From Bdellovibrionales bacterium (GTDB lineage: Bacteria; Bdellovibrionota; Bacteriovoracia; Bacteriovoracales; Bacteriovoracaceae), in assembly GCA_018646675.1 (NCBI GenBank), contig JABGUH010000014.1:62001-126000 (forward strand): a stretch of 64,000 bases of DNA, written 5' to 3'. Of this stretch, positions 1-64,000 are shown one piece after another. Each line of letters starts with the position of its first letter. The stretch's first letter is position 1. The notes beneath the pieces were generated by a model, which worked only from the letters and a program-made list of their open reading frames with translations, did no database searches and was not told the DNA's origin. The translations under genes and the position numbers were made by a program.

Positions 1-708
1 CTTAAATATTGCAAGGAATCTATTAACTTCTTTCATGTTTTCATCTAGCTGTGTTTTAGCACTATTGTTCTGTTTTATCTCATTTTGAAAGGCGCCAGAG
101 CGGTAAACATCACCCTCAATTAAATCCTCCAATTGATAGATCGTATCTTCAAGTCTATCTCTAGCCGGGCCATGAGGGATATTTTTCATCTTAGCTGTCA
201 GTTTATTTAGTTCGCTATATCTTGGATGTGATTTATAGTGATTATCAAATATTCGAATACTGTTTTTGCTTAAATTCATTCTCTTGATTGCCAACCGGTT
301 TAGCTCTCTTCTATTTTTCTCAATTTGAGGAAGGTAGAGCATCCTCCCTTTTGCTAAGTCTTGAAACTTTGCTGTGCGTTTACTCCAATCCTTTGAGTGA
401 TAGTTCAAGCTAATTGCGACAGATGAGATAACATTTTGCTGTCTTCTATTTGGGGCCAAGTGTCCCTTCCGTTTAAGCCAGTGCTCGTAAAGGTCGGCCC
501 CAGAAAATGCATAACACCATCCAACTGAATCTTGATCTCTTGTAGGGCCGAGCCAATTACTTTGGTCGACAATAACTTCTCCATCGCCATTTTTTATTGC
601 TTGTTGAAAATTACTATAGACCGAGGATTTTATACACTTTTGCTCAACGGCCCTTAGGGCTGAAACTTTAATAGTGCAAAGTATTAGTAATAGTAGGATT
701 AGCTTCAT
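1..708 (-). CDS. Papain-like (C1) secreted cysteine protease, N-terminal part
   Basis: Only the first 236 codons are in the window; the frame is still open at the left edge. The ATG at 708 begins a short hydrophobic signal peptide (about residues 1-17), so the product is probably exported. Residues 54-73 read GPTRDQDSVGWCYAFSGADL, the active-site signature of papain-like C1 peptidases, with Gln59 as oxyanion-hole residue and Cys65 as nucleophile. The catalytic His and Asn would lie beyond the edge, so activity cannot be judged. The remaining visible part is charged and helical with no recognised domain. It is divergent from the TIGR02147 operon. Family call is good; the substrate is unknown. 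Confidence 0.75.
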   Translation of the reverse strand, partial: MKLILLLLILCTIKVSALRAVEQKCIKSSVYSNFQQAIKNGDGEVIVDQSNWLGPTRDQDSVGWCYAFSGADLYEHWLKRKGHLAPNRRQQNVISSVAISLNYHSKDWSKRTAKFQDLAKGRMLYLPQIEKNRRELNRLAIKRMNLSKNSIRIFDNHYKSHPRYSELNKLTAKMKNIPHGPARDRLEDTIYQLEDLIEGDVYRSGAFQNEIKQNNSAKTQLDENMKEVNRFLAIFK

Positions 709-836
709 CGACCATCTCAGTTACGTATTAGGTTCCTAGATATCAATTCGGATTATATGGAAATATGTTGATGTCATCGTAATGATTGACAATTCTAAAG
801 CGTATTTTGCCATTGGGCTGCCGATTACTTTTTTTC

Positions 837-866
837 TGTCAAATTGCGATATTATCATACTATAAT
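837..866 (+). promoter_or_regulatory. Candidate promoter TGTCAA-18-TATAAT
   Basis: A perfect TATAAT lies at 861-866, with a weak -35 (TGTCAA) 18 bp upstream. Transcription would start near 873 and run through three hairpins before the gene at 1068. The -35 match is poor, so this rests mainly on the -10. Confidence 0.35.
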
Positions 867-904
867 ACCATGGATTACAACGGTATTTGAGCGATAGATC
901 TGGG

Positions 905-977
905 TGCCGCGCACTTGTGCGAGGCAGTAAAGGCCCGACACCAGAACTTGTGTTCCTTGGACACAAAGAGTGTCCAA
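905..977 (+). other. Cluster of three hairpins in the 5' leader of the TIGR02147 operon
   Basis: Three inverted repeats follow one another: TGCC-G-CGCAC/GTGCG-A-GGCA (905-926), GAAC-TTGT-GTTC (944-955) and a perfect 8-bp repeat TTGGACAC-AAAGA-GTGTCCAA (957-977). No U-tract follows, so it is not a plain terminator. It may be a structured leader, a small RNA or a set of protein-binding palindromes. An open frame on the opposite strand (736-1023) has no recognisable protein character. The rest of 709-1067 shows nothing else. Confidence 0.4.
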
Positions 978-1067
978 AAGTAGTTGAAAAAGGGTGCAGC
1001 GTTTTATAGCGTTGATCTTGCATAACAAATTATCTGATCTAAATCAGTTGGCAGGGATGAACAATAG

Positions 1068-1865
1068 ATGAGTCAGCAGAGTAGCTTTTTGAACTTAATG
1101 CAGCAGGAGTTTGAATCTCGCAGCAGAAAAAATCCGCTCTATAGCCTAAGGGCTTACGCTAAGTCACTTGATGTCGAGCCTAGCTTTCTTAGTAAACTAC
1201 TTAATCAGAAGCGAAAGATTACTAAAAACTCAATTTACCGTTTTGGTGCCCGCCTAGGTCTCTCTCCCCATGGTATCCGGCCCTATCTTGATGAATTGGA
1301 GAATAGTAGTCCTCTCTCATCTAAGGTAGCTGAGAGAGAAAATTCCTACTCAAATATTGAGGAGGATCAGTTTAATGCGATTGCTGATTGGTACCACTAT
1401 GCAATTTTAGAGCTAACCAAGTGTGACGATTTCTGTAGTAACACCCAGAATATGGCGATGCAGCTGGATATTACCTACGGTGAGTGCCTAGCCGCGATCA
1501 ATCGCTTGAAACGGCTGGGCATGCTGATTGAGCGGGATGGTGCTCTGGTATGCGCTGACAACTTCACCACCACCAAGAACTCGTTTACCTCAGAAGCATT
1601 TAAAACCCTTCAATGCCAAATTATTAAGCAGTCCCAAGATGCCTTGGAACGTACTCCCTTTGAAGAGCGTTCTCAAAGCTCAATGACCATGGCGATCAAT
1701 GGTGATCAGATGGCTCAAGCTCAAAAATTAATTAGTAAATTTCGTCGGGAATTGACAAATATATTGGAAAGTGGCTCCAAAAAGAGTCGTGTCTATCAAC
1801 TCAACATCTCTCTTTTTCCGGTTTCACACAACCCAAGAAGAGAGCTAGATAAGGAGCTACAGTAA
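1068..1865 (+). CDS. TIGR02147 family protein (HTH-like regulator)
   Basis: A 265-residue protein of the TIGR02147 type, a family I know from Bdellovibrio relatives and Fibrobacter but whose function is not established. Residues about 24-60 (LRAYAKSLDVEPSFLSKLLN) have the family's Xre-like helix-turn-helix, and a second winged-helix-like section lies at about 120-165. The start ATG at 1068 is preceded by an AGGGATG ribosome site. Its stop overlaps the next ATG (TAATG at 1863-1867), so it is translationally coupled to two small secreted proteins. It may regulate this operon; that is inference. Confidence 0.8.
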   Translation: MSQQSSFLNLMQQEFESRSRKNPLYSLRAYAKSLDVEPSFLSKLLNQKRKITKNSIYRFGARLGLSPHGIRPYLDELENSSPLSSKVAERENSYSNIEEDQFNAIADWYHYAILELTKCDDFCSNTQNMAMQLDITYGECLAAINRLKRLGMLIERDGALVCADNFTTTKNSFTSEAFKTLQCQIIKQSQDALERTPFEERSQSSMTMAINGDQMAQAQKLISKFRRELTNILESGSKKSRVYQLNISLFPVSHNPRRELDKELQ

Positions 1866-2332
1866 TGAAAAGGATTTTTTTACTGATCACATTGTGCTGG
1901 ATGGTGACCAGTGTTGCTATGGGAAAAATAGGTCAGGAGGGGCATGGTGGGGACATCGTGGTTGCGGAGTTTATTCTAAGGGCAAAAAATATCAGCCAAC
2001 AATTTGAAAAGATAGAGCAGGAGTTTCTACCAGATAGTGAGTTTGCTCTGCTATTTAAAGAGGCTGTAGAGAGTACTAAAATATCTTCCGCTGAACATGT
2101 CTATCTGGATAATGTGGAGGTCGATGCTATCAACTATCCAGACTTGGAAGAGTCGATGATTGTCATTGGTAGGAACCGCTGGTTGGATCAGCGGATCACC
2201 CCCTTTGCTAGAAATCTGTTAGTAATTCATGAGTATTTGAGCATTATAGGGTATCGCGATATCCAATATGCCCTCTCTTACGAGCTAACGGAAACAATTC
2301 AAAATATTAAAGAAGAAGCTATAAATAACTAA
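1865..2332 (+). CDS. Secreted hypothetical protein
   Basis: 155 residues, family not recognised. A clear signal peptide (MKRIFLLITLCWMVTSVAMG) is followed by a mature part of about 135 residues with no cysteines and mostly helical character. The ATG overlaps the stop of the TIGR02147 gene by one base, and the next gene follows after 17 bp, so the three form one operon. In related bacteria TIGR02147 genes are often followed by small exported proteins, which fits this order. Function is unknown. Confidence 0.65.
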   Translation: MKRIFLLITLCWMVTSVAMGKIGQEGHGGDIVVAEFILRAKNISQQFEKIEQEFLPDSEFALLFKEAVESTKISSAEHVYLDNVEVDAINYPDLEESMIVIGRNRWLDQRITPFARNLLVIHEYLSIIGYRDIQYALSYELTETIQNIKEEAINN

Positions 2333-2349
2333 CCAATTGGAGGTTTAAA

Positions 2350-2997
2350 ATGATTAAAGGAATAACAATTTTTGCCCTATCCCTAATAATGTCTATTGCC
2401 GCTTATGGAAATGAGGCCTCTTTGGGGTTGATGAAATTTTTCCAGGGAGAGATGGACGCAGCAGTTGAGGTTACTTTTAGTGAAAGCAATATGGAGCCAC
2501 GCTCTTACAGCAGTAAGTGCAAGGGAAATATCTACTTCAATAATGAAAATGATATCTACTCTTTCGGACTCGCCAGCTATAACTGTCGTTACGGTATAGA
2601 AAATGATGCCCGGATGCAATTTAAAGCAATTGATGGTCAGATATTTATGGTTAATGTCTGGGGTGAAGTTAATCAGGATCGAGGTGTAGTTGGCACAATG
2701 ACTGATGATGTAATGAGTGTTCAATTCGACCGTAAGAGAACTATTAAAGTTCCTGCTCAAACCCTCAATGATGATGGGTGTCTGGCATTTAAAACTAAAT
2801 GGCAGGATGTTGAGCTAACAGACACGTTATCTTATAATTTCAGTTATAAGGAAGAGCAGTTGGCAATGACCCGTACTGCGATCGAGCAATATGTTGCTCC
2901 CAAGATGGTTCGCTTGGGTGAGAACTGTCACCCTCACTATTATCGTAAGCATATCGTAATATCCAAGAAGCAAAAGATAGAAGGTGTTCTGAAGTAG
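2350..2997 (+). CDS. Secreted hypothetical protein
   Basis: 215 residues. The first 20 residues form a signal peptide ending AYG|NEAS. The mature chain has four cysteines (about residues 57, 79, 144 and 193) that could form disulfides in the periplasm or outside the cell, and is rich in beta-type sequence. TTGGAGG before the ATG at 2350 is a strong ribosome site. It is the last gene of the operon that starts at 1068; a terminator follows at 3033. I do not recognise the family. Confidence 0.65.
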   Translation: MIKGITIFALSLIMSIAAYGNEASLGLMKFFQGEMDAAVEVTFSESNMEPRSYSSKCKGNIYFNNENDIYSFGLASYNCRYGIENDARMQFKAIDGQIFMVNVWGEVNQDRGVVGTMTDDVMSVQFDRKRTIKVPAQTLNDDGCLAFKTKWQDVELTDTLSYNFSYKEEQLAMTRTAIEQYVAPKMVRLGENCHPHYYRKHIVISKKQKIEGVLK

Positions 2998-3032
2998 TTA
3001 AGCTAGTAATATAGATATTTTAGTGTTGGATT

Positions 3033-3071
3033 GAGCCTGTGACGATAATTCATTACGGGCTCATTTTTTTT
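3033..3071 (+). terminator. Rho-independent terminator of the TIGR02147 operon
   Basis: GAGCCTGT (3033-3040) pairs with ACGGGCTC (3055-3062) with one G-U pair, and is followed by a run of eight T (3064-3071). Confidence 0.8.
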
Positions 3072-3104
3072 ATACAAGTTTAGTTGTAAGCCGTCCTTAA
3101 ATAT

Positions 3105-3133
3105 AAAAAAAAAGGGGAGCCAAGTGACTCCCC
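3105..3133 (-). terminator. Rho-independent terminator of the cold-shock gene
   Basis: Read on the minus strand, GGGGAG (3133-3128) and CTCCCC (3119-3114) form a 6-bp stem followed by nine T (3113-3105). It lies 26 bp past the stop of the cold-shock gene and back to back with the terminator of the operon from the left. Confidence 0.8.
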
Positions 3134-3159
3134 ATATAATCAACTATGTCTTTAATTAA

Positions 3160-3354
3160 TTATATTTTTTTAACAGAAACGGCACATGGCCCCTTTTGTC
3201 CTTCGCCGATTTGGTACTCAACTTTGTCATCTTCGTTAAGCATTCCGCTCTCAATCGCTGAAGTGTGAACGAAAAGGTCTTTTCCTCCATCATCTGGAGT
3301 GATAAAACCAAAACCTTTTGCATCATTAAAAAACTTTACTACGCCTGTGCCCAT
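3160..3354 (-). CDS. cspA: Cold-shock domain protein
   Basis: 64 residues, the normal length for CspA-type single-stranded nucleic-acid binding proteins. RNP1 (KGFGFI, residues 13-18) and RNP2 (DLFVHTSA, 26-33) are intact. These proteins melt RNA structure and act as RNA chaperones in the cytoplasm. GAGG lies 5-8 bp before the ATG at 3354. About 395 bp without any other gene lie upstream, enough for the long leader that cold-shock genes usually have. Which CspA paralogue this is cannot be told from the sequence. Confidence 0.93.
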
Positions 3355-3749
3355 AATTTCCTCGTTATTAAAGGGATAGATAGACCACCTTAGGGTGCTC
3401 CGTTAGCTTTGTACTGGTAAAATTTGACTAAGCAAAGAGATATTATCTGTTAAACTCCCTTTCTGAGCGTTTATTTGATGTTTTTCTGTGATTTCAGCAC
3501 AATTTACTGATCATTTTCTAAAATATCCAGATATTGATAGATGTTGACACTATTTATTTCTCGTTGTGTTATTCTTCGTCCTGTTGCCAAAACTGCCAAT
3601 AATTGATCAGAATTTTTGGTCGGCTTCATGAAATATTCAGCACAGATTGTTTTTCAATCGTAAACGTTGCCACCCTAATAGTAGATCTCATCATCGGGAC
3701 TATTATTTGTGAGGGATTAAATCTATTGAGTAGATCGTGTTGAAAAGTT
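3355..3749. other. Intergenic region: csp leader plus an orphan plus-strand promoter
   Basis: No coding frame is convincing. On the minus strand this is the promoter and leader of the cold-shock gene; several -10-like sequences exist and I cannot choose one. On the plus strand it holds a good promoter (3544-3572) that points at no gene, followed by small hairpins GATTG-TTTTT-CAATC (about 3645) and TAATAGT...ACTATTA (about 3677-3706). Confidence 0.5.
3544..3572 (+). promoter_or_regulatory. Promoter TTGACA-17-TGTTAT with no downstream gene
   Basis: A perfect -35 (TTGACA, 3544-3549), a 17-bp spacer and TGTTAT (3567-3572). Transcription would start near 3579 and run toward the 3' end of glpK, which is on the other strand. 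A small RNA or antisense transcript is possible. Confidence 0.5.
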
Positions 3750-5252
3750 CTATAAATAACACTTCTCAATCATACTTTTCCATTGCTGGCTCTTGGCTTG
3801 ATAGAATGCAGTTTCATCTTTATCTGGACTAAACTGTGACTCCTCTTTCCAGAGCTGGTCAATCTGCGCAAAAGTCATATTGTCACTGCCAATAGCTGCT
3901 GCCAATGCTGCACCATAGGCCGTAGTTTCAACAACCTGTGGCCTGATGATGGTCAAATTTGAAACAGTGGCTTGAATTTTCATTAGTAGTTGGTTGTTAA
4001 CAGCACCTCCATCCACCTTCAAAGTATCTATTTTCAATCCAGAATCTTCACGCATGGCAGTGAATAGATCATTTATAGAGAGAGCAATACCATCGAGTGT
4101 CGCCCGGGCAATATGGGCCCGGTTAGAGTCGCGGGTTAGCCCGATGATAGATGCTTTGGCGTCTGGTAACCAGTGGGGAGAGCCGACCCCGCTAAAGTAG
4201 GGAAAGAAGATAATATGCTCCATCTCCTCTAGCTTTTTAACTTCTAGGGCCAAAGGTTCAACCTCTGGGGCACTCTTTATCATCTTTAGGCTATCCCTTA
4301 GCCACTGTACTGCGGCCCCGGCAATAAAGCTGCTACCCTCAAGTGCATAACAACACTCCCCCTGATGGCGGAAGGCAACCGTTGTTAGCAAGCCATTATT
4401 AGATGTAACGGCCGTTGCTCCAGTGTTTAGCAGGATGAAGGCCCCGGTACCGTAGGTACATTTTATTCCACCTATTTTATATCCAGCCTGACCAAATAGG
4501 GCTGATTGTTGATCACCTAAAATGCCAGTAATCGGAATCCCGTCAGGTAGAAAATCTAGTCCACTGGTTAATCCAAACTCGCCAAAAGAGTCGACAATTG
4601 TTGGAAGTTGACTCTGTTTAATACTAAACAGCTCCAATAATTCCTGGTCCCAGTTTGTAGTGCCTAGATCCATTAGCAGAGTGCGAGAGGCATTTGATGG
4701 TTCAGTCTGATAAGATTTTTGGCCACTTAGTTTATACAAAAGAAAGGTATCGATTGTTCCAAACAGGAGATTTTCTTGTTGAGCCTGTTGGGCAACATTA
4801 TTGTTATTATTTAGCAGCCAATTCATCTTGGAGGCGGAAAAGTATGGGTCAAATGGGAGACCAGTCTTCTTGCGTAAAAATTCTCCTCGGCCTTCACTAT
4901 CCAATTGGTGCTGCTTCTGTCGACAATACTCACTGGTACGACGATCCTGCCAAACAATTGCGTTGGCCAACGGATCACCTGTGCGAGAAAATGCGCAGGT
5001 AGTTTCACGCTGATTGGTAATCCCAATCGATTTTATCTGACCTAATTTAAGATTATTATTTGCCAACAAGCTTTGAACACTCTGCCGGACCGACTGCCAG
5101 ATATCATCCAAATTGTGCTCAACCCAACCAGGCTTGGGGAATATTTGTGGAAACTCAGTATTAACTTGATCAACAAATTCGAAAGATGTTGCATTAATCA
5201 GTGCCGCCGTGGTTCCAGTGGTTCCCTGGTCAATTGCTAGAATGAAGTTCAT
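3750..5252 (-). CDS. glpK: Glycerol kinase
   Basis: Phosphorylates glycerol to sn-glycerol 3-phosphate with ATP. The 500-residue length fits the family (about 500). Residues 5-14 (LAIDQGTTGT) are the FGGY-kinase phosphate-binding loop; the sugar-kinase signature GGIKCTYGTGAF and the C-terminal VDGGAVNNQLLM are present. The frame extends upstream, but family alignment fixes the start at the ATG at 5252 (MNFILAIDQG), 33 codons inside the longest frame. No glpF or glpD is adjacent, so it is a single gene here. Confidence 0.95.
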   Translation of the reverse strand: MNFILAIDQGTTGTTAALINATSFEFVDQVNTEFPQIFPKPGWVEHNLDDIWQSVRQSVQSLLANNNLKLGQIKSIGITNQRETTCAFSRTGDPLANAIVWQDRRTSEYCRQKQHQLDSEGRGEFLRKKTGLPFDPYFSASKMNWLLNNNNNVAQQAQQENLLFGTIDTFLLYKLSGQKSYQTEPSNASRTLLMDLGTTNWDQELLELFSIKQSQLPTIVDSFGEFGLTSGLDFLPDGIPITGILGDQQSALFGQAGYKIGGIKCTYGTGAFILLNTGATAVTSNNGLLTTVAFRHQGECCYALEGSSFIAGAAVQWLRDSLKMIKSAPEVEPLALEVKKLEEMEHIIFFPYFSGVGSPHWLPDAKASIIGLTRDSNRAHIARATLDGIALSINDLFTAMREDSGLKIDTLKVDGGAVNNQLLMKIQATVSNLTIIRPQVVETTAYGAALAAAIGSDNMTFAQIDQLWKEESQFSPDKDETAFYQAKSQQWKSMIEKCYL

Positions 5253-5280
5253 GGATGCCTTTTGCTTAGATGAAAAATTA

Positions 5281-5508
5281 TTAATAAAACTCAATTTTAC
5301 TGCTGGTGGGGGAGCTGATAGTTTCCACCATCTTCTTCCAGCGATCACCAATATTATTATTTATCACTTTTAACATTATCATTGAGACTGATATCATGAC
5401 TAAAATTAGCAGGACAAACTCTACGAACACCTGTCCTCTGTTTTTAGAACGAACCGCCAAGTCTGGATCTTTGTCTGGTGGAAAGATAATTGTCAAATAG
5501 TTGCGCAT
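5281..5508 (-). CDS. Solitary Flp/type IVb pilin-like protein
   Basis: 75 residues. After a 25-residue hydrophilic leader comes KNRG-QVFVEFVLLILVMIS: a Gly followed by a hydrophobic helix with Glu at position +5, the prepilin peptidase signature of type IV and Flp pilins. The mature part would be about 50 residues, the size of Flp pilins. No tad assembly genes are near, so it may be served in trans or be a TadE-like pseudopilin. The ATG at 5508 has no clear ribosome site; a TATAAT-like stretch lies directly upstream. Confidence 0.5.
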   Translation of the reverse strand: MRNYLTIIFPPDKDPDLAVRSKNRGQVFVEFVLLILVMISVSMIMLKVINNNIGDRWKKMVETISSPTSSKIEFY

Positions 5509-5539
5509 GGTATAATTATAATACTAATAGGAGTTTAAT

Positions 5540-5560
5540 TTGAACCTTAAGTTTCAATGA
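5540..5560 (+). promoter_or_regulatory. Six-codon upstream reading frame coupled to the TlpA-like gene
   Basis: AGGAG at 5529-5533 serves a TTG at 5540, which reads M-N-L-K-F-Q and stops at TGA 5558-5560, overlapping the next ATG (ATGA). The gene itself has no ribosome site of its own, so it may be translated by coupling. Confidence 0.3.
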
Positions 5561-6111
5561 AAAAATATATTTCAGCACTATTATTTACACTTTTTTTTGC
5601 AGGATTTTTAGCGCTACAGGTAGCATTTGATTTATCCGACAGCTCTGCTCGGTTATCATCACCGAGCAAGAAAATGGAGTTGTACTATCAAGATCTCTAT
5701 AGAAATTCAGGCTTTACGACGGTAGAGGGAAGAAAAATACGCTTAAAAGAGCTGAAGGCACCAATTGTGATCCTTAATTTTTGGGCATCATGGTGTATTC
5801 CTTGCCTAGAGGAGTTCCCCTCAATTGTAGCATTGAAGAGACGCTTCAATGACCAGCAGGTTTTTGTGCTCGGCGTAAACACCGACAATGCTGACATCAA
5901 CAAAGTCATCCAAAAGGTGACAAAGCGGTATAATCTAAACTTTCCGATTGTTGCTGATCAGAGTGGCAATATTGCCTCAAAGTATATGGTTTCCTCACTT
6001 CCATTTTCGATTATTTTTGAACATGGAAAGGTACTAGATATTGTTTATGGTAAGAAGAATTATGGAGATAAAAAACTAATTAACCGATTTGTGGCAGCTC
6101 AAATAGAGTAG
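5557..6111 (+). CDS. TlpA/ResA-like thioredoxin, membrane-anchored
   Basis: 184 residues. An N-terminal hydrophobic segment (about residues 4-25) would export the protein and probably anchor it. The thioredoxin fold follows, with the redox motif WCIPC (Cys80, Cys83) and the cis-proline loop SSLPFS near residue 150. Proteins of this kind reduce disulfides outside the cytoplasm, for example in cytochrome c maturation. The window does encode two multiheme cytochromes, but 32 kb away. It is convergent with mglA. The exact substrate cannot be told. Confidence 0.85.
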   Translation: MKKYISALLFTLFFAGFLALQVAFDLSDSSARLSSPSKKMELYYQDLYRNSGFTTVEGRKIRLKELKAPIVILNFWASWCIPCLEEFPSIVALKRRFNDQQVFVLGVNTDNADINKVIQKVTKRYNLNFPIVADQSGNIASKYMVSSLPFSIIFEHGKVLDIVYGKKNYGDKKLINRFVAAQIE

Positions 6112-6122
6112 ATAAAGATAAC

Positions 6123-6713
6123 TTAGGAAGCTCCACCCTTAAGATTCATCAATACAAGCTTACTTGACATTTTTAGAGTTTCAAATACTCCATCGCCTTT
6201 GGTAGCACATGCTTCAAAGCTAGGAGCTTGATAGCGGTTCAGCTGTTTTTCCATATCATCAATGGAGGTAATATTTGGAAGATCTCTTTTATTCCACTGC
6301 ATAACCAGGGGAATGTTGTCGATATCATATCCCTCTTCCAGGAGATTATGTGACAAACTTTCTAAGCTCTCTTGATTTGATTCCATCTTAACTAACTGTG
6401 AGTCAGCAACAAAAATTATTCCATCAACACCTCGTAATATCAGCTTACGACTTGCCTGATAAAATACCTGTCCTGGGACGGTGTAGAGGTGAAATCTAGT
6501 ATTAAAACCTCTAATCTTTCCTAAATCCAACGGAAGAAAATCAAAAAATAGTGTTCGCTCATTTTCAGTATTAAGAGAGATGATTTTACCTTTGGTATCA
6601 CCGCTTGTGCGCATGTAGATGTGCTGGATATTCGTTGTTTTACCTCCAAGTCCGGGGCCATAATAGACGATCTTACAGTTTATCTCCTTGGTGTTGTAGT
6701 TTACAAATGACAT
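6123..6713 (-). CDS. mglA: MglA-type Ras-like GTPase
   Basis: 196 residues, the usual MglA length. P-loop GPGLGGKTT (residues 19-27), switch-2 TVPGQ (78-82, the MglA form of DxxG) and the guanine-specificity motif NKRD (141-144) are all intact. MglA switches between GTP and GDP at cell poles and sets polarity; in Myxococcus it drives gliding reversals and in Bdellovibrio it is needed for prey invasion. It lies 3 bp after the roadblock-like gene, which may encode its regulator. It is the last gene of the dnaX-ybaB-recR operon. Confidence 0.92.
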   Translation of the reverse strand: MSFVNYNTKEINCKIVYYGPGLGGKTTNIQHIYMRTSGDTKGKIISLNTENERTLFFDFLPLDLGKIRGFNTRFHLYTVPGQVFYQASRKLILRGVDGIIFVADSQLVKMESNQESLESLSHNLLEEGYDIDNIPLVMQWNKRDLPNITSIDDMEKQLNRYQAPSFEACATKGDGVFETLKMSSKLVLMNLKGGAS

Positions 6714-6716
6714 CGT

Positions 6717-7229
6717 CTAACTCTCTACTTTTGAAAATACAGCACTAATTTCATCGTCAGAGATATCTTTAAACAGGTATTCTCTTTGATTGACGTTAGG
6801 CTTGGTGTTTGTTTTGGGTAACTTCGACTCAAGCGTTCCATCTGCTAGCAGATTAACTAAAGAGCGAAGCTTGGACTTTAATGCACCAGGGTTGATGGTT
6901 TGTTGGTAAATTGTACCTAAATAGTAGGGACGATGCTCTAGAACAATTGGAAGGATATAGATCCCCGACAAGCTGTTATCAAAGCTCATACGAAATGGAG
7001 TTTGGAGAGCATGGTTGGTATTCAGTTGAGCGGTCATAGCGAAAGAGGCTTGCCAAGCACCGGCCATTAGAGCGGAGATGGCACTAGGTTCGATCGACAA
7101 CTTCTCTACATTGTGGTGGTGGATTAGTACGCCATCTTCACGCAACAAAAAATGGGAGTGAGTAGTTAGCTCTAACTGCTCTATCCCTCGTGAAAAATTA
7201 ATAATTAACTGATCAATAAAACCATTCAT
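6717..7229 (-). CDS. Roadblock/LC7-like protein next to mglA
   Basis: 170 residues. Residues about 5-120 have the alternating alpha/beta pattern of a Roadblock/LC7 domain (for example RGIEQLELTTHSHFLLREDG followed by an ISALMAGAW helix), the fold of MglB, the GTPase-activating partner of MglA. The match is by pattern and context, not by a strict motif. A linker leads to a conserved-looking acidic tail (FKDISDDEISAVF). Its ATG overlaps the recR stop (TAATG), and mglA follows after 3 bp, so a functional link with MglA is likely. Confidence 0.6.
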   Translation of the reverse strand: MNGFIDQLIINFSRGIEQLELTTHSHFLLREDGVLIHHHNVEKLSIEPSAISALMAGAWQASFAMTAQLNTNHALQTPFRMSFDNSLSGIYILPIVLEHRPYYLGTIYQQTINPGALKSKLRSLVNLLADGTLESKLPKTNTKPNVNQREYLFKDISDDEISAVFSKVES

Positions 7230-7822
7230 TACATCGGTCTTTTGTTTTCTAAAGCTTTGGTAATTGTCATGGGATCAAGATAGTCCAGATTACTTCCAAT
7301 GGGAATCCCAAATCCGATACGTTCTACCCTAATTTCTTGAGGGAAGACACTTTTAAGATAGGAACAGGTGGCATCACCTTCTACCGAAGGGTTAAGGGCC
7401 AGGATAATCTCGCCGACCTCCTCTTCGAGTACGCATTTTAGTAATCGCTCTGTTTTCAGCTCTTGGGGGCCGACCCCTAATAGTGGATTTAAGACTCCCC
7501 CCAGAATAAAGTAGCTGCCATGAAATTGATTACTGCGCTCAATTGCTAAAAAATCTGTAATACTTTCAACGACACAAATTGACTTGGCATTTATGCGGAC
7601 TTCAGATTTACAGATAGTACATTTATCCTCTTCGGCGAAAAATCCACACCGTCGGCAACGTGAAAGAGCTCCTAGTTGTTCAATCGCTCTGCCAAATTGA
7701 GCAAGGTCACTTATCTTCCAGTTAGTAAGGGCCAATATTTGGCGCATGGCACTCTTCTCGCCTACACCAGGGAGTTTAGAGAATTGCTTGATCGCTGCAA
7801 GAATGGTTTCGGGTAGTTCCAT
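7229..7822 (-). CDS. recR: Recombination protein RecR
   Basis: Mediates RecF-pathway loading of RecA at gaps, working with RecO. The order in the sequence is the family's: N-terminal HhH (LPGVGEKSAMR), a four-cysteine zinc motif (CRRCGFFAEEDKCTIC) and a Toprim domain (residues about 80-175). Length 197 residues against about 200 in the family. The frame is open further upstream into ybaB, but the family start is the ATG at 7822 (MELPETI). The gene sits 13 bp behind ybaB, a very common pairing. Confidence 0.95.
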   Translation of the reverse strand: MELPETILAAIKQFSKLPGVGEKSAMRQILALTNWKISDLAQFGRAIEQLGALSRCRRCGFFAEEDKCTICKSEVRINAKSICVVESITDFLAIERSNQFHGSYFILGGVLNPLLGVGPQELKTERLLKCVLEEEVGEIILALNPSVEGDATCSYLKSVFPQEIRVERIGFGIPIGSNLDYLDPMTITKALENKRPM

Positions 7823-7835
7823 AGTATTATACAGA

Positions 7836-8150
7836 CTAAAATAGGCCCGGAATGTTGATACCACCAGTAACTTTATCCATGGCACTCTGTACCATATCCT
7901 GTGACTCTTTAATTGCTTGGTTTACCGCCGTCAGAACCAACTCTTCGAGCATTTCACTATCTTTTGGATCAATGCACTCCGGATTAATATTAATGGCAAG
8001 TAACTCCTGTTTGCCATTAACCTTTATTTTGATCATACCTCCACCAGATGAGGTCTCCATCTCTCTGGTTTCTAGCTCCTTTTGTAGTGCCGCAAGCTTT
8101 ACCTGCATCTGCTGAGCCTGTTTGAGCATATTGTTCATATTCTTTGCCAT
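7836..8150 (-). CDS. ybaB: YbaB/EbfC nucleoid-associated protein
   Basis: 104 residues against about 105-110 in the family. The protein begins MAKNMNNMLKQAQQMQVKL, then the central GGGMIKIKVNGKQELLAININPE and the C-terminal LVLTAVNQAIKESQ, all typical of this DNA-binding dimer. AGGAG stands before the ATG. It lies between dnaX and recR in the arrangement seen in very many bacteria. Confidence 0.95.
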   Translation of the reverse strand: MAKNMNNMLKQAQQMQVKLAALQKELETREMETSSGGGMIKIKVNGKQELLAININPECIDPKDSEMLEELVLTAVNQAIKESQDMVQSAMDKVTGGINIPGLF

Positions 8151-8163
8151 GATTGATCTCCTG

Positions 8164-9831
8164 TTATTTGATAATTACTTTATCTATCTTTGAGTTAAAT
8201 AGCTCTTCTGCAAATCCAATTAGTGGGTCGTTGCGAAGTTGATCGACCTGTTGTTGCTGCTTTAGCTGGAGTTGCTGCTTAGAGTTTTCGGCTCTGGAGC
8301 GAAAATTAGTCTCTATCTTTTTCTGCTGGTCGACTAATTGTAGATTAATACGTACTCTGGTTACTGGGAGTTTAAAGAAGGTGGCCAAGTTGTTTTTTAA
8401 GCGTTCCATGACATCTCTATCGTGTAGATAGTCATAGAAAACTTGTTCAGCAGTACCGAATCCCAACTCCACATGTAGCGTGTTGTTGCTAACAACGACC
8501 GGTTGAAGAATATTTCCTTGCTCCAAATTTGAGGCTGAAGCGGGAGAGTGCTTGTTCAAAAAAGATAAAAATTCTTCCCAGCTGCTCTTCTCCCTGGGTT
8601 GTATCTTGTCTGGTATTAAATCTGTTGGTTGAGAGGTTGGTTGCATCACTTGAGTTGGGGCCGGAGGGGGTGGTTCCACAGGCTTTACCGGTGCTATTCT
8701 AGATTTGCGATCTTTTTTTTTTCCGGGATCTACAATGGCGGGAGTAAAGAGTGTGCGCCGGAGTGTAACCTTTTGTAATAGTACCTCTACCACCTTTTCG
8801 GGAGAAAAGGAGTTTTCGGCCCAGCTGAGATCTCGAGCGACAGTTTCGTAGATCCAAAAGAGCTCTGGACGAGTTATGCCTTTCATCGCATCTGGATCAA
8901 CTAGCTTTAAGCGGTGGATCTCATCTTGATTATCAAAATGTTTTATTAGCAGGTAGAGATGATCACTCGTGGTCAAAATAATATTTTTAATTGCAACATT
9001 CTCTTGAATTAGTTGGGAATATAATGATGAGAGCTTTTCAGTGTTACCAGTCAAAATGGCTGTGACTAGCTCTTGAGCCTGGGATACCTTAGCTATTCCC
9101 AGCGCTTGAACCAGGACACTCTCAGTTATCTGGTTGTCATCGGTGTGGCTTAGAACTTGATCAAGCAGAGAGAGAGTGTCTCGCACTGATCCTCGTCCAA
9201 ATGTTGCCAGCTTCTCAATTAAATCAATACTTTCAAAGTGGATCTGCTCCTGATCAGCGATATGTTTAATATGAGCAGTCAGGTCCTTGATGGATGCGTT
9301 GCGAAAATCCAGTCGTTGACAACGGGAGAGAACAGTTCCCAATAGTTTGTTGGGGTCAGTAGTGGCGAAGATAAATATTACGTGCTCAGGTGGCTCCTCT
9401 AAAGTTTTGAGAAGCGCGTTAAAGGCACTGTTGGAGAGCATATGTACTTCATCAATAATGTAAATTTTGTAACGACCAAGTGCTGGCGCCAGTTGAACAT
9501 TTTCCACTAGCTGCCTTATGTTATCAACACTATTATTACTCGCGCCATCTATCTCCAGGACATCCATCGAGTTGCCAGACTCACTATCGATACATGCGGG
9601 GCAGGTTTGACAGGGATTTCCATCAGTTTGTAACTCTTGACAGCGAACTGCTTTTGCAAAAATACGGGCAATTGAGGTCTTACCAATGCCTCTTGTTCCC
9701 GCCAGAATGTAGGCTTGGCCCAATTTTTGACGTAAAATAGCGTTTTGCAAAGATTTTGTAATATGTCCTTGGCCAACAATTTGGTCAAAGTTTTTTGGTC
9801 TCCATTTTCTTGCTAAAACCTGATAGCTCAT
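8164..9831 (-). CDS. dnaX: DNA polymerase III subunits tau/gamma
   Basis: The clamp-loader ATPase of the replicase. Residues 1-220 hold the AAA+ domain: Walker A GTRGIGKTS (44-52), a zinc site with four Cys (about 64-82), Walker B IIDEVHML and the sensor/arginine-finger region SRCQRLDF. Domain III ends near residue 365; then come a lysine-rich linker, a Pro-rich stretch and the tau-specific C-terminal part. Length 555 residues, shorter than the 643 of E. coli tau. Codons 370-373 are GGA AAA AAA AAA, a run of ten A at which slippage would yield a gamma-length product (separate entry). First gene of the ybaB-recR-mglA operon. Confidence 0.96.
   Translation of the reverse strand: MSYQVLARKWRPKNFDQIVGQGHITKSLQNAILRQKLGQAYILAGTRGIGKTSIARIFAKAVRCQELQTDGNPCQTCPACIDSESGNSMDVLEIDGASNNSVDNIRQLVENVQLAPALGRYKIYIIDEVHMLSNSAFNALLKTLEEPPEHVIFIFATTDPNKLLGTVLSRCQRLDFRNASIKDLTAHIKHIADQEQIHFESIDLIEKLATFGRGSVRDTLSLLDQVLSHTDDNQITESVLVQALGIAKVSQAQELVTAILTGNTEKLSSLYSQLIQENVAIKNIILTTSDHLYLLIKHFDNQDEIHRLKLVDPDAMKGITRPELFWIYETVARDLSWAENSFSPEKVVEVLLQKVTLRRTLFTPAIVDPGKKKDRKSRIAPVKPVEPPPPAPTQVMQPTSQPTDLIPDKIQPREKSSWEEFLSFLNKHSPASASNLEQGNILQPVVVSNNTLHVELGFGTAEQVFYDYLHDRDVMERLKNNLATFFKLPVTRVRINLQLVDQQKKIETNFRSRAENSKQQLQLKQQQQVDQLRNDPLIGFAEELFNSKIDKVIIK
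8713..8722 (-). promoter_or_regulatory. A10 slippage site in dnaX (predicted gamma formation)
   Basis: Ten consecutive A on the coding strand follow the end of domain III. With one extra A the frame reads AGA TCG CAA ATC TAG; with one A less it reads ATC GCA AAT CTA GAA TAG. Both frames therefore stop within six codons, giving a protein of about 377 residues, close to a gamma subunit with domains I-III. Thermus dnaX makes gamma by slippage on an A9 run, so the design is known. Confidence 0.55.
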
Positions 9832-9940
9832 TTCTTGATGGCCTTGAATAGATTGGCATGTTCCTAAAGCCGAATTTATAGCTCCAGAGTGTCAGCAAGC
9901 ATACTGCAGGATATTGGTGGAGTAAAGATCAATAGAGGTA

Positions 9941-10044
9941 AAAAGCGGCCAGGCTGCACAGCACAGCAAAGCAAAAGTTACCGTTGCTTCGTTCCCGACC
10001 TGGCGGAGTTCGCTCTCACCATCACTTGCAGACAGCCTGACCGG
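9941..10044 (-). ncRNA. ffs: Signal recognition particle RNA, small bacterial type
   Basis: On the minus strand the conserved apical domain CGCCAGGTCGGGAACGAAGC is followed by AACGGTAA, the SRP RNA hallmark that binds Ffh. The ends pair (GGTCAGGCTG at the 5' side with CAGCCTGGCC at the 3' side) and the transcript finishes in TTTTT at 9944-9940, giving about 100 nt. It lies upstream of dnaX in the same direction, as in several other bacteria. A protein frame across this region (9892-10119) is an artefact. Confidence 0.93.
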
Positions 10045-10048
10045 GGCC

Positions 10049-10078
10049 ATAATAGGGTATAGTTGTCTTGATATGCAA
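10049..10078 (-). promoter_or_regulatory. Promoter of the SRP RNA gene
   Basis: Minus-strand TTGCAT (10078-10073), an 18-bp spacer and TATTAT (10054-10049). A start six to seven bases downstream falls at about 10042, the expected 5' end of the SRP RNA. Confidence 0.65.
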
Positions 10079-10188
10079 CATATTTGTAACTCTACGACCT
10101 TTTTATTTTGGCCAACCAACTTATTAATTGCTATCCATTTAGATCCTTTTAGTTTTACTAATATAATCGATGGATGGAGATTTTTTTA

Positions 10189-10782
10189 ATGGATTCTGCT
10201 CATGAACGTAATGTTACGCTGTCTGAAAGAACGATTGCTTCAAATTTGGCTCATAATATAATCAATCTGCGTAATTCAAGGGGTTTAACCCAACAAAAAC
10301 TGGCGAAGGTGGCAAGTATTCCTCGCTCAACGATCACCCATTTTGAGTCGGGGAGTGGTAATCCATCGCTGAGTAATCTCATTAAGTTGGCCACGGCCCT
10401 AGAGGTTCAAGTTGAGGAGCTGCTATCCCCTGTCGTTCCAACTGTAACTATGATTAAAAGCTTTGAGCTGCCACATAAAGATAAGAATGGTTGTTTGGTC
10501 TACAATCTCCTCCCTTCCCCCCTGAGAGGGTTAGGGTTGGAGAAGATGGAGTTTGAACCAGATCATGGGTTCACAGGAGTGCCACATCTCAAGGGAACTA
10601 CAGAGTACTTTGCATGTGTGAAGGGAAAGACTCAGGTGGTAGTGTGTGAAGAGACTTTTGTTTTGTCTCAGGGGGACGTTTTAATTTTTTCTGGAGATGA
10701 TAATCACTCTTATAAGAATGTAGGTAACACCAAAGCAATTGCGATTAGTGTCCTAGTGCATCAAAGGATTAATGAGGAGTAG
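10189..10782 (+). CDS. XRE-family regulator with cupin domain
   Basis: 197 residues. Residues about 13-68 are an Xre helix-turn-helix (NIINLRNSRGLTQQKLAKVA then PRSTITHFESGSGNPS), and residues about 105-190 form a cupin barrel (HLKGTTEYFACVKGKTQVVV, then LSQGDVLIFSGDDNHSY). This layout is typical of small-molecule-responsive transcription factors. The ATG at 10189 is chosen because GGATGGAG lies 9 bp ahead of it; an upstream in-frame codon lacks a site. It is a single gene between the SRP RNA and rplM; its ligand and targets are unknown. Confidence 0.88.
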   Translation: MDSAHERNVTLSERTIASNLAHNIINLRNSRGLTQQKLAKVASIPRSTITHFESGSGNPSLSNLIKLATALEVQVEELLSPVVPTVTMIKSFELPHKDKNGCLVYNLLPSPLRGLGLEKMEFEPDHGFTGVPHLKGTTEYFACVKGKTQVVVCEETFVLSQGDVLIFSGDDNHSYKNVGNTKAIAISVLVHQRINEE

Positions 10783-10847
10783 GGGAAGAGGTAGAAAAGA
10801 TCGCCCGTGACGCCGTGTGGCACAGTGGGCGTAATTACACTTAGTTC

Positions 10848-10876
10848 TTGACGACATAGAATCCTACCTATATAAG
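10848..10876 (+). promoter_or_regulatory. Promoter of rplM-rpsI
   Basis: TTGACG (10848-10853), a 17-bp spacer and TATAAG (10871-10876), about 75 bp before the rplM start codon. A GC-rich imperfect hairpin (CGCCC...GGGCG, about 10802-10831) lies between the XRE-cupin stop and this promoter, without a U-tract. Confidence 0.6.
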
Positions 10877-10958
10877 ATGTCGGATTACCATCATTTTATC
10901 AGGAATATTTTCTGTTTATTTTGGTAACTGATTTGAATTACTGAAAAGAGAGTTGACC

Positions 10959-11396
10959 ATGTTTGTGCAAAAATCATACACGTTAAAGCCGGCTGATGCC
11001 AATAAACGCTGGTTATTAATTGATGCCACCGATAAGATCGTTGGGCGTTTGGCCACCGAGATTGCAGACTTATTGCGTGGAAAGAATAATCCTCAATACA
11101 CACCCAATACTGACTCTGGTGATCATGTGGTGGTGATTAATGCTGAGAAAGTTAAGCTCACCGGTAATAAGTGGAGCGATAAAAAATATTATCGACACAC
11201 TGGCCACATTGGCGGTTTGAAGGTTCGAACTGCTGAAGAGCAGTTAGAAAAAAATCCAGAACAGATTTTAATGAAAGCTGTAAAGGGAATGTTACCTAAC
11301 AACTCCCTGGGAAGAAAGCAGCTAACCAAGTTTAGGGTCTTTGTTGGTGAGAAGCATGAACATGAAGCCCAAGCACCCGAGGTCTACGAGTTTTAA
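10959..11396 (+). CDS. rplM: 50S ribosomal protein L13
   Basis: 145 residues against about 142 in the family, with the characteristic WLLIDATDKIVGRLATEIADLLRG at the start reading (shown in parts: WLLIDATDK, GRLATEIA) and KAVKGMLPNNSLGR near residue 110. The ATG at 10959 (MFVQKSYTLKPA) follows GAGAG; an in-frame TTG two codons earlier is not needed. It is followed after 39 bp by rpsI, the standard ribosomal pair. Confidence 0.97.
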   Translation: MFVQKSYTLKPADANKRWLLIDATDKIVGRLATEIADLLRGKNNPQYTPNTDSGDHVVVINAEKVKLTGNKWSDKKYYRHTGHIGGLKVRTAEEQLEKNPEQILMKAVKGMLPNNSLGRKQLTKFRVFVGEKHEHEAQAPEVYEF

Positions 11397-11435
11397 TTAT
11401 TTGAATTTAGATTTAGCTTAAGAGAGGAAGCCATC

Positions 11436-11837
11436 ATGGTTAAAGAGAAGAGTTACGATGTTCACACAATTGGTCGAAGAAAGAGTTCAGTCGCCCGAGT
11501 TTATATGTTATCGGGTACGGGTAAGATTGTAGTTAACAAGCGTGATATCAAGGACTACTTCTCTAAAGCAACTAGCCGCTATATTGTTAACCAACCTTTG
11601 AATCTGCTAAAGGTAAGTGATAAGTATGATGTGGTCGTCAACGTTATTGGCGGCGGAATTACTGGTCAAGCTGGTGCAATACGCTTAGGACTTTCTCGTG
11701 CTCTGGTTAAGCTTGATCCCACCATTAGGGGTGAGTTGAAGGCAGCCGGTTTTCTTACTCGTGATTCACGTAAGGTGGAGCGTAAGAAGTATGGCCTGCA
11801 TGGTGCCAGAAGAAGCTGTCAGTTTTCCAAAAGATAG
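11436..11837 (+). CDS. rpsI: 30S ribosomal protein S9
   Basis: 133 residues. [13 protein letters not shown] at the start, [19 protein letters not shown] in the middle and the basic C-terminal tail ending in QFSKR, which reaches the P-site tRNA in the ribosome, are all as in the family. AGAGAGGAAG precedes the ATG. Second gene of the rplM operon. Confidence 0.97.
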
Positions 11838-11889
11838 TTTTTCTTCTTCATATATCCAGATAATTTTTTTTATCCCCAATTGTTTGCGG

Positions 11890-11913
11890 AAAACAGTGGT
11901 AAGTGACTGTTTT
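11890..11913 (+). terminator. Probable terminator after rpsI
   Basis: AAAACAGT (11890-11897) and ACTGTTTT (11906-11913) form a perfect 8-bp stem with an 8-base loop. The stem itself ends in four T and no longer U-tract follows, so it is a weak terminator. Confidence 0.45.
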
Positions 11914-12067
11914 AATGTGAATATATCGTAACTGTATTATGGTCATTCTGACTATAATACTCAAGTTCTGCTCAATATAACCGACTAATAAACTATAATA
12001 ATATGGGTGGGGTTTATCTTCCCATGAAATTTATTAGGGTTAGTTCCTAATATTTGGAGTTTTGAGC

Positions 12068-12838
12068 ATGATGGAATTACGGCAAATAGGTAGTCACATC
12101 GGCATGGTAGTTAGATTGCTATGCATTGGGGTGCTTGCTTTAACTATTTCAAAAGCTACTCTGGCCACAACATACATCTACTTGCCACTTGAAAAGCAGT
12201 TGAAAGAGAGTGATGGAGTTATCCATGGCCGTTTTATTGGCAAGGATTACAAGCGTAATAGTCGGGGCGAAGTAATTACTACCGCCAAATTTGAATTGAT
12301 CGATTTTGCAGGCATAGATCGTACTCGTGCAATGAACCCCAACTCTTTTGCAGTTAATTATCCTGGTGGAAGGTGGCAAGGAGTGACTTATCAAGTGCAT
12401 GGCACCCCTCGCTTTGAATCTGGCGAGGAGGTGGTACTACTGGTAAGGGAGATGAGTGATGGTTTTATGCTAACTAATCTAGGAATGGCAAAATATCAGC
12501 TTCGATCACAAGATTATCGAATATATCTTAAGTCTGCTCTCTTTCCTAACCATCCCAAGCTTTCTAAAATTTGGTTCGATCGTTTCAAACAAATGGTAAT
12601 TGATAGATTTGGCGAACCAATGAGCCCACCCAATCTTGATAAGGTGGTAGATCAGATAGACAGGTCTAATGGTGGAGGAGGGATGACGTTGGCCAATCAT
12701 GGAGGAAGGAAACCTGCAAGTACTCCTGCTGAATCACTGGGGGGCCAGGCCAGAGGCCAGAGTATAAATGTTCTTTGGTTAATTTTGATTTTAGCAGTAC
12801 TTGGTGGTGGTGCAACAATTTTAGTCAATCGTAAATAA
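12068..12838 (+). CDS. Exported membrane-anchored hypothetical protein, matrixin neighbour
   Basis: 256 residues. A signal peptide (to about residue 34, ATLA|TTY) is followed by a beta-rich domain (LKESDGVIHGRFIGK...EEVVLLVREM) of a kind I associate with proteins encoded next to matrixin-type proteases in Bdellovibrio-like genomes, a Gly/Ser-rich linker and a C-terminal transmembrane helix (VLWLILILAVLGGGATI) before a short basic tail. It would therefore sit in a membrane with its domain outside the cytoplasm. GGAG 8 bp before the ATG at 12068 sets the start. It is 26 bp before the protease gene, so the two are co-transcribed and may act together. Confidence 0.65.
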   Translation: MMELRQIGSHIGMVVRLLCIGVLALTISKATLATTYIYLPLEKQLKESDGVIHGRFIGKDYKRNSRGEVITTAKFELIDFAGIDRTRAMNPNSFAVNYPGGRWQGVTYQVHGTPRFESGEEVVLLVREMSDGFMLTNLGMAKYQLRSQDYRIYLKSALFPNHPKLSKIWFDRFKQMVIDRFGEPMSPPNLDKVVDQIDRSNGGGGMTLANHGGRKPASTPAESLGGQARGQSINVLWLILILAVLGGGATILVNRK

Positions 12839-12864
12839 TATATTTTGAAAGGGATTTGACAAAG

Positions 12865-14682
12865 ATGTTTTTTAATTTCAATAAAAAACGGGCCAGAGAG
12901 GTAGTAGTAGCTTTTTTTCTCTGCCTACTTTTGGGCCCAGATGGAGTCGCCTTTGTTCGCACTAGAGCAGATGTTGGCACTAAAATTTCCTGGCCAAGCT
13001 GGCAGACAACTATTCCGTTAATAATCTATCTGGATGGGTATCATGGTTTAGATTCATCTAGTTTACAAAGCTCCCTCGTCGCAGCCGCAAGTCAGTGGTC
13101 TAATGATAACCATACTCAGAGTTTATCCCTTTATCTGGGTAGTAATCGCAATGACGCTAGAATTGAGCAGAGTGATCTATTGTTTACAACTAATATGAAC
13201 TACTTTGGAGGCTCCGGGGTATTGGCGGTCACTCAGGTCGCATATGAGGGCCATAATGGAGAGATTGTTGCAGCCGATATCTTTATTAATGATAACCTGA
13301 GCTTTAAACTGGGGGAGACACCCGATGATGGCAGGTATAATTTAGAAAGCGTTATTACTCATGAGATGGGACATATGATGGGACTGGGGCATGGTCAAGT
13401 CCGCTCTTCTACCATGTACTACCAGCTTTTTTCTGGCCAGGATACTTTGCACTCAGATGATTATGTCGGGATGGCCAACGGATATGCCAGTGGTACCGGC
13501 AACTCCTTGGGTATGATTTCTGGAAAGGTGATAGGTGGAGATAGTCTAATTGGGATTTTTGGAACTCATATACAGGTGATCTCTGGCCACAGTGGTCAGG
13601 TTATAGGTGGCGTGTTCTCAGATGAAGACGGGTCATTTTTAATTAAAGGCTTACCCTTAAATGATACATACTATCTTTATCTCTCTCCGATTGGGCTACT
13701 TGACTCCCTGCCAAGATATTACTCCTCTCGGCGGATGAATTTCTGCTCTGGTGACTCTGACTATCGCGGAGCCTTTTACGAAAGTTGCAGCGTCTCACGC
13801 ACGGGTCACCCGCAAGGGATACGGATTGATAGTAGCAATCGCCATGTTTCAATTGCAAATATTACTATCGGGTGTGACTTAAAAGTTCCGGCGGATCTTC
13901 TTAGTAATCGGGATGAATCTGCTATCTATACTGGATTAGATCTAACTGCCAGTACTCTCAGTCAGGTTGGAGATAGCATCACAGGATATTTTTCTAATGC
14001 CAGCCAATATGATCAAGTTAATGTTGACCTTAGTGGATACTCTATTCCGGACAGCAGTTACTACCTCGAAGTTAAGGCAGTTGCTCCCTCTCTTTTTTCT
14101 CGTAAGGTGGTAAACCTATCGGTTATTAGTGGTGTCTTTGACCAGTTGGTATTAGAAGATGATTTGGCAATTGGATATCTAAATTTGGATTCAGCCACTC
14201 CTAGCAACAATATATTTACCATCAAGGTTGCTTCTAGTAATACAACTCCAGTGCCTAGTGATATATATATTGGACTAGAGGATGATTATATATTTTACCA
14301 ATTAATTGTTTCAGTCGTCACAAAGGTTGGAGCAGAGTATGTGCCATACTCATTTAGAGATTATGGCGTAGCAAATGAAAATAGTGGCTGTCCTCAAGCT
14401 CAAATTGCGTATAGTGTTGATGGGATTGTATCAAGTCAACCTACGGCTAGAGCTCCTGCTGCTCAAGAATCAAATAGTAGCGGATTGTTGGGGTTGAGTT
14501 GCGGCACTGTAACATCGGATAATGATCTAACTCCACCAGGAAGTGGGCCGCTAAGTTTTATGATTGGATTTGCCTTCCCACTATTAGCACTGGCACTTTT
14601 TTGGAGGTTACGTCAAAGCTTGGGGCTATCACTTCGTCAGCCGGCAGCAAGTGTTACTTTATCTGGGGGGCGGCGTACTTAG
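12865..14682 (+). CDS. Matrixin-like (M10) zinc metalloprotease
   Basis: 605 residues. Signal peptide to about residue 30. The catalytic zinc motif HEMGHMMGLGH occupies residues 166-176 (zinc ligands His166, His170, His176; base Glu167), followed by the Met-turn SSTMYYQ. After the protease domain (about 35-215) comes a carboxypeptidase-regulatory-like beta domain (about 220-290) and a long beta-rich region. The end, about 570-590 (LSFMIGFAFPLLALALFWRL), is a transmembrane helix with an Arg-rich tail, which resembles a C-terminal sorting or anchoring signal. The ATG at 12865 follows AAAGGGA. An outer-surface or periplasmic protease is likely; its target is unknown. Confidence 0.85.
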   Translation: MFFNFNKKRAREVVVAFFLCLLLGPDGVAFVRTRADVGTKISWPSWQTTIPLIIYLDGYHGLDSSSLQSSLVAAASQWSNDNHTQSLSLYLGSNRNDARIEQSDLLFTTNMNYFGGSGVLAVTQVAYEGHNGEIVAADIFINDNLSFKLGETPDDGRYNLESVITHEMGHMMGLGHGQVRSSTMYYQLFSGQDTLHSDDYVGMANGYASGTGNSLGMISGKVIGGDSLIGIFGTHIQVISGHSGQVIGGVFSDEDGSFLIKGLPLNDTYYLYLSPIGLLDSLPRYYSSRRMNFCSGDSDYRGAFYESCSVSRTGHPQGIRIDSSNRHVSIANITIGCDLKVPADLLSNRDESAIYTGLDLTASTLSQVGDSITGYFSNASQYDQVNVDLSGYSIPDSSYYLEVKAVAPSLFSRKVVNLSVISGVFDQLVLEDDLAIGYLNLDSATPSNNIFTIKVASSNTTPVPSDIYIGLEDDYIFYQLIVSVVTKVGAEYVPYSFRDYGVANENSGCPQAQIAYSVDGIVSSQPTARAPAAQESNSSGLLGLSCGTVTSDNDLTPPGSGPLSFMIGFAFPLLALALFWRLRQSLGLSLRQPAASVTLSGGRRT

Positions 14683-15698
14683 CGCAGATAGTCTAATAGG
14701 GATTGATTTAAAGTTGTTTTACCAGCCTGATAGGCGGTTTTTAGAATTAGTTGCTGCTTTTGTAGGTCGGAGAAGAGCTCGGCAACATCTGCATCCAACA
14801 GCTTACTTTTTCTTGCCGCATTGTTAACGTCTTGTGATTCAAGACTGCGGGTACTATTTTCAACTGCATTGATGATTGAACCCACCTTAGTTCTTAAGGT
14901 AATTAAACGTGAGATGGTTTTATCAACTGAGACTAGCAAGCCCTGAATTGTACTCGAATCATTATTCTCCAGTGCCGCTACCAGAGAGTCTAATTGCGAC
15001 AGCATATTGTCCCGTTTTTCAAATTGAGCAGCCTTATCAATGGAGGCTAGATCTCTTGAAGGATCGCGTGTAATTTCAGGACTGGTTTCATTTTTCTTGG
15101 CTGGATGATTAATTTCAATCGGCGATGGCGAATTTTTCTTTTGGGACGAGTTACCTCCGACAAAGACTTCATGTCCATTTAGATTAATTGGAACAAAGAA
15201 CCCCTTGGAAATTTCAAGATTGATTTTGCCGGTATCACCCTGATAATTTTGGTTACTGTCAAAAGGTGGAGTTAACGTTTTTAGTCCAGAGAATATTCGT
15301 CGATGACCAATTTGACGATTGGAAATAGCAAGTGCTTGATTCTTGAGCTGAATCATCTCGTTGGAAACATTTTTCCTGCTTTGTGCATCGTAGAGATCAG
15401 ATGCCTGAGCTACTGCTAACTCCTTTGCCTTAACCATCAGATCGGTTAAATCCTGTAGCGCATACTCAGTAGTAGAGAGCTGTAGTTTGGCAAACTCAGC
15501 ATTTCTCAAGTAGTGAGCATTGTTTGTCTTTATTGCATCCAAGGTTAATACTTCAATATTGTTGACAGGATTATCCGATGGGCGAGTAATATTCTTTAGG
15601 GATGCCCCCTTCAGCTGTAGGTTTTGTAGACGCTCTTTAACCTTGTTAATTGAGAAATTAACTGAAGCTAAAGATCCATTATCTGATACCCTGGTCAT
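14679..15698 (-). CDS. flgL: Flagellar hook-filament junction protein FlgL
   Basis: 339 residues. The N-terminal helix region (MTRVSDNGSLASVNFSINKV, then LQNLQLKGASLKNITRPSDN) and the C-terminal coiled region (DVNNAARKSKLLDADVAELF) are the flagellin-like parts that pack in the axial structure; the centre is variable. FlgL joins the hook (through FlgK) to the filament and is exported by the flagellar type III system. It is the last gene of the flagellar operon, 9 bp after flgK, and its end overlaps the convergent protease gene by 4 bp. Confidence 0.93.
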   Translation of the reverse strand: MTRVSDNGSLASVNFSINKVKERLQNLQLKGASLKNITRPSDNPVNNIEVLTLDAIKTNNAHYLRNAEFAKLQLSTTEYALQDLTDLMVKAKELAVAQASDLYDAQSRKNVSNEMIQLKNQALAISNRQIGHRRIFSGLKTLTPPFDSNQNYQGDTGKINLEISKGFFVPINLNGHEVFVGGNSSQKKNSPSPIEINHPAKKNETSPEITRDPSRDLASIDKAAQFEKRDNMLSQLDSLVAALENNDSSTIQGLLVSVDKTISRLITLRTKVGSIINAVENSTRSLESQDVNNAARKSKLLDADVAELFSDLQKQQLILKTAYQAGKTTLNQSLLDYLR

Positions 15699-15707
15699 CC
15701 ATGTATC

Positions 15708-17168
15708 CTATCGTTTTAATGATAATATTGTGTCAAACATATCATTGGCCGTTTTAATTACTTTAGCGGATGCTTGATATGCCTGCTGGTAACGCATCAT
15801 GTTTGCAGTCTCTTCATCTAGTGAGACACCAGAATTTTTCTCTCGTAACGATTGAATTTGTGTTAAAATTCCCTCGGACTGTTCTCGGTCAAGCCCTGCC
15901 TTTTTAGCATCAAGACCAATCTTCCCAATAGATTGTAAGTATTTCTCCTCAAGGGTGGTAGTGCCATCATCAAGTATCTTCTCATATTGCAATTTGGAGA
16001 TGGCAATTGCAACGCGGTTGTCACCTGGCTTATTGGGTTCAAGTGAGGTGGTAATATTTCGTAGATCTTCTTTGATAATTTCGTTTAGGTCGATCTTTAA
16101 TGAGGCATCAACACGGGTAGTTGGTTCGTTGAAAAAGTTTATTCCAGTAATTTGTCGGTGGTCACTTTTAATCGGCATTCCACTTTCATCTAAGGGGACG
16201 GGGCGACTGACATACCCACGTCTATGGACCGCATTTATGCTTTTGCTAAAGTCATAAGCAATATTATCCAAATTTGATTTTAGCTGCTTGATATCACTAT
16301 TGCGTACCTTGATAATCGCCCCCAGTGATCCTCCTTTGAATTTTTCAGTAATGACTGAGGCGGGACGGTTTTTAAGGCGTATCTCCACCGAGTTGGCGGT
16401 TTCGCTACTAGAGTCATCTTTATTGGTTCTGGAGACCGCTAGCTCTTGGTAAAGTCCACCAGTTACCAGTGTTCCAAGACCTATCACTTGTACGTTATAG
16501 TGTCCTTGGTCATCAGTGTAGGTTGAAATTGCCATTGAGCTTGCTAAGGAGCGTAAAGCGATATCCCGTTGATCTCTAAGGTCACCAGTCTCACCGCCAG
16601 TCACTTCAAGATTGGCAATTTTTTTATTTAATTCAGTGATATTTTTTAGATTAAAATTGATATCCAAAACAGATGATCTGATCTTATCGTCAATTGAGGA
16701 GGCAACGTTTTGTAGTGATTCGTTGATACGGTGGAAATCTTTTACCACCATTTGGGCATTGTCTCTAACAACAGAGCGGATAGTCTCATTTTCCGGTTGG
16801 TTGGCAAGGTCTCTAAATGAGTTGTAAAAATTAGTTAATATTTTACTCATTCCCTCATGATCAATTTCATTGAAAATATTTTCGACCTCTTCCAGTTTGG
16901 ATGATCGTTCATCGAGAAAGTTAAATTTTGATAGTGACTGCTCTAATCTTTTTGCAATTAGTTCATCACTCATCCTTTTAATCTGAGTAACGCGAACTCC
17001 GGAGCCTTCAATCAAGCCACCGCGCATAATCGGTATACGGCTTTGTTGAACAGTGGTCTGACGCGAATACCCTTCGGTATTAGCGTTGGCCATATTATGT
17101 CCAGTCGTCTCGATAGACTTTCTGGAGGCAAATAAGCCAGATTTACCAATTGTTAGTAGATCACCCAA
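15708..17168 (-). CDS. flgK: Flagellar hook-associated protein FlgK
   Basis: 486 residues. The N-terminus MGDLLTIGKSGLFASRKSIE with HNMANANTEGYSRQ is the rod/hook/HAP signature, and the C-terminus has VSLDEETANMMRYQQAYQAS, typical of FlgK. The start is a TTG at 17168, chosen because the family begins exactly there and GGAGAG lies 5 bp ahead; no ATG is available. FlgK caps the hook and, with FlgL, forms the junction to the filament. It follows flgN, whose product is expected to be its export chaperone. Confidence 0.95.
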   Translation of the reverse strand: MGDLLTIGKSGLFASRKSIETTGHNMANANTEGYSRQTTVQQSRIPIMRGGLIEGSGVRVTQIKRMSDELIAKRLEQSLSKFNFLDERSSKLEEVENIFNEIDHEGMSKILTNFYNSFRDLANQPENETIRSVVRDNAQMVVKDFHRINESLQNVASSIDDKIRSSVLDINFNLKNITELNKKIANLEVTGGETGDLRDQRDIALRSLASSMAISTYTDDQGHYNVQVIGLGTLVTGGLYQELAVSRTNKDDSSSETANSVEIRLKNRPASVITEKFKGGSLGAIIKVRNSDIKQLKSNLDNIAYDFSKSINAVHRRGYVSRPVPLDESGMPIKSDHRQITGINFFNEPTTRVDASLKIDLNEIIKEDLRNITTSLEPNKPGDNRVAIAISKLQYEKILDDGTTTLEEKYLQSIGKIGLDAKKAGLDREQSEGILTQIQSLREKNSGVSLDEETANMMRYQQAYQASAKVIKTANDMFDTILSLKR

Positions 17169-17185
17169 ATACTCTCTCCCGACAC

Positions 17186-17749
17186 CTAACTGTCGTTAGC
17201 ATTATTGTTCGCTTTGGAGGTTGTTCCCCCCCGAGCGTCATATGTTACATATTTTTTCTCTCCGACTGCCTCGAATCGCATATCTTGAATTGAATCAAGA
17301 GCCTTATTGATAAACAGTTGGTTCTTTTTATTTTGGCGCTGAATTTTTTCAATGATATCAATTAATATATTATTAAAGCGCATTAGATGATGTCCGTTGT
17401 CCTTAACTTCAAATGGCTCTAGCGCCTTGATCAACCCACCAACGGAAGTAAGATCAACTGCTGCACTACCACTCTTTTGCGAAAATAGCTCGGATGCCCG
17501 GTCAATTAGTTTGGCCCGCAGCTCCTCTAGGGTATTGATTTTTAGTAGAATGTCATGCTTATGATTGATTGCCGTTTCTAGCTCATCTAGCTTGCTAGAC
17601 AGGAGTAGAGAGTACTCATTGCATGCAGCATCCAGCAGTAGTGAATGCTCTTCACACAACCTTTTCCAAGAATCAACAATTTGGAAATATACCAACTCTA
17701 GGTCTCTATTATTGTTTTGTCCCTGCGGGAATTTATTTTGCTCTTCCAT
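17186..17749 (-). CDS. flgN: FlgN-type flagellar export chaperone
   Basis: 187 residues, nearly all helical with heptad patterns (YSLLLSSKLDELETAINHKHDILLKI), as in FlgN chaperones, which keep FlgK and FlgL unfolded for export. Sequence identity in this family is low, so the call rests on the helical pattern and on the position between flgM and flgK. The ATG at 17749 is preferred over a TTG two codons upstream because GAGG lies about 10 bp before it. Confidence 0.75.
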   Translation of the reverse strand: MEEQNKFPQGQNNNRDLELVYFQIVDSWKRLCEEHSLLLDAACNEYSLLLSSKLDELETAINHKHDILLKINTLEELRAKLIDRASELFSQKSGSAAVDLTSVGGLIKALEPFEVKDNGHHLMRFNNILIDIIEKIQRQNKKNQLFINKALDSIQDMRFEAVGEKKYVTYDARGGTTSKANNNANDS

Positions 17750-17781
17750 AATCAATAAACCTCACTAGTTTGTTGCAGTTA

Positions 17782-18114
17782 CTAGAATTCTGACTGTAGC
17801 ATTTTGTCTGCTAGAGCGTCGTAATCGATTTGATACTCTCCCTTAGAAATTTGGTTTCTTAGCTGTGCGATTTTGGCGCTATTATCAATCGCTGGAGCAG
17901 CATCAACTGTTTTTTTAATGCGCGCAAAATCACGGACCGCGTTGGGAATTTTAACCCTGCTATCCCTGCTTTTCAGATCCAATAATTCACGTTGCCTCTC
18001 CTGATTATTACGCTTTAATGCAGCCTGTTGCATTTGTGTCAGTTTTTTTCGTTTCGAATTTACATCGTTAGGAAAAAAGGCAGATCTTTTGACACTGTTT
18101 TCGATATTATTCAT
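17782..18114 (-). CDS. flgM: Anti-sigma-28 factor FlgM
   Basis: 110 residues. The C-terminal half (NSAKIAQLRNQISKGEYQID followed by YDALADKMLQ) is the FlgM sigma-28-binding region; the N-terminal half is basic and disordered-looking. FlgM holds the late-flagellar sigma factor inactive until the hook is finished and FlgM is exported. Its ATG overlaps the end of the flgJ-like gene by 8 bp. Confidence 0.88.
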   Translation of the reverse strand: MNNIENSVKRSAFFPNDVNSKRKKLTQMQQAALKRNNQERQRELLDLKSRDSRVKIPNAVRDFARIKKTVDAAPAIDNSAKIAQLRNQISKGEYQIDYDALADKMLQSEF

Positions 18115-18544
18115 GACTAATCTCCTGAGTGGATGTTGGCTGCGGCCGATGTTTATTAATCATCGTAGAGGCTGCTTGCTGCCGGTAAGCATTGTAGGCG
18201 GTCACATTGCGTAATCTTTTAGGGTAGATCTGATTTAGGATGAGCTCCTGTAGTCCTAGACCACCATCTTGACCGGCGATAGTTTTCGACTGCTGCTCTG
18301 TAAGCATACTTTTATAATAGTTGGCCGCAGCACTATCTGGGTTCTCTTTTGAAACTGTTTTTTTCATTTGCTCAACCATAAATTGGACGAACTGACCCTC
18401 CATCTTTTTGGCGACGTTAAGATATGGGTCAGGAATATATTGACGATCGTCGTGGTTTGATCGATTGCGAACTATATGTGCGTGGGAGGTGTTGCTCTGC
18501 CGTCCGATATTTGGAAGAACTTTATCCATTTCCATTTTACCCAT
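18107..18544 (-). CDS. flgJ: FlgJ-like rod-binding protein (no muramidase domain)
   Basis: 145 residues. Residues about 40-105 (VAKKMEGQFVQFMVEQMKKT, then AANYYKSMLTEQQSKTIA and LGLQELILNQI) match the N-terminal rod-capping domain of FlgJ. The C-terminal glucosaminidase domain of enteric FlgJ is absent, as in many other phyla, so a separate enzyme must open the wall. The start could be the ATG at 18544 or an ATG three codons later; neither has a clear ribosome site. A 162-bp gap separates it from flgA, where flgH and flgI commonly sit. Confidence 0.85.
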   Translation of the reverse strand: MGKMEMDKVLPNIGRQSNTSHAHIVRNRSNHDDRQYIPDPYLNVAKKMEGQFVQFMVEQMKKTVSKENPDSAAANYYKSMLTEQQSKTIAGQDGGLGLQELILNQIYPKRLRNVTAYNAYRQQAASTMINKHRPQPTSTQEISHE

Positions 18545-18706
18545 CCTGAGTCAATAATCCGACTATTCCTCGCCGGTATAACTAAATTTTAGCACGATCT
18601 AGCAACAAAAAGCTACTCTCAGTCGCATGATTGCACTTTTTATACATAATGCCTTGATTACATCTTAATAGTTGAGCAGTTGGCCCTACTATAGGAGGTC
18701 TGATCC

Positions 18707-19660
18707 TCATAATTGAACCTCCACCTGTTTATAATCAATAACTTTTCCAATCAGTCGTTGTTTTCCACTGATGCTACTTAGTTGGATCAAGTCCCCCTGT
18801 TCGCCACGTTGGGTCGCCCTGGCCACCCCTCTTAGGGTCAAGCCATTCTTTTTAAATACTGTTTTTACCATATCTCCCATTTGGATTAATGGGATTGGGA
18901 TTAAGTCAGTTCGTTTTAAGGGTTGATTGGTTGATAATGGCTTATTGAGTTTATAAAATCGTAATCTCTCTTGATCTAGGAAGTAGTTATAGGAGCGGGA
19001 GGTAGTGGTGGTAACAGTTGCTATCTTGAAACTGCTCGCCGCTAGCCTTTGATTGGTAACACCTAAATCTCTAGTGGCAATTAAGGCAGATGTCTTCTTT
19101 CCGACAACTACCGATAGCCAGTTGATATTTTTGTGTCCGTTGTTGGGATTATTAACCACCATTTTTAGGCTGCGGTTACCCGGTTGATCACAGTTGATAC
19201 AGTTAAAATTAAACTGTAGCTCATGATCGGATGTGATCTGATTATTGCTGCCAATCATTGAGATAGAAGAGAGGAACCATGGTGCCGCTAGTGCAGAGCT
19301 GGAATTTATCAGCTCCTTAATCGGAGTTATGGTTATCCATTTGGGTTCTACGATTATTTTATAAGGTAGAAACATGCTGGGGTTAACATTCGCTAGATAT
19401 GACCCTTTTACACGGCCTGCGTAGTTAAGTAAAAGCTTTGAAAACTTCTGGTTGATGGCAGTCGGGCAGGTTGATGACTTATATTGTCGTTTATTTGGGT
19501 GTGAATTTTCTGTTGTTACATAATATATCTTGGCATAACTGGTAATGGTACATTCAAGTTTAGGCTTTTGGTCTTCGGCGTAATTTGGCATTGATAGCGC
19601 TAATGAGAGTAACGCTGCCATCAGGGTGAAAAAGAGTGTTCTCGATCTGTTTGTTCTCAA
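18707..19660 (-). CDS. flgA: Flagellar P-ring assembly chaperone FlgA
   Basis: 317 residues, within the longer form of the family. A signal peptide covers about the first 28 residues, so the protein acts in the periplasm. The C-terminal 130 residues form the SAF-like domain (LSTNQPLKRTDLIPIPLIQM, then KKNGLTLRGVARATQRGEQG and IDYKQVEVQL at the end). FlgA helps FlgI assemble into the P-ring, yet no flgI is present in this operon. The start is taken as TTG 19660 with AAGG upstream; an ATG at codon 14 would break the signal peptide. Confidence 0.85.
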   Translation of the reverse strand: MRTNRSRTLFFTLMAALLSLALSMPNYAEDQKPKLECTITSYAKIYYVTTENSHPNKRQYKSSTCPTAINQKFSKLLLNYAGRVKGSYLANVNPSMFLPYKIIVEPKWITITPIKELINSSSALAAPWFLSSISMIGSNNQITSDHELQFNFNCINCDQPGNRSLKMVVNNPNNGHKNINWLSVVVGKKTSALIATRDLGVTNQRLAASSFKIATVTTTTSRSYNYFLDQERLRFYKLNKPLSTNQPLKRTDLIPIPLIQMGDMVKTVFKKNGLTLRGVARATQRGEQGDLIQLSSISGKQRLIGKVIDYKQVEVQL

Positions 19661-19668
19661 ATTAATTG

Positions 19669-20511
19669 TTACCTTATACTATTTACGGTTTGTAACATCT
19701 GGTCAGCAACTCCCATCACTTTGGAGTTCATCTCATATGCACGTTGTGCCTTAATAAGTGAGGTCATCTCAGTCATAATGCTGACATTGGAACTTTCTAG
19801 TGCTCCCTGCATGATAGTTCCGACATGTCCTTGGCCAGCAACACTTTGCATCGCTTGTCCGCTCGACTCAGTCATGAGATAGAGGTTGCCACCAGCGGAC
19901 TTTAAGCCTACGGGGTTGGCAAAGGTAAACAGAGGGATGGTTCCTACCATGCTTGGTTGTACCTGGTTTGAGATGTAGACATCCATATTGCCATTTTCAG
20001 AAACGACGACATTTTTTGTGTTTGGGGGAAGAGTAATGCCGGGAAATACCTTATAGCCATTTTGAGTGACCAGGGTACCCTGGTTATCTACATTAAAAGC
20101 GCCATCCCGAGAGTAGCGTAGTTGATTATTGGGCATAATAATGGCAAAGAATCCGTCACCGTTGATCATTAAATCGAATGGGTTTTGTGTGATTTGGGGT
20201 GACCCCTGGCCAAAACTTTTACGGACGGCTGAGATTGTTGCGCCGGAGCCAATTTGAGTGCCGACATTATATCTGGTTGTTGCACTTGAGCGACTGCCAG
20301 GGTTGCGAATTGTCTCATAAAGGAGATCTTCAAATTCTGCTCTTCCTTTTTTGAAACCAATCGTATTGACGTTGGCAATGTTGTTGGAGATGGTATTAAC
20401 ATTGGCTTCTTGGGCCGTCATTCCTGTGGCGGCAGTATTGAGTGCTCGCAACATGGTAAATCCGTTGGTGCAAGCTAGAAGTAAGATGGTAGTAATGATA
20501 AATTTGGGCAT
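19669..20511 (-). CDS. flgG: Distal rod protein FlgG with an unusual N-terminal leader
   Basis: 280 residues from the ATG at 20511. From residue 20 on it is a normal FlgG: MLRALNTAATGMTAQEANVN, then ISNNIANVNTIGFKKGRAEF, the central barrel and the C-terminal NVSIMTEMTSLIKAQRAYEM. It is preceded by MPKFIITTILLLACTNGFT, a hydrophobic leader with a lipobox-like LLAC. The upstream start has a strong ribosome site (GGGAG, 7-bp spacer), while the ATG at 20454, which would give the classical N-terminus, has none. Rod proteins normally go through the flagellar secretion channel without such a leader. Confidence 0.9.
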   Translation of the reverse strand: MPKFIITTILLLACTNGFTMLRALNTAATGMTAQEANVNTISNNIANVNTIGFKKGRAEFEDLLYETIRNPGSRSSATTRYNVGTQIGSGATISAVRKSFGQGSPQITQNPFDLMINGDGFFAIIMPNNQLRYSRDGAFNVDNQGTLVTQNGYKVFPGITLPPNTKNVVVSENGNMDVYISNQVQPSMVGTIPLFTFANPVGLKSAGGNLYLMTESSGQAMQSVAGQGHVGTIMQGALESSNVSIMTEMTSLIKAQRAYEMNSKVMGVADQMLQTVNSIR

Positions 20512-20539
20512 AAGTGTTCTCCCGAACGTTTTTCTCTGT

Positions 20540-21388
20540 TTAAAACTTAGCGATATCATTTACAGATTTCCCTGAAATTTGATCATAGGTCTTGATCGCC
20601 CTCTGAATACTCTCAAAATGGCGATTAGCTTTAATTAATTCTGACATCTCAATGATTGCATTTACATTCGATTGTTCTAAAAATCCTTGGTAGACGGAGG
20701 ATTGTGCTGCAGTGGTTGAAAAGTTCTGCTTGTCTGGATTGATAAACAGAGAACTTCCCTCTTTTTTCAATGCTGAGTTATCATTAAACTCAACAACAGA
20801 GAGATCACCTTGAGATGCACCATCAACTATAATTTCACCTTGTAAGCTAATTATAATATTGCGTCCACTTAGATTAAATACGCGCTCTGTTGGGGGAGGT
20901 AGGGCCCCTTTGGCGGGGTCAGCAGGGTTGCTCTCTTCACCTAGGGCGGAGCGATTAACCTTTTTTAAGATTGGGTATCCTTGGGAAGTGGTTAATGTCC
21001 CATTGGAGGTAATGGTGAAACTGCCTCTACGGGTAAAACGTATGCCGTTAGGTGTTAGAACTTCAAAGAATCCTGGGCCCTGTAGTGCCAGATCAAGTGG
21101 ATTTTTAGTCGGGTGAAGTTGGCCTTGGCCATGATCTGTATAGGTGCCGTCTACTTTTACAAAGGCATTTTCTGCACCTTGAGTATGATAGAAGTCCTCG
21201 GGTGCCCAGTCTTTATGGGGCAGATTAATATCCGGAGTGTTGCGCTCTAAGGCAGTTAGATGTTCTCTAAAGGCGATCTGGTCACGCTTAAATCCAGGTG
21301 TATTGGCATTGGCCACATTGTTTGCCAAGACCTCTACCTTTCTCTGCTGAGCAATGGCTCCAGATAGTGGAACCCAGATATTTTTCAA
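20540..21388 (-). CDS. flgF: Proximal rod protein FlgF
   Basis: 282 residues. KNIWVPLSGAIAQQRKVEVL and ANNVANANTPGFKRDQIAF form the rod-protein N-terminus; the C-terminal SNVNAIIEMSELIKANRHFE matches. Length and its place before flgG support FlgF. The start is a TTG at 21388, with AGGAGG six bases upstream; no ATG is in place. It is the first gene of the leftward flagellar operon, and flgG starts 28 bp after it ends. A sigma-54-like promoter lies about 40 bp ahead. Confidence 0.88.
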   Translation of the reverse strand: MKNIWVPLSGAIAQQRKVEVLANNVANANTPGFKRDQIAFREHLTALERNTPDINLPHKDWAPEDFYHTQGAENAFVKVDGTYTDHGQGQLHPTKNPLDLALQGPGFFEVLTPNGIRFTRRGSFTITSNGTLTTSQGYPILKKVNRSALGEESNPADPAKGALPPPTERVFNLSGRNIIISLQGEIIVDGASQGDLSVVEFNDNSALKKEGSSLFINPDKQNFSTTAAQSSVYQGFLEQSNVNAIIEMSELIKANRHFESIQRAIKTYDQISGKSVNDIAKF

Positions 21389-21427
21389 ACCCCTCCTCCT
21401 AGATGAGTTTATCCCTAGGTTAAATAT

Positions 21428-21443
21428 ACCAAGGTAGGTGCCA
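21428..21443 (-). promoter_or_regulatory. Candidate sigma-54 promoter of the flagellar operon
   Basis: Minus strand TGGCACC-TACC-TTGGT has the -24/-12 spacing of the sigma-54 consensus (TGGCACG-N4-TTGC), with one mismatch in the -12 GC. It would start transcription near 21416, 28 bp before the flgF start codon. The rest of 21389-21679 shows no coding sequence. Confidence 0.4.
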
Positions 21444-21679
21444 AATATTCCACACTAGGCAAAATTGTCCCATCGGAGCTTGTTGGGGCCTGATAGCTAA
21501 AAACCATTTCTGGTTATAAGATAATTTGATTGAGTCGTTGTAAAAGCGGTAAGATTGTTAGTGACATTGGTCTAAAACTAGGCAATTGCTGCACCTGATT
21601 AGTGGCCGTGGTGTCACGGATATGACATAAGGGGCAGAAAATTGGTGAATAAATTTTGTAGATGTTGTGAGGTGATTTG

Positions 21680-21874
21680 ATGGATTTTGAGACAAAAATG
21701 AAGAGGCTTGAGAGTATTGTGACGACTTTGGAAGATGGTGCTCTAACACTTGAAGATAGTATTGAGAAATTTGAAGAAGGGGTGTCACTGTTTAAAGATT
21801 GTCAGGAGAGATTGGCAAAATCAGAAAGGAAGATAAAAAAGTTAACTGATAGTCTCAAGGATGAAGAGTTATAG
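21680..21874 (+). CDS. xseB: Exodeoxyribonuclease VII small subunit
   Basis: 64 residues, the usual short XseB. MDFETKMKRLESIVTTLEDG and LEDSIEKFEEGVSLFKDCQE are typical: a two-helix hairpin that binds the C-terminal part of XseA. GAGGTGA precedes the ATG at 21680. The large subunit is not adjacent; the next gene, 11 bp on, is a lipoprotein. Confidence 0.88.
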   Translation: MDFETKMKRLESIVTTLEDGALTLEDSIEKFEEGVSLFKDCQERLAKSERKIKKLTDSLKDEEL

Positions 21875-21885
21875 CTAGGTAAGGA

Positions 21886-22908
21886 ATGGTTTTGAGAGTC
21901 CAATGGTTAATCTGTATATTACTACTAATAACCTCCTGCGCGACAACTAGGTCTTGGCGCACTAAAGATCCAAGTAAGAGTTCAGCTGGTGGCGTAGTCT
22001 CTATTGAAAGCCGAAATGGGACAACTCCACTTATACTATCTAAATCTGCTGCAACTACCAATATGGAGTTTGGCCCACAGCCGGAAGGTCGAGTTGAGCT
22101 AACTTCGCCTCTTGATCAAAACCAAGCAGCTATTAAAAGGAAAGTGATTACCCTGATTTTTAGTCCTGGATTGGTGCGGGCGGTTGGGCAGATCGCCCTA
22201 ATTCGAGAGTTGGAGCAGCAACAGGTAGATATTCACATTGTTTCCGGAAGTGGAATCGGCGCATTACTTGCGACGTTATATGCTGCAGGTAAAACACCCG
22301 ACCAAATAGAGTGGTTTTTCTACCGTCTGCTGGGAGAGCTGGAGGGCTCTTCTCCATTTACTGCCCAGTGGATAAAAATTGTAAGACGCCACTTATTAAG
22401 AGAGTTTGCCGGCAAGACGATTCAAAGTTTGGGTAAGGCTGTCGTGATTCCTTTGTACGATAGAAAGAGTCAAGAGGTGGTCTACTTCCAACGTGGTCAA
22501 ATTGTAACCCTATTGTTGCGTAATTTTAAATTATATGGAGTGGAAAGTGGCGTTCGCTACTCGACTGCTTTTCAATGGAGAGTCTTTAACTCAGATATTT
22601 ATAACAAGATGGGCAGTGAATTGATTGTCGGAGTTAATGCAGTTGGCGAAGAGATAAAATTTCTAGGTAAGAATGAGTTCCTCTTTGGCGTAATGGGCAA
22701 TTTAAGTGGTAAAATCAAGAGAGAGGGTACAGTGCTTGATCTATACATTGCTCTGCCGGTTGACTCATCATTTCTTGATTCTGGGCGTAGATTGCCTGAG
22801 ATAATTAGGGATTGCCGCCTCAGCAGCCAAAAGGGAGTGATGCAACTAAAACAGATAGTCTTAACTTCTAAGGGAAGATATAATGATACAAAGGAGAGAG
22901 AGGATTAG
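21886..22908 (+). CDS. Patatin-like lipoprotein lacking the catalytic serine
   Basis: 340 residues. The N-terminus ends in a lipobox (LLITSC, Cys18), so it is a lipoprotein. Residues about 84-135 align by eye with the start of a patatin phospholipase domain: a first strand and helix (FSPGLVRAVGQIALIREL) and the nucleophile elbow VSGSGIGALLATLYAAG. In active patatins the elbow is G-x-S-x-G; here it is G-S-G-I-G, with Gly in the place of the nucleophilic Ser. The oxyanion loop, normally GGGxRG, is SPGLVRA. It therefore looks like a non-catalytic relative. It ends directly before the PBP1A start, so a role at the cell wall is possible. Confidence 0.6.
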   Translation: MVLRVQWLICILLLITSCATTRSWRTKDPSKSSAGGVVSIESRNGTTPLILSKSAATTNMEFGPQPEGRVELTSPLDQNQAAIKRKVITLIFSPGLVRAVGQIALIRELEQQQVDIHIVSGSGIGALLATLYAAGKTPDQIEWFFYRLLGELEGSSPFTAQWIKIVRRHLLREFAGKTIQSLGKAVVIPLYDRKSQEVVYFQRGQIVTLLLRNFKLYGVESGVRYSTAFQWRVFNSDIYNKMGSELIVGVNAVGEEIKFLGKNEFLFGVMGNLSGKIKREGTVLDLYIALPVDSSFLDSGRRLPEIIRDCRLSSQKGVMQLKQIVLTSKGRYNDTKERED

Positions 22909-25716
22909 GTGAAGAACTTTTTTGTAAAAATTCTGCTAGCCATTTTTGCAACTGGTTTTTTGGCAATTTTCTTTGTTGCTTCTGTTGTTATCTACTTCTC
23001 ACTTGATCTTCCAGATGTCTCCACCCTCGTTAATTATCGTCCACCCATCCCATCACAAATTCTGGCGCGAGATGGGACAGTTTTGGCCACGATAGGTAAA
23101 GAGCGTCGTGAGATCGTGCAACTAATGGATATCCCATCAACCATTATTGATTCCTTTTTATCCGCTGAAGATGGTGATTTTTATAATCATCGAGGGGTGG
23201 ATTATCAGGGGATGGTGCGGGCGCTGATTGTCAATTTAAAGGCAGGGGCCGTTGTCCAAGGTGGAAGTACTATTACTCAGCAGGTAGCAAAATCCCTCCT
23301 GCTGACTCGCGAGCGTTCGATTGCTAGAAAGATTAAAGATATTTTACTGGCCCACCGGATTGAAGGTCGTTTCTCTAAAAATGATATTCTGTTTTTATAT
23401 TTAAATCATGTCTACCTAGGGGGAGGTTACTACGGTGTTAAGGCAGCCTTTCAGGGCTATTTTGGTAAAGAGTTAGGAGATGTTACTGTTGCCGAGAGTG
23501 CAATTATTGCAGGGTTATTGGTCGCCCCAGGGCGATATTCTCCCTATATTAATCCTGCATTTGCAAAGGAACGTCAGCGCTATGTATTGGGAAGATTGCT
23601 AGCAACAAGAAAGATAACCCAAAGTGCTTATCAGCAAGCGCTTAGTGAAGTCATCAAGTTCAGAATTCGTAAACGTATGGGCTTTAAGGCCAGCTACTTT
23701 ACTGAGTGGGTAAGACAGATGGTAGTAGATTTAGTTGGCAAGGAGAGTTTTCTTGCCAATGGATTTCAAGTTCAAACCACCTTAGATTGGGAGATGCAAC
23801 AGGTTGCAGAGCGAAATGTTAACTCTGGCGTTAGGGAGATTGATAAACGTCAGGGCTTTAAAGGACCGATTCATTTTCTTGGCAGTGAGGAGGAGATCTT
23901 TAATTTTGAAGTAGATTTTCGTCAGCGTCTTTTTATGGAGAGGTCTAACTATTTTACGTTGGATGGCAATCATCAGAAAAATTTTGAGCTACAGTTTATT
24001 CCGGATGATTTTATGGCGATGAAAGAGGAGTGGCTGGCGACCACTAAGTTGATCAACCGTGACTACTTTATGGCCGGTAATAATGAAAAGGATCTGCTGC
24101 GTTCGCAACTTGATTCAGAAAAGCTTTATCAAGCAGTGGTGATTGGCCTGCATGATCGTGCCCGCTTAATCTATCTCTCTTTGGGAGGAGTTGTTGGAGT
24201 TATTCCGTACAAATATTTTCGCTGGGCACATGAACGCAGTATTAGTGAAAGGAAAAATCTTCTACCATATATTAAAAATCCTTCTAGTATCGTCAAGGTT
24301 GGTGATGTAATCCACACTCGGATTGTAAAACATAGTGTCAAATTGCTGCCTCGCCTAGACAAAAAATTTGGAAATATAGTTAAGGAGCATGAAGAGTTTC
24401 AAGAGATTGAGAAGCATCGTTATCTGTTGTGTACCCTGGATCAAGATCCAGAGGTGCAGGGCTCTTTGGTGTCGATCCAGCCTGTTAGTGGAAAGATTGT
24501 AGCCTTTGTTGGCGGTACCAATTTTCGTCGCTCACAATTTAATCGGGTGATGCAGTCAAAGCGTCAACCCGGTTCAGCTTTCAAGCCGTTGATTTTTGCT
24601 GCGGCTTTGGAGAATGGCTTTACCCCTGCCAGTGTTATTATTGACTCGCCTGAATCCTTAGGTGGGTTTGACTCATCTCTAAATTGGAAACCCAGAAATT
24701 ATGATGGAAAATTCTTGGGGCCAGTTACTTTGAGAAATACCTTAGAACATAGCCGTAATGTTCCCACCATTAAAATTGCTCATAAGTTGGGGGTGGGTAC
24801 AATATTAGATTTTATCAATAGAGTTGGATTTAAGGCTACTCCAGATCCTGACCTTAGTATGGCACTAGGATCCTTTGGTGTGACTTTGATGGATATTGTT
24901 GCAACTTATGCCATCTTTCCCAGTGGCGGCCGGGTTGTTGATCCTCAATTTTTAGTGTCGATTATTGATCGTGATGGAAAGAGTTATCATATAGATGAAG
25001 AACATCGACTCAGAAAAATTGAAGAGCAAGAGTTGGTGGCCGCTACCACATCTATGGAGCAGAACAGTCAGAACTCACTTCTGCTTCCCGCCCAATTTGA
25101 TGACTCTATCAAGCAAAATGGTTTAAAGAATACACTTGATCCGGAACCAGAGGAGAAGAACCCTTATCATCTTACTATTGGAGGAAGGCAGGTCTACGAC
25201 TCTCGTTTAGCTTATTTAATGACTAATTTGCTTAAGGGAGTTGTTCACTATGGAACTGGCCGTAGCGCTAAGCGTATTAGCCAATTTTTGGGAGGGAAAA
25301 CTGGTACTACCAATAGCTATGTTGATGCCTGGTTTCTTGGTTTCTCAGCTAATGTGGTCACTGGTACCTGGACCGGTTTCGATGATAATCGCACTTTGGG
25401 TTGGGGTGAGACTGGAGCAAAATCGGCTCTGCCTATTTGGCGTAACTTTATGCGTGCTGCTCTTGAGAAATATGGTGAGGTCGACTTTCAGACTCCTCCC
25501 GGGATTGTTAATGTAAAAATAGACAAGGAGAGTGGTCAGTTAATTACATCTGATGATGACGAAGGCTTTATGGAGGCTTTTGCTCAGGGTATGGAAAAGC
25601 AGCTGCTTAATGGAGGGAACTCCTCATTTACTCCTCCTTCAATCCTCTCTAACAGTGCAGAGTCTGAGGAGAAAAAAAATGTGTTGGGTGAGGACGACTA
25701 TTATAGCAACCAGTAG
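22909..25716 (+). CDS. mrcA: Penicillin-binding protein 1A (bifunctional peptidoglycan synthase)
   Basis: 935 residues. A transmembrane anchor (about 7-30), then the GT51 glycosyltransferase domain with SAEDGDFYNHRG (catalytic Glu87) and GGSTITQQVAK, an inserted OB-like region (about 310-480) and the transpeptidase domain with SAFK (Ser556 nucleophile, Lys559), SRN (615-617) and KTG (797-799). It polymerises and cross-links peptidoglycan on the outer face of the inner membrane. The start is a GTG at 22909, immediately after the stop of the lipoprotein gene, with GGAGAG upstream. Longer than the 850 residues of E. coli PBP1A, mostly through the middle insertion. Confidence 0.94.
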   Translation: MKNFFVKILLAIFATGFLAIFFVASVVIYFSLDLPDVSTLVNYRPPIPSQILARDGTVLATIGKERREIVQLMDIPSTIIDSFLSAEDGDFYNHRGVDYQGMVRALIVNLKAGAVVQGGSTITQQVAKSLLLTRERSIARKIKDILLAHRIEGRFSKNDILFLYLNHVYLGGGYYGVKAAFQGYFGKELGDVTVAESAIIAGLLVAPGRYSPYINPAFAKERQRYVLGRLLATRKITQSAYQQALSEVIKFRIRKRMGFKASYFTEWVRQMVVDLVGKESFLANGFQVQTTLDWEMQQVAERNVNSGVREIDKRQGFKGPIHFLGSEEEIFNFEVDFRQRLFMERSNYFTLDGNHQKNFELQFIPDDFMAMKEEWLATTKLINRDYFMAGNNEKDLLRSQLDSEKLYQAVVIGLHDRARLIYLSLGGVVGVIPYKYFRWAHERSISERKNLLPYIKNPSSIVKVGDVIHTRIVKHSVKLLPRLDKKFGNIVKEHEEFQEIEKHRYLLCTLDQDPEVQGSLVSIQPVSGKIVAFVGGTNFRRSQFNRVMQSKRQPGSAFKPLIFAAALENGFTPASVIIDSPESLGGFDSSLNWKPRNYDGKFLGPVTLRNTLEHSRNVPTIKIAHKLGVGTILDFINRVGFKATPDPDLSMALGSFGVTLMDIVATYAIFPSGGRVVDPQFLVSIIDRDGKSYHIDEEHRLRKIEEQELVAATTSMEQNSQNSLLLPAQFDDSIKQNGLKNTLDPEPEEKNPYHLTIGGRQVYDSRLAYLMTNLLKGVVHYGTGRSAKRISQFLGGKTGTTNSYVDAWFLGFSANVVTGTWTGFDDNRTLGWGETGAKSALPIWRNFMRAALEKYGEVDFQTPPGIVNVKIDKESGQLITSDDDEGFMEAFAQGMEKQLLNGGNSSFTPPSILSNSAESEEKKNVLGEDDYYSNQ

Positions 25717-25792
25717 GCAGTTATCCCAAGTAATATTAATATGTTAACAGGCAACGGAGAGATTGTTAATCGTTGGTTGAAGTGGGACATGC

Positions 25793-25798
25793 TATAAT
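25793..25798 (+). promoter_or_regulatory. Extended -10 promoter before the TonB-like gene
   Basis: TGCTATAAT (25790-25798) is an extended -10 element; no good -35 is seen. It lies about 95 bp upstream of the TonB-like start. Confidence 0.45.
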
Positions 25799-25897
25799 TG
25801 CTGTAATCACTGAAAATAGTGGTATATTTTCTACTACAAGCGTCCGAGAGGTCTATAAGAGGCAGGCTTTTTGCGTGGTTTCAGAGTATGAGGTGTA

Positions 25898-26842
25898 ATG
25901 TCAGACAACAGTAGAAACAATATGGGAAGCAGTGTCAGAGAGCGCAGGGGGATTCTTGGGCTCTCGGTTGCAGTATCTCTGTTGCTACATCTATTATTAC
26001 TGCGCCATCATATCTCTATCTCCTTGGATCATCTGCTAGCTGAGGCTGGGCCAAAGACCCAACAGATTAGAGTAGTCTTAAAGGATCCTCCTCTTCCCAA
26101 GGTAGTGACGAAGCCTGCTGCAGAGAGTAAGCAGCTTATGCGTCAGGTTGTTAATAATGAACTAACGGGTGATAAAGTACTGCCGAAGAACTCAAGGTTT
26201 CTAGGAGAGAAGAACCAAAGCTATGCCCGTCAGACCAAGGCTAAAAGAGTTGCTTCTTTTAAGCGTGCAGGTATTGGTAGTGAGAGTAGTAATAGCTTGG
26301 ACCAGGGCAAAAACCGGGTGACCAACAAACAAAAGAAGATCAGCTTAAAGGATTTAGCGGTGAGTTCGTCCCGCAAAGTAGTGATGGCCCCTTCTCCTAA
26401 AAGACAGAAAGTTGCTGGTCTCAAATATGGAGATCGAAACTCTTTAGGACATGCCTCAAACAATGATTTCCTAGAGGATGTTCCCCTTGGTGATATGACC
26501 AACCTCAATACGGTGGAGTTTAAGTACTATGGATTTTACCATCGCATTCGACAGAAGTTAGAGCAGTATTGGGGTGACTCTTTACGAGAGAAGTCAGAGT
26601 ATCTATTTCGTAGTGGCCGTAGATTGCCATCTAATGAGAACAAAATAACCGCTCTAACGGTTACTATCGATGCAAAGGGTAACATCATTAATGTTAATGT
26701 GAAATCAACCAGCGGCATACGTGAACTGGATGATGCTGCGGTTGAGTCTTTTAACCGTGCCGGCCCGTTTCCTAATCCTCCGGCCGGGATGATTAAGGGT
26801 GGACAAGCGCGACTTGAGTGGGGCTTTGTCGTCAATGGTTAG
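25898..26842 (+). CDS. TonB-family energy-transducer-like protein
   Basis: 314 residues. A single N-terminal transmembrane helix (about 21-38), a long basic and Pro/Lys-containing periplasmic stretch (about 50-190) and a C-terminal TonB-type domain (VTIDAKGNIINVNVKSTSGI, then LDDAAVESFNRAGPFPNPPA). Such proteins pass energy from the proton gradient to outer-membrane transporters, but need ExbB and ExbD, which are not adjacent. The same C-terminal domain occurs in TolA-like and signalling proteins, so the exact role is open. GAGGTG precedes the ATG. It stands alone. Confidence 0.75.
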   Translation: MSDNSRNNMGSSVRERRGILGLSVAVSLLLHLLLLRHHISISLDHLLAEAGPKTQQIRVVLKDPPLPKVVTKPAAESKQLMRQVVNNELTGDKVLPKNSRFLGEKNQSYARQTKAKRVASFKRAGIGSESSNSLDQGKNRVTNKQKKISLKDLAVSSSRKVVMAPSPKRQKVAGLKYGDRNSLGHASNNDFLEDVPLGDMTNLNTVEFKYYGFYHRIRQKLEQYWGDSLREKSEYLFRSGRRLPSNENKITALTVTIDAKGNIINVNVKSTSGIRELDDAAVESFNRAGPFPNPPAGMIKGGQARLEWGFVVNG

Positions 26843-26883
26843 ATTTAATTTTAAGAGTAGTTGTAATTGAGAGGATTGTTTGC

Positions 26884-27201
26884 TTACTGCTGAGTAGGTG
26901 ATTGAAGCAGCTCTTTTAATTTGGAGATTCCCTCCATCATAACATAGTCATTCCAGATAGAGTCTAATTCACGAACCGTCTCAATTAGTGACATCGCGGC
27001 TTGGTCTCTGGAAATTTTCTCACTCTCAGAAAGGTGAGCGATAGCAACACTTAGAGATTTAATGGTAGCTGATTGACAGGTAGTCGCGAGTCTCTCTTCA
27101 TAAGCAGTATCAATCTTCTTTTCTTTACTCTTAATAATGGCAGTGTTTAGAAGTTGAACGTACTCTTGATTCTCAAGTTGCATATTAGCCATTCTCTCCA
27201 T
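26884..27201 (-). CDS. Small helical hypothetical protein
   Basis: 105 residues if started at the ATG at 27201. No membrane segment; the sequence looks wholly helical (YVQLLNTAIIKSKEKKIDTA, then SVAIAHLSESEKISRDQAAM). A stretch GGAGAG lies inside the first codons, so the true start may be an ATG four or seven codons further on. It ends 41 bp from the convergent TonB-like gene and is not clearly part of the gcv operon upstream of it on the same strand (200 bp gap). I do not recognise it. Confidence 0.5.
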   Translation of the reverse strand: MERMANMQLENQEYVQLLNTAIIKSKEKKIDTAYEERLATTCQSATIKSLSVAIAHLSESEKISRDQAAMSLIETVRELDSIWNDYVMMEGISKLKELLQSPTQQ

Positions 27202-27344
27202 GAGATGAAGTCTTTAAAGGGTGAGGCAGAGTATGGAGATATTCTTTCTCTTCGTAAAGCGATTTTTTTTTAAAAATTACTTTTTTCAAAGAGGCGGTGA
27301 GTAAGCTCATAGCGTCTAAATTAAAAAAATGGGAAAGGTAATTA

Positions 27345-27384
27345 TTCTGTAAAAAAAAACTTATTTTTTCTGTAAAAAAAACTT
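27345..27384. repeat. Two tandem TTCTGT-A8/9-CTT repeats after gcvH
   Basis: TTCTGTAAAAAAAAACTT (27345-27362) is repeated with one A less at 27368-27384. On the minus strand these are two T8-T9 tracts just past the gcvH stop, and may act as terminator tails. No strong hairpin precedes them. Confidence 0.5.
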
Positions 27385-27400
27385 GCTTTTAAAATGAAGA

Positions 27401-27787
27401 TTAATTTTCTTGACAGAGAGGTAGGTAGTCTTGTGCGCTAAGTAGACTATCTAATTCGTCCAGATTTGAGCATCGGATTTTTATCATCCATGCCTTGAAA
27501 GGTGCGCTGTTACACTGTTCTGGAGCATTATCAAGATCAGTATTGACCTCAACTATCTCACCTGAAACTGGAGCGATGAGGTCACTGACGGACTTGATAG
27601 ATTCCACAACACCAAAGGGAGAGTTGTTTTCGACTGTTGTACCGACTTCTGGCAGTTCAACGAAAACAATATCGCCCAGTTGGGATTGGGCAAAATCGGT
27701 AATTCCAATAGTTATCACATCACCATCGCTACTAATCCACTCATGATCCTTTGTATATCTTAACTCTTCTGGGGTTTTGAATTCCAT
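27401..27787 (-). CDS. gcvH: Glycine cleavage system H protein
   Basis: 128 residues, normal length. YTKDHEWISSDGDVITIGIT opens the lipoyl domain, and VVESIKSVSDL carries the lipoate-accepting Lys65. GcvH shuttles the aminomethyl group between the P, T and L proteins of glycine cleavage. The gene overlaps the end of gcvT by 28 bp and has its own GGAGG site 9 bp before the ATG. gcvP is not found downstream. Confidence 0.96.
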   Translation of the reverse strand: MEFKTPEELRYTKDHEWISSDGDVITIGITDFAQSQLGDIVFVELPEVGTTVENNSPFGVVESIKSVSDLIAPVSGEIVEVNTDLDNAPEQCNSAPFKAWMIKIRCSNLDELDSLLSAQDYLPLCQEN

Positions 27788-28872
27788 GGTTTATAACCTC
27801 CGGTGATAAATGGTTTTTTATATCGTGTTGCAGGATAGATCTTATCACGAATTTTAATAGCATAACTCTCTGAGATACTAAATTTTTCACGGGGAATGGA
27901 TGCTAAAGCGATTCCTCTGCCCAGGGTGGGGGAGAGAGTGCCAGAGGTGACAACTCCCACCTCTGCTTCACTTGAGTTAACTACTGGATAGCTGGTTCGT
28001 GGCACTCCGCGCTCAAGGGCAAGACGGATCTGACGGTAGCGTGGGGTGTATTGCGAGTCACAAAGGCTCTCTTTACCAATAAAACGGCCCTTCTCGCCGC
28101 GAACAGTCCATTTTAGACCACAATCTAGTGGTGTGAGTTCATCGGTTAACTCGTTGCCGTAGAGTGAGAATCCCGCTTCTAGCCTAAGCACATCCCTTGC
28201 AATCAAGCCACAGGGAGTAACATTCAATTTAATTAATTTATCCCAAATCTGGCAAATGGCTTGGCCTTGAGCAAACAGCTCCACCCCCTCCTCTCCGGTA
28301 TAGCCAGTACGGGCGACGATAATTTCCTCACCGTTCCATAGGAGCTTTCTTACTGAGTAGTGTTCAAACTCTCCGGTGGGCATCAAATTTAGCTTATTGA
28401 GTAGCTGTTCACTATTAGGACCTTGAAGTGCAATTAGTGAATAGTTATTTGAGCTATTCTTTAAGACACAGTTAAAACCTTTTTGTTGACTAGTGATCCA
28501 CTCCCAATCTTTTTCAATATTTGCTGCGTTAACGCAGAGAAGAACATGATCGAAATCAACTTTATAGGCAATAAGGTCATCAATGATCGTTCCATCCTCT
28601 CGACAAAGGGGAGAGTAGACAGCTTTTAAGTCACCAGCGGTGAGAAAGTTATTGGTTATCAGGTAGTCGACAAAAGCGTATGCATCAGGGCCTACAACTT
28701 CGAATTCACCCATGTGGCCAACATCAAATATCCCGGCATTATTTCGAACTGCTTCGACCTCCTGTTTTATTGTGCTGTATTGAAGGGGCATCATAAAACC
28801 AGCGAAGGGCGCCATCTTCGCCCCTAGCGCTAGATGATTTTTGTGTAGGAGGGTGAGTTGTTCTTTGCTCAT
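27760..28872 (-). CDS. gcvT: Aminomethyltransferase (glycine cleavage T protein)
   Basis: 370 residues against about 365. HKNHLALGAKMAPFAGFMMP and VRNNAGIFDVGHMGEFEV are typical of the folate-binding domain, with VARTGYTGEEGVELF and the C-terminal barrel (EVGVVTSGTLSPTLGRGIAL). It releases ammonia from the lipoyl-bound intermediate and passes the one-carbon unit to tetrahydrofolate. The start overlaps the folD stop (ATGA), tying it to the enzyme that converts the product, methylene-THF. Confidence 0.96.
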   Translation of the reverse strand: MSKEQLTLLHKNHLALGAKMAPFAGFMMPLQYSTIKQEVEAVRNNAGIFDVGHMGEFEVVGPDAYAFVDYLITNNFLTAGDLKAVYSPLCREDGTIIDDLIAYKVDFDHVLLCVNAANIEKDWEWITSQQKGFNCVLKNSSNNYSLIALQGPNSEQLLNKLNLMPTGEFEHYSVRKLLWNGEEIIVARTGYTGEEGVELFAQGQAICQIWDKLIKLNVTPCGLIARDVLRLEAGFSLYGNELTDELTPLDCGLKWTVRGEKGRFIGKESLCDSQYTPRYRQIRLALERGVPRTSYPVVNSSEAEVGVVTSGTLSPTLGRGIALASIPREKFSISESYAIKIRDKIYPATRYKKPFITGGYKPWNSKPQKS

Positions 28873-29750
28873 GGATTAATCTCCTGCTGTTCAAATTGCT
28901 CCCGTGCAGCCTGAAAAAGGTTTTCGGCTAAGGAGAGGATTGTCATCGGACCGACTCCCCCAGGAACAGGAGTAATCGCCTGTACTCGTTCTGAGACAGC
29001 AGCAAAATCAACATCTCCACACAGCTTACCATTCTCATCCTGATTCATCCCCACATCAACAATAACCTGATTGCCCGAGGAAGAGAGATGTTTTACTCCA
29101 ATCATTTTGGCACGACCAATAGCGGCGATAATGATGTCAGCCTGAGATGTTATCTTCTCTAAATTTTGAGTTTTGGAGTGACAGATGGTGACGGTGGCGT
29201 GATGGTTGGTCAAGAGCATCGCCAATGGTTTTCCTACGATCATACTGCGACCAATAATTACAACATGTTTTCCGGCCACCTCAATGTTGTAGTGGCGCAA
29301 AAGAGTTAATATCCCTTTGGGAGTACATGAGAGTAGAACCTTTTCACCACAATCGCCATTTAGTACGCCAATCAGATTGTTTTGATGAAAGCCGTCAACA
29401 TCTTTGCTGGGAGGGATTAACTCCCCTACATCTATATGGGAGAGCTGATCTGGTAGTGGCAGTTGAACAAAGCAGCCGTGGACTGCCTGGTCGCTGACCA
29501 TCTTGCCAACTTCAAAGATAAAATCAGATTCACTTAAGCTATCGGGAAGGTGAATAATGTCACATTTCGCTCCTAACTTCTCGATATAGCGTTTTTTATT
29601 GCGGGTATAGATTTGGCTGGCCGGATTCTCTCCTACTAATAGAACTTTCATGTAGGGGGTGATGCCCCACTTCTTTAACTGGTTACACTTCTTGGATAAC
29701 TCTTCTATTCCCTGTTCAACAACTTGCTTTGCTTTAAGAATCTGTGTCAT
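28869..29750 (-). CDS. folD: Methylenetetrahydrofolate dehydrogenase/cyclohydrolase
   Basis: 293 residues against about 288. VGENPASQIYTRNKKRYIEK contains the catalytic Lys region, VQLPLPDQL and KDVDGFHQNN follow, then the NADP site VVIIGRSMIVGKPLAMLL and PVPGGVGPMTI. It interconverts methylene-THF and formyl-THF in the cytoplasm. First gene of the folD-gcvT-gcvH operon, an arrangement that channels glycine carbon into folate metabolism. Confidence 0.96.
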   Translation of the reverse strand: MTQILKAKQVVEQGIEELSKKCNQLKKWGITPYMKVLLVGENPASQIYTRNKKRYIEKLGAKCDIIHLPDSLSESDFIFEVGKMVSDQAVHGCFVQLPLPDQLSHIDVGELIPPSKDVDGFHQNNLIGVLNGDCGEKVLLSCTPKGILTLLRHYNIEVAGKHVVIIGRSMIVGKPLAMLLTNHHATVTICHSKTQNLEKITSQADIIIAAIGRAKMIGVKHLSSSGNQVIVDVGMNQDENGKLCGDVDFAAVSERVQAITPVPGGVGPMTILSLAENLFQAAREQFEQQEINP

Positions 29751-29882
29751 CGTTATGACCCTATGAAGTAGATTGGGCTGATGTTTTAAGAATTGGTGCC
29801 ATAATAAGCGATACTGGCCAGTTCGTCGAGGGGAGGTACAGATAAGTGTGAACTTTTTGGTGCTTTTGGGGTAGGATTGTTC

Positions 29883-30392
29883 ATGCGTATTTTGGGGATA
29901 GATCCAGGTTCTCGCTGTGCCGGATATGGCTTGTTGGAGATGAATGGCTTAAAGGTTAAATATCTTACTTCTGGTATTTTACGCTTTGATCAGTACCCTA
30001 AATTTCTAGATCGGATTGGCCCCATTTATAACTCCTGCTGTGAATTGCAAAGAGAACTTAACTTTGATGAGATTGCATTTGAGTCACTCATCTATGTTAA
30101 AAATCCCACCTCTTTGATGAAGTTAGCTCAGACGCGGGGAGCAATGTTGGCAGCCTTCGCACAGCAGTATCCGGGAAAAATTTTTGAGTATGCACCTAAT
30201 ATGATTAAGTCGGCAGTAACTAGTAATGGGCATGCGGGAAAAGAGAGTATTCAAAAAGGTCTGCAAATGATATTTGGAAGGATTGAGTTTGCTACCCATG
30301 ATGAGAGTGATGCCTTGGCCGTGGCAATGACTCACGCCCTTCATCGACGTTCGGCCCTTGGTAGGAGTAAGCAGCATGATCGGACATATTAA
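29883..30392 (+). CDS. ruvC: Holliday junction resolvase RuvC
   Basis: 169 residues against about 173. ILGIDPGSRCAGYGLL carries the first catalytic Asp, AFESLIYVKNPTSLMKLAQT the second acid (Glu), and the C-terminal THDESDALAVAMTHAL the last Asp pair. It cuts four-way junctions held by RuvAB. The ATG at 29883 fits the family and has AGGA upstream; a TTG two codons earlier is less likely. The end overlaps ruvA by 17 bp. Confidence 0.96.
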   Translation: MRILGIDPGSRCAGYGLLEMNGLKVKYLTSGILRFDQYPKFLDRIGPIYNSCCELQRELNFDEIAFESLIYVKNPTSLMKLAQTRGAMLAAFAQQYPGKIFEYAPNMIKSAVTSNGHAGKESIQKGLQMIFGRIEFATHDESDALAVAMTHALHRRSALGRSKQHDRTY

Positions 30393-31047
30393 TGGAAAAA
30401 TTCTTTTTAGTGATGGTAGTGAAATATTATTGGCAACAAATTCTGGAATTGGATATCAGATATTTTGCTCTCAGGTGCTACCAGAGGGAGAGCAGGTCTC
30501 GCTTTATATTGCTCATGTAATTAAAGAAGATTCTCAGTCACTTTTTGGTTTTAGCTCCCTAAGAGAGAAGAAGTTATTTGAACTACTTTTGACCGTTAAG
30601 GGCGTTGGGCCGAAATCGGCGTTCTCCCTTGTTGGCAGTGTTGGTTTTGAACAGGTGTGTGAAGCAATTACTCTTGAGAACCGTAAGATTTTGACTCTCG
30701 CCCCAGGAGTTGGAAATAGAGCAGCAGCACAAATTATTTTAGATCTGGCGGGTAAAATTTTAACTGTCAAAATGTACTCGGATAAATATGATTCACCGCC
30801 AATGGAGTGTCGTGGTGATCAGGTCACAGGGGAAAATGAGCTGCCCTTAAGGGCAGCAGAGCAGCCTTTGAGCTTAAGGCAGGCTGGCCGTAGAAATCAT
30901 CAACAAATTATCAATGATACTATTATGGCTTGTAAAGAGTTAGGTTTTAGTGAGCAGCAGGTGCTATCCCGAGCAACCAAGATTATGCGAGAAGGGGATA
31001 TTAGTAAACCAGAGCAGCTAGTCCACCTAGTGCTCAAAGGAATGTAG
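30376..31047 (+). CDS. ruvA: Holliday junction DNA helicase subunit RuvA
   Basis: 223 residues against about 200. MIGHINGKILFSDG opens the OB domain; two HhH motifs (LLTVKGVGPKSAFSLVG and LTLAPGVGNRAAAQIILDL) bind the junction; the C-terminal domain III (ACKELGFSEQQVLSRATKIM) regulates RuvB. The ATG at 30376 follows TAGGAG. A slightly long linker (about 140-170) accounts for the extra length. Confidence 0.96.
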   Translation: MIGHINGKILFSDGSEILLATNSGIGYQIFCSQVLPEGEQVSLYIAHVIKEDSQSLFGFSSLREKKLFELLLTVKGVGPKSAFSLVGSVGFEQVCEAITLENRKILTLAPGVGNRAAAQIILDLAGKILTVKMYSDKYDSPPMECRGDQVTGENELPLRAAEQPLSLRQAGRRNHQQIINDTIMACKELGFSEQQVLSRATKIMREGDISKPEQLVHLVLKGM

Positions 31048-31055
31048 TTTAGATA

Positions 31056-32087
31056 ATGGCAATTATGAATGATAACTCTTTTGATCAGGAGCAGCTAGAG
31101 CGAGTGATGGAGCCATCTGGTCGTAGAGATGAGTACCGTCACGATATGAATTTAAGACCAAAGGACTTTAGCGAGTATATTGGACAAGAGAAGATCGTTA
31201 AAAATATTGAGTTGATGGTAAAGTCAGCACGAATGCGTGGACACGCTATGGATCACCTGCTGTTGTCTGGACCTCCCGGCCTTGGCAAAACCTCCTTGGC
31301 AATGATTATCTCTCAGGCACTGGAGTCAGAGTTTTTTGTTATCTCTGGCCCGGCACTAGAGAAAAAGGGGGATTTGGCAGCGATCTTGACCAACCTTGGG
31401 CCTCGAGATGTACTATTTATTGATGAGATCCACCGGATGCATGCCACGATAGAAGAGGTACTCTATTCGGCAATGGAGGATTTCCGACTGGATATTGTCA
31501 TGGGGCAAGGGCCAGCGGCTAGAACAATGCAGATTGAGATTGCCCCCTTTACTTTGATTGGGGCAACAACGAGGTCGGGACTGCTATCCTCCCCACTACG
31601 TGACCGCTTTATGGCCCATCTACACTTTGATTTTTATCATCCTGCTGAATTGTGCCAGATTATCCAGAATAATGCAGTTAAACTGAATGTTAAGATGGCT
31701 GAGGATGCTTTGGATAAAATATCTAAGTGTGCTCGTGGCACTCCTCGGATTGCTAATCGTGTTTTGCGTCGGGTGCGAGATTTTGGCTTGGTGGAGGGAT
31801 GTGATATTATTACCTCCAGTGAAGTGGAGCAGGCATTGAAATTGATGGAGATTGATCAACAGGGCCTCGATCGGATGGATCGTAAAATTTTACAAGTAAT
31901 TATGGAGTACTACCAAGGTGGGCCAGTAGGAATTGATGCTCTTTGTGCAACACTATCGGAAGATCGCAATACAATTGAAGATGTGTATGAGCCCTATCTT
32001 TTAAAGGAAGGTTTTTTATTAAGAACCCCACGCGGCCGTGAGATTTCTGAAAAATCCAGGGAGCATTTACAAAAAATGGAGTATTGA
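31056..32087 (+). CDS. ruvB: Holliday junction branch-migration ATPase RuvB
   Basis: 343 residues against about 336. RPKDFSEYIGQEKIVKNI, Walker A GPPGLGKTSLA, Walker B LFIDEIHRM, sensor 1 TTRSG and the arginine-finger loop LRDRF are intact, followed by the winged-helix domain ending in TPRGREISEKSREHL. It drives branch migration as a hexamer on RuvA. It follows ruvA by 8 bp. Confidence 0.97.
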   Translation: MAIMNDNSFDQEQLERVMEPSGRRDEYRHDMNLRPKDFSEYIGQEKIVKNIELMVKSARMRGHAMDHLLLSGPPGLGKTSLAMIISQALESEFFVISGPALEKKGDLAAILTNLGPRDVLFIDEIHRMHATIEEVLYSAMEDFRLDIVMGQGPAARTMQIEIAPFTLIGATTRSGLLSSPLRDRFMAHLHFDFYHPAELCQIIQNNAVKLNVKMAEDALDKISKCARGTPRIANRVLRRVRDFGLVEGCDIITSSEVEQALKLMEIDQQGLDRMDRKILQVIMEYYQGGPVGIDALCATLSEDRNTIEDVYEPYLLKEGFLLRTPRGREISEKSREHLQKMEY

Positions 32088-32090
32088 TTA

Positions 32091-32264
32091 ATGCCAGTTA
32101 AAAGAGCATTTGATGCAATCAAAGATTTGCCAGAACTTTTAAGAATATTGACCAAGCGTGATTTCACTTGGAGAAAATTTTCATACGTAGCAATCGCTTT
32201 TATAACCCTTGGATTTATTATTTTTTTTTCATCACCTAGTATCTACCGCTACTTAACTAATTAA
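32091..32264 (+). CDS. Small membrane protein after ruvB
   Basis: 57 residues starting at the ATG at 32091, three bases past the ruvB stop, with GGAG 10 bp upstream. A basic, amphipathic N-terminal half (RAFDAIKDLPELLRILTKRD) precedes one transmembrane helix (FSYVAIAFITLGFIIFF) and a short tail. The clean layout and tight spacing suggest a real gene co-transcribed with ruvB. No family is recognised and no functional link to ruvB is implied. Confidence 0.5.
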   Translation: MPVKRAFDAIKDLPELLRILTKRDFTWRKFSYVAIAFITLGFIIFFSSPSIYRYLTN

Positions 32265-32389
32265 CTTTCTTTAAATAGAGAGTTGTTCTAAAGGTGGCCA
32301 CTCCTACTAAATAATATTTTTTGGTGTGAACGGTGCGGGGCGCATGTGTAGTTTTGTTGCCCAGGCGACAAATAAACCTCATTAGGTGG

Positions 32390-32418
32390 TTGCATTTACT
32401 ACATGATAGCACTATATT
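32390..32418 (+). promoter_or_regulatory. Promoter of the efflux operon
   Basis: TTGCAT (32390-32395), a 17-bp spacer and TATATT (32413-32418). The -10 lies inside the left arm of the palindrome at 32409-32442, so binding there should block RNA polymerase. Confidence 0.65.
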
Positions 32419-32442
32419 CAAACAAACGTTTGAATATAGTGC
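32409..32442. promoter_or_regulatory. Perfect 15-bp palindromic operator (TetR-type)
   Basis: GCACTATATTCAAAC, four spacer bases AAAC, then the exact reverse complement. The core CAAACAAACGTTTG is of the kind bound by TetR-family efflux repressors. It lies 32 bp before the tolC-like start codon. The TetR gene at the end of the operon is the natural candidate to bind it. Confidence 0.7.
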
Positions 32443-32474
32443 CGAAGATGATATTTTAGCCAAGGATCAAAGTA

Positions 32475-33938
32475 ATGATAAGGCCAATACAGTTAGCTTG
32501 TTTACTACTACTGATAATAACTAGGATCGCAGTGGCTGATTCTTTGGGGCCAATCACCCTGACAGAGGACAAGCTATTTACTCTTATTAAAGAGATGCCA
32601 CCCTCACTGGTTAGGGCACAAATCGCTCTTCATCTGAAGGAGAGCTCCAAGCGCAGCTTTAGTGAGAATTTTGGTGCAGAGCTGAGTGCATCGGCTTCCC
32701 AGCTTAGCTCGAGCGAAATATCCCTCTCTGCTTTTGCTCCAGTTACTAGCAAGATGTCTTCACTTAAAATGGGAGTGGCAAAAAAATTTAGGCGGGGAGT
32801 TGCAGTCGAGTTAACTGCTTATAAAAACCAATATACCAATACGATGTTAACTGATGTCACCTCTACTGGCCTGACGATGCAACTCTCTATAGACCTTTAT
32901 AAGGATCTTTTGGGCCGGCTGACCAAGGCCAGATGGAGTAGCCTTGTCTATGATAAACAGCGATCAAAACTAGAGGAGCGGCTGGCAACCGCTGGCTTTA
33001 TCGTTCAATTGCGGAAACTATATTGGTCCTTAGTGGCAAATAGTGAGGCCAGAAAGTTGGTTAACTCTTTGATCAAAGCTTCTAAGAGGCAAGTGGCACT
33101 GGCACAAAGGAGACTAAAAGAGAGAGTGGCTGATTATGGGGAGGTGGCCCGTTATAAATCCCAGCTAGCGTCAAGAAAAGCTCAACTGATCTATCTTAAT
33201 TATAAAAAGGAGCGAGCTGTTCAAGTGATGAAGGGATTATTACCAACCATTGCTCAGCAAAAAATCGTCCTAGGCACCTACTCGCTAGATGAAACAGTTT
33301 ACCAGTTTTTCGGTTGTATAAATCAAATCAAAGATTATAAGGAGGTGCCACTGGCAAACACCACCTACGACGAAATTATCACCATTATTAATAAGCAGGC
33401 AGTAGAGTCAGACCGCATCCATCGTGCCCATGATCTTCCGGATCTAAAATTACAATTAGCAGCAGATACCATGGGCAAGGCGTTGGGAGGAAGTGAGGCA
33501 TTTGACCAATTCAAGAATAACTCTCGTGGATCGATCTCCGGTGCGATCAGCCTTACTATTCCATTAGGTAGGGAGAAGAAGAATTCACAGGAGATTTTGC
33601 AGTTAATTACAAAAATGAGTAGAGATGCAGCGGTAAAAGAGAGTCGCTCTAAGATTGATGCTTATCATACGCAGATTGTTGCATCGATAGATCTGTTGCA
33701 GCAGGTGATTTCAAATCAACGTGATAATTCAAAATATTTAAGTGAGAGCATTGGAGTATCCCGAAAAAAGTATATCCAAGCACGAATAACTGTTGAACAG
33801 TTGGTTTCGAAAGAGGATGCACTGCTTTCAAGTCAGTTGGATGAGATTGAAACGAAACTGGAAGTAATCAGCACGCTACTGGATTACTTCAGTGTATTTA
33901 CTGAGACACCGTGTGCGATGAACAGGAAGCAAATATGA
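32475..33938 (+). CDS. TolC-family outer-membrane efflux channel
   Basis: 487 residues. Signal peptide to about residue 21 (IAVA|DSLG), then the helix-strand pattern of TolC-like trimeric channels: two long coiled helices per half (LVNSLIKASKRQVALAQRRL; DLLQQVISNQRDNSKYLSES) and amphipathic strands (SSLKMGVAKKFRRGVAVELT). It would span the outer membrane and periplasm as the exit duct. First gene of the operon, overlapping the RND gene by 4 bp (ATGA). Family identity is from pattern and context. Confidence 0.8.
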   Translation: MIRPIQLACLLLLIITRIAVADSLGPITLTEDKLFTLIKEMPPSLVRAQIALHLKESSKRSFSENFGAELSASASQLSSSEISLSAFAPVTSKMSSLKMGVAKKFRRGVAVELTAYKNQYTNTMLTDVTSTGLTMQLSIDLYKDLLGRLTKARWSSLVYDKQRSKLEERLATAGFIVQLRKLYWSLVANSEARKLVNSLIKASKRQVALAQRRLKERVADYGEVARYKSQLASRKAQLIYLNYKKERAVQVMKGLLPTIAQQKIVLGTYSLDETVYQFFGCINQIKDYKEVPLANTTYDEIITIINKQAVESDRIHRAHDLPDLKLQLAADTMGKALGGSEAFDQFKNNSRGSISGAISLTIPLGREKKNSQEILQLITKMSRDAAVKESRSKIDAYHTQIVASIDLLQQVISNQRDNSKYLSESIGVSRKKYIQARITVEQLVSKEDALLSSQLDEIETKLEVISTLLDYFSVFTETPCAMNRKQI

Positions 33939-36900
33939 AGAAGTTAACTCAGTTTTTTGTTGATAATCATAAGTTGACCATAGTTTTAACTGCCGGTCTC
34001 TTGGTTTATGGTGTGATGGCCCTAAGGGTGATGAAAGCGGAGTCTTTTCCTAACGTTAGTCTGGGCCAAGCGACGGTAGTTACCTCTTACGAGGGGGCAA
34101 CAGCAGCAGATATTGAAACTAAAATAACCAAGCCGATCGAGGATGAAATTCGTAGTGTCGGTGGTCTAAAGGATGTCAAGTCGATCAGCCAGTCTGGACG
34201 TTCCACGATCGTCGTGCGAGTCGATATCGATGATCCACAGGTGAATGTTAAGGATGTGATGTCCGAGATCCAACGCGCAATGGACCGTGCTAAAAGGCTA
34301 CCGTCTGATTTAAGAGAGCAACCTGTCTTTACCGAGGTTAAGTCGGAGGAGATGCCGGTGATTGAGATCGCACTAACGGGAATAAATGATCTTCGACAGC
34401 GTGATCTAGTTGCAGATGAGCTAAAGGAGGAGCTGGAGGATAATCGTAGCGTTAAAAGTGTTCGCTTGAGTAGTTATTTTGAGCGGGCATTTCAGATTCG
34501 TCTGAATGAGAAGGAGATGCATAACTTCCATATTTCGGTGGATGAGGTCGTGCGGAAGATCTCTAGTCGTAATACTAATACTCCGGGCGGGGAGTTGAAG
34601 CAGAGTGTACAGCAGAGCTTAGTACGGGTTGAGGGAAAAATTAATGATGCCACCGAGTTGGAAAATATTGTCATACGATCTAATTTTAGTGGCCGAACAA
34701 TCTATCTAAAAGATATTGCGCAGATCGAGGATGGAAAAAAAGAGATCAAGACTCGTGCGCGCTTGAATGGAAAGGATGCAACAATCTTGGTAGTTACCAA
34801 GAAGGCTGGGGCGGATACCGTTGCGATGGTAGGGGCGATGGAAGGGACTATTGCCCGTTTTAAGCAAAATTACCCCAACGTTATGTTTCATACCTATCTA
34901 GACGAGGCACTAAAAGTTAAAAAAAGTGTTGGGGTGTTGGCCAACAATGCTCTGACAGGATTGATCTTAGTGATTGTCTTTCTATTCCTCTTTCTGCCCG
35001 GCAAGGTGGGATTTGTTGCCTCTATTTCACTACCATTGGCGGTAATTGGTACCATGGGCCTGATGGGATCACTGTCGGTCAATTTAAATAGGATAACGAT
35101 TCTTGCACTGGTAATTGCTTTGGGTATGTTGGTGGATAATGCGGTTGTCATTAGCGAAAACTTTACTCGCTTAAGAAAGCTAGGTCTTAAAGCTCAAGAG
35201 GCGGCAATTGAGTCGGTACGTCAGCTCTGGTTACCAGTTACTGCTACCGCCTTTACCACGATTGCGGCTTTTCTACCCATGTTAGTAACCAAGGGAGTTA
35301 TGGGCCAGTTTATTCGTTGGATTCCAATTATTGTAACTATGTCCTTGTTACTAAGTCTGTTTGAAAGCTTCTTTTTACTGCCAATGCGCCTGACGATGAT
35401 GGGTAATGGTAGTGCTGGCAAAGATGAGAACTTTAATAATTGGTTTGATAAATTCGAATTGAAATTTGAAAAATTTATGGCAGTGGTTATCAAGAGGCGC
35501 TATTTGGTAGGAGGACTGTTCAATATTATTATCTTTGGCTCTTTTGCTATGATGTTTCTAGCAAATAAGTTTATCCTATTTCCTCCAGATCAGACAGAGA
35601 TCTATGTAGCACGGGTTGAGGTTGAAGAGGGTACCAGAGTAGAAGAGACAGATCGCTTATGTGCCCTGTTGGCAGATCGGGTGGCAGATAGACTAGGAGA
35701 TTTGAAGGTGGATGTGGTTGCTCGCGCCGGAATTAGCCAGACGCGGCTGGGTGATCCCAAAAATCGTACCGGTAGTAATATTGGGATGCTGACCATCTAC
35801 GCCTCTGATTTCGCAAGATTCAACATGGCCCACACCGAGTACTTAAATCTTTTACGTAAAGTTGACACTAAAGAGTTTAAAAGTGTTGCCTTCGAGGCGT
35901 TAGTAAATGGCCCCCCAGTTGGTAATGATATCGAGGCAACTTTTCGCTCTAACAATAGGGATGAGTTAAATCGGGCAATAAGCTATGTTGAAGGGGAGAT
36001 CAAGAAAACAGATGGTATTCACAACTTAAGTTTAAATGCTGTTCGCGGCGCTAGTGAGGTTTTTGTTGATATCGACTATGTGAAAGCCGATCGCTTAGGG
36101 CTAGATATTAAAAATATTGGGTCAACGATTAAAACAGCCATCTCCGGCAGAAAAGTCGTTACAGTTATTTTAAATAATAAGGATGTTGATCTGGTCTTGC
36201 GTTACAATATAAATGATCGTCAAGATGTCGAAGATTTACAGAAGATAAAGGTGCTCGATAAGCGAGGGAATCTAGTTCCCCTGGGAAGCTTTGCCAACTT
36301 CCGCCAGACAGATGGATCTCTACAGATAAATCGATTTGATTTTAAACGCTCAATGACACTAACTGGCAATGTAGACGACACTAAAATCACCGCTAACCAG
36401 GCGAATCGCCAGTTAACCAAGATTTTCGAACATAATAAAAAGAGTTTTCCGGGAGTGACACTGGTATTTGGTGGTGTGGCCGAAAGCACCAGAGAGTCGA
36501 TGGAGAGCCTTTTTCAAGCCTTGGTGCTCTCACTAATTGGTATTTTTGCCTTGCTGGTCTTTCTTTTTAAGAGTTATCTGCGCCCCTTTATCATTATGAC
36601 TACTATTCCTCTTGGTTTGTTTGGATTTTCGGTTGCTTTTTACTTTCACCAGCGTCCAATTAGCTTTCTCTCGTTAATTGGAATTATTGGATTGGGAGGA
36701 ATTATTGTCAACTCCGGCATTGTCTTGATTAGCTTTATCGATCAGATGCGAGCGGAGGGTAAATTTTCACTAGATGAAATTTTGGTCAAGGCATCAGGTA
36801 TGAGGTTACGGGCGGTGCTGGTTACATCACTTACCACCATTAGCGGATTGTTGCCAACTGCTTATGGCCTGGGAGGATCTGACGCTGTTTTGATCCCAAT

Positions 36901-37042
36901 GACTTTGGCGATGGCCTGGGGGCTTACCAGTGGAACGATTTTAACTCTCATTTGGGCCCCTTGCGCCTATGCCATTATCGAAGATATAAATTCATTAGTC
37001 GCTAGACTGCTTAACCGCAAATCTGATGTGGTGGAGTCCTAA
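33935..37042 (+). CDS. RND-family efflux transporter (AcrB/MexB-like)
   Basis: 1035 residues, the normal RND length. TM1 near residues 12-28, then large periplasmic domains (SFPNVSLGQATVVTSYEGAT; DIETKITKPIEDEIRSVGGL), TM2-6 with ITILALVIALGMLVDNAVV (the Asp pair region of the proton relay is LGMLVDNAVV), a second periplasmic half and TM8-12 with GLGGIIVNSGIVLI. It pumps substrates from the periplasm or membrane using the proton gradient. The ATG at 33935 follows AGGA; a GTG further upstream lies inside the tolC-like gene. No adaptor (membrane-fusion) gene accompanies it. Substrate unknown. Confidence 0.93.
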   Translation: MKKLTQFFVDNHKLTIVLTAGLLVYGVMALRVMKAESFPNVSLGQATVVTSYEGATAADIETKITKPIEDEIRSVGGLKDVKSISQSGRSTIVVRVDIDDPQVNVKDVMSEIQRAMDRAKRLPSDLREQPVFTEVKSEEMPVIEIALTGINDLRQRDLVADELKEELEDNRSVKSVRLSSYFERAFQIRLNEKEMHNFHISVDEVVRKISSRNTNTPGGELKQSVQQSLVRVEGKINDATELENIVIRSNFSGRTIYLKDIAQIEDGKKEIKTRARLNGKDATILVVTKKAGADTVAMVGAMEGTIARFKQNYPNVMFHTYLDEALKVKKSVGVLANNALTGLILVIVFLFLFLPGKVGFVASISLPLAVIGTMGLMGSLSVNLNRITILALVIALGMLVDNAVVISENFTRLRKLGLKAQEAAIESVRQLWLPVTATAFTTIAAFLPMLVTKGVMGQFIRWIPIIVTMSLLLSLFESFFLLPMRLTMMGNGSAGKDENFNNWFDKFELKFEKFMAVVIKRRYLVGGLFNIIIFGSFAMMFLANKFILFPPDQTEIYVARVEVEEGTRVEETDRLCALLADRVADRLGDLKVDVVARAGISQTRLGDPKNRTGSNIGMLTIYASDFARFNMAHTEYLNLLRKVDTKEFKSVAFEALVNGPPVGNDIEATFRSNNRDELNRAISYVEGEIKKTDGIHNLSLNAVRGASEVFVDIDYVKADRLGLDIKNIGSTIKTAISGRKVVTVILNNKDVDLVLRYNINDRQDVEDLQKIKVLDKRGNLVPLGSFANFRQTDGSLQINRFDFKRSMTLTGNVDDTKITANQANRQLTKIFEHNKKSFPGVTLVFGGVAESTRESMESLFQALVLSLIGIFALLVFLFKSYLRPFIIMTTIPLGLFGFSVAFYFHQRPISFLSLIGIIGLGGIIVNSGIVLISFIDQMRAEGKFSLDEILVKASGMRLRAVLVTSLTTISGLLPTAYGLGGSDAVLIPMTLAMAWGLTSGTILTLIWAPCAYAIIEDINSLVARLLNRKSDVVES

Positions 37043-37043
37043 A

Positions 37044-37688
37044 GTGAACAGTAAAGAGATCAACACTAAAGAGCAGATTATAAGGGTGGCGACCGAACTA
37101 TTTGCTAGCAATGGATTTGAAGGCACCAGCGTCAGAGATATTGCTACTAGTGCAAAAGTCAACCTCGCGGCAGTTAATTATCATTTTAAGAATAAGGAGA
37201 ACCTCTATTTCGAGGTTTTCAATCATTGTTATCAGAGAATGGAGGAGGATATCCTAAATATTGGGAAGGATAAGGCACTTAATACCCAAGAGTTTAGTTG
37301 GAAAGTTTTAGAGTACTTTGTTGATAATGGTAGCTCCCTTTTAAATACATTTAGAATTATATTCTCTGAAAAATTATCCTCACATCAGAAGCTGCCTTGT
37401 ATCAGCAATAAAGATGAGATGAAGATGGGTCCTCCTGGTAAGGAGATGATTCTAGAGAAAATCACTGAGGACGTAGGAGATGGTGTGCCAATTAGCGGCA
37501 GGCATTGGGCGATGCGAGTTATCTTTGCTAACGTCTTTCACTTCTCTCTAATGAGTAACATTCCATTTGTAAAAAACCGCGCCGAAGAGATTCCATTTTT
37601 TCTGCCCAATGAGCGCAAGCGCAGTATCTACTTTTTAGTGGATGCTGTATTAAGTCATCTAAAGCAGAATATCTCTAATTGGGAGTAG
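37044..37688 (+). CDS. TetR-family repressor of the efflux operon
   Basis: 214 residues. Residues about 7-55 are a TetR helix-turn-helix (EQIIRVATELFASNGFEGTS, then VRDIATSAKVNLAAVNYHFK), followed by a helical ligand domain. The GTG at 37044 is chosen since GGAG lies 7 bp before it. Co-transcribed behind the RND gene (1 bp apart), it probably binds the palindrome at 32409-32442 and represses its own operon until a ligand binds. Confidence 0.88.
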   Translation: MNSKEINTKEQIIRVATELFASNGFEGTSVRDIATSAKVNLAAVNYHFKNKENLYFEVFNHCYQRMEEDILNIGKDKALNTQEFSWKVLEYFVDNGSSLLNTFRIIFSEKLSSHQKLPCISNKDEMKMGPPGKEMILEKITEDVGDGVPISGRHWAMRVIFANVFHFSLMSNIPFVKNRAEEIPFFLPNERKRSIYFLVDAVLSHLKQNISNWE

Positions 37689-37721
37689 TTACCCTCCACT
37701 TTTTTAAAATAAATATGTGAC

Positions 37722-37734
37722 TTGATCGGATCAA
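37722..37734. promoter_or_regulatory. FNR-like palindrome TTGAT-CGG-ATCAA
   Basis: A perfect 5-bp inverted repeat with the FNR/CRP half-sites TTGAT and ATCAA, but with a 3-base spacer where FNR uses four. It lies upstream of the cytochrome promoter, where an activator of anaerobic genes could bind. Confidence 0.3.
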
Positions 37735-37740
37735 CTATGT

Positions 37741-37775
37741 AACAATCTTAACAGTTAAGATTGTTTAACTATTAT
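37741..37775 (+). promoter_or_regulatory. Cytochrome operon promoter with embedded 11-bp palindrome
   Basis: AACAATCTTAA-CAG-TTAAGATTGTT (37741-37765) is a perfect inverted repeat. A candidate promoter overlaps it: TTAACA (37748-37753), 16 bp, TATTAT (37770-37775). It may be a repressor site, or the hairpin could terminate the efflux operon, since three T follow. Confidence 0.4.
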
Positions 37776-37809
37776 CTAATACTCTTTAGTGGAATAAGGG
37801 GAGTTCAAA

Positions 37810-39126
37810 ATGAGAACAGTTGTGATGGGATCTTTATTAGTTGTCTTGTGCTTGAGTTTTGTTATTAATGCCTTCGCGGTTACCGGATCTTTACAGAAGG
37901 GGGCGACGTTTGTTGGCGCTAAATCATGTAAGGAGTGTCATACAGAGCGGTTTCACTCTTGGGGATCTACTAAGCACCCGTATAAGTTGCAACCAGTAAA
38001 TCCCAATTTTGTAATTGGTGATTTCATCAAAAATAATACTTATGAGGTTAAGGGAAAAGTTTCGACTATGACTAAAAGGGGGGATGATTATTATATCAAG
38101 ACCTCTGGTCAGGATGGAACATTAAAAGAGCATAAGGTTAAGTATGTGATCGGCTCTTTTTGGAAGCAACGATATATCACAGTATTTCCCGACGGTGGGC
38201 TTCATATTCTCCCTGTCCAGTGGAATGTCCAGGGACAGAAGTGGGGAGACTATCACGGACTTAAAAAACATAAGCCCGGCAATGGAAAATATTGGAGTGA
38301 CCCAGGAAGAACCTACCAGAAAAAATGTCTAGGATGTCACACCACGGGATCAAGTTACACCTATGATACGGCGACGAAGCAGTATTCAGACACCAAGTGG
38401 GTGGATTTTGGTGTTAGCTGTGAAGCTTGTCACGGTCCTGGCAGTAAACACGTTAAATCGTCAGAGCAGGACAAAAAAGAGAGTATTTTTAATCCTGGTG
38501 TTCACCCAGACTCTAGACGAGCAGCCATGACTTGTGGAATGTGCCATAACCGTGGGAAGTCAACAGATGGTATTCATTCCTACCCAACACAAGGGATTAA
38601 AAAAGTTGGAACAAAGATCACCCCTATTCCATTCTTGGCGGGCCAGGATCTTCGGATGCAATATCATGAAAAACCAGGCCTACATGGTGATGGCAGTGCT
38701 AAAAAACATCATCAGCAATATAATGATTGGAAAACCACAGGTCACGGACGGGCCGGCGTTATGTGTTGGGATTGTCATACGGTACACTCTAAGGGGTCAG
38801 CAAATCAATTTCAGTTGAAGCTACCTGGGTCGAGTCTCTGTATCTCTTGTCATACCAACGTCCAACCAAAAGGTGTTCATGGTATTCACACCGCTAATGA
38901 TTGCGTTGGCTGTCACTTCCCAAGAACAGCTAAAAATTCCCAGCCTTTTGATAATTCGGCCCATACTGCAAGAGTCGTCTATCCAGAGGTAACGGTAAAA
39001 GCGGGTGGCGATCTTAAAAAGGCACCAAACTCATGTAATATTTGCCACTACCATAAGGATCATTCACCAAGTAAGCTTCAGCGTGAGCTGGACAAGCACC
39101 TTAAGAAGGTTGACTTAGATCATTAA
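37810..39126 (+). CDS. Octaheme c-type cytochrome
   Basis: 438 residues. A signal peptide (to about residue 24) and eight CXXCH heme-binding motifs: CKECH, CLGCH, CEACH, CGMCH, CWDCH, CISCH, CVGCH and CNICH. Covalent hemes imply a periplasmic or surface electron-transfer protein. The layout recalls cytochrome c-554 and related multiheme proteins, but whether it is a reductase or only a carrier cannot be told. The start ATG follows GGGGAG. The next gene, 59 bp on, encodes its likely membrane partner, which would feed it electrons from the quinone pool. Confidence 0.9.
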   Translation: MRTVVMGSLLVVLCLSFVINAFAVTGSLQKGATFVGAKSCKECHTERFHSWGSTKHPYKLQPVNPNFVIGDFIKNNTYEVKGKVSTMTKRGDDYYIKTSGQDGTLKEHKVKYVIGSFWKQRYITVFPDGGLHILPVQWNVQGQKWGDYHGLKKHKPGNGKYWSDPGRTYQKKCLGCHTTGSSYTYDTATKQYSDTKWVDFGVSCEACHGPGSKHVKSSEQDKKESIFNPGVHPDSRRAAMTCGMCHNRGKSTDGIHSYPTQGIKKVGTKITPIPFLAGQDLRMQYHEKPGLHGDGSAKKHHQQYNDWKTTGHGRAGVMCWDCHTVHSKGSANQFQLKLPGSSLCISCHTNVQPKGVHGIHTANDCVGCHFPRTAKNSQPFDNSAHTARVVYPEVTVKAGGDLKKAPNSCNICHYHKDHSPSKLQRELDKHLKKVDLDH

Positions 39127-39185
39127 TCAATTTTAAGGGGGGGGGATTAATAGGTCTCCCTCCTTGTTTTGATAAAGGATATTTT

Positions 39186-40472
39186 ATGTTGGCGAGAATA
39201 AAGGTGCTCTCATTTCTAATCGTGATTTTTCCGTTGGTAGCACTAGGATCAAATATACCTCACGTTGCGATACCCGGTGGTCTGCAGGGTAAAACCTGTT
39301 ATGAGTGTCATCTGGATCACGAGGGGGATATCCAGAATCACTTCAAGTACAGTATTCAGAAGGCATTCTCCTCCTATCAACAATCCCAACATGGAAGATT
39401 GCGTCGGTTAGGTGATGGTCGTGCTCCTTACTGTAACGACTGCCACGAATCAGTTTCTTGGGGCAAAATACTTCCGATGAGTGATAAGAGGTCGATGATT
39501 CATCCAAAAAACATCGGTGCAACCTGCGCGAAATGTCATGGGAAGACAGTTTTAAACTCGAGGATTGCAGAAGGATCGATGCATATTCCCTTTAGAGATA
39601 GGGCCATATTTACCTCCGGAAGAGAAAACATTGGTTTTCTACCAGGAAAAACGAGCAAAGATAGTTTTTATGTGATGGGAGGAGTTGATGTGCTAATGCT
39701 GGTGTACTGGTCATTCAGCATTTTGGCATTTTCTGTTTTAGCGGTCATGTTTATCTATGTGCTGCTAGATTTTTTCAAGCGCTGGCAAACTCGTCATCAT
39801 CATCGCCAACTACTTCGGGATTCTCCTAAAAGCGTTAAGCGTTTTGGTATGGGATTTATTTTACAACACGCAATTCTCTTCACCTCAGTCATCGTTGCTG
39901 TTGTGACCGGAATTCCCGTAAAGTTTCCTGATAATGCTGTTTCTCAGGTGATTGTAGACCTCGTTGGAGTTGGGGAGCTGCGCCATCTGCTGCATGTTGG
40001 GGCTGGATTTGCAATGGTTGCTCTCGGAGTGGGGCACTTTATCTATCATCTCCTCTTTGTTAAAACTCCATTTTGGAGAGCAGAGATGTTTCCTCGATTG
40101 GAAGATTTTAGAAATTTTATTCACCATAATCTCTACAATCTAGGACTAAAAAAGGATATGCCCAAAATGGGTCGCTACACTTGGTATGAAAAACTCGATT
40201 ACTTTGGTGCAACCTGGGGAATTGGGGTAATGGGAGTGACCGGTATTGCCATGTTCTACATGGAGGAGCTGGTTCATTTTCTACCACTATCAATTATTCA
40301 AATGTTTTGGGTTGCACATGGCGAAGAGGCGATGTTGGCGACCCTCTTCTTGTTAGTTGTCCATATGTATCATGCTCATCTAAATCCGTGGAAATTTCCT
40401 GGATCAAAAACATGGATTGATGGCAAGGTGACCAAGCATGAGAAAGACACTGAGCACACCCTAGAGGAGTAA
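39186..40472 (+). CDS. Cytochrome b with N-terminal triheme cytochrome c domain
   Basis: 428 residues. After a signal peptide, three CXXCH motifs (CYECH, CNDCH, CAKCH; residues about 38-120) form a periplasmic heme domain. A membrane part follows with about five helices and histidine pairs (HLLHVGAGFAMVALGVGHF; MLATLFLLVVHMYHAH) that fit a di-heme cytochrome b of the formate-dehydrogenase-gamma/b561 type. It probably oxidises quinol in the inner membrane and passes electrons to the octaheme cytochrome encoded just before it. AAGGA precedes the ATG. Confidence 0.87.
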   Translation: MLARIKVLSFLIVIFPLVALGSNIPHVAIPGGLQGKTCYECHLDHEGDIQNHFKYSIQKAFSSYQQSQHGRLRRLGDGRAPYCNDCHESVSWGKILPMSDKRSMIHPKNIGATCAKCHGKTVLNSRIAEGSMHIPFRDRAIFTSGRENIGFLPGKTSKDSFYVMGGVDVLMLVYWSFSILAFSVLAVMFIYVLLDFFKRWQTRHHHRQLLRDSPKSVKRFGMGFILQHAILFTSVIVAVVTGIPVKFPDNAVSQVIVDLVGVGELRHLLHVGAGFAMVALGVGHFIYHLLFVKTPFWRAEMFPRLEDFRNFIHHNLYNLGLKKDMPKMGRYTWYEKLDYFGATWGIGVMGVTGIAMFYMEELVHFLPLSIIQMFWVAHGEEAMLATLFLLVVHMYHAHLNPWKFPGSKTWIDGKVTKHEKDTEHTLEE

Positions 40473-40537
40473 AAGGAACCCATCCTTTACTCGCTGATGG
40501 AGCTATGCTGAATATTGATGTAACTCTCTAGGAACTA

Positions 40538-43500
40538 TTATGAGCCTGGAACTCTAATCGTAGCAGCAATCGCCTCTTTTAGCTGTTGTTGGATGGAGGG
40601 TGGTAGGGCGCCTGAATCAGCGATACTCGTTGTAATCTCTCCCTCATTTTCCAAATAGCGATTGACCAGATCAACTATCGGTTGGCCACTATATTTGCTG
40701 TTAAACTCCTGTTGTAACTCTTTAGTACGTTTCTCATCTGGTTCGGACAGTAAAAAGCGTAAATCTTCAACCAGGGGTTGATCAGCGGCCATCCGACTTG
40801 CTCCCTCAATTAACTGCTCGCGGGCTGCATCTCTTAATCCCTCCTGCCGTAAATCTTTACGAATCAGATTGAAGGTCTCCGCTCCCTTTAGTTGATGTCG
40901 TAATCGTAGCATGTGGCGACGATAGAACTTAAGTTTGGTTGCAACTTCTGGGTCTTTATCTAAACGATAGACTGGATTTTGCACAGAACGTACTACGTGA
41001 GGAAGAATAAATTTACGGGCCAGCTTGGGGTAGCAGCTCTTTTCAAAGGTGAACATTCGCGGCTCTTGAGCACAGCTGACCTCTTCAAAAGTACCTCCAC
41101 GAAAGTGAATCGAACGAATGGCTCGATCTAACATATTCTGCGCTTCAGCAATTTTAATCGCCATATCACTTTCGGATTGATATTGATCTACAATCCCCTT
41201 ACCAGTAGTAACTAAACCGCCTGTTACTGTCGCCAGTCCAGAGTATTTTACCAGTGATTTAGCAGCACTGCTTTGTCCTAACTCTACCGTAGCGCTTTTG
41301 CCTAATGAAAACTTTGAACTATCACGCAGTTTTACCCTGCCCTTGGTTGAGCGAAAGGAGTCACGAATCTCTCCGCGCAGCTCTAAAATCTGAAGGTGGT
41401 GAATAGCATCCTCTCTTGGCACAAGATTTTTCTTCGCTAAGGCACTATCAATAGAGGTAAGCAGGGTTTGCTGTTCAGTCGTCCGTTTTGATTTTGGTAT
41501 ATGGCCCAATCGTTCACGCACAAAAGTTAATTTGCGATGATACCTAGCTTGGTCAGCCATTACCTCAAACATCTCAGAGGCACGTCGACCCTCGTTGATT
41601 CGGTTAGCAGCAAAAATCTCCTTATCGTTTCGTTTTAGGGTGCGAAGGTAGCTACGCAGCTGATTGAAGCTGGGAAACGGGACAACCTCTTTCTTTGTCA
41701 CTCCATTTTCAATCACTGTTAGTTCGATCTTGACCGGTCTGCCCTTGTTTATACGTTGTTGTGCCTGAAACTCCTTACGACTCCATTGAGCGTACGGGGT
41801 GAGTTCATTTAGCTGGGCACGAGCGGTAAAACCTTCGTCAATCTTATCATTAAGGCGTCGCTGATAATTAGAGTACTCATCGACCCAATGGTTAGCATCG
41901 TCTATAGCTTGCCCAAACTCATCACTCCCACTCTTGCTGGCATCACTTAAAACATCTATCGCTCCAAACGTATCATCACCTGATGCTCCGTAACGGTAAT
42001 ATGCAGGGATACGATCATTGCTATTATAGAACATCAGCTGCTCTCGTATTACTGCCATCTGGCGATTTTCCGGATTCGCCTCTGCCAAACGTTTTTGAGA
42101 GCTTTGATGTCGGCTCCATACACCTTTTCGATACTCTTTAATTTTACCTGCACTGACTAACTCTTTATTCTGTTGATGAACAAGATCAAGTCGCCCATCA
42201 ACAGTGGCATGACGTGCCCGGGCCACAGCTTTTCCTGCCTTAATTACTGCGCCGACATCAAGAATAACTGTTCCCTCTAATACCAGATCAACCAGTTTAT
42301 CACTATACTGTCCCTGTTGATCCAGGACCGATGAGTATTGGGCCCATCCTAAAGAGTGCATCGTTTCAGTGGTGGCAAGTTCACCTTTGGCATCTAGATA
42401 GTTTACGGTACCTTCGTGGGCCAACAGCGCGCCTCCGCCTAGAATCAATCCATATCCCACCAGATTACCAATAAAGGGAACAAATTGCGCCGCTGTTCCT
42501 GATGCTACTAATGCTAAACCACTACCAGTCTGCCAGGTAAAAGCATCTAGATCTCGCAGCGGCTCTTTGGCCAGTAGGTAACAATAACCTGATAGATCTT
42601 CGATCAGCTCCTTTTGGTTACCCTCTCCCTTTGCACTACTCATCCCATAGCGATATGAGTCAGTCATCACCTCTTTTACCAGTGGAGCAAAATGATGAAT
42701 ATGCTTGCCATCACTTTCACAAAGGTGGAGTGCCCCTTTAGAACTCTTCTCCAGTTGCTGTTCAATCTTCTCTTTTACCAACGCTCTAGTCTCTGGGCCA
42801 TCAACGACACGATCAAAATGTTGGTTAATTTCCTTGCTATGTTGTACTAAATCTTCTCGGGAGAATCCCTCTTTTAGTTTGTTATCAATACCGTTAATTA
42901 GTTGATGTCCCAAAGGTGACAGCGTTGGGGTGTAGTCAAACCAATTTGTGATAGAGAAGTTATTCTTCTGGGTGAACAGTAGTGGATTATTTCTAATCAT
43001 GGAGTAGAGCTCTTTCTTGGCACTATCATCCCCTTTGGCTACTCGTTGCTCTAAGTTGTGAGCAATTAGTGTCTTGAGCATATGAGTTTGCAGAAATTTT
43101 CTCTCTCGCTTAGAATTACTCTTTTGCTTGGCCTGGTCATTGATTGTCCTTTGGTCATCATCAATCAGATTGGCCAAAGTGGGGTTGCCCCAACTATCTT
43201 GCATACACTCTTTTAGTTGTTGGCGAGCTTTAACATTATCAGTAGCACCAAAAAGCCCAAGATAGGGACTGCGTTCAGCAAGTGAATTTTTAATCGCCTT
43301 GGCAACCATTCGATTGCGAAAAGATTTTACATTAAAGTGTTGTTGTTGCTTCTCAATCTCCAAATAGTGGCGCAGCAGATCTCCTACTTCTAAAAAGACC
43401 GCTCTTCCCCCCAGACAATCCTGATATACCTGGGCACCATCTTCTTGACGTAGATAATCTTTAATCTCTCTTGCTCCTAGTGCCGGAAAATATCGACAGT

Positions 43501-43624
43501 AGCTCGGTAGTGGTTCATCCTCAGCAAGTGCACTATTAAATAGTAGCAGCAGCGTTAAAAATAGTAGTTGATATTTCACATCGATCTTTTCGGAATATCT
43601 AAGTAAATCTTTATCTTTAAACAT
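40538..43624 (-). CDS. Very large exported protein of unknown family
   Basis: 1028 residues. A signal peptide is clear if translation starts at the GTG at 43579 (VKYQLLFLTLLLLFNSALA); the longest frame adds 15 residues from an ATG at 43624, and neither start has a good ribosome site. The chain is mostly helical and rich in Gln, Arg and Lys. Near residues 365-405 a Gly/Ala-rich hydrophobic stretch (VASGTAAQFVPFIGNLVGYG then LILGGGALLAHEG) could insert in a membrane, as in glycine-zipper pore formers. It is a single gene; function unknown. It is the last clear chromosomal gene before the island. Confidence 0.7.
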   Translation of the reverse strand: MFKDKDLLRYSEKIDVKYQLLFLTLLLLFNSALAEDEPLPSYCRYFPALGAREIKDYLRQEDGAQVYQDCLGGRAVFLEVGDLLRHYLEIEKQQQHFNVKSFRNRMVAKAIKNSLAERSPYLGLFGATDNVKARQQLKECMQDSWGNPTLANLIDDDQRTINDQAKQKSNSKRERKFLQTHMLKTLIAHNLEQRVAKGDDSAKKELYSMIRNNPLLFTQKNNFSITNWFDYTPTLSPLGHQLINGIDNKLKEGFSREDLVQHSKEINQHFDRVVDGPETRALVKEKIEQQLEKSSKGALHLCESDGKHIHHFAPLVKEVMTDSYRYGMSSAKGEGNQKELIEDLSGYCYLLAKEPLRDLDAFTWQTGSGLALVASGTAAQFVPFIGNLVGYGLILGGGALLAHEGTVNYLDAKGELATTETMHSLGWAQYSSVLDQQGQYSDKLVDLVLEGTVILDVGAVIKAGKAVARARHATVDGRLDLVHQQNKELVSAGKIKEYRKGVWSRHQSSQKRLAEANPENRQMAVIREQLMFYNSNDRIPAYYRYGASGDDTFGAIDVLSDASKSGSDEFGQAIDDANHWVDEYSNYQRRLNDKIDEGFTARAQLNELTPYAQWSRKEFQAQQRINKGRPVKIELTVIENGVTKKEVVPFPSFNQLRSYLRTLKRNDKEIFAANRINEGRRASEMFEVMADQARYHRKLTFVRERLGHIPKSKRTTEQQTLLTSIDSALAKKNLVPREDAIHHLQILELRGEIRDSFRSTKGRVKLRDSSKFSLGKSATVELGQSSAAKSLVKYSGLATVTGGLVTTGKGIVDQYQSESDMAIKIAEAQNMLDRAIRSIHFRGGTFEEVSCAQEPRMFTFEKSCYPKLARKFILPHVVRSVQNPVYRLDKDPEVATKLKFYRRHMLRLRHQLKGAETFNLIRKDLRQEGLRDAAREQLIEGASRMAADQPLVEDLRFLLSEPDEKRTKELQQEFNSKYSGQPIVDLVNRYLENEGEITTSIADSGALPPSIQQQLKEAIAATIRVPGS

Positions 43625-43701
43625 GGTCTAATCTAGAGATAATACTGTATTTTTACCTCTAATCAGGGATAATGTGCCAATCTTCAATACATAAGTGATA
43701 C

Positions 43702-43878
43702 TCAAGATATATAGTAACAAGTTCCCTTTCCCTGTCCTTCTTTTTTAATCAAACCGCCGGCCCTTGAGAGTTCTGTTTGTTCTAAAAGAAAAGCAATCTT
43801 GCACTTATTATTACTTTCAATGATTTGATAAATCTGTTTTTCATTAGCAACATCCGAAAAACATCCATATTTCGCATT
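43702..43878 (-). pseudogene. C-terminal gene remnant (winged-helix-like end)
   Basis: A frame with no start codon reads about 58 residues ending AFLLEQTELSRAGGLIKKEG then QGKGTCYYIS and TGA. This is the pattern of a C-terminal winged helix (G-x-I-x-R-x-G-x-G-x-G-T-x-Y) seen at the ends of Fic- and AAA-type proteins. The upstream part is missing, so a gene was probably cut when DNA was gained here. A TTTGGAC-ATTTG-GTCCAAA palindrome lies just right of it (43902-43920). Confidence 0.35.
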
Positions 43879-43989
43879 TTATGGCTATTTATGGATACGT
43901 TTTTGGACATTTGGTCCAAATGCGGTTCGCTAGAATCGCTAAATAGCAATAATTGCGAAACAATTACATAGGGTTAAGAGGTTTGGGTT

Positions 43990-44025
43990 TTTCATCATAC
44001 TTCATATTGTTTCATCTATTTCATC
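43990..44025 (+). repeat. TTTCATC repeats at the left end of the island
   Basis: TTTCATC occurs at 43990-43996, 44010-44016 and 44019-44025. The same heptamer is repeated three times at exact 10-bp steps in each 143-bp direct repeat. They could be binding sites for a recombination protein. Nothing else is seen in 43879-44102. Confidence 0.4.
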
Positions 44026-44102
44026 GGTTCAAGCGAACAATTTGTTGTGGCACTCCAGTCGCTTGCAATTGGGGCTGTTCGTACGAATACAGGGTTTTAG
44101 AT

Positions 44103-44131
44103 AAAAAAAGCCCCGCTATTGCGAGGCTTTG
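44103..44131 (-). terminator. Rho-independent terminator behind a tRNA-like fragment
   Basis: On the minus strand AGCCTCGC-AATA-GCGGGGCT forms an 8-bp stem followed by seven T (44109-44103). It ends no gene in the window and is best explained as the original terminator of a tRNA gene whose 3' end is at 44137. Confidence 0.7.
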
Positions 44132-44136
44132 AAAAT

Positions 44137-44154
44137 TGGTACTCCCAAGGGGAG
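44137..44154 (-). other. tRNA 3'-end-like fragment, candidate attachment site
   Basis: Minus strand TCCCCTTGGGAGTACCA reads as T-stem, acceptor strand, discriminator A and CCA. No T-loop or rest of a tRNA precedes it. Together with the terminator behind it, it looks like the 3' end left behind when an island inserted into a tRNA gene. Confidence 0.4.
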
Positions 44155-44171
44155 ACCGCATTGTTAACAAT

Positions 44172-44314
44172 TTAGCCCTGTAATATCGACATTTTAGCAA
44201 TAATATTCACAGCTTGCAGATCTTCTCTCTTCATTGGTTTTCATCAAATTTCATCAGTTTTCATCAAAAATTATGGGTAAAATTATGGGTAGTTTTTGAA
44301 AATCTGGGAGTGCC
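44172..44314 (+). repeat. 143-bp direct repeat, left copy
   Basis: Matches 47528-47670 in the same orientation at 132 of 143 positions with no gap. It contains three TTTCATC heptamers 10 bp apart (44239, 44249, 44259), two TATGGGTA boxes 12 bp apart and ends in GGGAGTGCC; a further GGGAGTGC follows at about 44322. The two copies enclose a four-gene cassette. Confidence 0.9.
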
Positions 44315-44365
44315 AAAAGATGGGAGTGCTCTTGTTACGAGAGAGTGTGTATTAAAAATGTGTAC

Positions 44366-44393
44366 TTTACATACACACGCCATGTGCTAGTAT
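44366..44393 (+). promoter_or_regulatory. Promoter TTTACA-16-TAGTAT of the RHH-nuclease pair
   Basis: TTTACA (44366-44371), a 16-bp spacer and TAGTAT (44388-44393). The expected start point is 44399-44400, on the ATG of the first gene, so the message may be leaderless. The inverted repeat ACATAC/GTATGT-like sequence around 44370 is not perfect. Confidence 0.4.
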
Positions 44394-44398
44394 TACTA

Positions 44399-44605
44399 AT
44401 GTCTAATTTAGAGGAAAAAGTACTTTCAAGATTGAATAGAAGGCCTGAGAAAAAGGAAAGGTACAATTTTACTCTTCAACCATCAGTAAAAAGAGCACTT
44501 GCCTCATGGTGCAAAGAAAAGGGGCATAAAGAATCTGCTGCTCTGGAGGCAATGTTGCTAGAAATGCTTCCAAATAAGTTTTTAAACAAGTATAAGGAGA
44601 AATGA
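44399..44605 (+). CDS. Small ribbon-helix-helix-like protein
   Basis: 68 residues. ERYNFTLQPSVKRALASWCK followed by KESAALEAMLLEMLP has the strand-helix-helix layout of RHH DNA-binding proteins found in antitoxins and plasmid regulators. The ATG at 44399 has no ribosome site and lies at the predicted transcription start; a frame extension upstream to 44345 is less likely. Its stop overlaps the next ATG (ATGA). It probably regulates the nuclease gene behind it, or acts as its antitoxin. Confidence 0.6.
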   Translation: MSNLEEKVLSRLNRRPEKKERYNFTLQPSVKRALASWCKEKGHKESAALEAMLLEMLPNKFLNKYKEK

Positions 44606-45294
44606 TAAAGATGTTCCCAACAGAAGATGACCTAGTATCTGCATTTAAACATAAGTCTAAAATGTTTCTACAAACAGTTTGTAATCGAAGCGTCTCGCGT
44701 CATTTTATTATTCCAGAGTTTGATAGTTATACCGGAGTTGCAGACTTGATTCTTGGAACATATCGACCTTATTTGTCAAAAAAAAACAATAGAGAGATAG
44801 TAAATCTCAATTGGTTGTTCCCTCTTACAAATTTTGAAGAAGGGCAGATCTTTACTGTTCAAGAGTTTATGGAAAAATACAACTTTTCTAAAAGTTCAGC
44901 ACGATTAAAGTTAAAGGAATATATTGATGCTGGTTTTTTGCAAAAACTTGATAATAGATCTTTTGAAGTAATTAGAAAATATAATCTAATCTGTGACGAA
45001 GTGATAGCAGTTGAGGCAAAGCTTAAAAATTGGAAAAGGGCATTAACACAGGCAATTAGATATAAGAAAATATCTGACTACTCTTTTGTACTGCTTGATG
45101 AATCCTATGCTTCTTCGGCATTGTCTAATATTGAGTTATTTAATCATCATAATATTGGACTAATCACAATGAATAAATCCAAGTTTGTCATTCATACTTC
45201 TCCAGAAAAGAAGAATATAAAAAAAGCAGAATACTTCATTAGAGTAAATGAGGCCGCTTATGGATATTTTTCTATGACTGAATGTGCCTCATAA
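44602..45294 (+). CDS. Predicted PD-(D/E)XK nuclease with a winged-helix insert
   Basis: 230 residues. EFDSYTGVADLIL gives the metal-binding Asp48, and VIAVEAKLKNWKRALTQAIR gives Glu138-x-Lys140 followed by the Q-x3-Y helix, the core of the PD-(D/E)XK fold. Between them residues about 75-118 look like a winged helix (FTVQEFMEKYNFSKSSARLK). The start overlaps the RHH stop; an ATG three codons later is an alternative because GGAG is only 2 bp before the first. Its 3' end overlaps the convergent 387-aa gene by 23 bp. Likely the effector of the pair. Confidence 0.6.
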   Translation: MIKMFPTEDDLVSAFKHKSKMFLQTVCNRSVSRHFIIPEFDSYTGVADLILGTYRPYLSKKNNREIVNLNWLFPLTNFEEGQIFTVQEFMEKYNFSKSSARLKLKEYIDAGFLQKLDNRSFEVIRKYNLICDEVIAVEAKLKNWKRALTQAIRYKKISDYSFVLLDESYASSALSNIELFNHHNIGLITMNKSKFVIHTSPEKKNIKKAEYFIRVNEAAYGYFSMTECAS

Positions 45295-46435
45295 CTCGGT
45301 TCCATACAGGTAGATGTTCTCCATCGCAGTTTTTGTCAAAGAAAATTACACCAGCTGATTTTATGTCACTATAAAGTTGTGAAGCAGAAGTAATCCTGTC
45401 TTGGACAGAAGAACGTCTCTCTGTGAGTGTTTTTCCTGCTAGGTCAGCAAGGTCTTCTGACATTATCTTGAAGTGATGTTTGTATAGTTCTGGTTTTGTG
45501 AAATGGGGTCTTCCTGTAGTAAGGATTGATTCCATGTAAGGTGTCGATGTGTATATTCTTTCCCAGACCTCTGGGAAATCATCCTTTATTTCAATGGCGG
45601 TATCATATCTCATCCAGTTTAATAGTTTCGGTAGGTATATTCTCGGGGCTGGGCCTCTCATGTTTGAATCATTATCCAAGAACTTATCAATTGAGAAATT
45701 TCTTGTATTTTCGTAGGCACCAACTGTAACTCCATATGGATCGATTGCTGAGAGTAGGATTGACTCAGTGTTGCAATAACCAATTATAACATTTAGACCT
45801 GCATCTTGAAGTTCTCTAACGAAATTTATGTGTGGCAATAAGTTGTTGTAATCGGTTATTTGTTTGGATGACTCCCCAATTTGATTTAATAGATAAACCC
45901 CGTGTATGTTTGGATATGAGGTTATCCAATTTAGGATTTGTGTCCTGTATTCAGAGTCAGTAACCATGCTAATTGTTAGTGGAAGTGTAATGAATATTTC
46001 TTTTTCTATTCCAGCCCTTGCAATCTCATTGATAAAAGGTTCCACCGAAAACACTTTTTGTTTTGCGATATAATCTGTAACAAGCTCGGGGTGGAAGCGT
46101 GCAGGAATAATTATTTTTTCAAAATTATTATCAACTTGAAATTTCAAACATCTTTCGGCTGCTTGATGGGCAAGAGACTCAAAATCAATTGTACTAAAGC
46201 CGTCTGTAATCACTTCAGGGAAGAAGTCATAGGTTTGAAGCTTTAATTTTTGAGAGTCAGGAACATAGAATTGTGGATCAAAGAGACTGCTTTCTTTAAT
46301 TGATGTTGCAACAGACTCTATTTTATTCTTCTTGTAATGAACTGGACTAAAGATAATTCCATCTCCGGCATGGTCTGAGCTTAAACTTTCAATGTTCCAA
46401 TTTGTGTTGTGTCCAGCTTGTTGATAAATTTTCAT
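45272..46435 (-). CDS. Unknown 387-residue protein coupled to a Ser/Thr kinase
   Basis: No signal peptide or membrane helix. Repeated strand-helix units (EKIIIPARFHPELVTDYIA; IEKEIFITLPLTISMVTDSE; HGVYLLNQIGESSKQITDYN; GLNVIIGYCNTESILLSAID) suggest an alpha/beta barrel, but I do not recognise the family. The C-terminal part is helical and charged, ending FDKNCDGEHLPVWNRVM. It starts one base after the kinase stop, so the two are translated together and the protein may be the kinase's substrate or partner. Confidence 0.6.
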   Translation of the reverse strand: MKIYQQAGHNTNWNIESLSSDHAGDGIIFSPVHYKKNKIESVATSIKESSLFDPQFYVPDSQKLKLQTYDFFPEVITDGFSTIDFESLAHQAAERCLKFQVDNNFEKIIIPARFHPELVTDYIAKQKVFSVEPFINEIARAGIEKEIFITLPLTISMVTDSEYRTQILNWITSYPNIHGVYLLNQIGESSKQITDYNNLLPHINFVRELQDAGLNVIIGYCNTESILLSAIDPYGVTVGAYENTRNFSIDKFLDNDSNMRGPAPRIYLPKLLNWMRYDTAIEIKDDFPEVWERIYTSTPYMESILTTGRPHFTKPELYKHHFKIMSEDLADLAGKTLTERRSSVQDRITSASQLYSDIKSAGVIFFDKNCDGEHLPVWNRVMRHIQS

Positions 46436-46436
46436 A

Positions 46437-47366
46437 TTAACCTCTCATTTCTTCAAGTTTATTCTTAATTTCTTGGTAATTTCTAAACCGTTTATAGGGT
46501 TGAGGACTCAGCAGTTTATGTACAAATGTTTGTAGTGATTCTGATAAGTTTGAGTTTAAGTCATTAATTTTCTTAATATTGTTGGCAACTAAGGATTTCA
46601 TATAATCCTCTATCCCAATATCTTGAATAGTTCCAAATGGAAATTCACCCGTAAGAATAAAATAGGATAATATTCCAATAGAGAATTGGTCTGACTTGTA
46701 TGTAACCTCTGTTTTACTGTTAAACAATTGCTCTGGGCTTGCAAACTGGGGAGTACATGGAGATGAGCTGAATGGGCTCGTAATAACTTGTGTTCCATCA
46801 CGCATACTTTTCGCTATTCCAAGGTCAATTACGACAGGAGAGAGGTCACTTCTTACCAGAATATTATCTGGTTTCAAATCTCTGTGAACAATCTTTTTCT
46901 CCCATAATAAATTAAGGGCTTCGAAAACATTCAGCAAATATTGAATTAAAGTATCTTCAGTTTTAAGACGAACTATGTAATCATTAATAGGAATATGTTC
47001 TATATATTCTTCTACAGTCACAAAAAATGGACGCAAGTTAAAGCTTAAAACTTCATTGATTTTCTCTCCCTGTGTCTTAGGGTCAAAATTATCAACAAAA
47101 TAATTTAAATCTTCATCTGTGATAAATTGCGAGTGAAGGGGTTTTGGGAAATATTTAGAATCAATTTCACTTAAAATTTTCAACTCTCTTTGAATTCTTG
47201 CAACATTTGATGGGTATACAGGGCATGTTTTTAAAACAAATTTAGCGGAAGGATCATTGTTATTAGATGCTAAATAGACAACTCTTTGTCCTGATTCAAC
47301 AATCTTGGAAGTGGCCAAGTATTCACAGCCTACGAACTTAAGTAATTCGTTAGTTATATCCATCAT
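46437..47366 (-). CDS. Cytosolic eukaryotic-type Ser/Thr protein kinase
   Basis: 309 residues, kinase domain only, no membrane helix or sensor. The beta-3 lysine is Lys46 (FVLKTCP), the catalytic loop HRDLKPDN lies at 161-168 and the metal-binding motif is DLG (181-183) in place of DFG, which is common in bacterial kinases. The activation segment has SSPCTPQFASPEQL. AGAGAG precedes the ATG at 47366. It is the first gene of a two-gene operon within the repeat-bounded cassette. Free-standing kinases of this type are known in phage defence, but this pairing is not one I know. Confidence 0.85.
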   Translation of the reverse strand: MMDITNELLKFVGCEYLATSKIVESGQRVVYLASNNNDPSAKFVLKTCPVYPSNVARIQRELKILSEIDSKYFPKPLHSQFITDEDLNYFVDNFDPKTQGEKINEVLSFNLRPFFVTVEEYIEHIPINDYIVRLKTEDTLIQYLLNVFEALNLLWEKKIVHRDLKPDNILVRSDLSPVVIDLGIAKSMRDGTQVITSPFSSSPCTPQFASPEQLFNSKTEVTYKSDQFSIGILSYFILTGEFPFGTIQDIGIEDYMKSLVANNIKKINDLNSNLSESLQTFVHKLLSPQPYKRFRNYQEIKNKLEEMRG

Positions 47367-47527
47367 TTTATATCTCTCTTATCCATAATATATTAATCAT
47401 CTTTTTCCATATTAGCTCGAATAACTACTACAAATTTCACCATCGGTATAATCCCGATAACCCAAACTTTGCTGAAACTTGAAATAAAGACGAAAAAAAA
47501 ACCAAGAAAATTACGGATTAGATCAAC

Positions 47528-47670
47528 TTAACCCTGTAATGTCGACATTTTAGCAATAATATTCACAGCTTGCAGATCTTCTCTCTTCCTTGGTTTTCAT
47601 CGAATTTCATCAGTTTTCATCAAATTTTATGGGTAAAATTATGGGTGGTTTCCGAAAAGTTGGGAGTGCC
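47528..47670 (+). repeat. 143-bp direct repeat, right copy
   Basis: Same orientation as 44172-44314, offset exactly 3356 bp, 11 mismatches. TTTCATC heptamers lie at 47595, 47605 and 47615. The 3213 bp between the copies hold the RHH, nuclease, unknown and kinase genes. Confidence 0.9.
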
Positions 47671-47696
47671 GTTCAATTAAAGGGTGAGTATCGCCT

Positions 47697-48137
47697 CTAA
47701 CTTAAAGATAGTAGTTCCTTGACTAGCTCGTGATAATGCTCAAATTTTGTTTTTACATCCAACTGCTTTTTTACTCGCACATCTGCCTCTAGGTCTACAT
47801 TTTCGTGAAATGTCTTATTTCTATATTTTTTAAGGAGGGCCACATCTTCTTCATTTAAGCCCTTAAGAAAGGACTCGGTACGAGAGTGATTCTTTTTGAT
47901 AGCATCTTTGAATTTAGATCTCTCAAAATGCTCGATGCATATATGGAAAAATGAAAAGAGTAGAGATATTCTGAGTTCAAATTCTATTTTTTGATCGGTG
48001 TCATATTTTGTAGAGTCCTCACCATTTTTCGATAGGAAATTGCAAAGGTCAGTTTCTAATGTTTTCAAGTGTTCTATTTCACCGAAAAAGGATGCTAGGG
48101 CATTAGTTTCTTTGTCGTTATACTCATCGGGGCCCAC
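47697..48137 (-). CDS. HEPN-like protein, possible RNase
   Basis: 146 residues, all helical. LLKKYRNKTFHENVD contains R106-N-x3-H111, the R-x4-H motif of HEPN ribonucleases, placed in the last third as is usual. HEPN proteins are RNA-cleaving toxins or abortive-infection effectors. The start is a GTG at 48137 right after the stop of the 85-residue gene, so the two are coupled like a toxin-antitoxin pair, although the partner is not a recognised MNT antitoxin. The motif is short, so the assignment is tentative. Confidence 0.45.
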   Translation of the reverse strand: MGPDEYNDKETNALASFFGEIEHLKTLETDLCNFLSKNGEDSTKYDTDQKIEFELRISLLFSFFHICIEHFERSKFKDAIKKNHSRTESFLKGLNEEDVALLKKYRNKTFHENVDLEADVRVKKQLDVKTKFEHYHELVKELLSLS

Positions 48138-48395
48138 CTAATACTTCCATGTGAATTCAGATACAGCGTTGTTGAGATACTTTTCAACACCACTAAAGTC
48201 TTGCCATCCTGAATATGAGAGAGTTGAGCCATCTTTGGGACAGACTCTAAATTTTTTACCAGTTCTATCTACCTGTACAGAGAATGGATCAGAAACATTA
48301 AACTCGCCTCCCCAGATCTCGACAGAGCAATTGTGCATGTCCTGTGGCGTGTACTTGTCCTTAAATTTGCACCAGTTTTTTACATGGATTTCCAT
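48138..48395 (-). CDS. Small protein coupled to the HEPN-like gene
   Basis: 85 residues, no signal peptide. It has five aromatic Trp residues and a beta-rich pattern (CSVEIWGGEFNVSDPFSVQV, then FRVCPKDGSTLSYSGWQDFS). GAGGAG lies upstream of the ATG at 48395. Its stop is followed without a gap by the GTG of the HEPN-like gene. It could be the antitoxin or a modulator; the family is unknown to me. Confidence 0.5.
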   Translation of the reverse strand: MEIHVKNWCKFKDKYTPQDMHNCSVEIWGGEFNVSDPFSVQVDRTGKKFRVCPKDGSTLSYSGWQDFSGVEKYLNNAVSEFTWKY

Positions 48396-48553
48396 GCTGA
48401 CTCCTCATTACTTTTTGATATTGTACCCTATCTGGTAGCGAGGTGGGACTGTCTTTCCTGTCTGGCTTATTTTTCCGGAAAACGATAAATCAATGTAATT
48501 TCTTTAGATTTCTTATGTCTTGCCGAATTAGAGGTATAGGAAAAGGATAATTT

Positions 48554-49573
48554 ATGACAGTGCTTTATGACCCACAAAGAAAGGGTGTTTTTCAATTATT
48601 TGAACATGCACTCGAAAGCGACTTTGAGAAAGTCGTTTGCAGTCTAGCGGAACAAATTTTTGGAGAGGACACTATATATATAGATGTAAAAAAAAGAGTA
48701 AAGAGTGGTGATATTATAACCATTCCTGATGGTTATCTATTGGATGCAACAGATCCTGATCAACCAACCCTTTATGTAATAGAAAATGAAATTGTTTCCC
48801 ATGATCCTTTTAAGCACATAGGTATTCAACTGTTAAAGTTTGCAACATCTTTTGATGAGGGAAAAACAACTATAAGAAATTTTTTAATGGAGGAAATAAC
48901 AAAGTCCAAAGACAGTATGGAACTTCTTGAAAAGTTTACTAAAAAATCTTCCTATAGAAATATTGATAATTTTCTAGATGCAGCGGTCCTTGGGACATTC
49001 AAGGCTCTTGTGGTTATTGATGAGGCGAGACCAGAGCTTCATCACGTTCTTGAGAAAATAAATGCTGATATATCTGTTCTTGAACTAAAAACATATGTTG
49101 ATGATCAAAATAACTTTATGTACGAGTTTGATACTCTTTATGACGAAATTGATGCAACCTCTTCTCCTGATGTGAAGCCAAAGAGTTTGTCTAAAGAGGA
49201 AATAACTAGGCGACGAGAAAGAAGAGCGAAGTGTGACACTATCGTTGTGCCTGCTCGAAAGGAAGGGTTCAACGAGGTTTTTCTAGGAGAGAACAGATGG
49301 TTTGCAATTCGAATTGGGGCTGCGATGAAGGACAAGATAAAGTACATTGCAGCCTATCAAATATCTCCAATTTGTGCGATTACACACATCGCTAAGATTA
49401 AAGAAATAAGACCCTACCAAGATACAGGCAAATATGAAGTTGTTTTTGATGGAGCTGCCGAGGAAATTACTCCAGTAAAGATTAGTAACCCGGCCCAAAG
49501 TCCACAGTGTCCAGTCTATGTTGAATATCAAAAAATCGATAGTGCAGATAGCGTGGATGATTTACTTAAGTAG
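48554..49573 (+). CDS. Predicted PD-(D/E)XK-type nuclease
   Basis: 339 residues. IPDGYLLD (Asp59), then LYVIENEIVSHD (Glu77-x-Glu79) and HIGIQLLKFATSF form a nuclease-like core; the usual Lys of ExK is replaced by Glu. The C-terminal part (about 215-320) contains RWFAIRIGAAMKDKIKYIAAYQ, resembling a small nucleic-acid or ligand-binding beta domain. AGGAAAAGG precedes the ATG. It stands 100 bp before the large methyltransferase gene in the same direction, and may belong to the same defence unit. Confidence 0.5.
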   Translation: MTVLYDPQRKGVFQLFEHALESDFEKVVCSLAEQIFGEDTIYIDVKKRVKSGDIITIPDGYLLDATDPDQPTLYVIENEIVSHDPFKHIGIQLLKFATSFDEGKTTIRNFLMEEITKSKDSMELLEKFTKKSSYRNIDNFLDAAVLGTFKALVVIDEARPELHHVLEKINADISVLELKTYVDDQNNFMYEFDTLYDEIDATSSPDVKPKSLSKEEITRRRERRAKCDTIVVPARKEGFNEVFLGENRWFAIRIGAAMKDKIKYIAAYQISPICAITHIAKIKEIRPYQDTGKYEVVFDGAAEEITPVKISNPAQSPQCPVYVEYQKIDSADSVDDLLK

Positions 49574-49674
49574 TTAAGGGTTGGGCAAAAACTCCTCCCT
49601 GTTATAGAGGTAGGGTGATGCATTATAATTAGTGGGTAGTAATTAGATTAACTGTTTAAAATTACAGGTGAGAA

Positions 49675-52600
49675 ATGGTTTCAAGTCCGTTAGGTGTAAA
49701 ACTGTCAGGTGCTTCTTGTGAAAAAGAAGTTGAAAATATTTGGAATAAAATCCTAGGAATCTCGGACAAGATTAAATATATCAAAAATTCTGATGGGGTA
49801 TGGAATGAGCGATTGTTCGAATATAAATTTGACGCTAATTTTTATACTAAGGGTGAATGGAGACATACTTCCTATAAAGCTCTTGCCCAGGCAATTTACT
49901 ACTTAAAAAGAATTTCTAATTTATCTATCGGAGATTTGAAAAGCTTACCCGAGGTCCTTGTTATCTTAGATCGCAACGGTGGTTTCATGGTTCCATCCCA
50001 ACAGGTGGAAAGAATTATTGGTGACGCAGAGGATGGCTTAACCGTTGATTGGATGAGGCCTGCATCTAGCCCAGATACTCATCTTGTGGATTGGCTTGAA
50101 GCAAACAAATATTTTGAAAATTTCGGAATTAGTTATTACCAGTTTTCTTCTGATCAGCATATTAATGAGTTTAAGCGAGCTGTACTTGAGGCAGAACATG
50201 AACCAGCTAAAATTGAAATCGATGAAGAAAACTTCATAGGAATATATACTCTCTGGAAACAACTTTTTTTAGGCACTGAGGATAACCCAAGACAAATTGC
50301 AGACAATTATGTATTGGATATAAATTTAAAATTTCAATTTGTAGGGGATACAAATATTCTTATTAACTTGGAAACTGATCGACGATGGGAAGTTCCGAGG
50401 CAATCTTATGAAGATTTTTGGAAATATTACAAAAGACCTCCTTCAGTAAGTGTTCAGCAATATATATTGGCACATAAAGATTGTCTTTATGATACAGAGA
50501 CGAGAAATGACACTGGAGACTTTTATACTCCGATTGAAGTCGCTAAATTGTCTAACAAATACATCGATAAGTTTGTTTCCTTGAATGAGCAAGTAAATGC
50601 TCTATGGTGGGATCCTGCCGCAGGGGGAGCAAACCTATTTATTCAGTCTCCTCGAAAAGAAAATGTTATTCTCAGCACACTTGAAAAACCTGATTATAGA
50701 ACACTTAAATCAATTACAGCTTTTGGTAAAAGTACAATTGAAAGATTTAATTTTTTAAAAGAGAAATTTCCAAAATCAATTGATAAGCAACTTAAGGATA
50801 CTAGGAAAAAACCGCTTATATTTTTACTTAATCCTCCGTTCAATGATCAGTCAGGACACTCTAAGGGAAAAGAAGAGAACCCTAATCAAATTGATGAATC
50901 ATTTATTAAAAGTGAAGACATTGGGCAGATCTCCCTAAGGACAATACGGGGTGCTTATGTTAAATTTTTATATAAAATCAATTCAATAATTGAAGAAGCT
51001 GAAAGAACTAATGCTTATGTTGGACTTTTTTCAAAAACAGCTTGGCTGACGGGGAGCGATTACAAACAATTTTTTGAGTATTGGCATAAAAGATATGAGT
51101 TTTGTAATGGATTCATCGTTTCGAGTGAAGTGTTTAGAGGTACGAAAGGCAATTGGCCAGTTATGTTTTCGTTATGGAAAAAGCGAGATCGTATTTTGGA
51201 GAAAGCACCGTCATGTCAGATAAAACTTGATATTTTCAACAAGAGTCTAGAGAAAATTGGAATTAAAAAATATCATGCCCCCAGTGACTGGCAAATCAGA
51301 CTCCAGGATACAATAGATAGAGAGTGTTTAAAAAAACTAAAGAAAAAGAAGTTTGTCCCATTAAAAAATGAATATCAAGTTTATGACTCGGGGAAAATTT
51401 ATTGTCAGCATTTACACGAAGGATCTTTTGGATACTTAAGGACAATATCAAATGATATACAAAATTCAGGTAGTGGATTAATTTTAATGTCTGCACCATA
51501 TGGTGGATCTAATGCTAATGGAGTAAGTGTTGTAAAGGAAAACTTTGAATCGGCTCTATTGGTTTATGGCCTTAGAAAGTCTGTCCCACAGGAATGGCAT
51601 AACGATAAAGACGAGTTTACGTTATCGAATGAATTAATCAAAAGTAGCAAGTTTGGTCAATTGAAGAGAAAGGCTGTCTTATGGTCTATTTTGGAAGGCG
51701 GTTACACATCAAGTCTTGGGAAAGTGAAGTGGGATGGAAGTTCATATGATGTAAGAAACGAATTTTTTGCGATGCCTTTATCAGAGTTAACTGAAATTAG
51801 TGGAATAGACTCATCTAAACTTCCAAGTGATGATACAGTCGCATCAAAATGGGTTGAAGAAAATAGGTCAAACTTCACACTGCTGGAACTTGAGTGTCTG
51901 AACGCTTACAAAACTTTAATGATATACACATATGAATCAGGGTTGCGTTTAAATGGAGATGTTAAGAGAAAGGTTATGATGCCAGATGCCAGTCCAAGAC
52001 AGATCATAAATGGAATTTATCGGCATTCAGAAAAGCTCTCACAAGAAAACAAGGGTGTACTGGAAACATATTTAAGATTGGTTAAAAAACTTCAGGATAA
52101 TTTGCGATCTCTCGTATATAGATATGACATTATTTCAGAAGCAATTTTCTTTCAAAGTGAAAGCAACCCTACTGGAACACCTCCAAAGAATGGAGATGTA
52201 TTGCCATTTACTCCGCAAACAAACTTTGACAAAGTTCTTGAAAAGAGGCTCGCTTTAACTAGTTATATCGTGTCCAATTTAAAAAGCGATCCCAATCTGG
52301 GAAGGGTTAAACTCGCAAAAATATTTTATATGTGTGATGTAATATCGACCCATGATTTCAGAACTAAATACCTTAGAGAAGCGAATGGTCCTCTTGATCA
52401 AGGACTTATATATAATAAGAAAAATGGGTACGAACGATTGTCTTCCACGTATCAAATCTTTCAAACGAAAGAGGAGAAAAAAGGGAGAGTTACTCGTTAT
52501 GCTTATATACCTGATGAAAACATTAGGCCCATGGTCGCTAGAGCAAGGACTCTTTTTGATAAAGACCTTGCATCATTTGATTGTATTATCAAAATATTTA

Positions 52601-52869
52601 AGAAGTTAGATGTTCGACAAAGTGAAATCGTTGCAACGCTGTACGCATGCTGGAACGATCTTATAAATAAGAAAGTGAAAGATATTTCTGATGCTATGAT
52701 TGTTGATGAATTCAAAAATAATTGGCATGAAGATAAAAAAGACTCTCGGAAATTCCCAAAAGGGAAGTTGATGCTTGCTTTGGGATGGATGAGGAAGAAC
52801 AATCTTATTCCTCTAGGAAAAGGGAAAGTCGTTAAGCCAAAGCCATCAAGGGTTATTGTTCCGTTCTGA
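49675..52869 (+). CDS. Restriction-modification fusion: nuclease-like N-terminus with N6-adenine methyltransferase
   Basis: 1064 residues. Residues 40-80 carry Asp40...Glu49-Tyr-Lys51 and the AQAIYYLKRI helix, consistent with a PD-(D/E)XK nuclease domain. The SAM-binding motif I is WDPAAGGANLF (Asp313) and the catalytic motif IV is LNPPF (386-390), which define an N6-adenine methyltransferase of the gamma class. The C-terminal half (about 600-1064) would contain target recognition. The layout resembles type IIG enzymes, which cut and methylate in one chain. The start ATG follows AGGTGAGAA. No separate specificity subunit is adjacent. Confidence 0.65.
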   Translation: MVSSPLGVKLSGASCEKEVENIWNKILGISDKIKYIKNSDGVWNERLFEYKFDANFYTKGEWRHTSYKALAQAIYYLKRISNLSIGDLKSLPEVLVILDRNGGFMVPSQQVERIIGDAEDGLTVDWMRPASSPDTHLVDWLEANKYFENFGISYYQFSSDQHINEFKRAVLEAEHEPAKIEIDEENFIGIYTLWKQLFLGTEDNPRQIADNYVLDINLKFQFVGDTNILINLETDRRWEVPRQSYEDFWKYYKRPPSVSVQQYILAHKDCLYDTETRNDTGDFYTPIEVAKLSNKYIDKFVSLNEQVNALWWDPAAGGANLFIQSPRKENVILSTLEKPDYRTLKSITAFGKSTIERFNFLKEKFPKSIDKQLKDTRKKPLIFLLNPPFNDQSGHSKGKEENPNQIDESFIKSEDIGQISLRTIRGAYVKFLYKINSIIEEAERTNAYVGLFSKTAWLTGSDYKQFFEYWHKRYEFCNGFIVSSEVFRGTKGNWPVMFSLWKKRDRILEKAPSCQIKLDIFNKSLEKIGIKKYHAPSDWQIRLQDTIDRECLKKLKKKKFVPLKNEYQVYDSGKIYCQHLHEGSFGYLRTISNDIQNSGSGLILMSAPYGGSNANGVSVVKENFESALLVYGLRKSVPQEWHNDKDEFTLSNELIKSSKFGQLKRKAVLWSILEGGYTSSLGKVKWDGSSYDVRNEFFAMPLSELTEISGIDSSKLPSDDTVASKWVEENRSNFTLLELECLNAYKTLMIYTYESGLRLNGDVKRKVMMPDASPRQIINGIYRHSEKLSQENKGVLETYLRLVKKLQDNLRSLVYRYDIISEAIFFQSESNPTGTPPKNGDVLPFTPQTNFDKVLEKRLALTSYIVSNLKSDPNLGRVKLAKIFYMCDVISTHDFRTKYLREANGPLDQGLIYNKKNGYERLSSTYQIFQTKEEKKGRVTRYAYIPDENIRPMVARARTLFDKDLASFDCIIKIFKKLDVRQSEIVATLYACWNDLINKKVKDISDAMIVDEFKNNWHEDKKDSRKFPKGKLMLALGWMRKNNLIPLGKGKVVKPKPSRVIVPF

Positions 52870-52947
52870 TTTTTTAAAATGAAAAAAATAAAGGTTTCTC
52901 AAAGTTACGATCAAGGCATTCGCCCCTTGTTCTTAAAAAAAAGATTG

Positions 52948-53103
52948 TTAATCACTTGAAAGACTTCTTTTCTTTAGTTTAACGGTTAATCCAATATTGT
53001 CGGGCTTTTCTTTTAATCTTTCTCTTAGTTTCTTTTTGAGTTTTCCTAGCCTTTTATCATCTGAGAGGGTTCTTTCATCTTTTTTACTGTTTTTTGCATC
53101 CAT
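52948..53103 (-). CDS. 51-residue basic protein behind the DNA methyltransferase
   Basis: ATG at 53103 with AAGGA 8 bp upstream; the gene begins 16 bp after the methyltransferase stop on the same strand. The product is highly charged (KKDERTLSDDKRLGKLKKKL then REKLKEK-like basic helix) with no hydrophobic core segment longer than ten residues. A good ribosome site and tight spacing argue that it is real. It could bind DNA or the methyltransferase; function unknown. Nothing else is seen in 52870-53119. Confidence 0.5.
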   Translation of the reverse strand: MDAKNSKKDERTLSDDKRLGKLKKKLRERLKEKPDNIGLTVKLKKRSLSSD

Positions 53104-53119
53104 GATATTTCCTTTTAAG

Positions 53120-53893
53120 TTAATCAATTCTGGGAATTAAATATTGACCAGTTTCAATTCTGCTGTTTGCAAACTGACAATACTCATCAACAATTTCAGA
53201 GCCGATATAATTTCTTTCTAAATCTTTTGCAACATAGGCAGTTTGACCAGATCCCACAAAAGGATCACAAATGAGGTCACCTTTATCTGATGAGTACTCT
53301 ATCATCTTCTTAATGAGGTCATATGGAAGCCTTGTTGGCGTTTTAAGACAGTTTTTCCAGTACTCCCTCTTGATATCCCAAACGCTCTCTCTGTCAGCAT
53401 AATTAAGGGATTTGCCACCTTCGTCTCTGTGTTTCTTTGGGTGCCTGCAGAATGGGTGATATTTCATTTTCTTAGGATTTTTAGCAACCATAAGTATATG
53501 ATAATGACTGTTGACCCATTTCTTGGTGGTGTATACTCCAAAATTGTATTTCCAAACAAGACTATTAATTAAATGAAAGCCAACTGTGTCTAGGGCATTT
53601 AGAATATGCCTGAGATTAGTAAAGCCACTCACAATGTACATTGTGCCGTCATCTTTAAGCACTTTATATACCTCTCCTATCCACTTCTCCGTAAAGTCTA
53701 GATAATTGTCAGGTGAGACCTCCTGATACCCTTTTAAGACATTCTCTGGGGCCCGATTGTAGGTTTCATGGTCATGACTGAAATTAATACCATAGGGAGG
53801 GTCTGTAATGATTAAGTCGACAGACTCTTCATGCATGTTGCTCATAAGATCTATGCAGTCTGTGTTGTAAATGTTGTTTGATTTAATCTCCAT
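53120..53893 (-). CDS. Site-specific DNA methyltransferase (DPPY type)
   Basis: 257 residues. The catalytic motif IV DPPYGINFSHD comes first (Asp31-Tyr34) and the SAM-binding motif I (DPFVGSGQTAYVA) comes near the C-terminus, the order of beta-class N6-adenine or N4-cytosine methyltransferases such as M.MboII relatives. It would protect host DNA, pairing with a nuclease; the best local candidate is the gene at 54583. It is the fourth gene of a leftward operon. The target sequence cannot be told. Confidence 0.88.
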   Translation of the reverse strand: MEIKSNNIYNTDCIDLMSNMHEESVDLIITDPPYGINFSHDHETYNRAPENVLKGYQEVSPDNYLDFTEKWIGEVYKVLKDDGTMYIVSGFTNLRHILNALDTVGFHLINSLVWKYNFGVYTTKKWVNSHYHILMVAKNPKKMKYHPFCRHPKKHRDEGGKSLNYADRESVWDIKREYWKNCLKTPTRLPYDLIKKMIEYSSDKGDLICDPFVGSGQTAYVAKDLERNYIGSEIVDEYCQFANSRIETGQYLIPRID

Positions 53894-53943
53894 CTCTTAC
53901 ATCCTTACTTAAGTTGATGCAAGAGATTCAAATTAGTGAATTA

Positions 53944-54573
53944 TCAAAATGGAGGTATTTCCTCTAGGTGTTCTTTTAAAATTTCTTTTACTTGCTCTGG
54001 CTTTATATCTGCTTTGCAGTTAGGACCAAATATGTCCATTAGGTTTTTATCAAGTCGTATGTGCTTATTACTTGTGACAAGATTTTTAGAGATAACATAG
54101 TTTGAAAACAGGTCCCACATACTGAGATTATCTAATGGGGCGAGGCCTACAATTTTTGCTAGGGCATAGGAGGGGGTAAATTTTAAGGTACTTTGGATTT
54201 CATAGTTATTAATCTCGCAATCAATCTTCTTTGCAACGTTAGATAGTCCTAATGCCTTACTGTAAACGTTAAAAATTCCGTCTTTATACTCAAAATCGTG
54301 AGCATTTGGATTTTTTTGAAAATCTTTAAAATGCATGGATCTTTCAATTCTAACTTGTGGAATATTTCCAAAAAATGAGTGAACAGAACCAATCTTAATG
54401 ATGAGAGTCGAGTGTGACCCAACCCTTCGTTGTATACCAATATAATCCCTTGGCGATCCTCCCATAATGAAGTCAATGGATTGCAACTCCTTCTTTGGAA
54501 TCAGAAAGTACTTATCTTTGTTTATATTTCTTAACTCTAGAATCAATTCTTCATATAGTTTTTTAAATGCCAT
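53944..54573 (-). CDS. SWIB-domain protein in a methyltransferase operon
   Basis: 209 residues. The C-terminal 80 residues (YALAKIVGLAPLDNLSMWDL, FSNYVISKNLVTSNKHIRLD, KNLMDIFG, then VKEILKEHLEEI) fit the SWIB/MDM2 fold: Trp in the first helix pair, the NLV...LD-x-L-x-x-IFG core and the final helix with HL. SWIB domains are mainly known from eukaryotic chromatin proteins and from chlamydiae. The N-terminal 120 residues are of unknown family. AGGAGGG precedes the ATG at 54573. It lies between the candidate nuclease and the methyltransferase. Confidence 0.6.
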   Translation of the reverse strand: MAFKKLYEELILELRNINKDKYFLIPKKELQSIDFIMGGSPRDYIGIQRRVGSHSTLIIKIGSVHSFFGNIPQVRIERSMHFKDFQKNPNAHDFEYKDGIFNVYSKALGLSNVAKKIDCEINNYEIQSTLKFTPSYALAKIVGLAPLDNLSMWDLFSNYVISKNLVTSNKHIRLDKNLMDIFGPNCKADIKPEQVKEILKEHLEEIPPF

Positions 54574-54582
54574 AACACCCTC

Positions 54583-55101
54583 CTAAATAAAGTGGTCAAT
54601 CGGTTTTGTGATTTCAGCAAAAACTCTTCTTGATATACAGACGCTTTTAGGTGAGTTACTTCTAACTTTTAGATTTTTCTTAAAGTCTTCAAGGGATATC
54701 CCAACTAAGCCATAGGTTTTGCCTTTAAATCTATAGGTTATTTTAAATGCATTATGCTGATCTTTATTTTTGAGCAGATAGGCATACATAAAAACAGGCT
54801 CAATATTAACACCATTATTCCTGAACTCCTTTTGCCAATTCTCTAGACCAGTGATGTCTTGCTCTAATATCCAGTTTTCCCACAAATTAGAAGGAGCACT
54901 GTCATATCCAAATTGCTTGCCCTTTACGTCTAAAGCAATAACGCTCTTTTTGCTATTGATCAGAAAATCGAAATTTTTAACTTTCTGATTGTTAGCAAAT
55001 ACTTTTTTACCTTCATTTATTGCCATGTAACTTATTTTCTTTTCGATGAAATATGCCTCTACAGCATTTTCGTAATGACTATGATTTCCAGTTCTCTTCA
55101 T
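54583..55101 (-). CDS. Candidate restriction endonuclease (PD-(D/E)XK-like)
   Basis: 172 residues from the ATG at 55101, which follows GAGGAG; a longer frame to 55137 lacks a site. HYENAVEAYFIEKKISYMAI opens with the helix typical of restriction-like folds, then KNFDFLINSKKSVIALDVKG supplies an Asp and a D-x-K catalytic pair. The position in an operon with a DNA methyltransferase supports a role as the cutting partner. Recognition sequence and activity are unknown. Confidence 0.55.
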   Translation of the reverse strand: MKRTGNHSHYENAVEAYFIEKKISYMAINEGKKVFANNQKVKNFDFLINSKKSVIALDVKGKQFGYDSAPSNLWENWILEQDITGLENWQKEFRNNGVNIEPVFMYAYLLKNKDQHNAFKITYRFKGKTYGLVGISLEDFKKNLKVRSNSPKSVCISRRVFAEITKPIDHFI

Positions 55102-55105
55102 TTTT

Positions 55106-55459
55106 TTACTCCTCGTAAACTTTAATAAAATTTGCATCTAAAAATTTAACTATTGCAGGGGTGTTACCAACACCTTCTCCATACTCTTCATGGGTGTTAC
55201 AAAATACTCTTATTTCTTTGTGCCTACAGGAATGTTCTTTAAAGATGTTTCCAGCGAAGTAGATTTCACCATCGGGGAAGCAATTATTGATGCCGTTAAT
55301 ACGCTTAAAGTATGTAGGGGTAGAGTTGTCGAAACCTCGATACTTCTCACTATCTCCAGTCTTAAGGGCCACCTTGTTTGCTAACTGAATTTTTTGCATG
55401 TCTTTTCCTTCTTTTTCCATCAGTACAATTTTTTTCATGTTTCTTTGCTTGCTGGTCAT
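55106..55459 (-). CDS. Unknown small protein, first gene of the methyltransferase operon
   Basis: 117 residues from the ATG at 55459, which has a perfect AGGAGG site; a longer frame to 55483 is not needed. After a basic N-terminal helix the chain has three cysteines and a beta-rich middle (GINNCFPDGEIYFAGNIFKE, then HSCRHKEIRVFCNTHEEYGE). Its stop overlaps the ribosome site of the nuclease gene. It could be a controller or accessory protein, but no helix-turn-helix is visible. Confidence 0.5.
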   Translation of the reverse strand: MTSKQRNMKKIVLMEKEGKDMQKIQLANKVALKTGDSEKYRGFDNSTPTYFKRINGINNCFPDGEIYFAGNIFKEHSCRHKEIRVFCNTHEEYGEGVGNTPAIVKFLDANFIKVYEE

Positions 55460-55615
55460 ATAAACCTCCTTTCTTAGACTCACTGTATCAAATCATGCGT
55501 ATTATTCAACATAAAATCTTTTGCTGAACAAATACTGTGTAAAAAATGCACATTAATTTCTTAAGCTGATGAATTTATGTAGAACATTTAGACAGTTGAA
55601 TGTAAAATAATCTGT

Positions 55616-55831
55616 ATGAAACCAAAAAAACTAAAAACCCCTGCCGATTACCCTGTCTTGAGATTTACGACTACTCACGATGTATATAATGACCTCATGA
55701 AGAGAATTGAAACACTTGCTCAGTTTCATAACGAAAATATCAAAGAGGGTGATCGTCGCTTTAGAAATAATGACATTGCCATAGAAGCCCTTATTAAAGG
55801 GCTATCCATCCTTGAAAAAAAGGTAAAATGA
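55616..55831 (+). CDS. Small ribbon-helix-helix-like protein
   Basis: 71 residues. PVLRFTTTHDVYNDLMKRIE supplies a strand and first helix, and FRNNDIAIEALIKGLSILEK the second helix, like RHH DNA-binding proteins. It is divergent from the methyltransferase operon, so it may repress that promoter or its own. No ribosome site is visible before the ATG. A 15-bp tRNA T-arm-like sequence (GCAGGTTCAAGTCCT) follows its stop at about 55837. Confidence 0.5.
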   Translation: MKPKKLKTPADYPVLRFTTTHDVYNDLMKRIETLAQFHNENIKEGDRRFRNNDIAIEALIKGLSILEKKVK

Positions 55832-55863
55832 GGCTGCAGCAGGTTCAAGTCCTTCTTTTTTCT

Positions 55864-55879
55864 ATCTAGGACTATTTCT
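55864..55879 (+). repeat. Short direct repeat, left copy
   Basis: ATCTAGGACTATTTCT matches 62931-62946 at 15 of 16 positions in the same orientation. The two copies enclose the recombinase, the two-gene module and IS66, so they may be the ends of a nested element. At this length chance is not excluded. Confidence 0.3.
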
Positions 55880-55943
55880 CTATTATTTTTTTTGACACAA
55901 ATAAACTTCAATATTGGGCATATTGCTCGAGGGAGAGAAGTTT

Positions 55944-57056
55944 ATGGATGTTTTTCAGATAGCCTATCATCGCATCAAAAAGGAGAGGGCCAAGAGTTTA
56001 TATCAATTCGCCCTTGCTGATGTTGAGTTTTTTTTTAAATTGTTGTCTACAAGTGAAGGTCAAGCAGCTTTTATGACCAGCGGTCTTATTTCTTCAGAAT
56101 TAAGACTGAGTTCAGTAGGTATTCTTGGACTCATTACGGATCAGGAGTGGGCCATGATATTGCTATCGAATAACGTAAAAAATATGTCTCAATGGCTTAG
56201 TCGCTTTGATTATTGCTTTGTAAGAAGGTTTTTTCACCTGAAAGCGAAATGTATTGAAGTTTTTTTAAGTCGCTATCTCTCAAAGAAGTATCACGGGTTC
56301 AACAGGAGGCAACTGATTGACCTGTTTGTAGAAAATGAAGATGTGCTTTTTTATAGAGATATTTCACCAGACTTAAGATATGCACTGAATCGAGCAGGAG
56401 GCAAGACAGTTGTCTTGAACATTTTGAGAAGTCGACAGTCTCGATCATTTTACAAAAAGAAAAAACATGATTATTTCAAGAAAGGTTATAGTCTTGAGCT
56501 TGATGATGTGAAGCGTTTCTTTATTGAAAATGACATCAGCTCGCACGAAGATCTTTATCGAGCCAACGGGTATTTGTACAGTTCGCTAATTAAGAAAAGT
56601 GGATTCGTAGAAGATATGCTTGAGCTGATGAAATCCGAGTACGGTTTTGATGTTGACCTAGTTAAAAAAGGGGTCCAGCGAAGTATAAATGAGTCACCAC
56701 GAAAGATTGCAGAATCCTTACTTGTGAGATTCTTAAAGATTGGTTTGGTTTCATGCCCAAATATAAGGAAATATGATCGAAAAGTTGGGCAACATCTTTC
56801 CCATTATGGGGACTATGAATTTGTTAAATTGTATATAGACATTTCTCTATCTGGCGGGTTTGAAGAACTACCTAAGTACAAGCAGGTAAAAGTATTGAAG
56901 TGGTCAGTAATAAAAGCTTCCCAATATCTAATCGTCTTGGAGATTCCCGTGGATGAAGAAGTGAGGAGAGGTGGTTTTTTGGCATTCAAATCAAATGATT
57001 ATTGCTCAAGGGTGCAAGAAATGGTTGCCCAGAAGATTACCGCTGTAACCTGTTGA
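55944..57056 (+). CDS. Unknown protein encoded before a tyrosine recombinase
   Basis: 370 residues from the ATG at 55944, which follows GGGAGAG; the frame is open 10 codons further up without a site. The chain is helical and basic, without signal peptide or membrane helix. RRFFHLKAKCIEVFLSRYLS and SRQSRSFYKKKKHDYFKKGY suggest nucleic-acid binding. It is followed in the same direction by the recombinase gene, which has its own promoter. It may be a recombination partner or a second divergent recombinase, but no catalytic set is visible. Confidence 0.55.
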   Translation: MDVFQIAYHRIKKERAKSLYQFALADVEFFFKLLSTSEGQAAFMTSGLISSELRLSSVGILGLITDQEWAMILLSNNVKNMSQWLSRFDYCFVRRFFHLKAKCIEVFLSRYLSKKYHGFNRRQLIDLFVENEDVLFYRDISPDLRYALNRAGGKTVVLNILRSRQSRSFYKKKKHDYFKKGYSLELDDVKRFFIENDISSHEDLYRANGYLYSSLIKKSGFVEDMLELMKSEYGFDVDLVKKGVQRSINESPRKIAESLLVRFLKIGLVSCPNIRKYDRKVGQHLSHYGDYEFVKLYIDISLSGGFEELPKYKQVKVLKWSVIKASQYLIVLEIPVDEEVRRGGFLAFKSNDYCSRVQEMVAQKITAVTC

Positions 57057-57139
57057 TAATAGTGCGTTTTTTTATAAATTGCGTAAATCATCACCTTAGA
57101 AGGAGGATTATCTATGATTTCAGTAGCTTGCTCAACTCC

Positions 57140-57168
57140 TTGGAATTAAAGGAAAAGTATGGTATAAT
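57140..57168 (+). promoter_or_regulatory. Promoter TTGGAA-17-TATAAT of the recombinase gene
   Basis: TTGGAA (57140-57145), a 17-bp spacer and a perfect TATAAT (57163-57168). Transcription from about 57175 leaves a 120-base leader with a CAGGC...GCCTG hairpin (about 57231-57255) before the start codon at 57297. Confidence 0.65.
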
Positions 57169-57296
57169 GCAGTGTGTTCGTTACGTAAGATTCCTGACTA
57201 AGTTACGCAGTGGCTAAGTTGCTGAAAATACAGGCGAAAGATGGGCAAGCCTGCACATTTAAGCTTGGTCAGGGATGTAACAATTTGGAGGTAGGT

Positions 57297-58904
57297 ATGG
57301 AGGTTCAGGGTGATACTTTAAAGGCAAAGACTCAGTCGATAAGGGCCAGAGTTCAGAAGTTTAGAGATAAGAAATTGAGGAAAATTAGAAGAAAAATGAT
57401 GGCTGCTCAGCGGTCATGGTATCGAATTAAAAAGCATGTTGTTGATAAAGATGGTGGAGTTCTTGAGGAATATCAAAAAACAAATCTATCATGGTTTTTT
57501 CTTCTTTGTGATACGAGCGGTATTTATTATGTTTTTCATCGCTTCTGGGATGAAGGAAAGGAGGAATGTGGTTCAGATTTTAGAACGTTTGACTCCGAGT
57601 CTGAGGCAAGGGAGTTTTTTCGGAAAACAAAAGATGGAAGTGCTGATGATGCGTGGGTAACAGTTGACGACAAGATTAGCCAGGCACAATCATTTATTAA
57701 GCGGTATCTTGATGAAAAAGAAAGTTTTTATCATTATCCTTTAATGAATTTAGATTTTATGTTTGCCTTGGCAGAGGTTTCTGAAAATGGATCCGCAAGC
57801 GATAAGGTTAAGGGGATAAGACGAAATTTAGCAAAACTACTCAAGGGGATTAGTTTTGATTGTAATGAAAGGCAGTATCCTCTTGTAATAAGAGAGATAT
57901 TAATGAGAATCGCAGGAGATGTTGGGGAGGAGGGTTTTGTAACTCAGGCGACTTATAAAACAAAGGCAATGGTTGTTTTAGGTATGGTCAAGATTTTATC
58001 TCAGTACACTGTATATCGAAATTTGGCTACTCAGATTATTTCAATGGAGAAGATGATAGGAGAGGTTCTTAAGGCAGAGTCTTATGATGAGAATAAGGAC
58101 TCAGGTACGATAGTAACAGGCGAGCATTTTAAATATATTGAAATTGTTCACCTACGTAAAATTCTTGATAAGGCATGGGCATTTAGTCCATATTTATACA
58201 ACTATATTATCCTCGGGCTCTCCTCTGGGTTGCGACCAAGTGAGCTTTGGAGGTTGCAAGATAATCATTGTCTGTTTGTAATTTCCGAAGGATTTCTTGA
58301 TTACAAGGCTGGAAGGTTAGTGAAAAAGACAAAGAAGAAGGCCGATACGAGCAAGTTGGTTAATCCAGCATTGTCAATTGTATCTAGATTGATATTGTTT
58401 CATGATAAAACATTTTATGATAAAAATTTTTTTAAAAAGAAGGCGGGGTCTTACAGGATGGACAGTTTAGATCTTGAGATCTATGTTGAGCGGTGCTTAA
58501 GAACAACCTGTGCTACAATGATGGCATATTGTGAAAAAATTGAGGGGCAAGGGAGAGCCTCTTTGAGAGATGCACAATATAAGCTCGGTCACATGACTTT
58601 GACAATGTTGCTTAATGTGTATGCTCGAAAAACTCCTCCTATCTCCTCTCCTATTGTTTATTTTGACAATTGGGGTGGTAAAATAAATATGAAAAACAAG
58701 CATGGGGAAAATATTTTATTAACCAAACATACAAATCTTTGGGATGCGTGGTTGCTCAATGACTATTTAGACAGAAAATTTTCAGATTTTAATAGTGATC
58801 CTGCCAAGAAAGATGCTTTGAAAGAGGTGGTCATAAAAGAATCTCGTGCTTTTAATGCGATAACATCTGGAGACGGGGTCAAGATTAAGTCATCAACATT
58901 TTAA
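57297..58904 (+). CDS. Divergent tyrosine recombinase
   Basis: 535 residues. The C-terminal catalytic domain has GLSSGLRPSELWRL (Arg313), RCLRTTCAT (Arg399 and Arg402), LGH (His432) and NVYARK (nucleophile Tyr442). The normal H-x-x-R box reads R-x-x-R, so the first His of the active site is replaced by Arg. The N-terminal 250 residues would form the arm- and core-binding parts. The ATG at 57297 has GGAGG five bases upstream and is preferred to a GTG at 57210. It may mobilise the DNA around it. Confidence 0.75.
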   Translation: MEVQGDTLKAKTQSIRARVQKFRDKKLRKIRRKMMAAQRSWYRIKKHVVDKDGGVLEEYQKTNLSWFFLLCDTSGIYYVFHRFWDEGKEECGSDFRTFDSESEAREFFRKTKDGSADDAWVTVDDKISQAQSFIKRYLDEKESFYHYPLMNLDFMFALAEVSENGSASDKVKGIRRNLAKLLKGISFDCNERQYPLVIREILMRIAGDVGEEGFVTQATYKTKAMVVLGMVKILSQYTVYRNLATQIISMEKMIGEVLKAESYDENKDSGTIVTGEHFKYIEIVHLRKILDKAWAFSPYLYNYIILGLSSGLRPSELWRLQDNHCLFVISEGFLDYKAGRLVKKTKKKADTSKLVNPALSIVSRLILFHDKTFYDKNFFKKKAGSYRMDSLDLEIYVERCLRTTCATMMAYCEKIEGQGRASLRDAQYKLGHMTLTMLLNVYARKTPPISSPIVYFDNWGGKINMKNKHGENILLTKHTNLWDAWLLNDYLDRKFSDFNSDPAKKDALKEVVIKESRAFNAITSGDGVKIKSSTF

Positions 58905-58948
58905 TATAATTAAGGCTAGTGGCATTAATTATGTCAAAGGATAATTCG

Positions 58949-59596
58949 TTACTGAAAATCAAGGTCTTCGAAAGACTTACCATAGTTGGGATTTAGTCTT
59001 CTTATTATTTCAGTAACTCTACTTTCAAGATTGTCAGCAACTTCCTTAGAGACATAAGATTTTTTCCAGAAATTACCAGCTTCTGGAGTTGTGTGAGCAT
59101 TTGCCCAAAGTTCAAAATTAATATGACTTTCCTTCCAAGTTTTTAGAACTTCATCAAAGAGGTCAATACCTTCTTTGTTTAGGTATGTGTCATATCGTGA
59201 ACGAACTTCAAATAGTGATGAAATCTCATCGTCCAGCTTATTCATTCTTGTTTTTCTTACTTCTCGAAGGTGGTCGGGATATGGTTGGTTAGGTTGCTTG
59301 TCAGGGTCTCCTTGTAGAGCAAATGTGCAAGTTACGTTGTACATTGAATGGATGAATGACCTTAGCATTACAAATGTTTTTATCACATCTTCCTTCTTTT
59401 CGAGGCTGATTTTTTTATTTTTTACTTTAATGAATTTTTCAATCCCTACCGTGGAGGCAATTAGAGCTGCTACTCCCGTGATAAATGTTCCGATTTTATC
59501 TAGATCAGTAACGCCGTTGCGATAGAAGTGAATAGAGATAATAGTAATTGGGGTAACGAAAATCATTAGGAGGTAAAATCTATAAAGCCAAATCAT
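58949..59596 (-). CDS. Two-helix membrane protein, second gene of an IS66-broken module
   Basis: 215 residues from the ATG at 59596, which has AAGGA 7 bp upstream; the longer frame to 59740 overlaps the previous gene and is unlikely. Two transmembrane helices lie near the start (IWLYRFYLLMIFVTPITIIS and FITGVAALIASTVGIEKFI), followed by a long helical cytoplasmic part. This shape recalls SLATT-type two-helix effectors of nucleotide-signal defence systems, but I cannot confirm the family. It follows the interrupted gene by 25 bp on the same strand. Confidence 0.6.
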   Translation of the reverse strand: MIWLYRFYLLMIFVTPITIISIHFYRNGVTDLDKIGTFITGVAALIASTVGIEKFIKVKNKKISLEKKEDVIKTFVMLRSFIHSMYNVTCTFALQGDPDKQPNQPYPDHLREVRKTRMNKLDDEISSLFEVRSRYDTYLNKEGIDLFDEVLKTWKESHINFELWANAHTTPEAGNFWKKSYVSKEVADNLESRVTEIIRRLNPNYGKSFEDLDFQ

Positions 59597-59621
59597 AAAG
59601 TTATCCTTTTTATATTTTATC

Positions 59622-60344
59622 TTATGAATGTTTTTTATTTTTGTGAGTGATTTTATATTTTCTTTTGCCGTCTCTTCTAGTGATTGCTTTTTGGCGACGA
59701 TCTCGAAGTTTCCATTCGGTAGTATCAATAATGGTGCCATTGGTTAATTTTGACATTTCCTTAATGAGTTTCAAGCCACTCCCTAGAGCATTTTTTATAC
59801 TTATTTTGCCCCCACCTTGCTGTTCTATGATTTGTCTCACTACTTCGGAAACATCTTCTGAGTTTTCTATGCTTGCACATCTGGTGTAGTGATAAGCAAG
59901 TGCGAGAGAGTATTTTAAGGGCTTGCTTGATCTAGAGATTGTAAAGTAGTTTTGATACCAAAGGGCATTCACTTTCGAGGTTTCCTGGTTTTCACCTTTA
60001 TGAGTTAGGCGGGCAGGATTCTGAAGTTTTTGTATAATTAGAGAGACTGATTTTGCTAACAATACTTTATTGTGAAAAATGTCAGTTAGAATTTTTTTGG
60101 CGGAAGACAGTCTGGGGCCTGTTATAATTTTATTCATTTGTTTGATGTCTTTATTCAGGAGCAATAATTCATCTTTCTGGCTTAATATTTGCTTTGATAA
60201 CTTTGCGAGGTCAGCTTTCTTTGTGATTGTGTTGATTTTGCGAATTTTTACCTCAAGGGGGTTTGTCTTTTTTGCATGCCTCCAGAACTCTTTTAGGCGG
60301 TATTGAACAATATAGGTATATATTTCAATTGAAGGACGGAGCCA
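59622..60344 (-). pseudogene. 3' part (240 codons) of a gene interrupted by IS66
   Basis: Reads in frame from the IS66 target duplication to the stop at 59622. Joined at the duplication to 62921-62730 it restores one uninterrupted gene of 304 codons. This part begins WLRPSIEIYTYIVQYRLKEF, is basic and helical, and ends in a Lys/Arg-rich tail (RKYKITHKNKKHS). Family not recognised. Any translation now would have to start from codons supplied by the insertion sequence, such as the TTG at 60386. Confidence 0.85.
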
Positions 60345-60351
60345 TTGCTTC
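60344..60351. repeat. IS66 target-site duplication, left
   Basis: ATTGCTTC, repeated exactly at 62729-62736 on the other side of the element. Eight bases is the normal duplication for the IS66 family. Confidence 0.95.
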
Positions 60352-60434
60352 GTAAGCGATCCAATATCCCCATATTTTATTAGCAATATCCTTTGTGCAT
60401 AATCTAATCATTCATATTAATCATGGAGGGATAT

Positions 60435-60776
60435 ATGCATAAAATGAAAAAATCAGAATCATCATGGAAAAAGATTATTAACGCCTATGAAAACTCTAAC
60501 TTACCCAAAGCGGAATTTTGCAGAAAAAGTAAGGTGTCCGTTCATCAGTTTTACTACTGGTGCAGTAAACTGAGACCTGATTTGAATAACGATCATCCAT
60601 CTGCAAGTGGAAGCATTGATTTTCTTCCTGTCAAAAGCTCTGCCAGTGCTTCATTTTCAATTACCTTGTCCAATGGAATGGCCATTCGGTTTGATCGGAC
60701 ACCTGAACCATCGTGGGTTGCCAAATTGCTAAATATTATGGAAAGACCTAATGATAAATATCAAGAAATTCGATAA
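60435..60776 (+). CDS. tnpA: IS66 TnpA (helix-turn-helix accessory protein)
   Basis: 113 residues. SWKKIINAYENSNLPKAEFC and VSVHQFYYWCSKLRPDL are the family's helix-turn-helix, followed by a short C-terminal domain (SFSITLSNGMAIRFDRTPEP). It is needed with TnpB for transposition in IS66 elements. The ATG at 60435 follows GGAGGG. It overlaps tnpB by 26 bp. Confidence 0.9.
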   Translation: MHKMKKSESSWKKIINAYENSNLPKAEFCRKSKVSVHQFYYWCSKLRPDLNNDHPSASGSIDFLPVKSSASASFSITLSNGMAIRFDRTPEPSWVAKLLNIMERPNDKYQEIR

Positions 60777-61101
60777 TATATTTTTTTATCGACCATTTGT
60801 GGATTTCAGGAAGGGGATCTATGGATTGTGCTCTGTCGTTCAGGAGGAGATGGAGCTTAACCCCTTTGAAAACTATATATTTATATTTACCAATTCCAAA
60901 CGCAACAAGATCAAAGCACTATACTGGGATAATACTGGATTTGCCATGTGGATGAAGTATTTGGAGGAGGATAAATACATATGGCCTCATCATCTAGAAG
61001 ATGATGTATTGCAAGTAAATATTAGGAAATTGGAACAGCTGCTTGTTGGTATTAATCCTTGGCAAATCCCTCATAAAACTAAAAAATATTCTTACATCTG
61101 A
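60751..61101 (+). CDS. tnpB: IS66 TnpB (Orf2)
   Basis: 116 residues, standard length. FYRPFVDFRKGIYGLCSVVQ and FTNSKRNKIKALYWDNTGFA match the conserved D-x-R-K and R-x-x-x-K-x-L-Y-W-D blocks of IS66 Orf2. Its start lies inside tnpA, so it is translated by coupling. Biochemical role unknown. Confidence 0.93.
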   Translation: MINIKKFDNIFFYRPFVDFRKGIYGLCSVVQEEMELNPFENYIFIFTNSKRNKIKALYWDNTGFAMWMKYLEEDKYIWPHHLEDDVLQVNIRKLEQLLVGINPWQIPHKTKKYSYI

Positions 61102-61145
61102 TCTTTGGCCTTGGCCTAAGATAAATTGTTTGGTAGGTTATCTCA

Positions 61146-62672
61146 ATGGAAAGAGAGAACCTGCCAAATGATGTACAAACACTGCAAAATTTATTGCTGC
61201 AACAGAAATCAATGTTATCTGAGCAGGAATCACAACTTGCGCAGCAAAATAAGTTAATAGTAGATAAAGATCGCCAGATCGCGGATCTATTGGATTTTAT
61301 CCATCTCCACCGCCGTAATCGATTTGCCCCTAGCTCAGAATCTAGCCAGCATCAACCTTCGTTGTTTAATGAACTTGAAGAGACTATCAATGATGATGCT
61401 GAAGCAGAAACGAATAATTCAAAAGAGAAGGATAATAAAAAGAGGGGAAAGCGCAAACTGCTCCCTGACTACTTACCAAGAGAAGAAATAATTATTGATT
61501 TGCCGGAAGAGCAAAAAGCTGGAATGAAAAAGATTGGCGAGGAGATCAGTGAAAAATTATTTATTTTTCCGGCAAAGATCGTAGTTAAAAGAACTATTCG
61601 TTATAAATATGCCCTGATTGATGGCGGTGATATTATAACTGCACCATCTCCAGCGGAGTTGCTGCCTAAAACCATGGCCAGCAGTAGCTTGGTTGCTCAT
61701 ATTATCACTGCCAAGTATATGGATGCCTTACCCCTCTATCGCCAAGAGAAGATTTTTGAGCGCATTCACGCATCTTTAACTAGGCAAACGATGTCACGCT
61801 GGTTGATTCAGGTGTCAGAGAAGTTAATTCCTCTTTATAATTTACTTCAAGATAGATGTTTGGATTGCACCTATTTGCAGATGGATGAGACCCCGACCCA
61901 AGTATTGAATGAAGATGGAAAAAAAGCTACCTCCAAATCTTATATGTGGGTGAGACATGCCCCTGGTGATAATCCAATTATTCTCTATGACTATGCTCCG
62001 AATCGATCAGGCAAAGTACCACTGGAGTTATTGAGTGGTTTTACTGGTGCACTTCAGGTAGACGGTTATGATGGATATAGTGCTGTCTGTCGAGAAAATA
62101 GGATCAAGCGCTTGGGTTGCATGGATCACTGTCGTCGCTACTTTTTTGATGCCAGCAAAACATCAAAAGGAAAGAGTATTGGCAAAAAGGGAGTCCGGCT
62201 AATTGATAAGCTGTATAAAACAGAAGAAAGGATCAAGGATCTTTCACTTTCAGAGCGACAGTTGAACAGACAAGAGCACTCTCAACCGATTTTATCTGAA
62301 CTAAAAAACTGGATAGATGATCTTCGCTCCAAAATCACTCCCAAATCGGTTGCAGGCAAAGCAGTTAACTACGCTTATAATGAGTGGAAGTATCTGATCC
62401 GTTATATGGATGATCCCAGCTTTAATATCAGTAATATTGGAGTAGAGAACGCTATTCGCCCATTTGCCCTAGGGCGGAAGAACTGGCTGTTTAGCGCCAG
62501 CGTTGCTGGTGCCAACGCCAGTGCAATGTATTACTCATTAATAGAGACTGCCAAATCTAATGGTCTGGAACCATTTGACTATTTAAACAAGATGTTGGAG
62601 AAGTTACCATCAGCAAAAACTGTGGATGACTTTGAAAAACTACTGCCTCTGAAAGGGGTATTTCAAGCATAA
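61146..62672 (+). CDS. tnpC: IS66 transposase
   Basis: 508 residues. An N-terminal coiled coil (about 10-55), a leucine-rich zinc-finger-like section and the DDE domain: first Asp in YLQMDETPTQVL, second in LQVDGYDGYSAVC, and the Glu in NIGVENAIRPFALGRKNWLF. The catalytic set and length are intact, so the element is probably active. It lies 44 bp behind tnpB. Confidence 0.95.
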   Translation: MERENLPNDVQTLQNLLLQQKSMLSEQESQLAQQNKLIVDKDRQIADLLDFIHLHRRNRFAPSSESSQHQPSLFNELEETINDDAEAETNNSKEKDNKKRGKRKLLPDYLPREEIIIDLPEEQKAGMKKIGEEISEKLFIFPAKIVVKRTIRYKYALIDGGDIITAPSPAELLPKTMASSSLVAHIITAKYMDALPLYRQEKIFERIHASLTRQTMSRWLIQVSEKLIPLYNLLQDRCLDCTYLQMDETPTQVLNEDGKKATSKSYMWVRHAPGDNPIILYDYAPNRSGKVPLELLSGFTGALQVDGYDGYSAVCRENRIKRLGCMDHCRRYFFDASKTSKGKSIGKKGVRLIDKLYKTEERIKDLSLSERQLNRQEHSQPILSELKNWIDDLRSKITPKSVAGKAVNYAYNEWKYLIRYMDDPSFNISNIGVENAIRPFALGRKNWLFSASVAGANASAMYYSLIETAKSNGLEPFDYLNKMLEKLPSAKTVDDFEKLLPLKGVFQA

Positions 62673-62728
62673 TTTTTTAATTTAGCACAGTTTAGTCATA
62701 AAGAAATACGACATCATTTACCGCTTAC

Positions 62729-62736
62729 ATTGCTTC
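62729..62736. repeat. IS66 target-site duplication, right
   Basis: ATTGCTTC, identical to 60344-60351. Confidence 0.95.
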
Positions 62737-62921
62737 TCACCGTTTTTTGTTATGTAGATATCTGTTTCTTTATGGTGGAGAGGATCTTTTGTTACTTTTA
62801 AATCCGACGGGGCCAGACCGCTTTTTGCTAGAGATTGACAGATGGTGACAATACTTGTTGAAACACCGATTCCATCGAGAATTTCGTCGGAGAAATATTT
62901 TTCAATAAAGGTCAGTTCCAT
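62730..62921 (-). pseudogene. 5' part (64 codons) of the gene interrupted by IS66
   Basis: Starts at the ATG at 62921 (GGAAG just upstream) with MELTFIEKYFSDEILDGIGV and reads to ITKNGEKQ at the target duplication. In the present DNA it runs three codons into the IS66 end and stops at 62718. Without the element the frame continues directly into 60344-59622. The 304-residue product had no signal peptide or membrane helix. Confidence 0.85.
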
Positions 62922-62930
62922 TTTTCTTCC

Positions 62931-62946
62931 ATCTAGGATTATTTCT
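62931..62946 (+). repeat. Short direct repeat, right copy
   Basis: ATCTAGGATTATTTCT, 15 of 16 positions as at 55864-55879. It lies only 9 bp upstream of the start of the interrupted gene. Confidence 0.3.
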
Positions 62947-63004
62947 TCGTGTAGTTCTATTTTAGTATCTCTTGATTAAATAATTTTAGCTGAGAGAAGT
63001 CAAA

Positions 63005-63226
63005 ATGAGAAATAATATCAATATAAATGGTCAAAATGAAAATGAGTGGAGTCCTGGATCTAAGAGGCTTGGGAACGCCAAGGAAGTTGCTGATTTTTTT
63101 GGGTGTTCCGTGGGCCATATCTATAACCTGGTTTGGAAAAAAGAAATTGTTGCAAATAAGGCTTCTGGCTTGAAATTTAAAGGTCGAGATGTTCAGAACT
63201 TCATAGATGAAAGAGAAAAGAGATAA
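63005..63226 (+). CDS. Excisionase-like helix-turn-helix protein
   Basis: 73 residues. KRLGNAKEVADFFGCSVGHI, then YNLVWKKEIVANKASG and FKGRDVQNFIDERE, form the winged helix of the excisionase/MerR-like (HTH_17) family. It stands 224 bp before a tyrosine integrase in the same direction, so it probably controls the direction of recombination of the island. The gap between the two (63227-63450) shows no other gene. Confidence 0.75.
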   Translation: MRNNININGQNENEWSPGSKRLGNAKEVADFFGCSVGHIYNLVWKKEIVANKASGLKFKGRDVQNFIDEREKR

Positions 63227-63450
63227 CGTGTTCAAGATATGTACAAAATACAAGCTGTTAGGCAGGTCAACTCACAGCTTGACTCAAATCCATTTCAGCT
63301 CTATAAAAAGCGAAACTGCACCATTAAGTGTTGTGTTGTTCTTTGAAAATTTAATAGTGGAACCAGCTAAGTTAATACTTAGAAGACGAGAGAAGATTTG
63401 CAAACTGTATTTTTTTGCTTCTGTTGAGATACAGAAAAGAGGATGCAGTT

Positions 63451-64000
63451 ATGTCTAGTAAATACAAAAAAGTTGAAAAAGGTATTCGTAAGAGGATGTC
63501 TAGAGATGGGTGGAAGTATTGCCCATATGGGATGGTTAAAGGAACTAAAATTCCTGAAAGAGAATTTTCAACACTTCGACAAGCAAGAGAGTATAGAGAA
63601 AAGTTTGTTTCAAAGCAGGTTGTTGCTTCTCCAGACTTTCAAATGGAAAGAAATAAAAATGTAGTTAATAAAGATATTACGTTTGAAGAAGTTTGGATTC
63701 AGTACAGAGCAAGGGAGATTGATACTTGTACTGTTAGTTCCACTAAGAGAAATCGCTTAGATAAGATGAACTTTCTTGAAGGACTATTTCATTACAAATT
63801 AAGAGAAATTGATCCTGACGAGATCACCAATTATCTTGAATTTGAAAAAGATAAATGTTTGGCAAAGGCAGCAGAAATTAAGAAAAGAGTTGAAGCTCGT
63901 GAGCCTGCAAGAAGAAAAGAGAATCTTCCCGTAGAGTCATTTAGCAGACGCTGTAATTTTAATGATGACATTAAATTCTTAAATTCGATATTTAATTGGT
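63451..64000 (+). CDS. Tyrosine integrase, N-terminal part
   Basis: 183 codons are visible; the frame is open at the right edge. The start ATG follows GAGG. The first 60 residues have the arm-binding pattern (GIRKRMSRDGWKYCPYGMVK, then FSTLRQAREYREKF), and residues about 75-130 form the core-binding SAM-like domain (ITFEEVWIQYRAREIDTCTV, then NRLDKMNFLEGLFHYKLREI). The catalytic domain is beyond the edge. With the excisionase-like gene it is the probable integration module of the whole island. Confidence 0.75.
   Translation, partial: MSSKYKKVEKGIRKRMSRDGWKYCPYGMVKGTKIPEREFSTLRQAREYREKFVSKQVVASPDFQMERNKNVVNKDITFEEVWIQYRAREIDTCTVSSTKRNRLDKMNFLEGLFHYKLREIDPDEITNYLEFEKDKCLAKAAEIKKRVEAREPARRKENLPVESFSRRCNFNDDIKFLNSIFNW

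Follow-up and report, generated by a model that had tools for sequence, protein, structure and literature searches.

A Ser/Thr kinase, a predicted TGT-fold protein and a predicted nuclease form a conserved gene triad that may serve in anti-phage defence

A conserved triad of genes

The genes of a Ser/Thr kinase (KIN), a protein of 387 residues with a predicted TGT-type fold (P387) and a predicted PD-(D/E)XK nuclease (NUC) were found together in all 18 loci where this could be tested, indicating that the three make up one unit. We propose, with a probability of about one half, that they constitute one undescribed system of anti-phage defence: the kinase would control the nuclease, and P387 would be the base-recognising component.

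The window (the whole stretch of 64,000 nucleotides analysed, bases 62001-126000 of contig C29, from a genome totalling 3.16 Mb) contains two direct repeats; in the interval between them the + strand encodes an RHH-like protein and NUC, and the - strand KIN and P387, as follows:

44168..44314, + strand, direct repeat copy 1, read from sequence comparison and motif counts as an element end region with putative recombinase arm-type motifs
44399..44605, + strand, RHH-like small gene, 68 aa from ATG (weak matches and one homologue)
44602..45294, + strand, NUC, predicted PD-(D/E)XK nuclease with an inserted winged helix, 230 aa (predicted fold)
45272..46435, - strand, P387, predicted TGT-fold protein, 387 aa (predicted fold)
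46437..47366, - strand, KIN, Ser/Thr kinase, 309 aa (Pkinase match and catalytic residues)
47524..47670, + strand, direct repeat copy 2, the inner one, without a tRNA end beside it (sequence comparison, motif counts)

The RHH-like ORF had been listed with 86 aa from a GTG start, and the ATG start gives 68 aa. The gap from KIN to P387 is 1 bp, and NUC shares 23 bp with P387 at their 3' ends; the original prediction had described two convergent gene pairs with this overlap between the repeats, and the coordinates that we re-derived agree with it.

Linkage and distribution

The search with P387 gave 292 homologues (at least 120 listed), with identities of 51-84% among the matches listed, and a second P387 starting member gave 249 (at least 120 listed). 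NUC had 30 homologues, one being the window's own, and for 13 of the 29 others the length of the longest contig recurred among the P387 matches listed, which points to shared contigs. Loci were collected by scanning one genome of each species with a profile (11 loci), and from 143 relatives (G017, G082), a search of 368 genomes of the phylum (G255, G073), plasmids (Natribaculum breve) and IMG/VR (L091, L092), making a total of 19 with the window. KIN adjoined P387 in every one of them, with KIN cut at the contig end in L007 and reduced to its C-terminal half in L092, and NUC adjoined the KIN-P387 pair in 18 of the 18 testable loci, the contig of G073 ending inside P387. Kinase and nuclease homologues that are almost never neighbours had been named beforehand as the outcome speaking against a single system, and the opposite was seen.

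Bacteria, an archaeal plasmid and two viral contigs bear the triad. The plasmid belongs to N. breve, a haloarchaeon. A convergent order, with KIN-P387 facing NUC, was found in 15 loci (with the 3' ends overlapping by 9-36 bp in the 14 that were measured), and a second order, NUC-KIN-P387 on one strand, in three (G082, the Natribaculum plasmid and L091). The identity of P387 to the window copy falls to 16% over the alignment. The distances of KIN, P387 and NUC correlated with one another (Mantel r 0.84-0.86 over 15 loci, with none of 5000 permutations as high, and 0.82-0.87 over 11 close loci) in a test that ignores shared descent and from which L007, L015, L071 and L092 were omitted. P387 was patchily distributed, in 5 of the 368 phylum genomes. 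In the reverse check, NUC was detected in 12 of these 368 genomes (E <= 0.001), and all four strong matches were accompanied by P387; the rest were one partial NUC-like ORF in another setting (G012, 132 aa, E 4.8e-14, with a stop in the matched stretch and beside other genes) and weak rows in seven further genomes (E 1e-5 to 9e-4, mostly on the winged-helix part), all of which were left uncounted. A viral scan for P387 from the window sequence alone, and a search for P387 in phage records, gave no useful match.

The RHH-like gene behaved differently. It was called from its look, from weak matches to a RepA-regulator model (E 0.025) and an Arc-like repressor (E 0.083), and from one homologue in L092. 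A toxin-antitoxin pair formed by the RHH-like protein and NUC, which would keep the element in place and be unrelated to KIN-P387, is in agreement with the 4-bp overlap of this gene with the NUC start and with its recurrence in L092; we hold this to be very improbable, as the RHH-like gene was absent from 17 of the 19 sources while NUC was still found with KIN-P387. Since only the window and L092 carry it, a four-gene unit was rejected: from the single unit originally predicted, KIN, P387 and NUC stand, and the RHH-like gene is likely a local regulator outside the conserved triad.

Genomic settings

In several loci the triad was near genes of mobile elements or of conflict. L044 has a recombinase fragment by tRNA-Met and a primase-helicase of the TOTE type, L067 an Eco57I/MmeI-type enzyme and L069 a recombinase-type ORF; the viral contig L091 has a DNA methylase, a weak match of the baseplate type and a gene for PP2C. 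A phosphatase-type gene adjoined the triad in 4 of the 19 loci (L014, its near-copy L015, L067 and L091), which, in these few loci, is suggestive of reversible phosphorylation. Several other triad loci were surrounded by ordinary genes. This last observation, together with the resemblance of the NUC core to the mismatch enzyme EndoMS, would fit a DNA-repair or gene-control module without any defence role that is spread by mobile elements. Such a module appears quite unlikely to us, given the patchy distribution described above and the occurrence of the triad on a plasmid, on a viral contig and in tRNA islands that have genes of restriction or conflict nearby.

Predicted properties of the three proteins

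KIN matched Pkinase of Pfam (E 4.4e-31), and the VAIK-type lysine, the HRD motif and the DxG aspartate were present in the window copy and in all 17 copies that are untruncated, in line with the Ser/Thr kinase call originally made. In L092, where the C-terminal half alone remains, perhaps the kinase is not needed or the copy is dead. The best kinase models of PADLOC were PD-T4-6 and MAD6 (E 4e-33 and 4e-34); the score against the NCBIfam model of MAD6 was 89, with a cut-off of 460. This similarity to PD-T4-6 and MAD6 is limited to the kinase domain, whereas KIN is always accompanied by P387 in the loci studied, and PADLOC recognised no BREX or other MADS parts near the window kinase among the nine proteins scanned.

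The PD-(D/E)XK call proposed for the 230-aa protein was supported by the predicted fold and by invariant residues: the modelled core of NUC has this fold, with E-x-K and upstream acidic residues, so that nuclease activity is predicted. The modelled structure also contains an inserted winged helix of a DNA-binding type and resembles enzymes acting on DNA, namely the restriction enzyme PaqCI and EndoMS, although Foldseek gave no match for NUC at E <= 0.001. Profile rows were weak (phrog_984, E 0.0012; sce7726, E 0.0025). When PDB sequences were compared with the profiles, none matched P387 and four rows were obtained with NUC (E 0.28-0.93).

P387 is predicted from its modelled structure to adopt a TGT-type (beta/alpha)8 fold, as found in TGT and DpdA and like that of enzymes swapping bases in tRNA or DNA. 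Among the best 50 PDB rows of Foldseek there was no TGT, with xylanases and aldolases on top; no PF01702 row of the TGT family appeared in the Pfam scans, and hhalign found no sequence relation to 12 TGT sequences, which were all of one phylum and of low diversity. Comparison with viral structures gave weak rows (best E 1.1e-3), the second match being a protein of Vibrio phage nt-1. Some weak library rows, i.e. Glycoprot_B_PH2 (5 of 42 members, best E 7e-4), UvrD_C (4 of 42, best E 0.0045) and PtuA (E 0.0069), were taken as chance.

TGT enzymes use a nucleophilic aspartate and an acid-base Asp. In a hand alignment to TGT, made without superposition, D53 of P387 fell at the acid-base Asp and the invariant G239 at the position of the nucleophile, and, as regards the zinc site CxCxxC...H of TGT, none of the columns that are invariant or nearly so among 36 P387 sequences is a cysteine. 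Because of this glycine, we consider P387 more likely to be a sensor of modified DNA, for example with 7-deazaguanine, than a base inserter.

Abortive infection through RNA, with P387 acting on tRNA, NUC on RNA or host DNA and KIN as the trigger, was also considered. TGT proper works on tRNA, and abortive systems with kinases are known, such as PD-T4-6, whose models KIN matches; the likeness of NUC to PaqCI and EndoMS, which are DNA enzymes, argues against it, and we regard it as unlikely.

Direct repeats and the tRNA-Glu element

The direct repeats, originally described as 143 bp long, are real and were re-measured as 147 nt with 92% identity and a spacing of 3356 (second copy, E 7.1e-56); no third copy exists in the 3.16-Mb genome at E <= 0.001. 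ARAGORN detected no tRNA in the window. However, the segment 44104-44153 matches C29:126870-126922, just past the right end of the window, and the stretch beyond that end (L043) contains an intact gene for tRNA-Glu(ttc), which lies on the - strand with its 3' end facing the window and is followed by tRNA-Lys. The features of this region are:

about 44104-44130, second copy of a terminator-like hairpin, beside the far core
44136..44153, - strand, exact 18-bp copy of the tRNA-Glu 3' end, far core of the element (sequence match)
44136..64000, window part of the predicted integrative element, which as a whole runs from 44136 to window-equivalent 64922 (about 20.8 kb)
63451..64000, and on to window-equivalent 64716, + strand, tyrosine recombinase gene next to tRNA-Glu (Phage_integrase PF00589)
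L043:2407-2484 (C29:126906-126983), - strand, intact tRNA-Glu(ttc), right of the window

The recombinase gene (L043:952-2217; PF00589, E 5.7e-12) lies just inside the tRNA end. Together with the copies of the tRNA-Glu end and of the terminator at the far side, it makes the 20.8-kb stretch look like an integrative, mobile island at the tRNA-Glu gene, as predicted from sequence. The remainder of the island contains methylase genes. A search for the empty site by way of the left flanking gene led to homologues in 5 of 39 genomes, the four besides the window's own being distant, and no empty site came up.

Repeat copy 1 begins 14 bp inside the far tRNA-Glu core, and no tRNA core adjoins the inner copy 2. 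The motif TTTCATC occurs three times in each copy, and ATGGGTA twice in copy 1 and once in copy 2; the tRNA end of the element also has ATGGGTA, with three copies no farther than 92 bp from the core, one of these lying in a ATGGGTAAAA context that is shared. We infer that the repeat is the end region of the element, carrying arm sites of the recombinase; two neighbouring elements, with partial loss of the outer one, probably account for the duplication of this region. Two adjacent elements, the outer one minus its recombinase end and with the triad as its remaining cargo, would be the simplest account.

Among 143 genomes of relatives, the repeat gave rows in 138 at E <= 1, nearly all of them short; matches at E < 1e-3 outside the window's genome were found in five genomes, the longest of about 85 bases with 72-74% identity (G066, G029). 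A blastn comparison of flanks up to 3 kb long, several of which end at contig ends, covered 12 of the 18 other loci (L006-L016 and L044; G082, Natribaculum, G255, G073, L091 and L092 were outside the comparison), and nothing like the window's repeats was found around the triad. Only L006 had a flanking pair (32 bp, 91%, E 4e-7) near a transposase-like ORF, read as a short dispersed repeat; the other tested loci gave E 0.05 or weaker. Since the 12 loci have nothing alike, and since the repeat lies here just inside the end of a larger tRNA-Glu element, it does not seem tied to the triad; the proposed link between repeats and genes was not borne out, and the repeats were rejected as part of the system.

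Comparison with known systems and proposed function

No known system with this gene set was found in PADLOC, Pfam, NCBIfam or PHROGs, nor was a set of kinase, TGT-fold protein and nuclease found in the literature searched (preprints and most subscription journals being outside its scope), in keeping with the original statement, which knew of no described defence or toxin system of this kind. Type IV CBASS likewise has a TGT-like enzyme in an immune operon; no cyclase gene was recognised beside the window's triad.

The Dpd systems share with the triad a TGT-type fold and a conflict setting. As described in the part of PMC6884629 consulted, their DpdA is a TGT paralogue that places 7-deazaguanine into DNA, such DNA shields phages from restriction, and Vibrio phage nt-1 is reported to encode a DpdA2, which may not be the same nt-1 protein as the one matched by P387. 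In contrast to the Dpd cluster, given there as more than ten genes, the triad has three, includes a kinase, matches no DpdA model with any of its proteins in the window and apparently lacks the nucleophile; no DpdA with other dpd genes was found at the window triad, where a weak DpdI row (E 0.0023) belongs to a gene outside it. These differences bear on a restriction-modification-like arrangement, in which P387 would insert 7-deazaguanine into host DNA as DpdA does (PMC6884629, same part), NUC would cleave DNA lacking the mark, and either of the two would be under the control of KIN. The predicted fold of P387 and the DNA-binding-type winged helix of NUC are compatible with it, but the invariant glycine at the nucleophile by hand alignment, the lack of conserved zinc cysteines and of a DpdA match, and the absence of a recognised preQ0-pathway gene beside the window's triad make it a doubtful, if conceivable, arrangement.

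According to the portion of PMC12839542 consulted, a subset of BREX-related capture (BRC) systems recruits TGT homologues, and a nuclease and a Ser/Thr kinase are joined in one system in PglW of type 2 BREX and in DndF. BRC is built there on HerA/FtsK, PglZ and BrxC-like parts, none of which was recognised in the triad, and TGT is optional in BRC whereas it is constant in the triad. In PglW and DndF the domains are fused in large proteins with ATPase partners; the triad has separate small proteins and P387.

Of the proposals weighed, we retain the kinase-controlled defence system, at the even odds stated at the outset. For it speak the linkage, the two gene orders, the correlated distances, the patchiness, the mobile and conflict-gene settings, the predicted folds and the phosphatase neighbours; against it, the ordinary-gene settings, the lack of a TGT in the listed Foldseek rows and of a NUC match at E <= 0.001, the weak viral rows of P387, the negative hhalign result and the half-kinase of L092. 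In such a system, P387 would recognise or process a guanine-type base, phosphorylation would be the relay, and KIN would switch the DNA-cutting NUC, the effector, on or off. A more specific version is tentative and considerably less probable: a new class of immunity in Bacteria and Archaea, in which a nucleophile-less protein of the TGT/DpdA fold reads hypermodified guanines in invading DNA and licenses the winged-helix nuclease through the kinase.

With this study the large and unnamed P387 family gains a predicted fold, a likely role and two partners that are constant. Should the defence role be true, a base-exchange-type fold would be joined to kinase signalling in a small set of three genes, which occurs in Bacteria and also on an archaeal plasmid and which no model of the four profile libraries recognises. 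Cellular sensing of 7-deazaguanine DNA also becomes testable. Should the more specific version hold, the triad would serve specifically against phages whose 7-deazaguanine DNA hides them from restriction.

Other genes of the predicted integrative element

Besides the triad (Ser/Thr kinase, the predicted TGT-fold protein P387 and the predicted PD-(D/E)XK nuclease NUC), the island contained the following genes (window coordinates):

48554-52869, a 339-aa gene and a 1064-aa methylase-type gene
53120-55483, an N4/N6 methylase (match E 5.2e-44), then three small genes
55914-58904, two genes of 380 and 564 aa
60423-62672, IS66-type transposon genes (DDE_Tnp_IS66, E 9.5e-92)

The first pair is likely to be an additional restriction-type system on the island that carries the triad; the 1064-aa product matched Specificity_I of PADLOC (E 1.8e-22) and N6_Mtase (E 1.6e-4), and the 339-aa product gave a weak DpdI match (E 0.0023). 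The N4/N6 methylase and the small genes, one with a weak SWIB-type match (E 8e-5), are possibly a further restriction-modification set. Neither the 380-aa nor the 564-aa gene had a Pfam family; judged by eye, parts of the latter resemble a tyrosine recombinase.

Flanks of the repeats

Directly after repeat copy 2, a 146-aa gene (47697-48137) gave a weak PADLOC match to Cas13d (E 8.8e-5), which is probably due to chance. Beyond the far tRNA core (the 18-bp copy of the tRNA-Glu 3' end), TTTCATC motifs recur at 43989-44065 in a third, incomplete set, together with a GGCACTCC stretch; both are perhaps the leftover of an older element.

Irregular reading frames at other loci

At one other triad locus (L007:329-1492), the P387 match ran to 1492, beyond the end of the 370-aa ORF at 1441. 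On one viral contig, only the C-terminal half of the kinase was found (L092:7444-8004), with P387, NUC and the small RHH-like gene complete. In genome G012 (L076:163-3104), a 132-aa NUC-like ORF lay beside a further pair of small genes, of 194 and 210 aa, and is a NUC-type domain within a different gene set.
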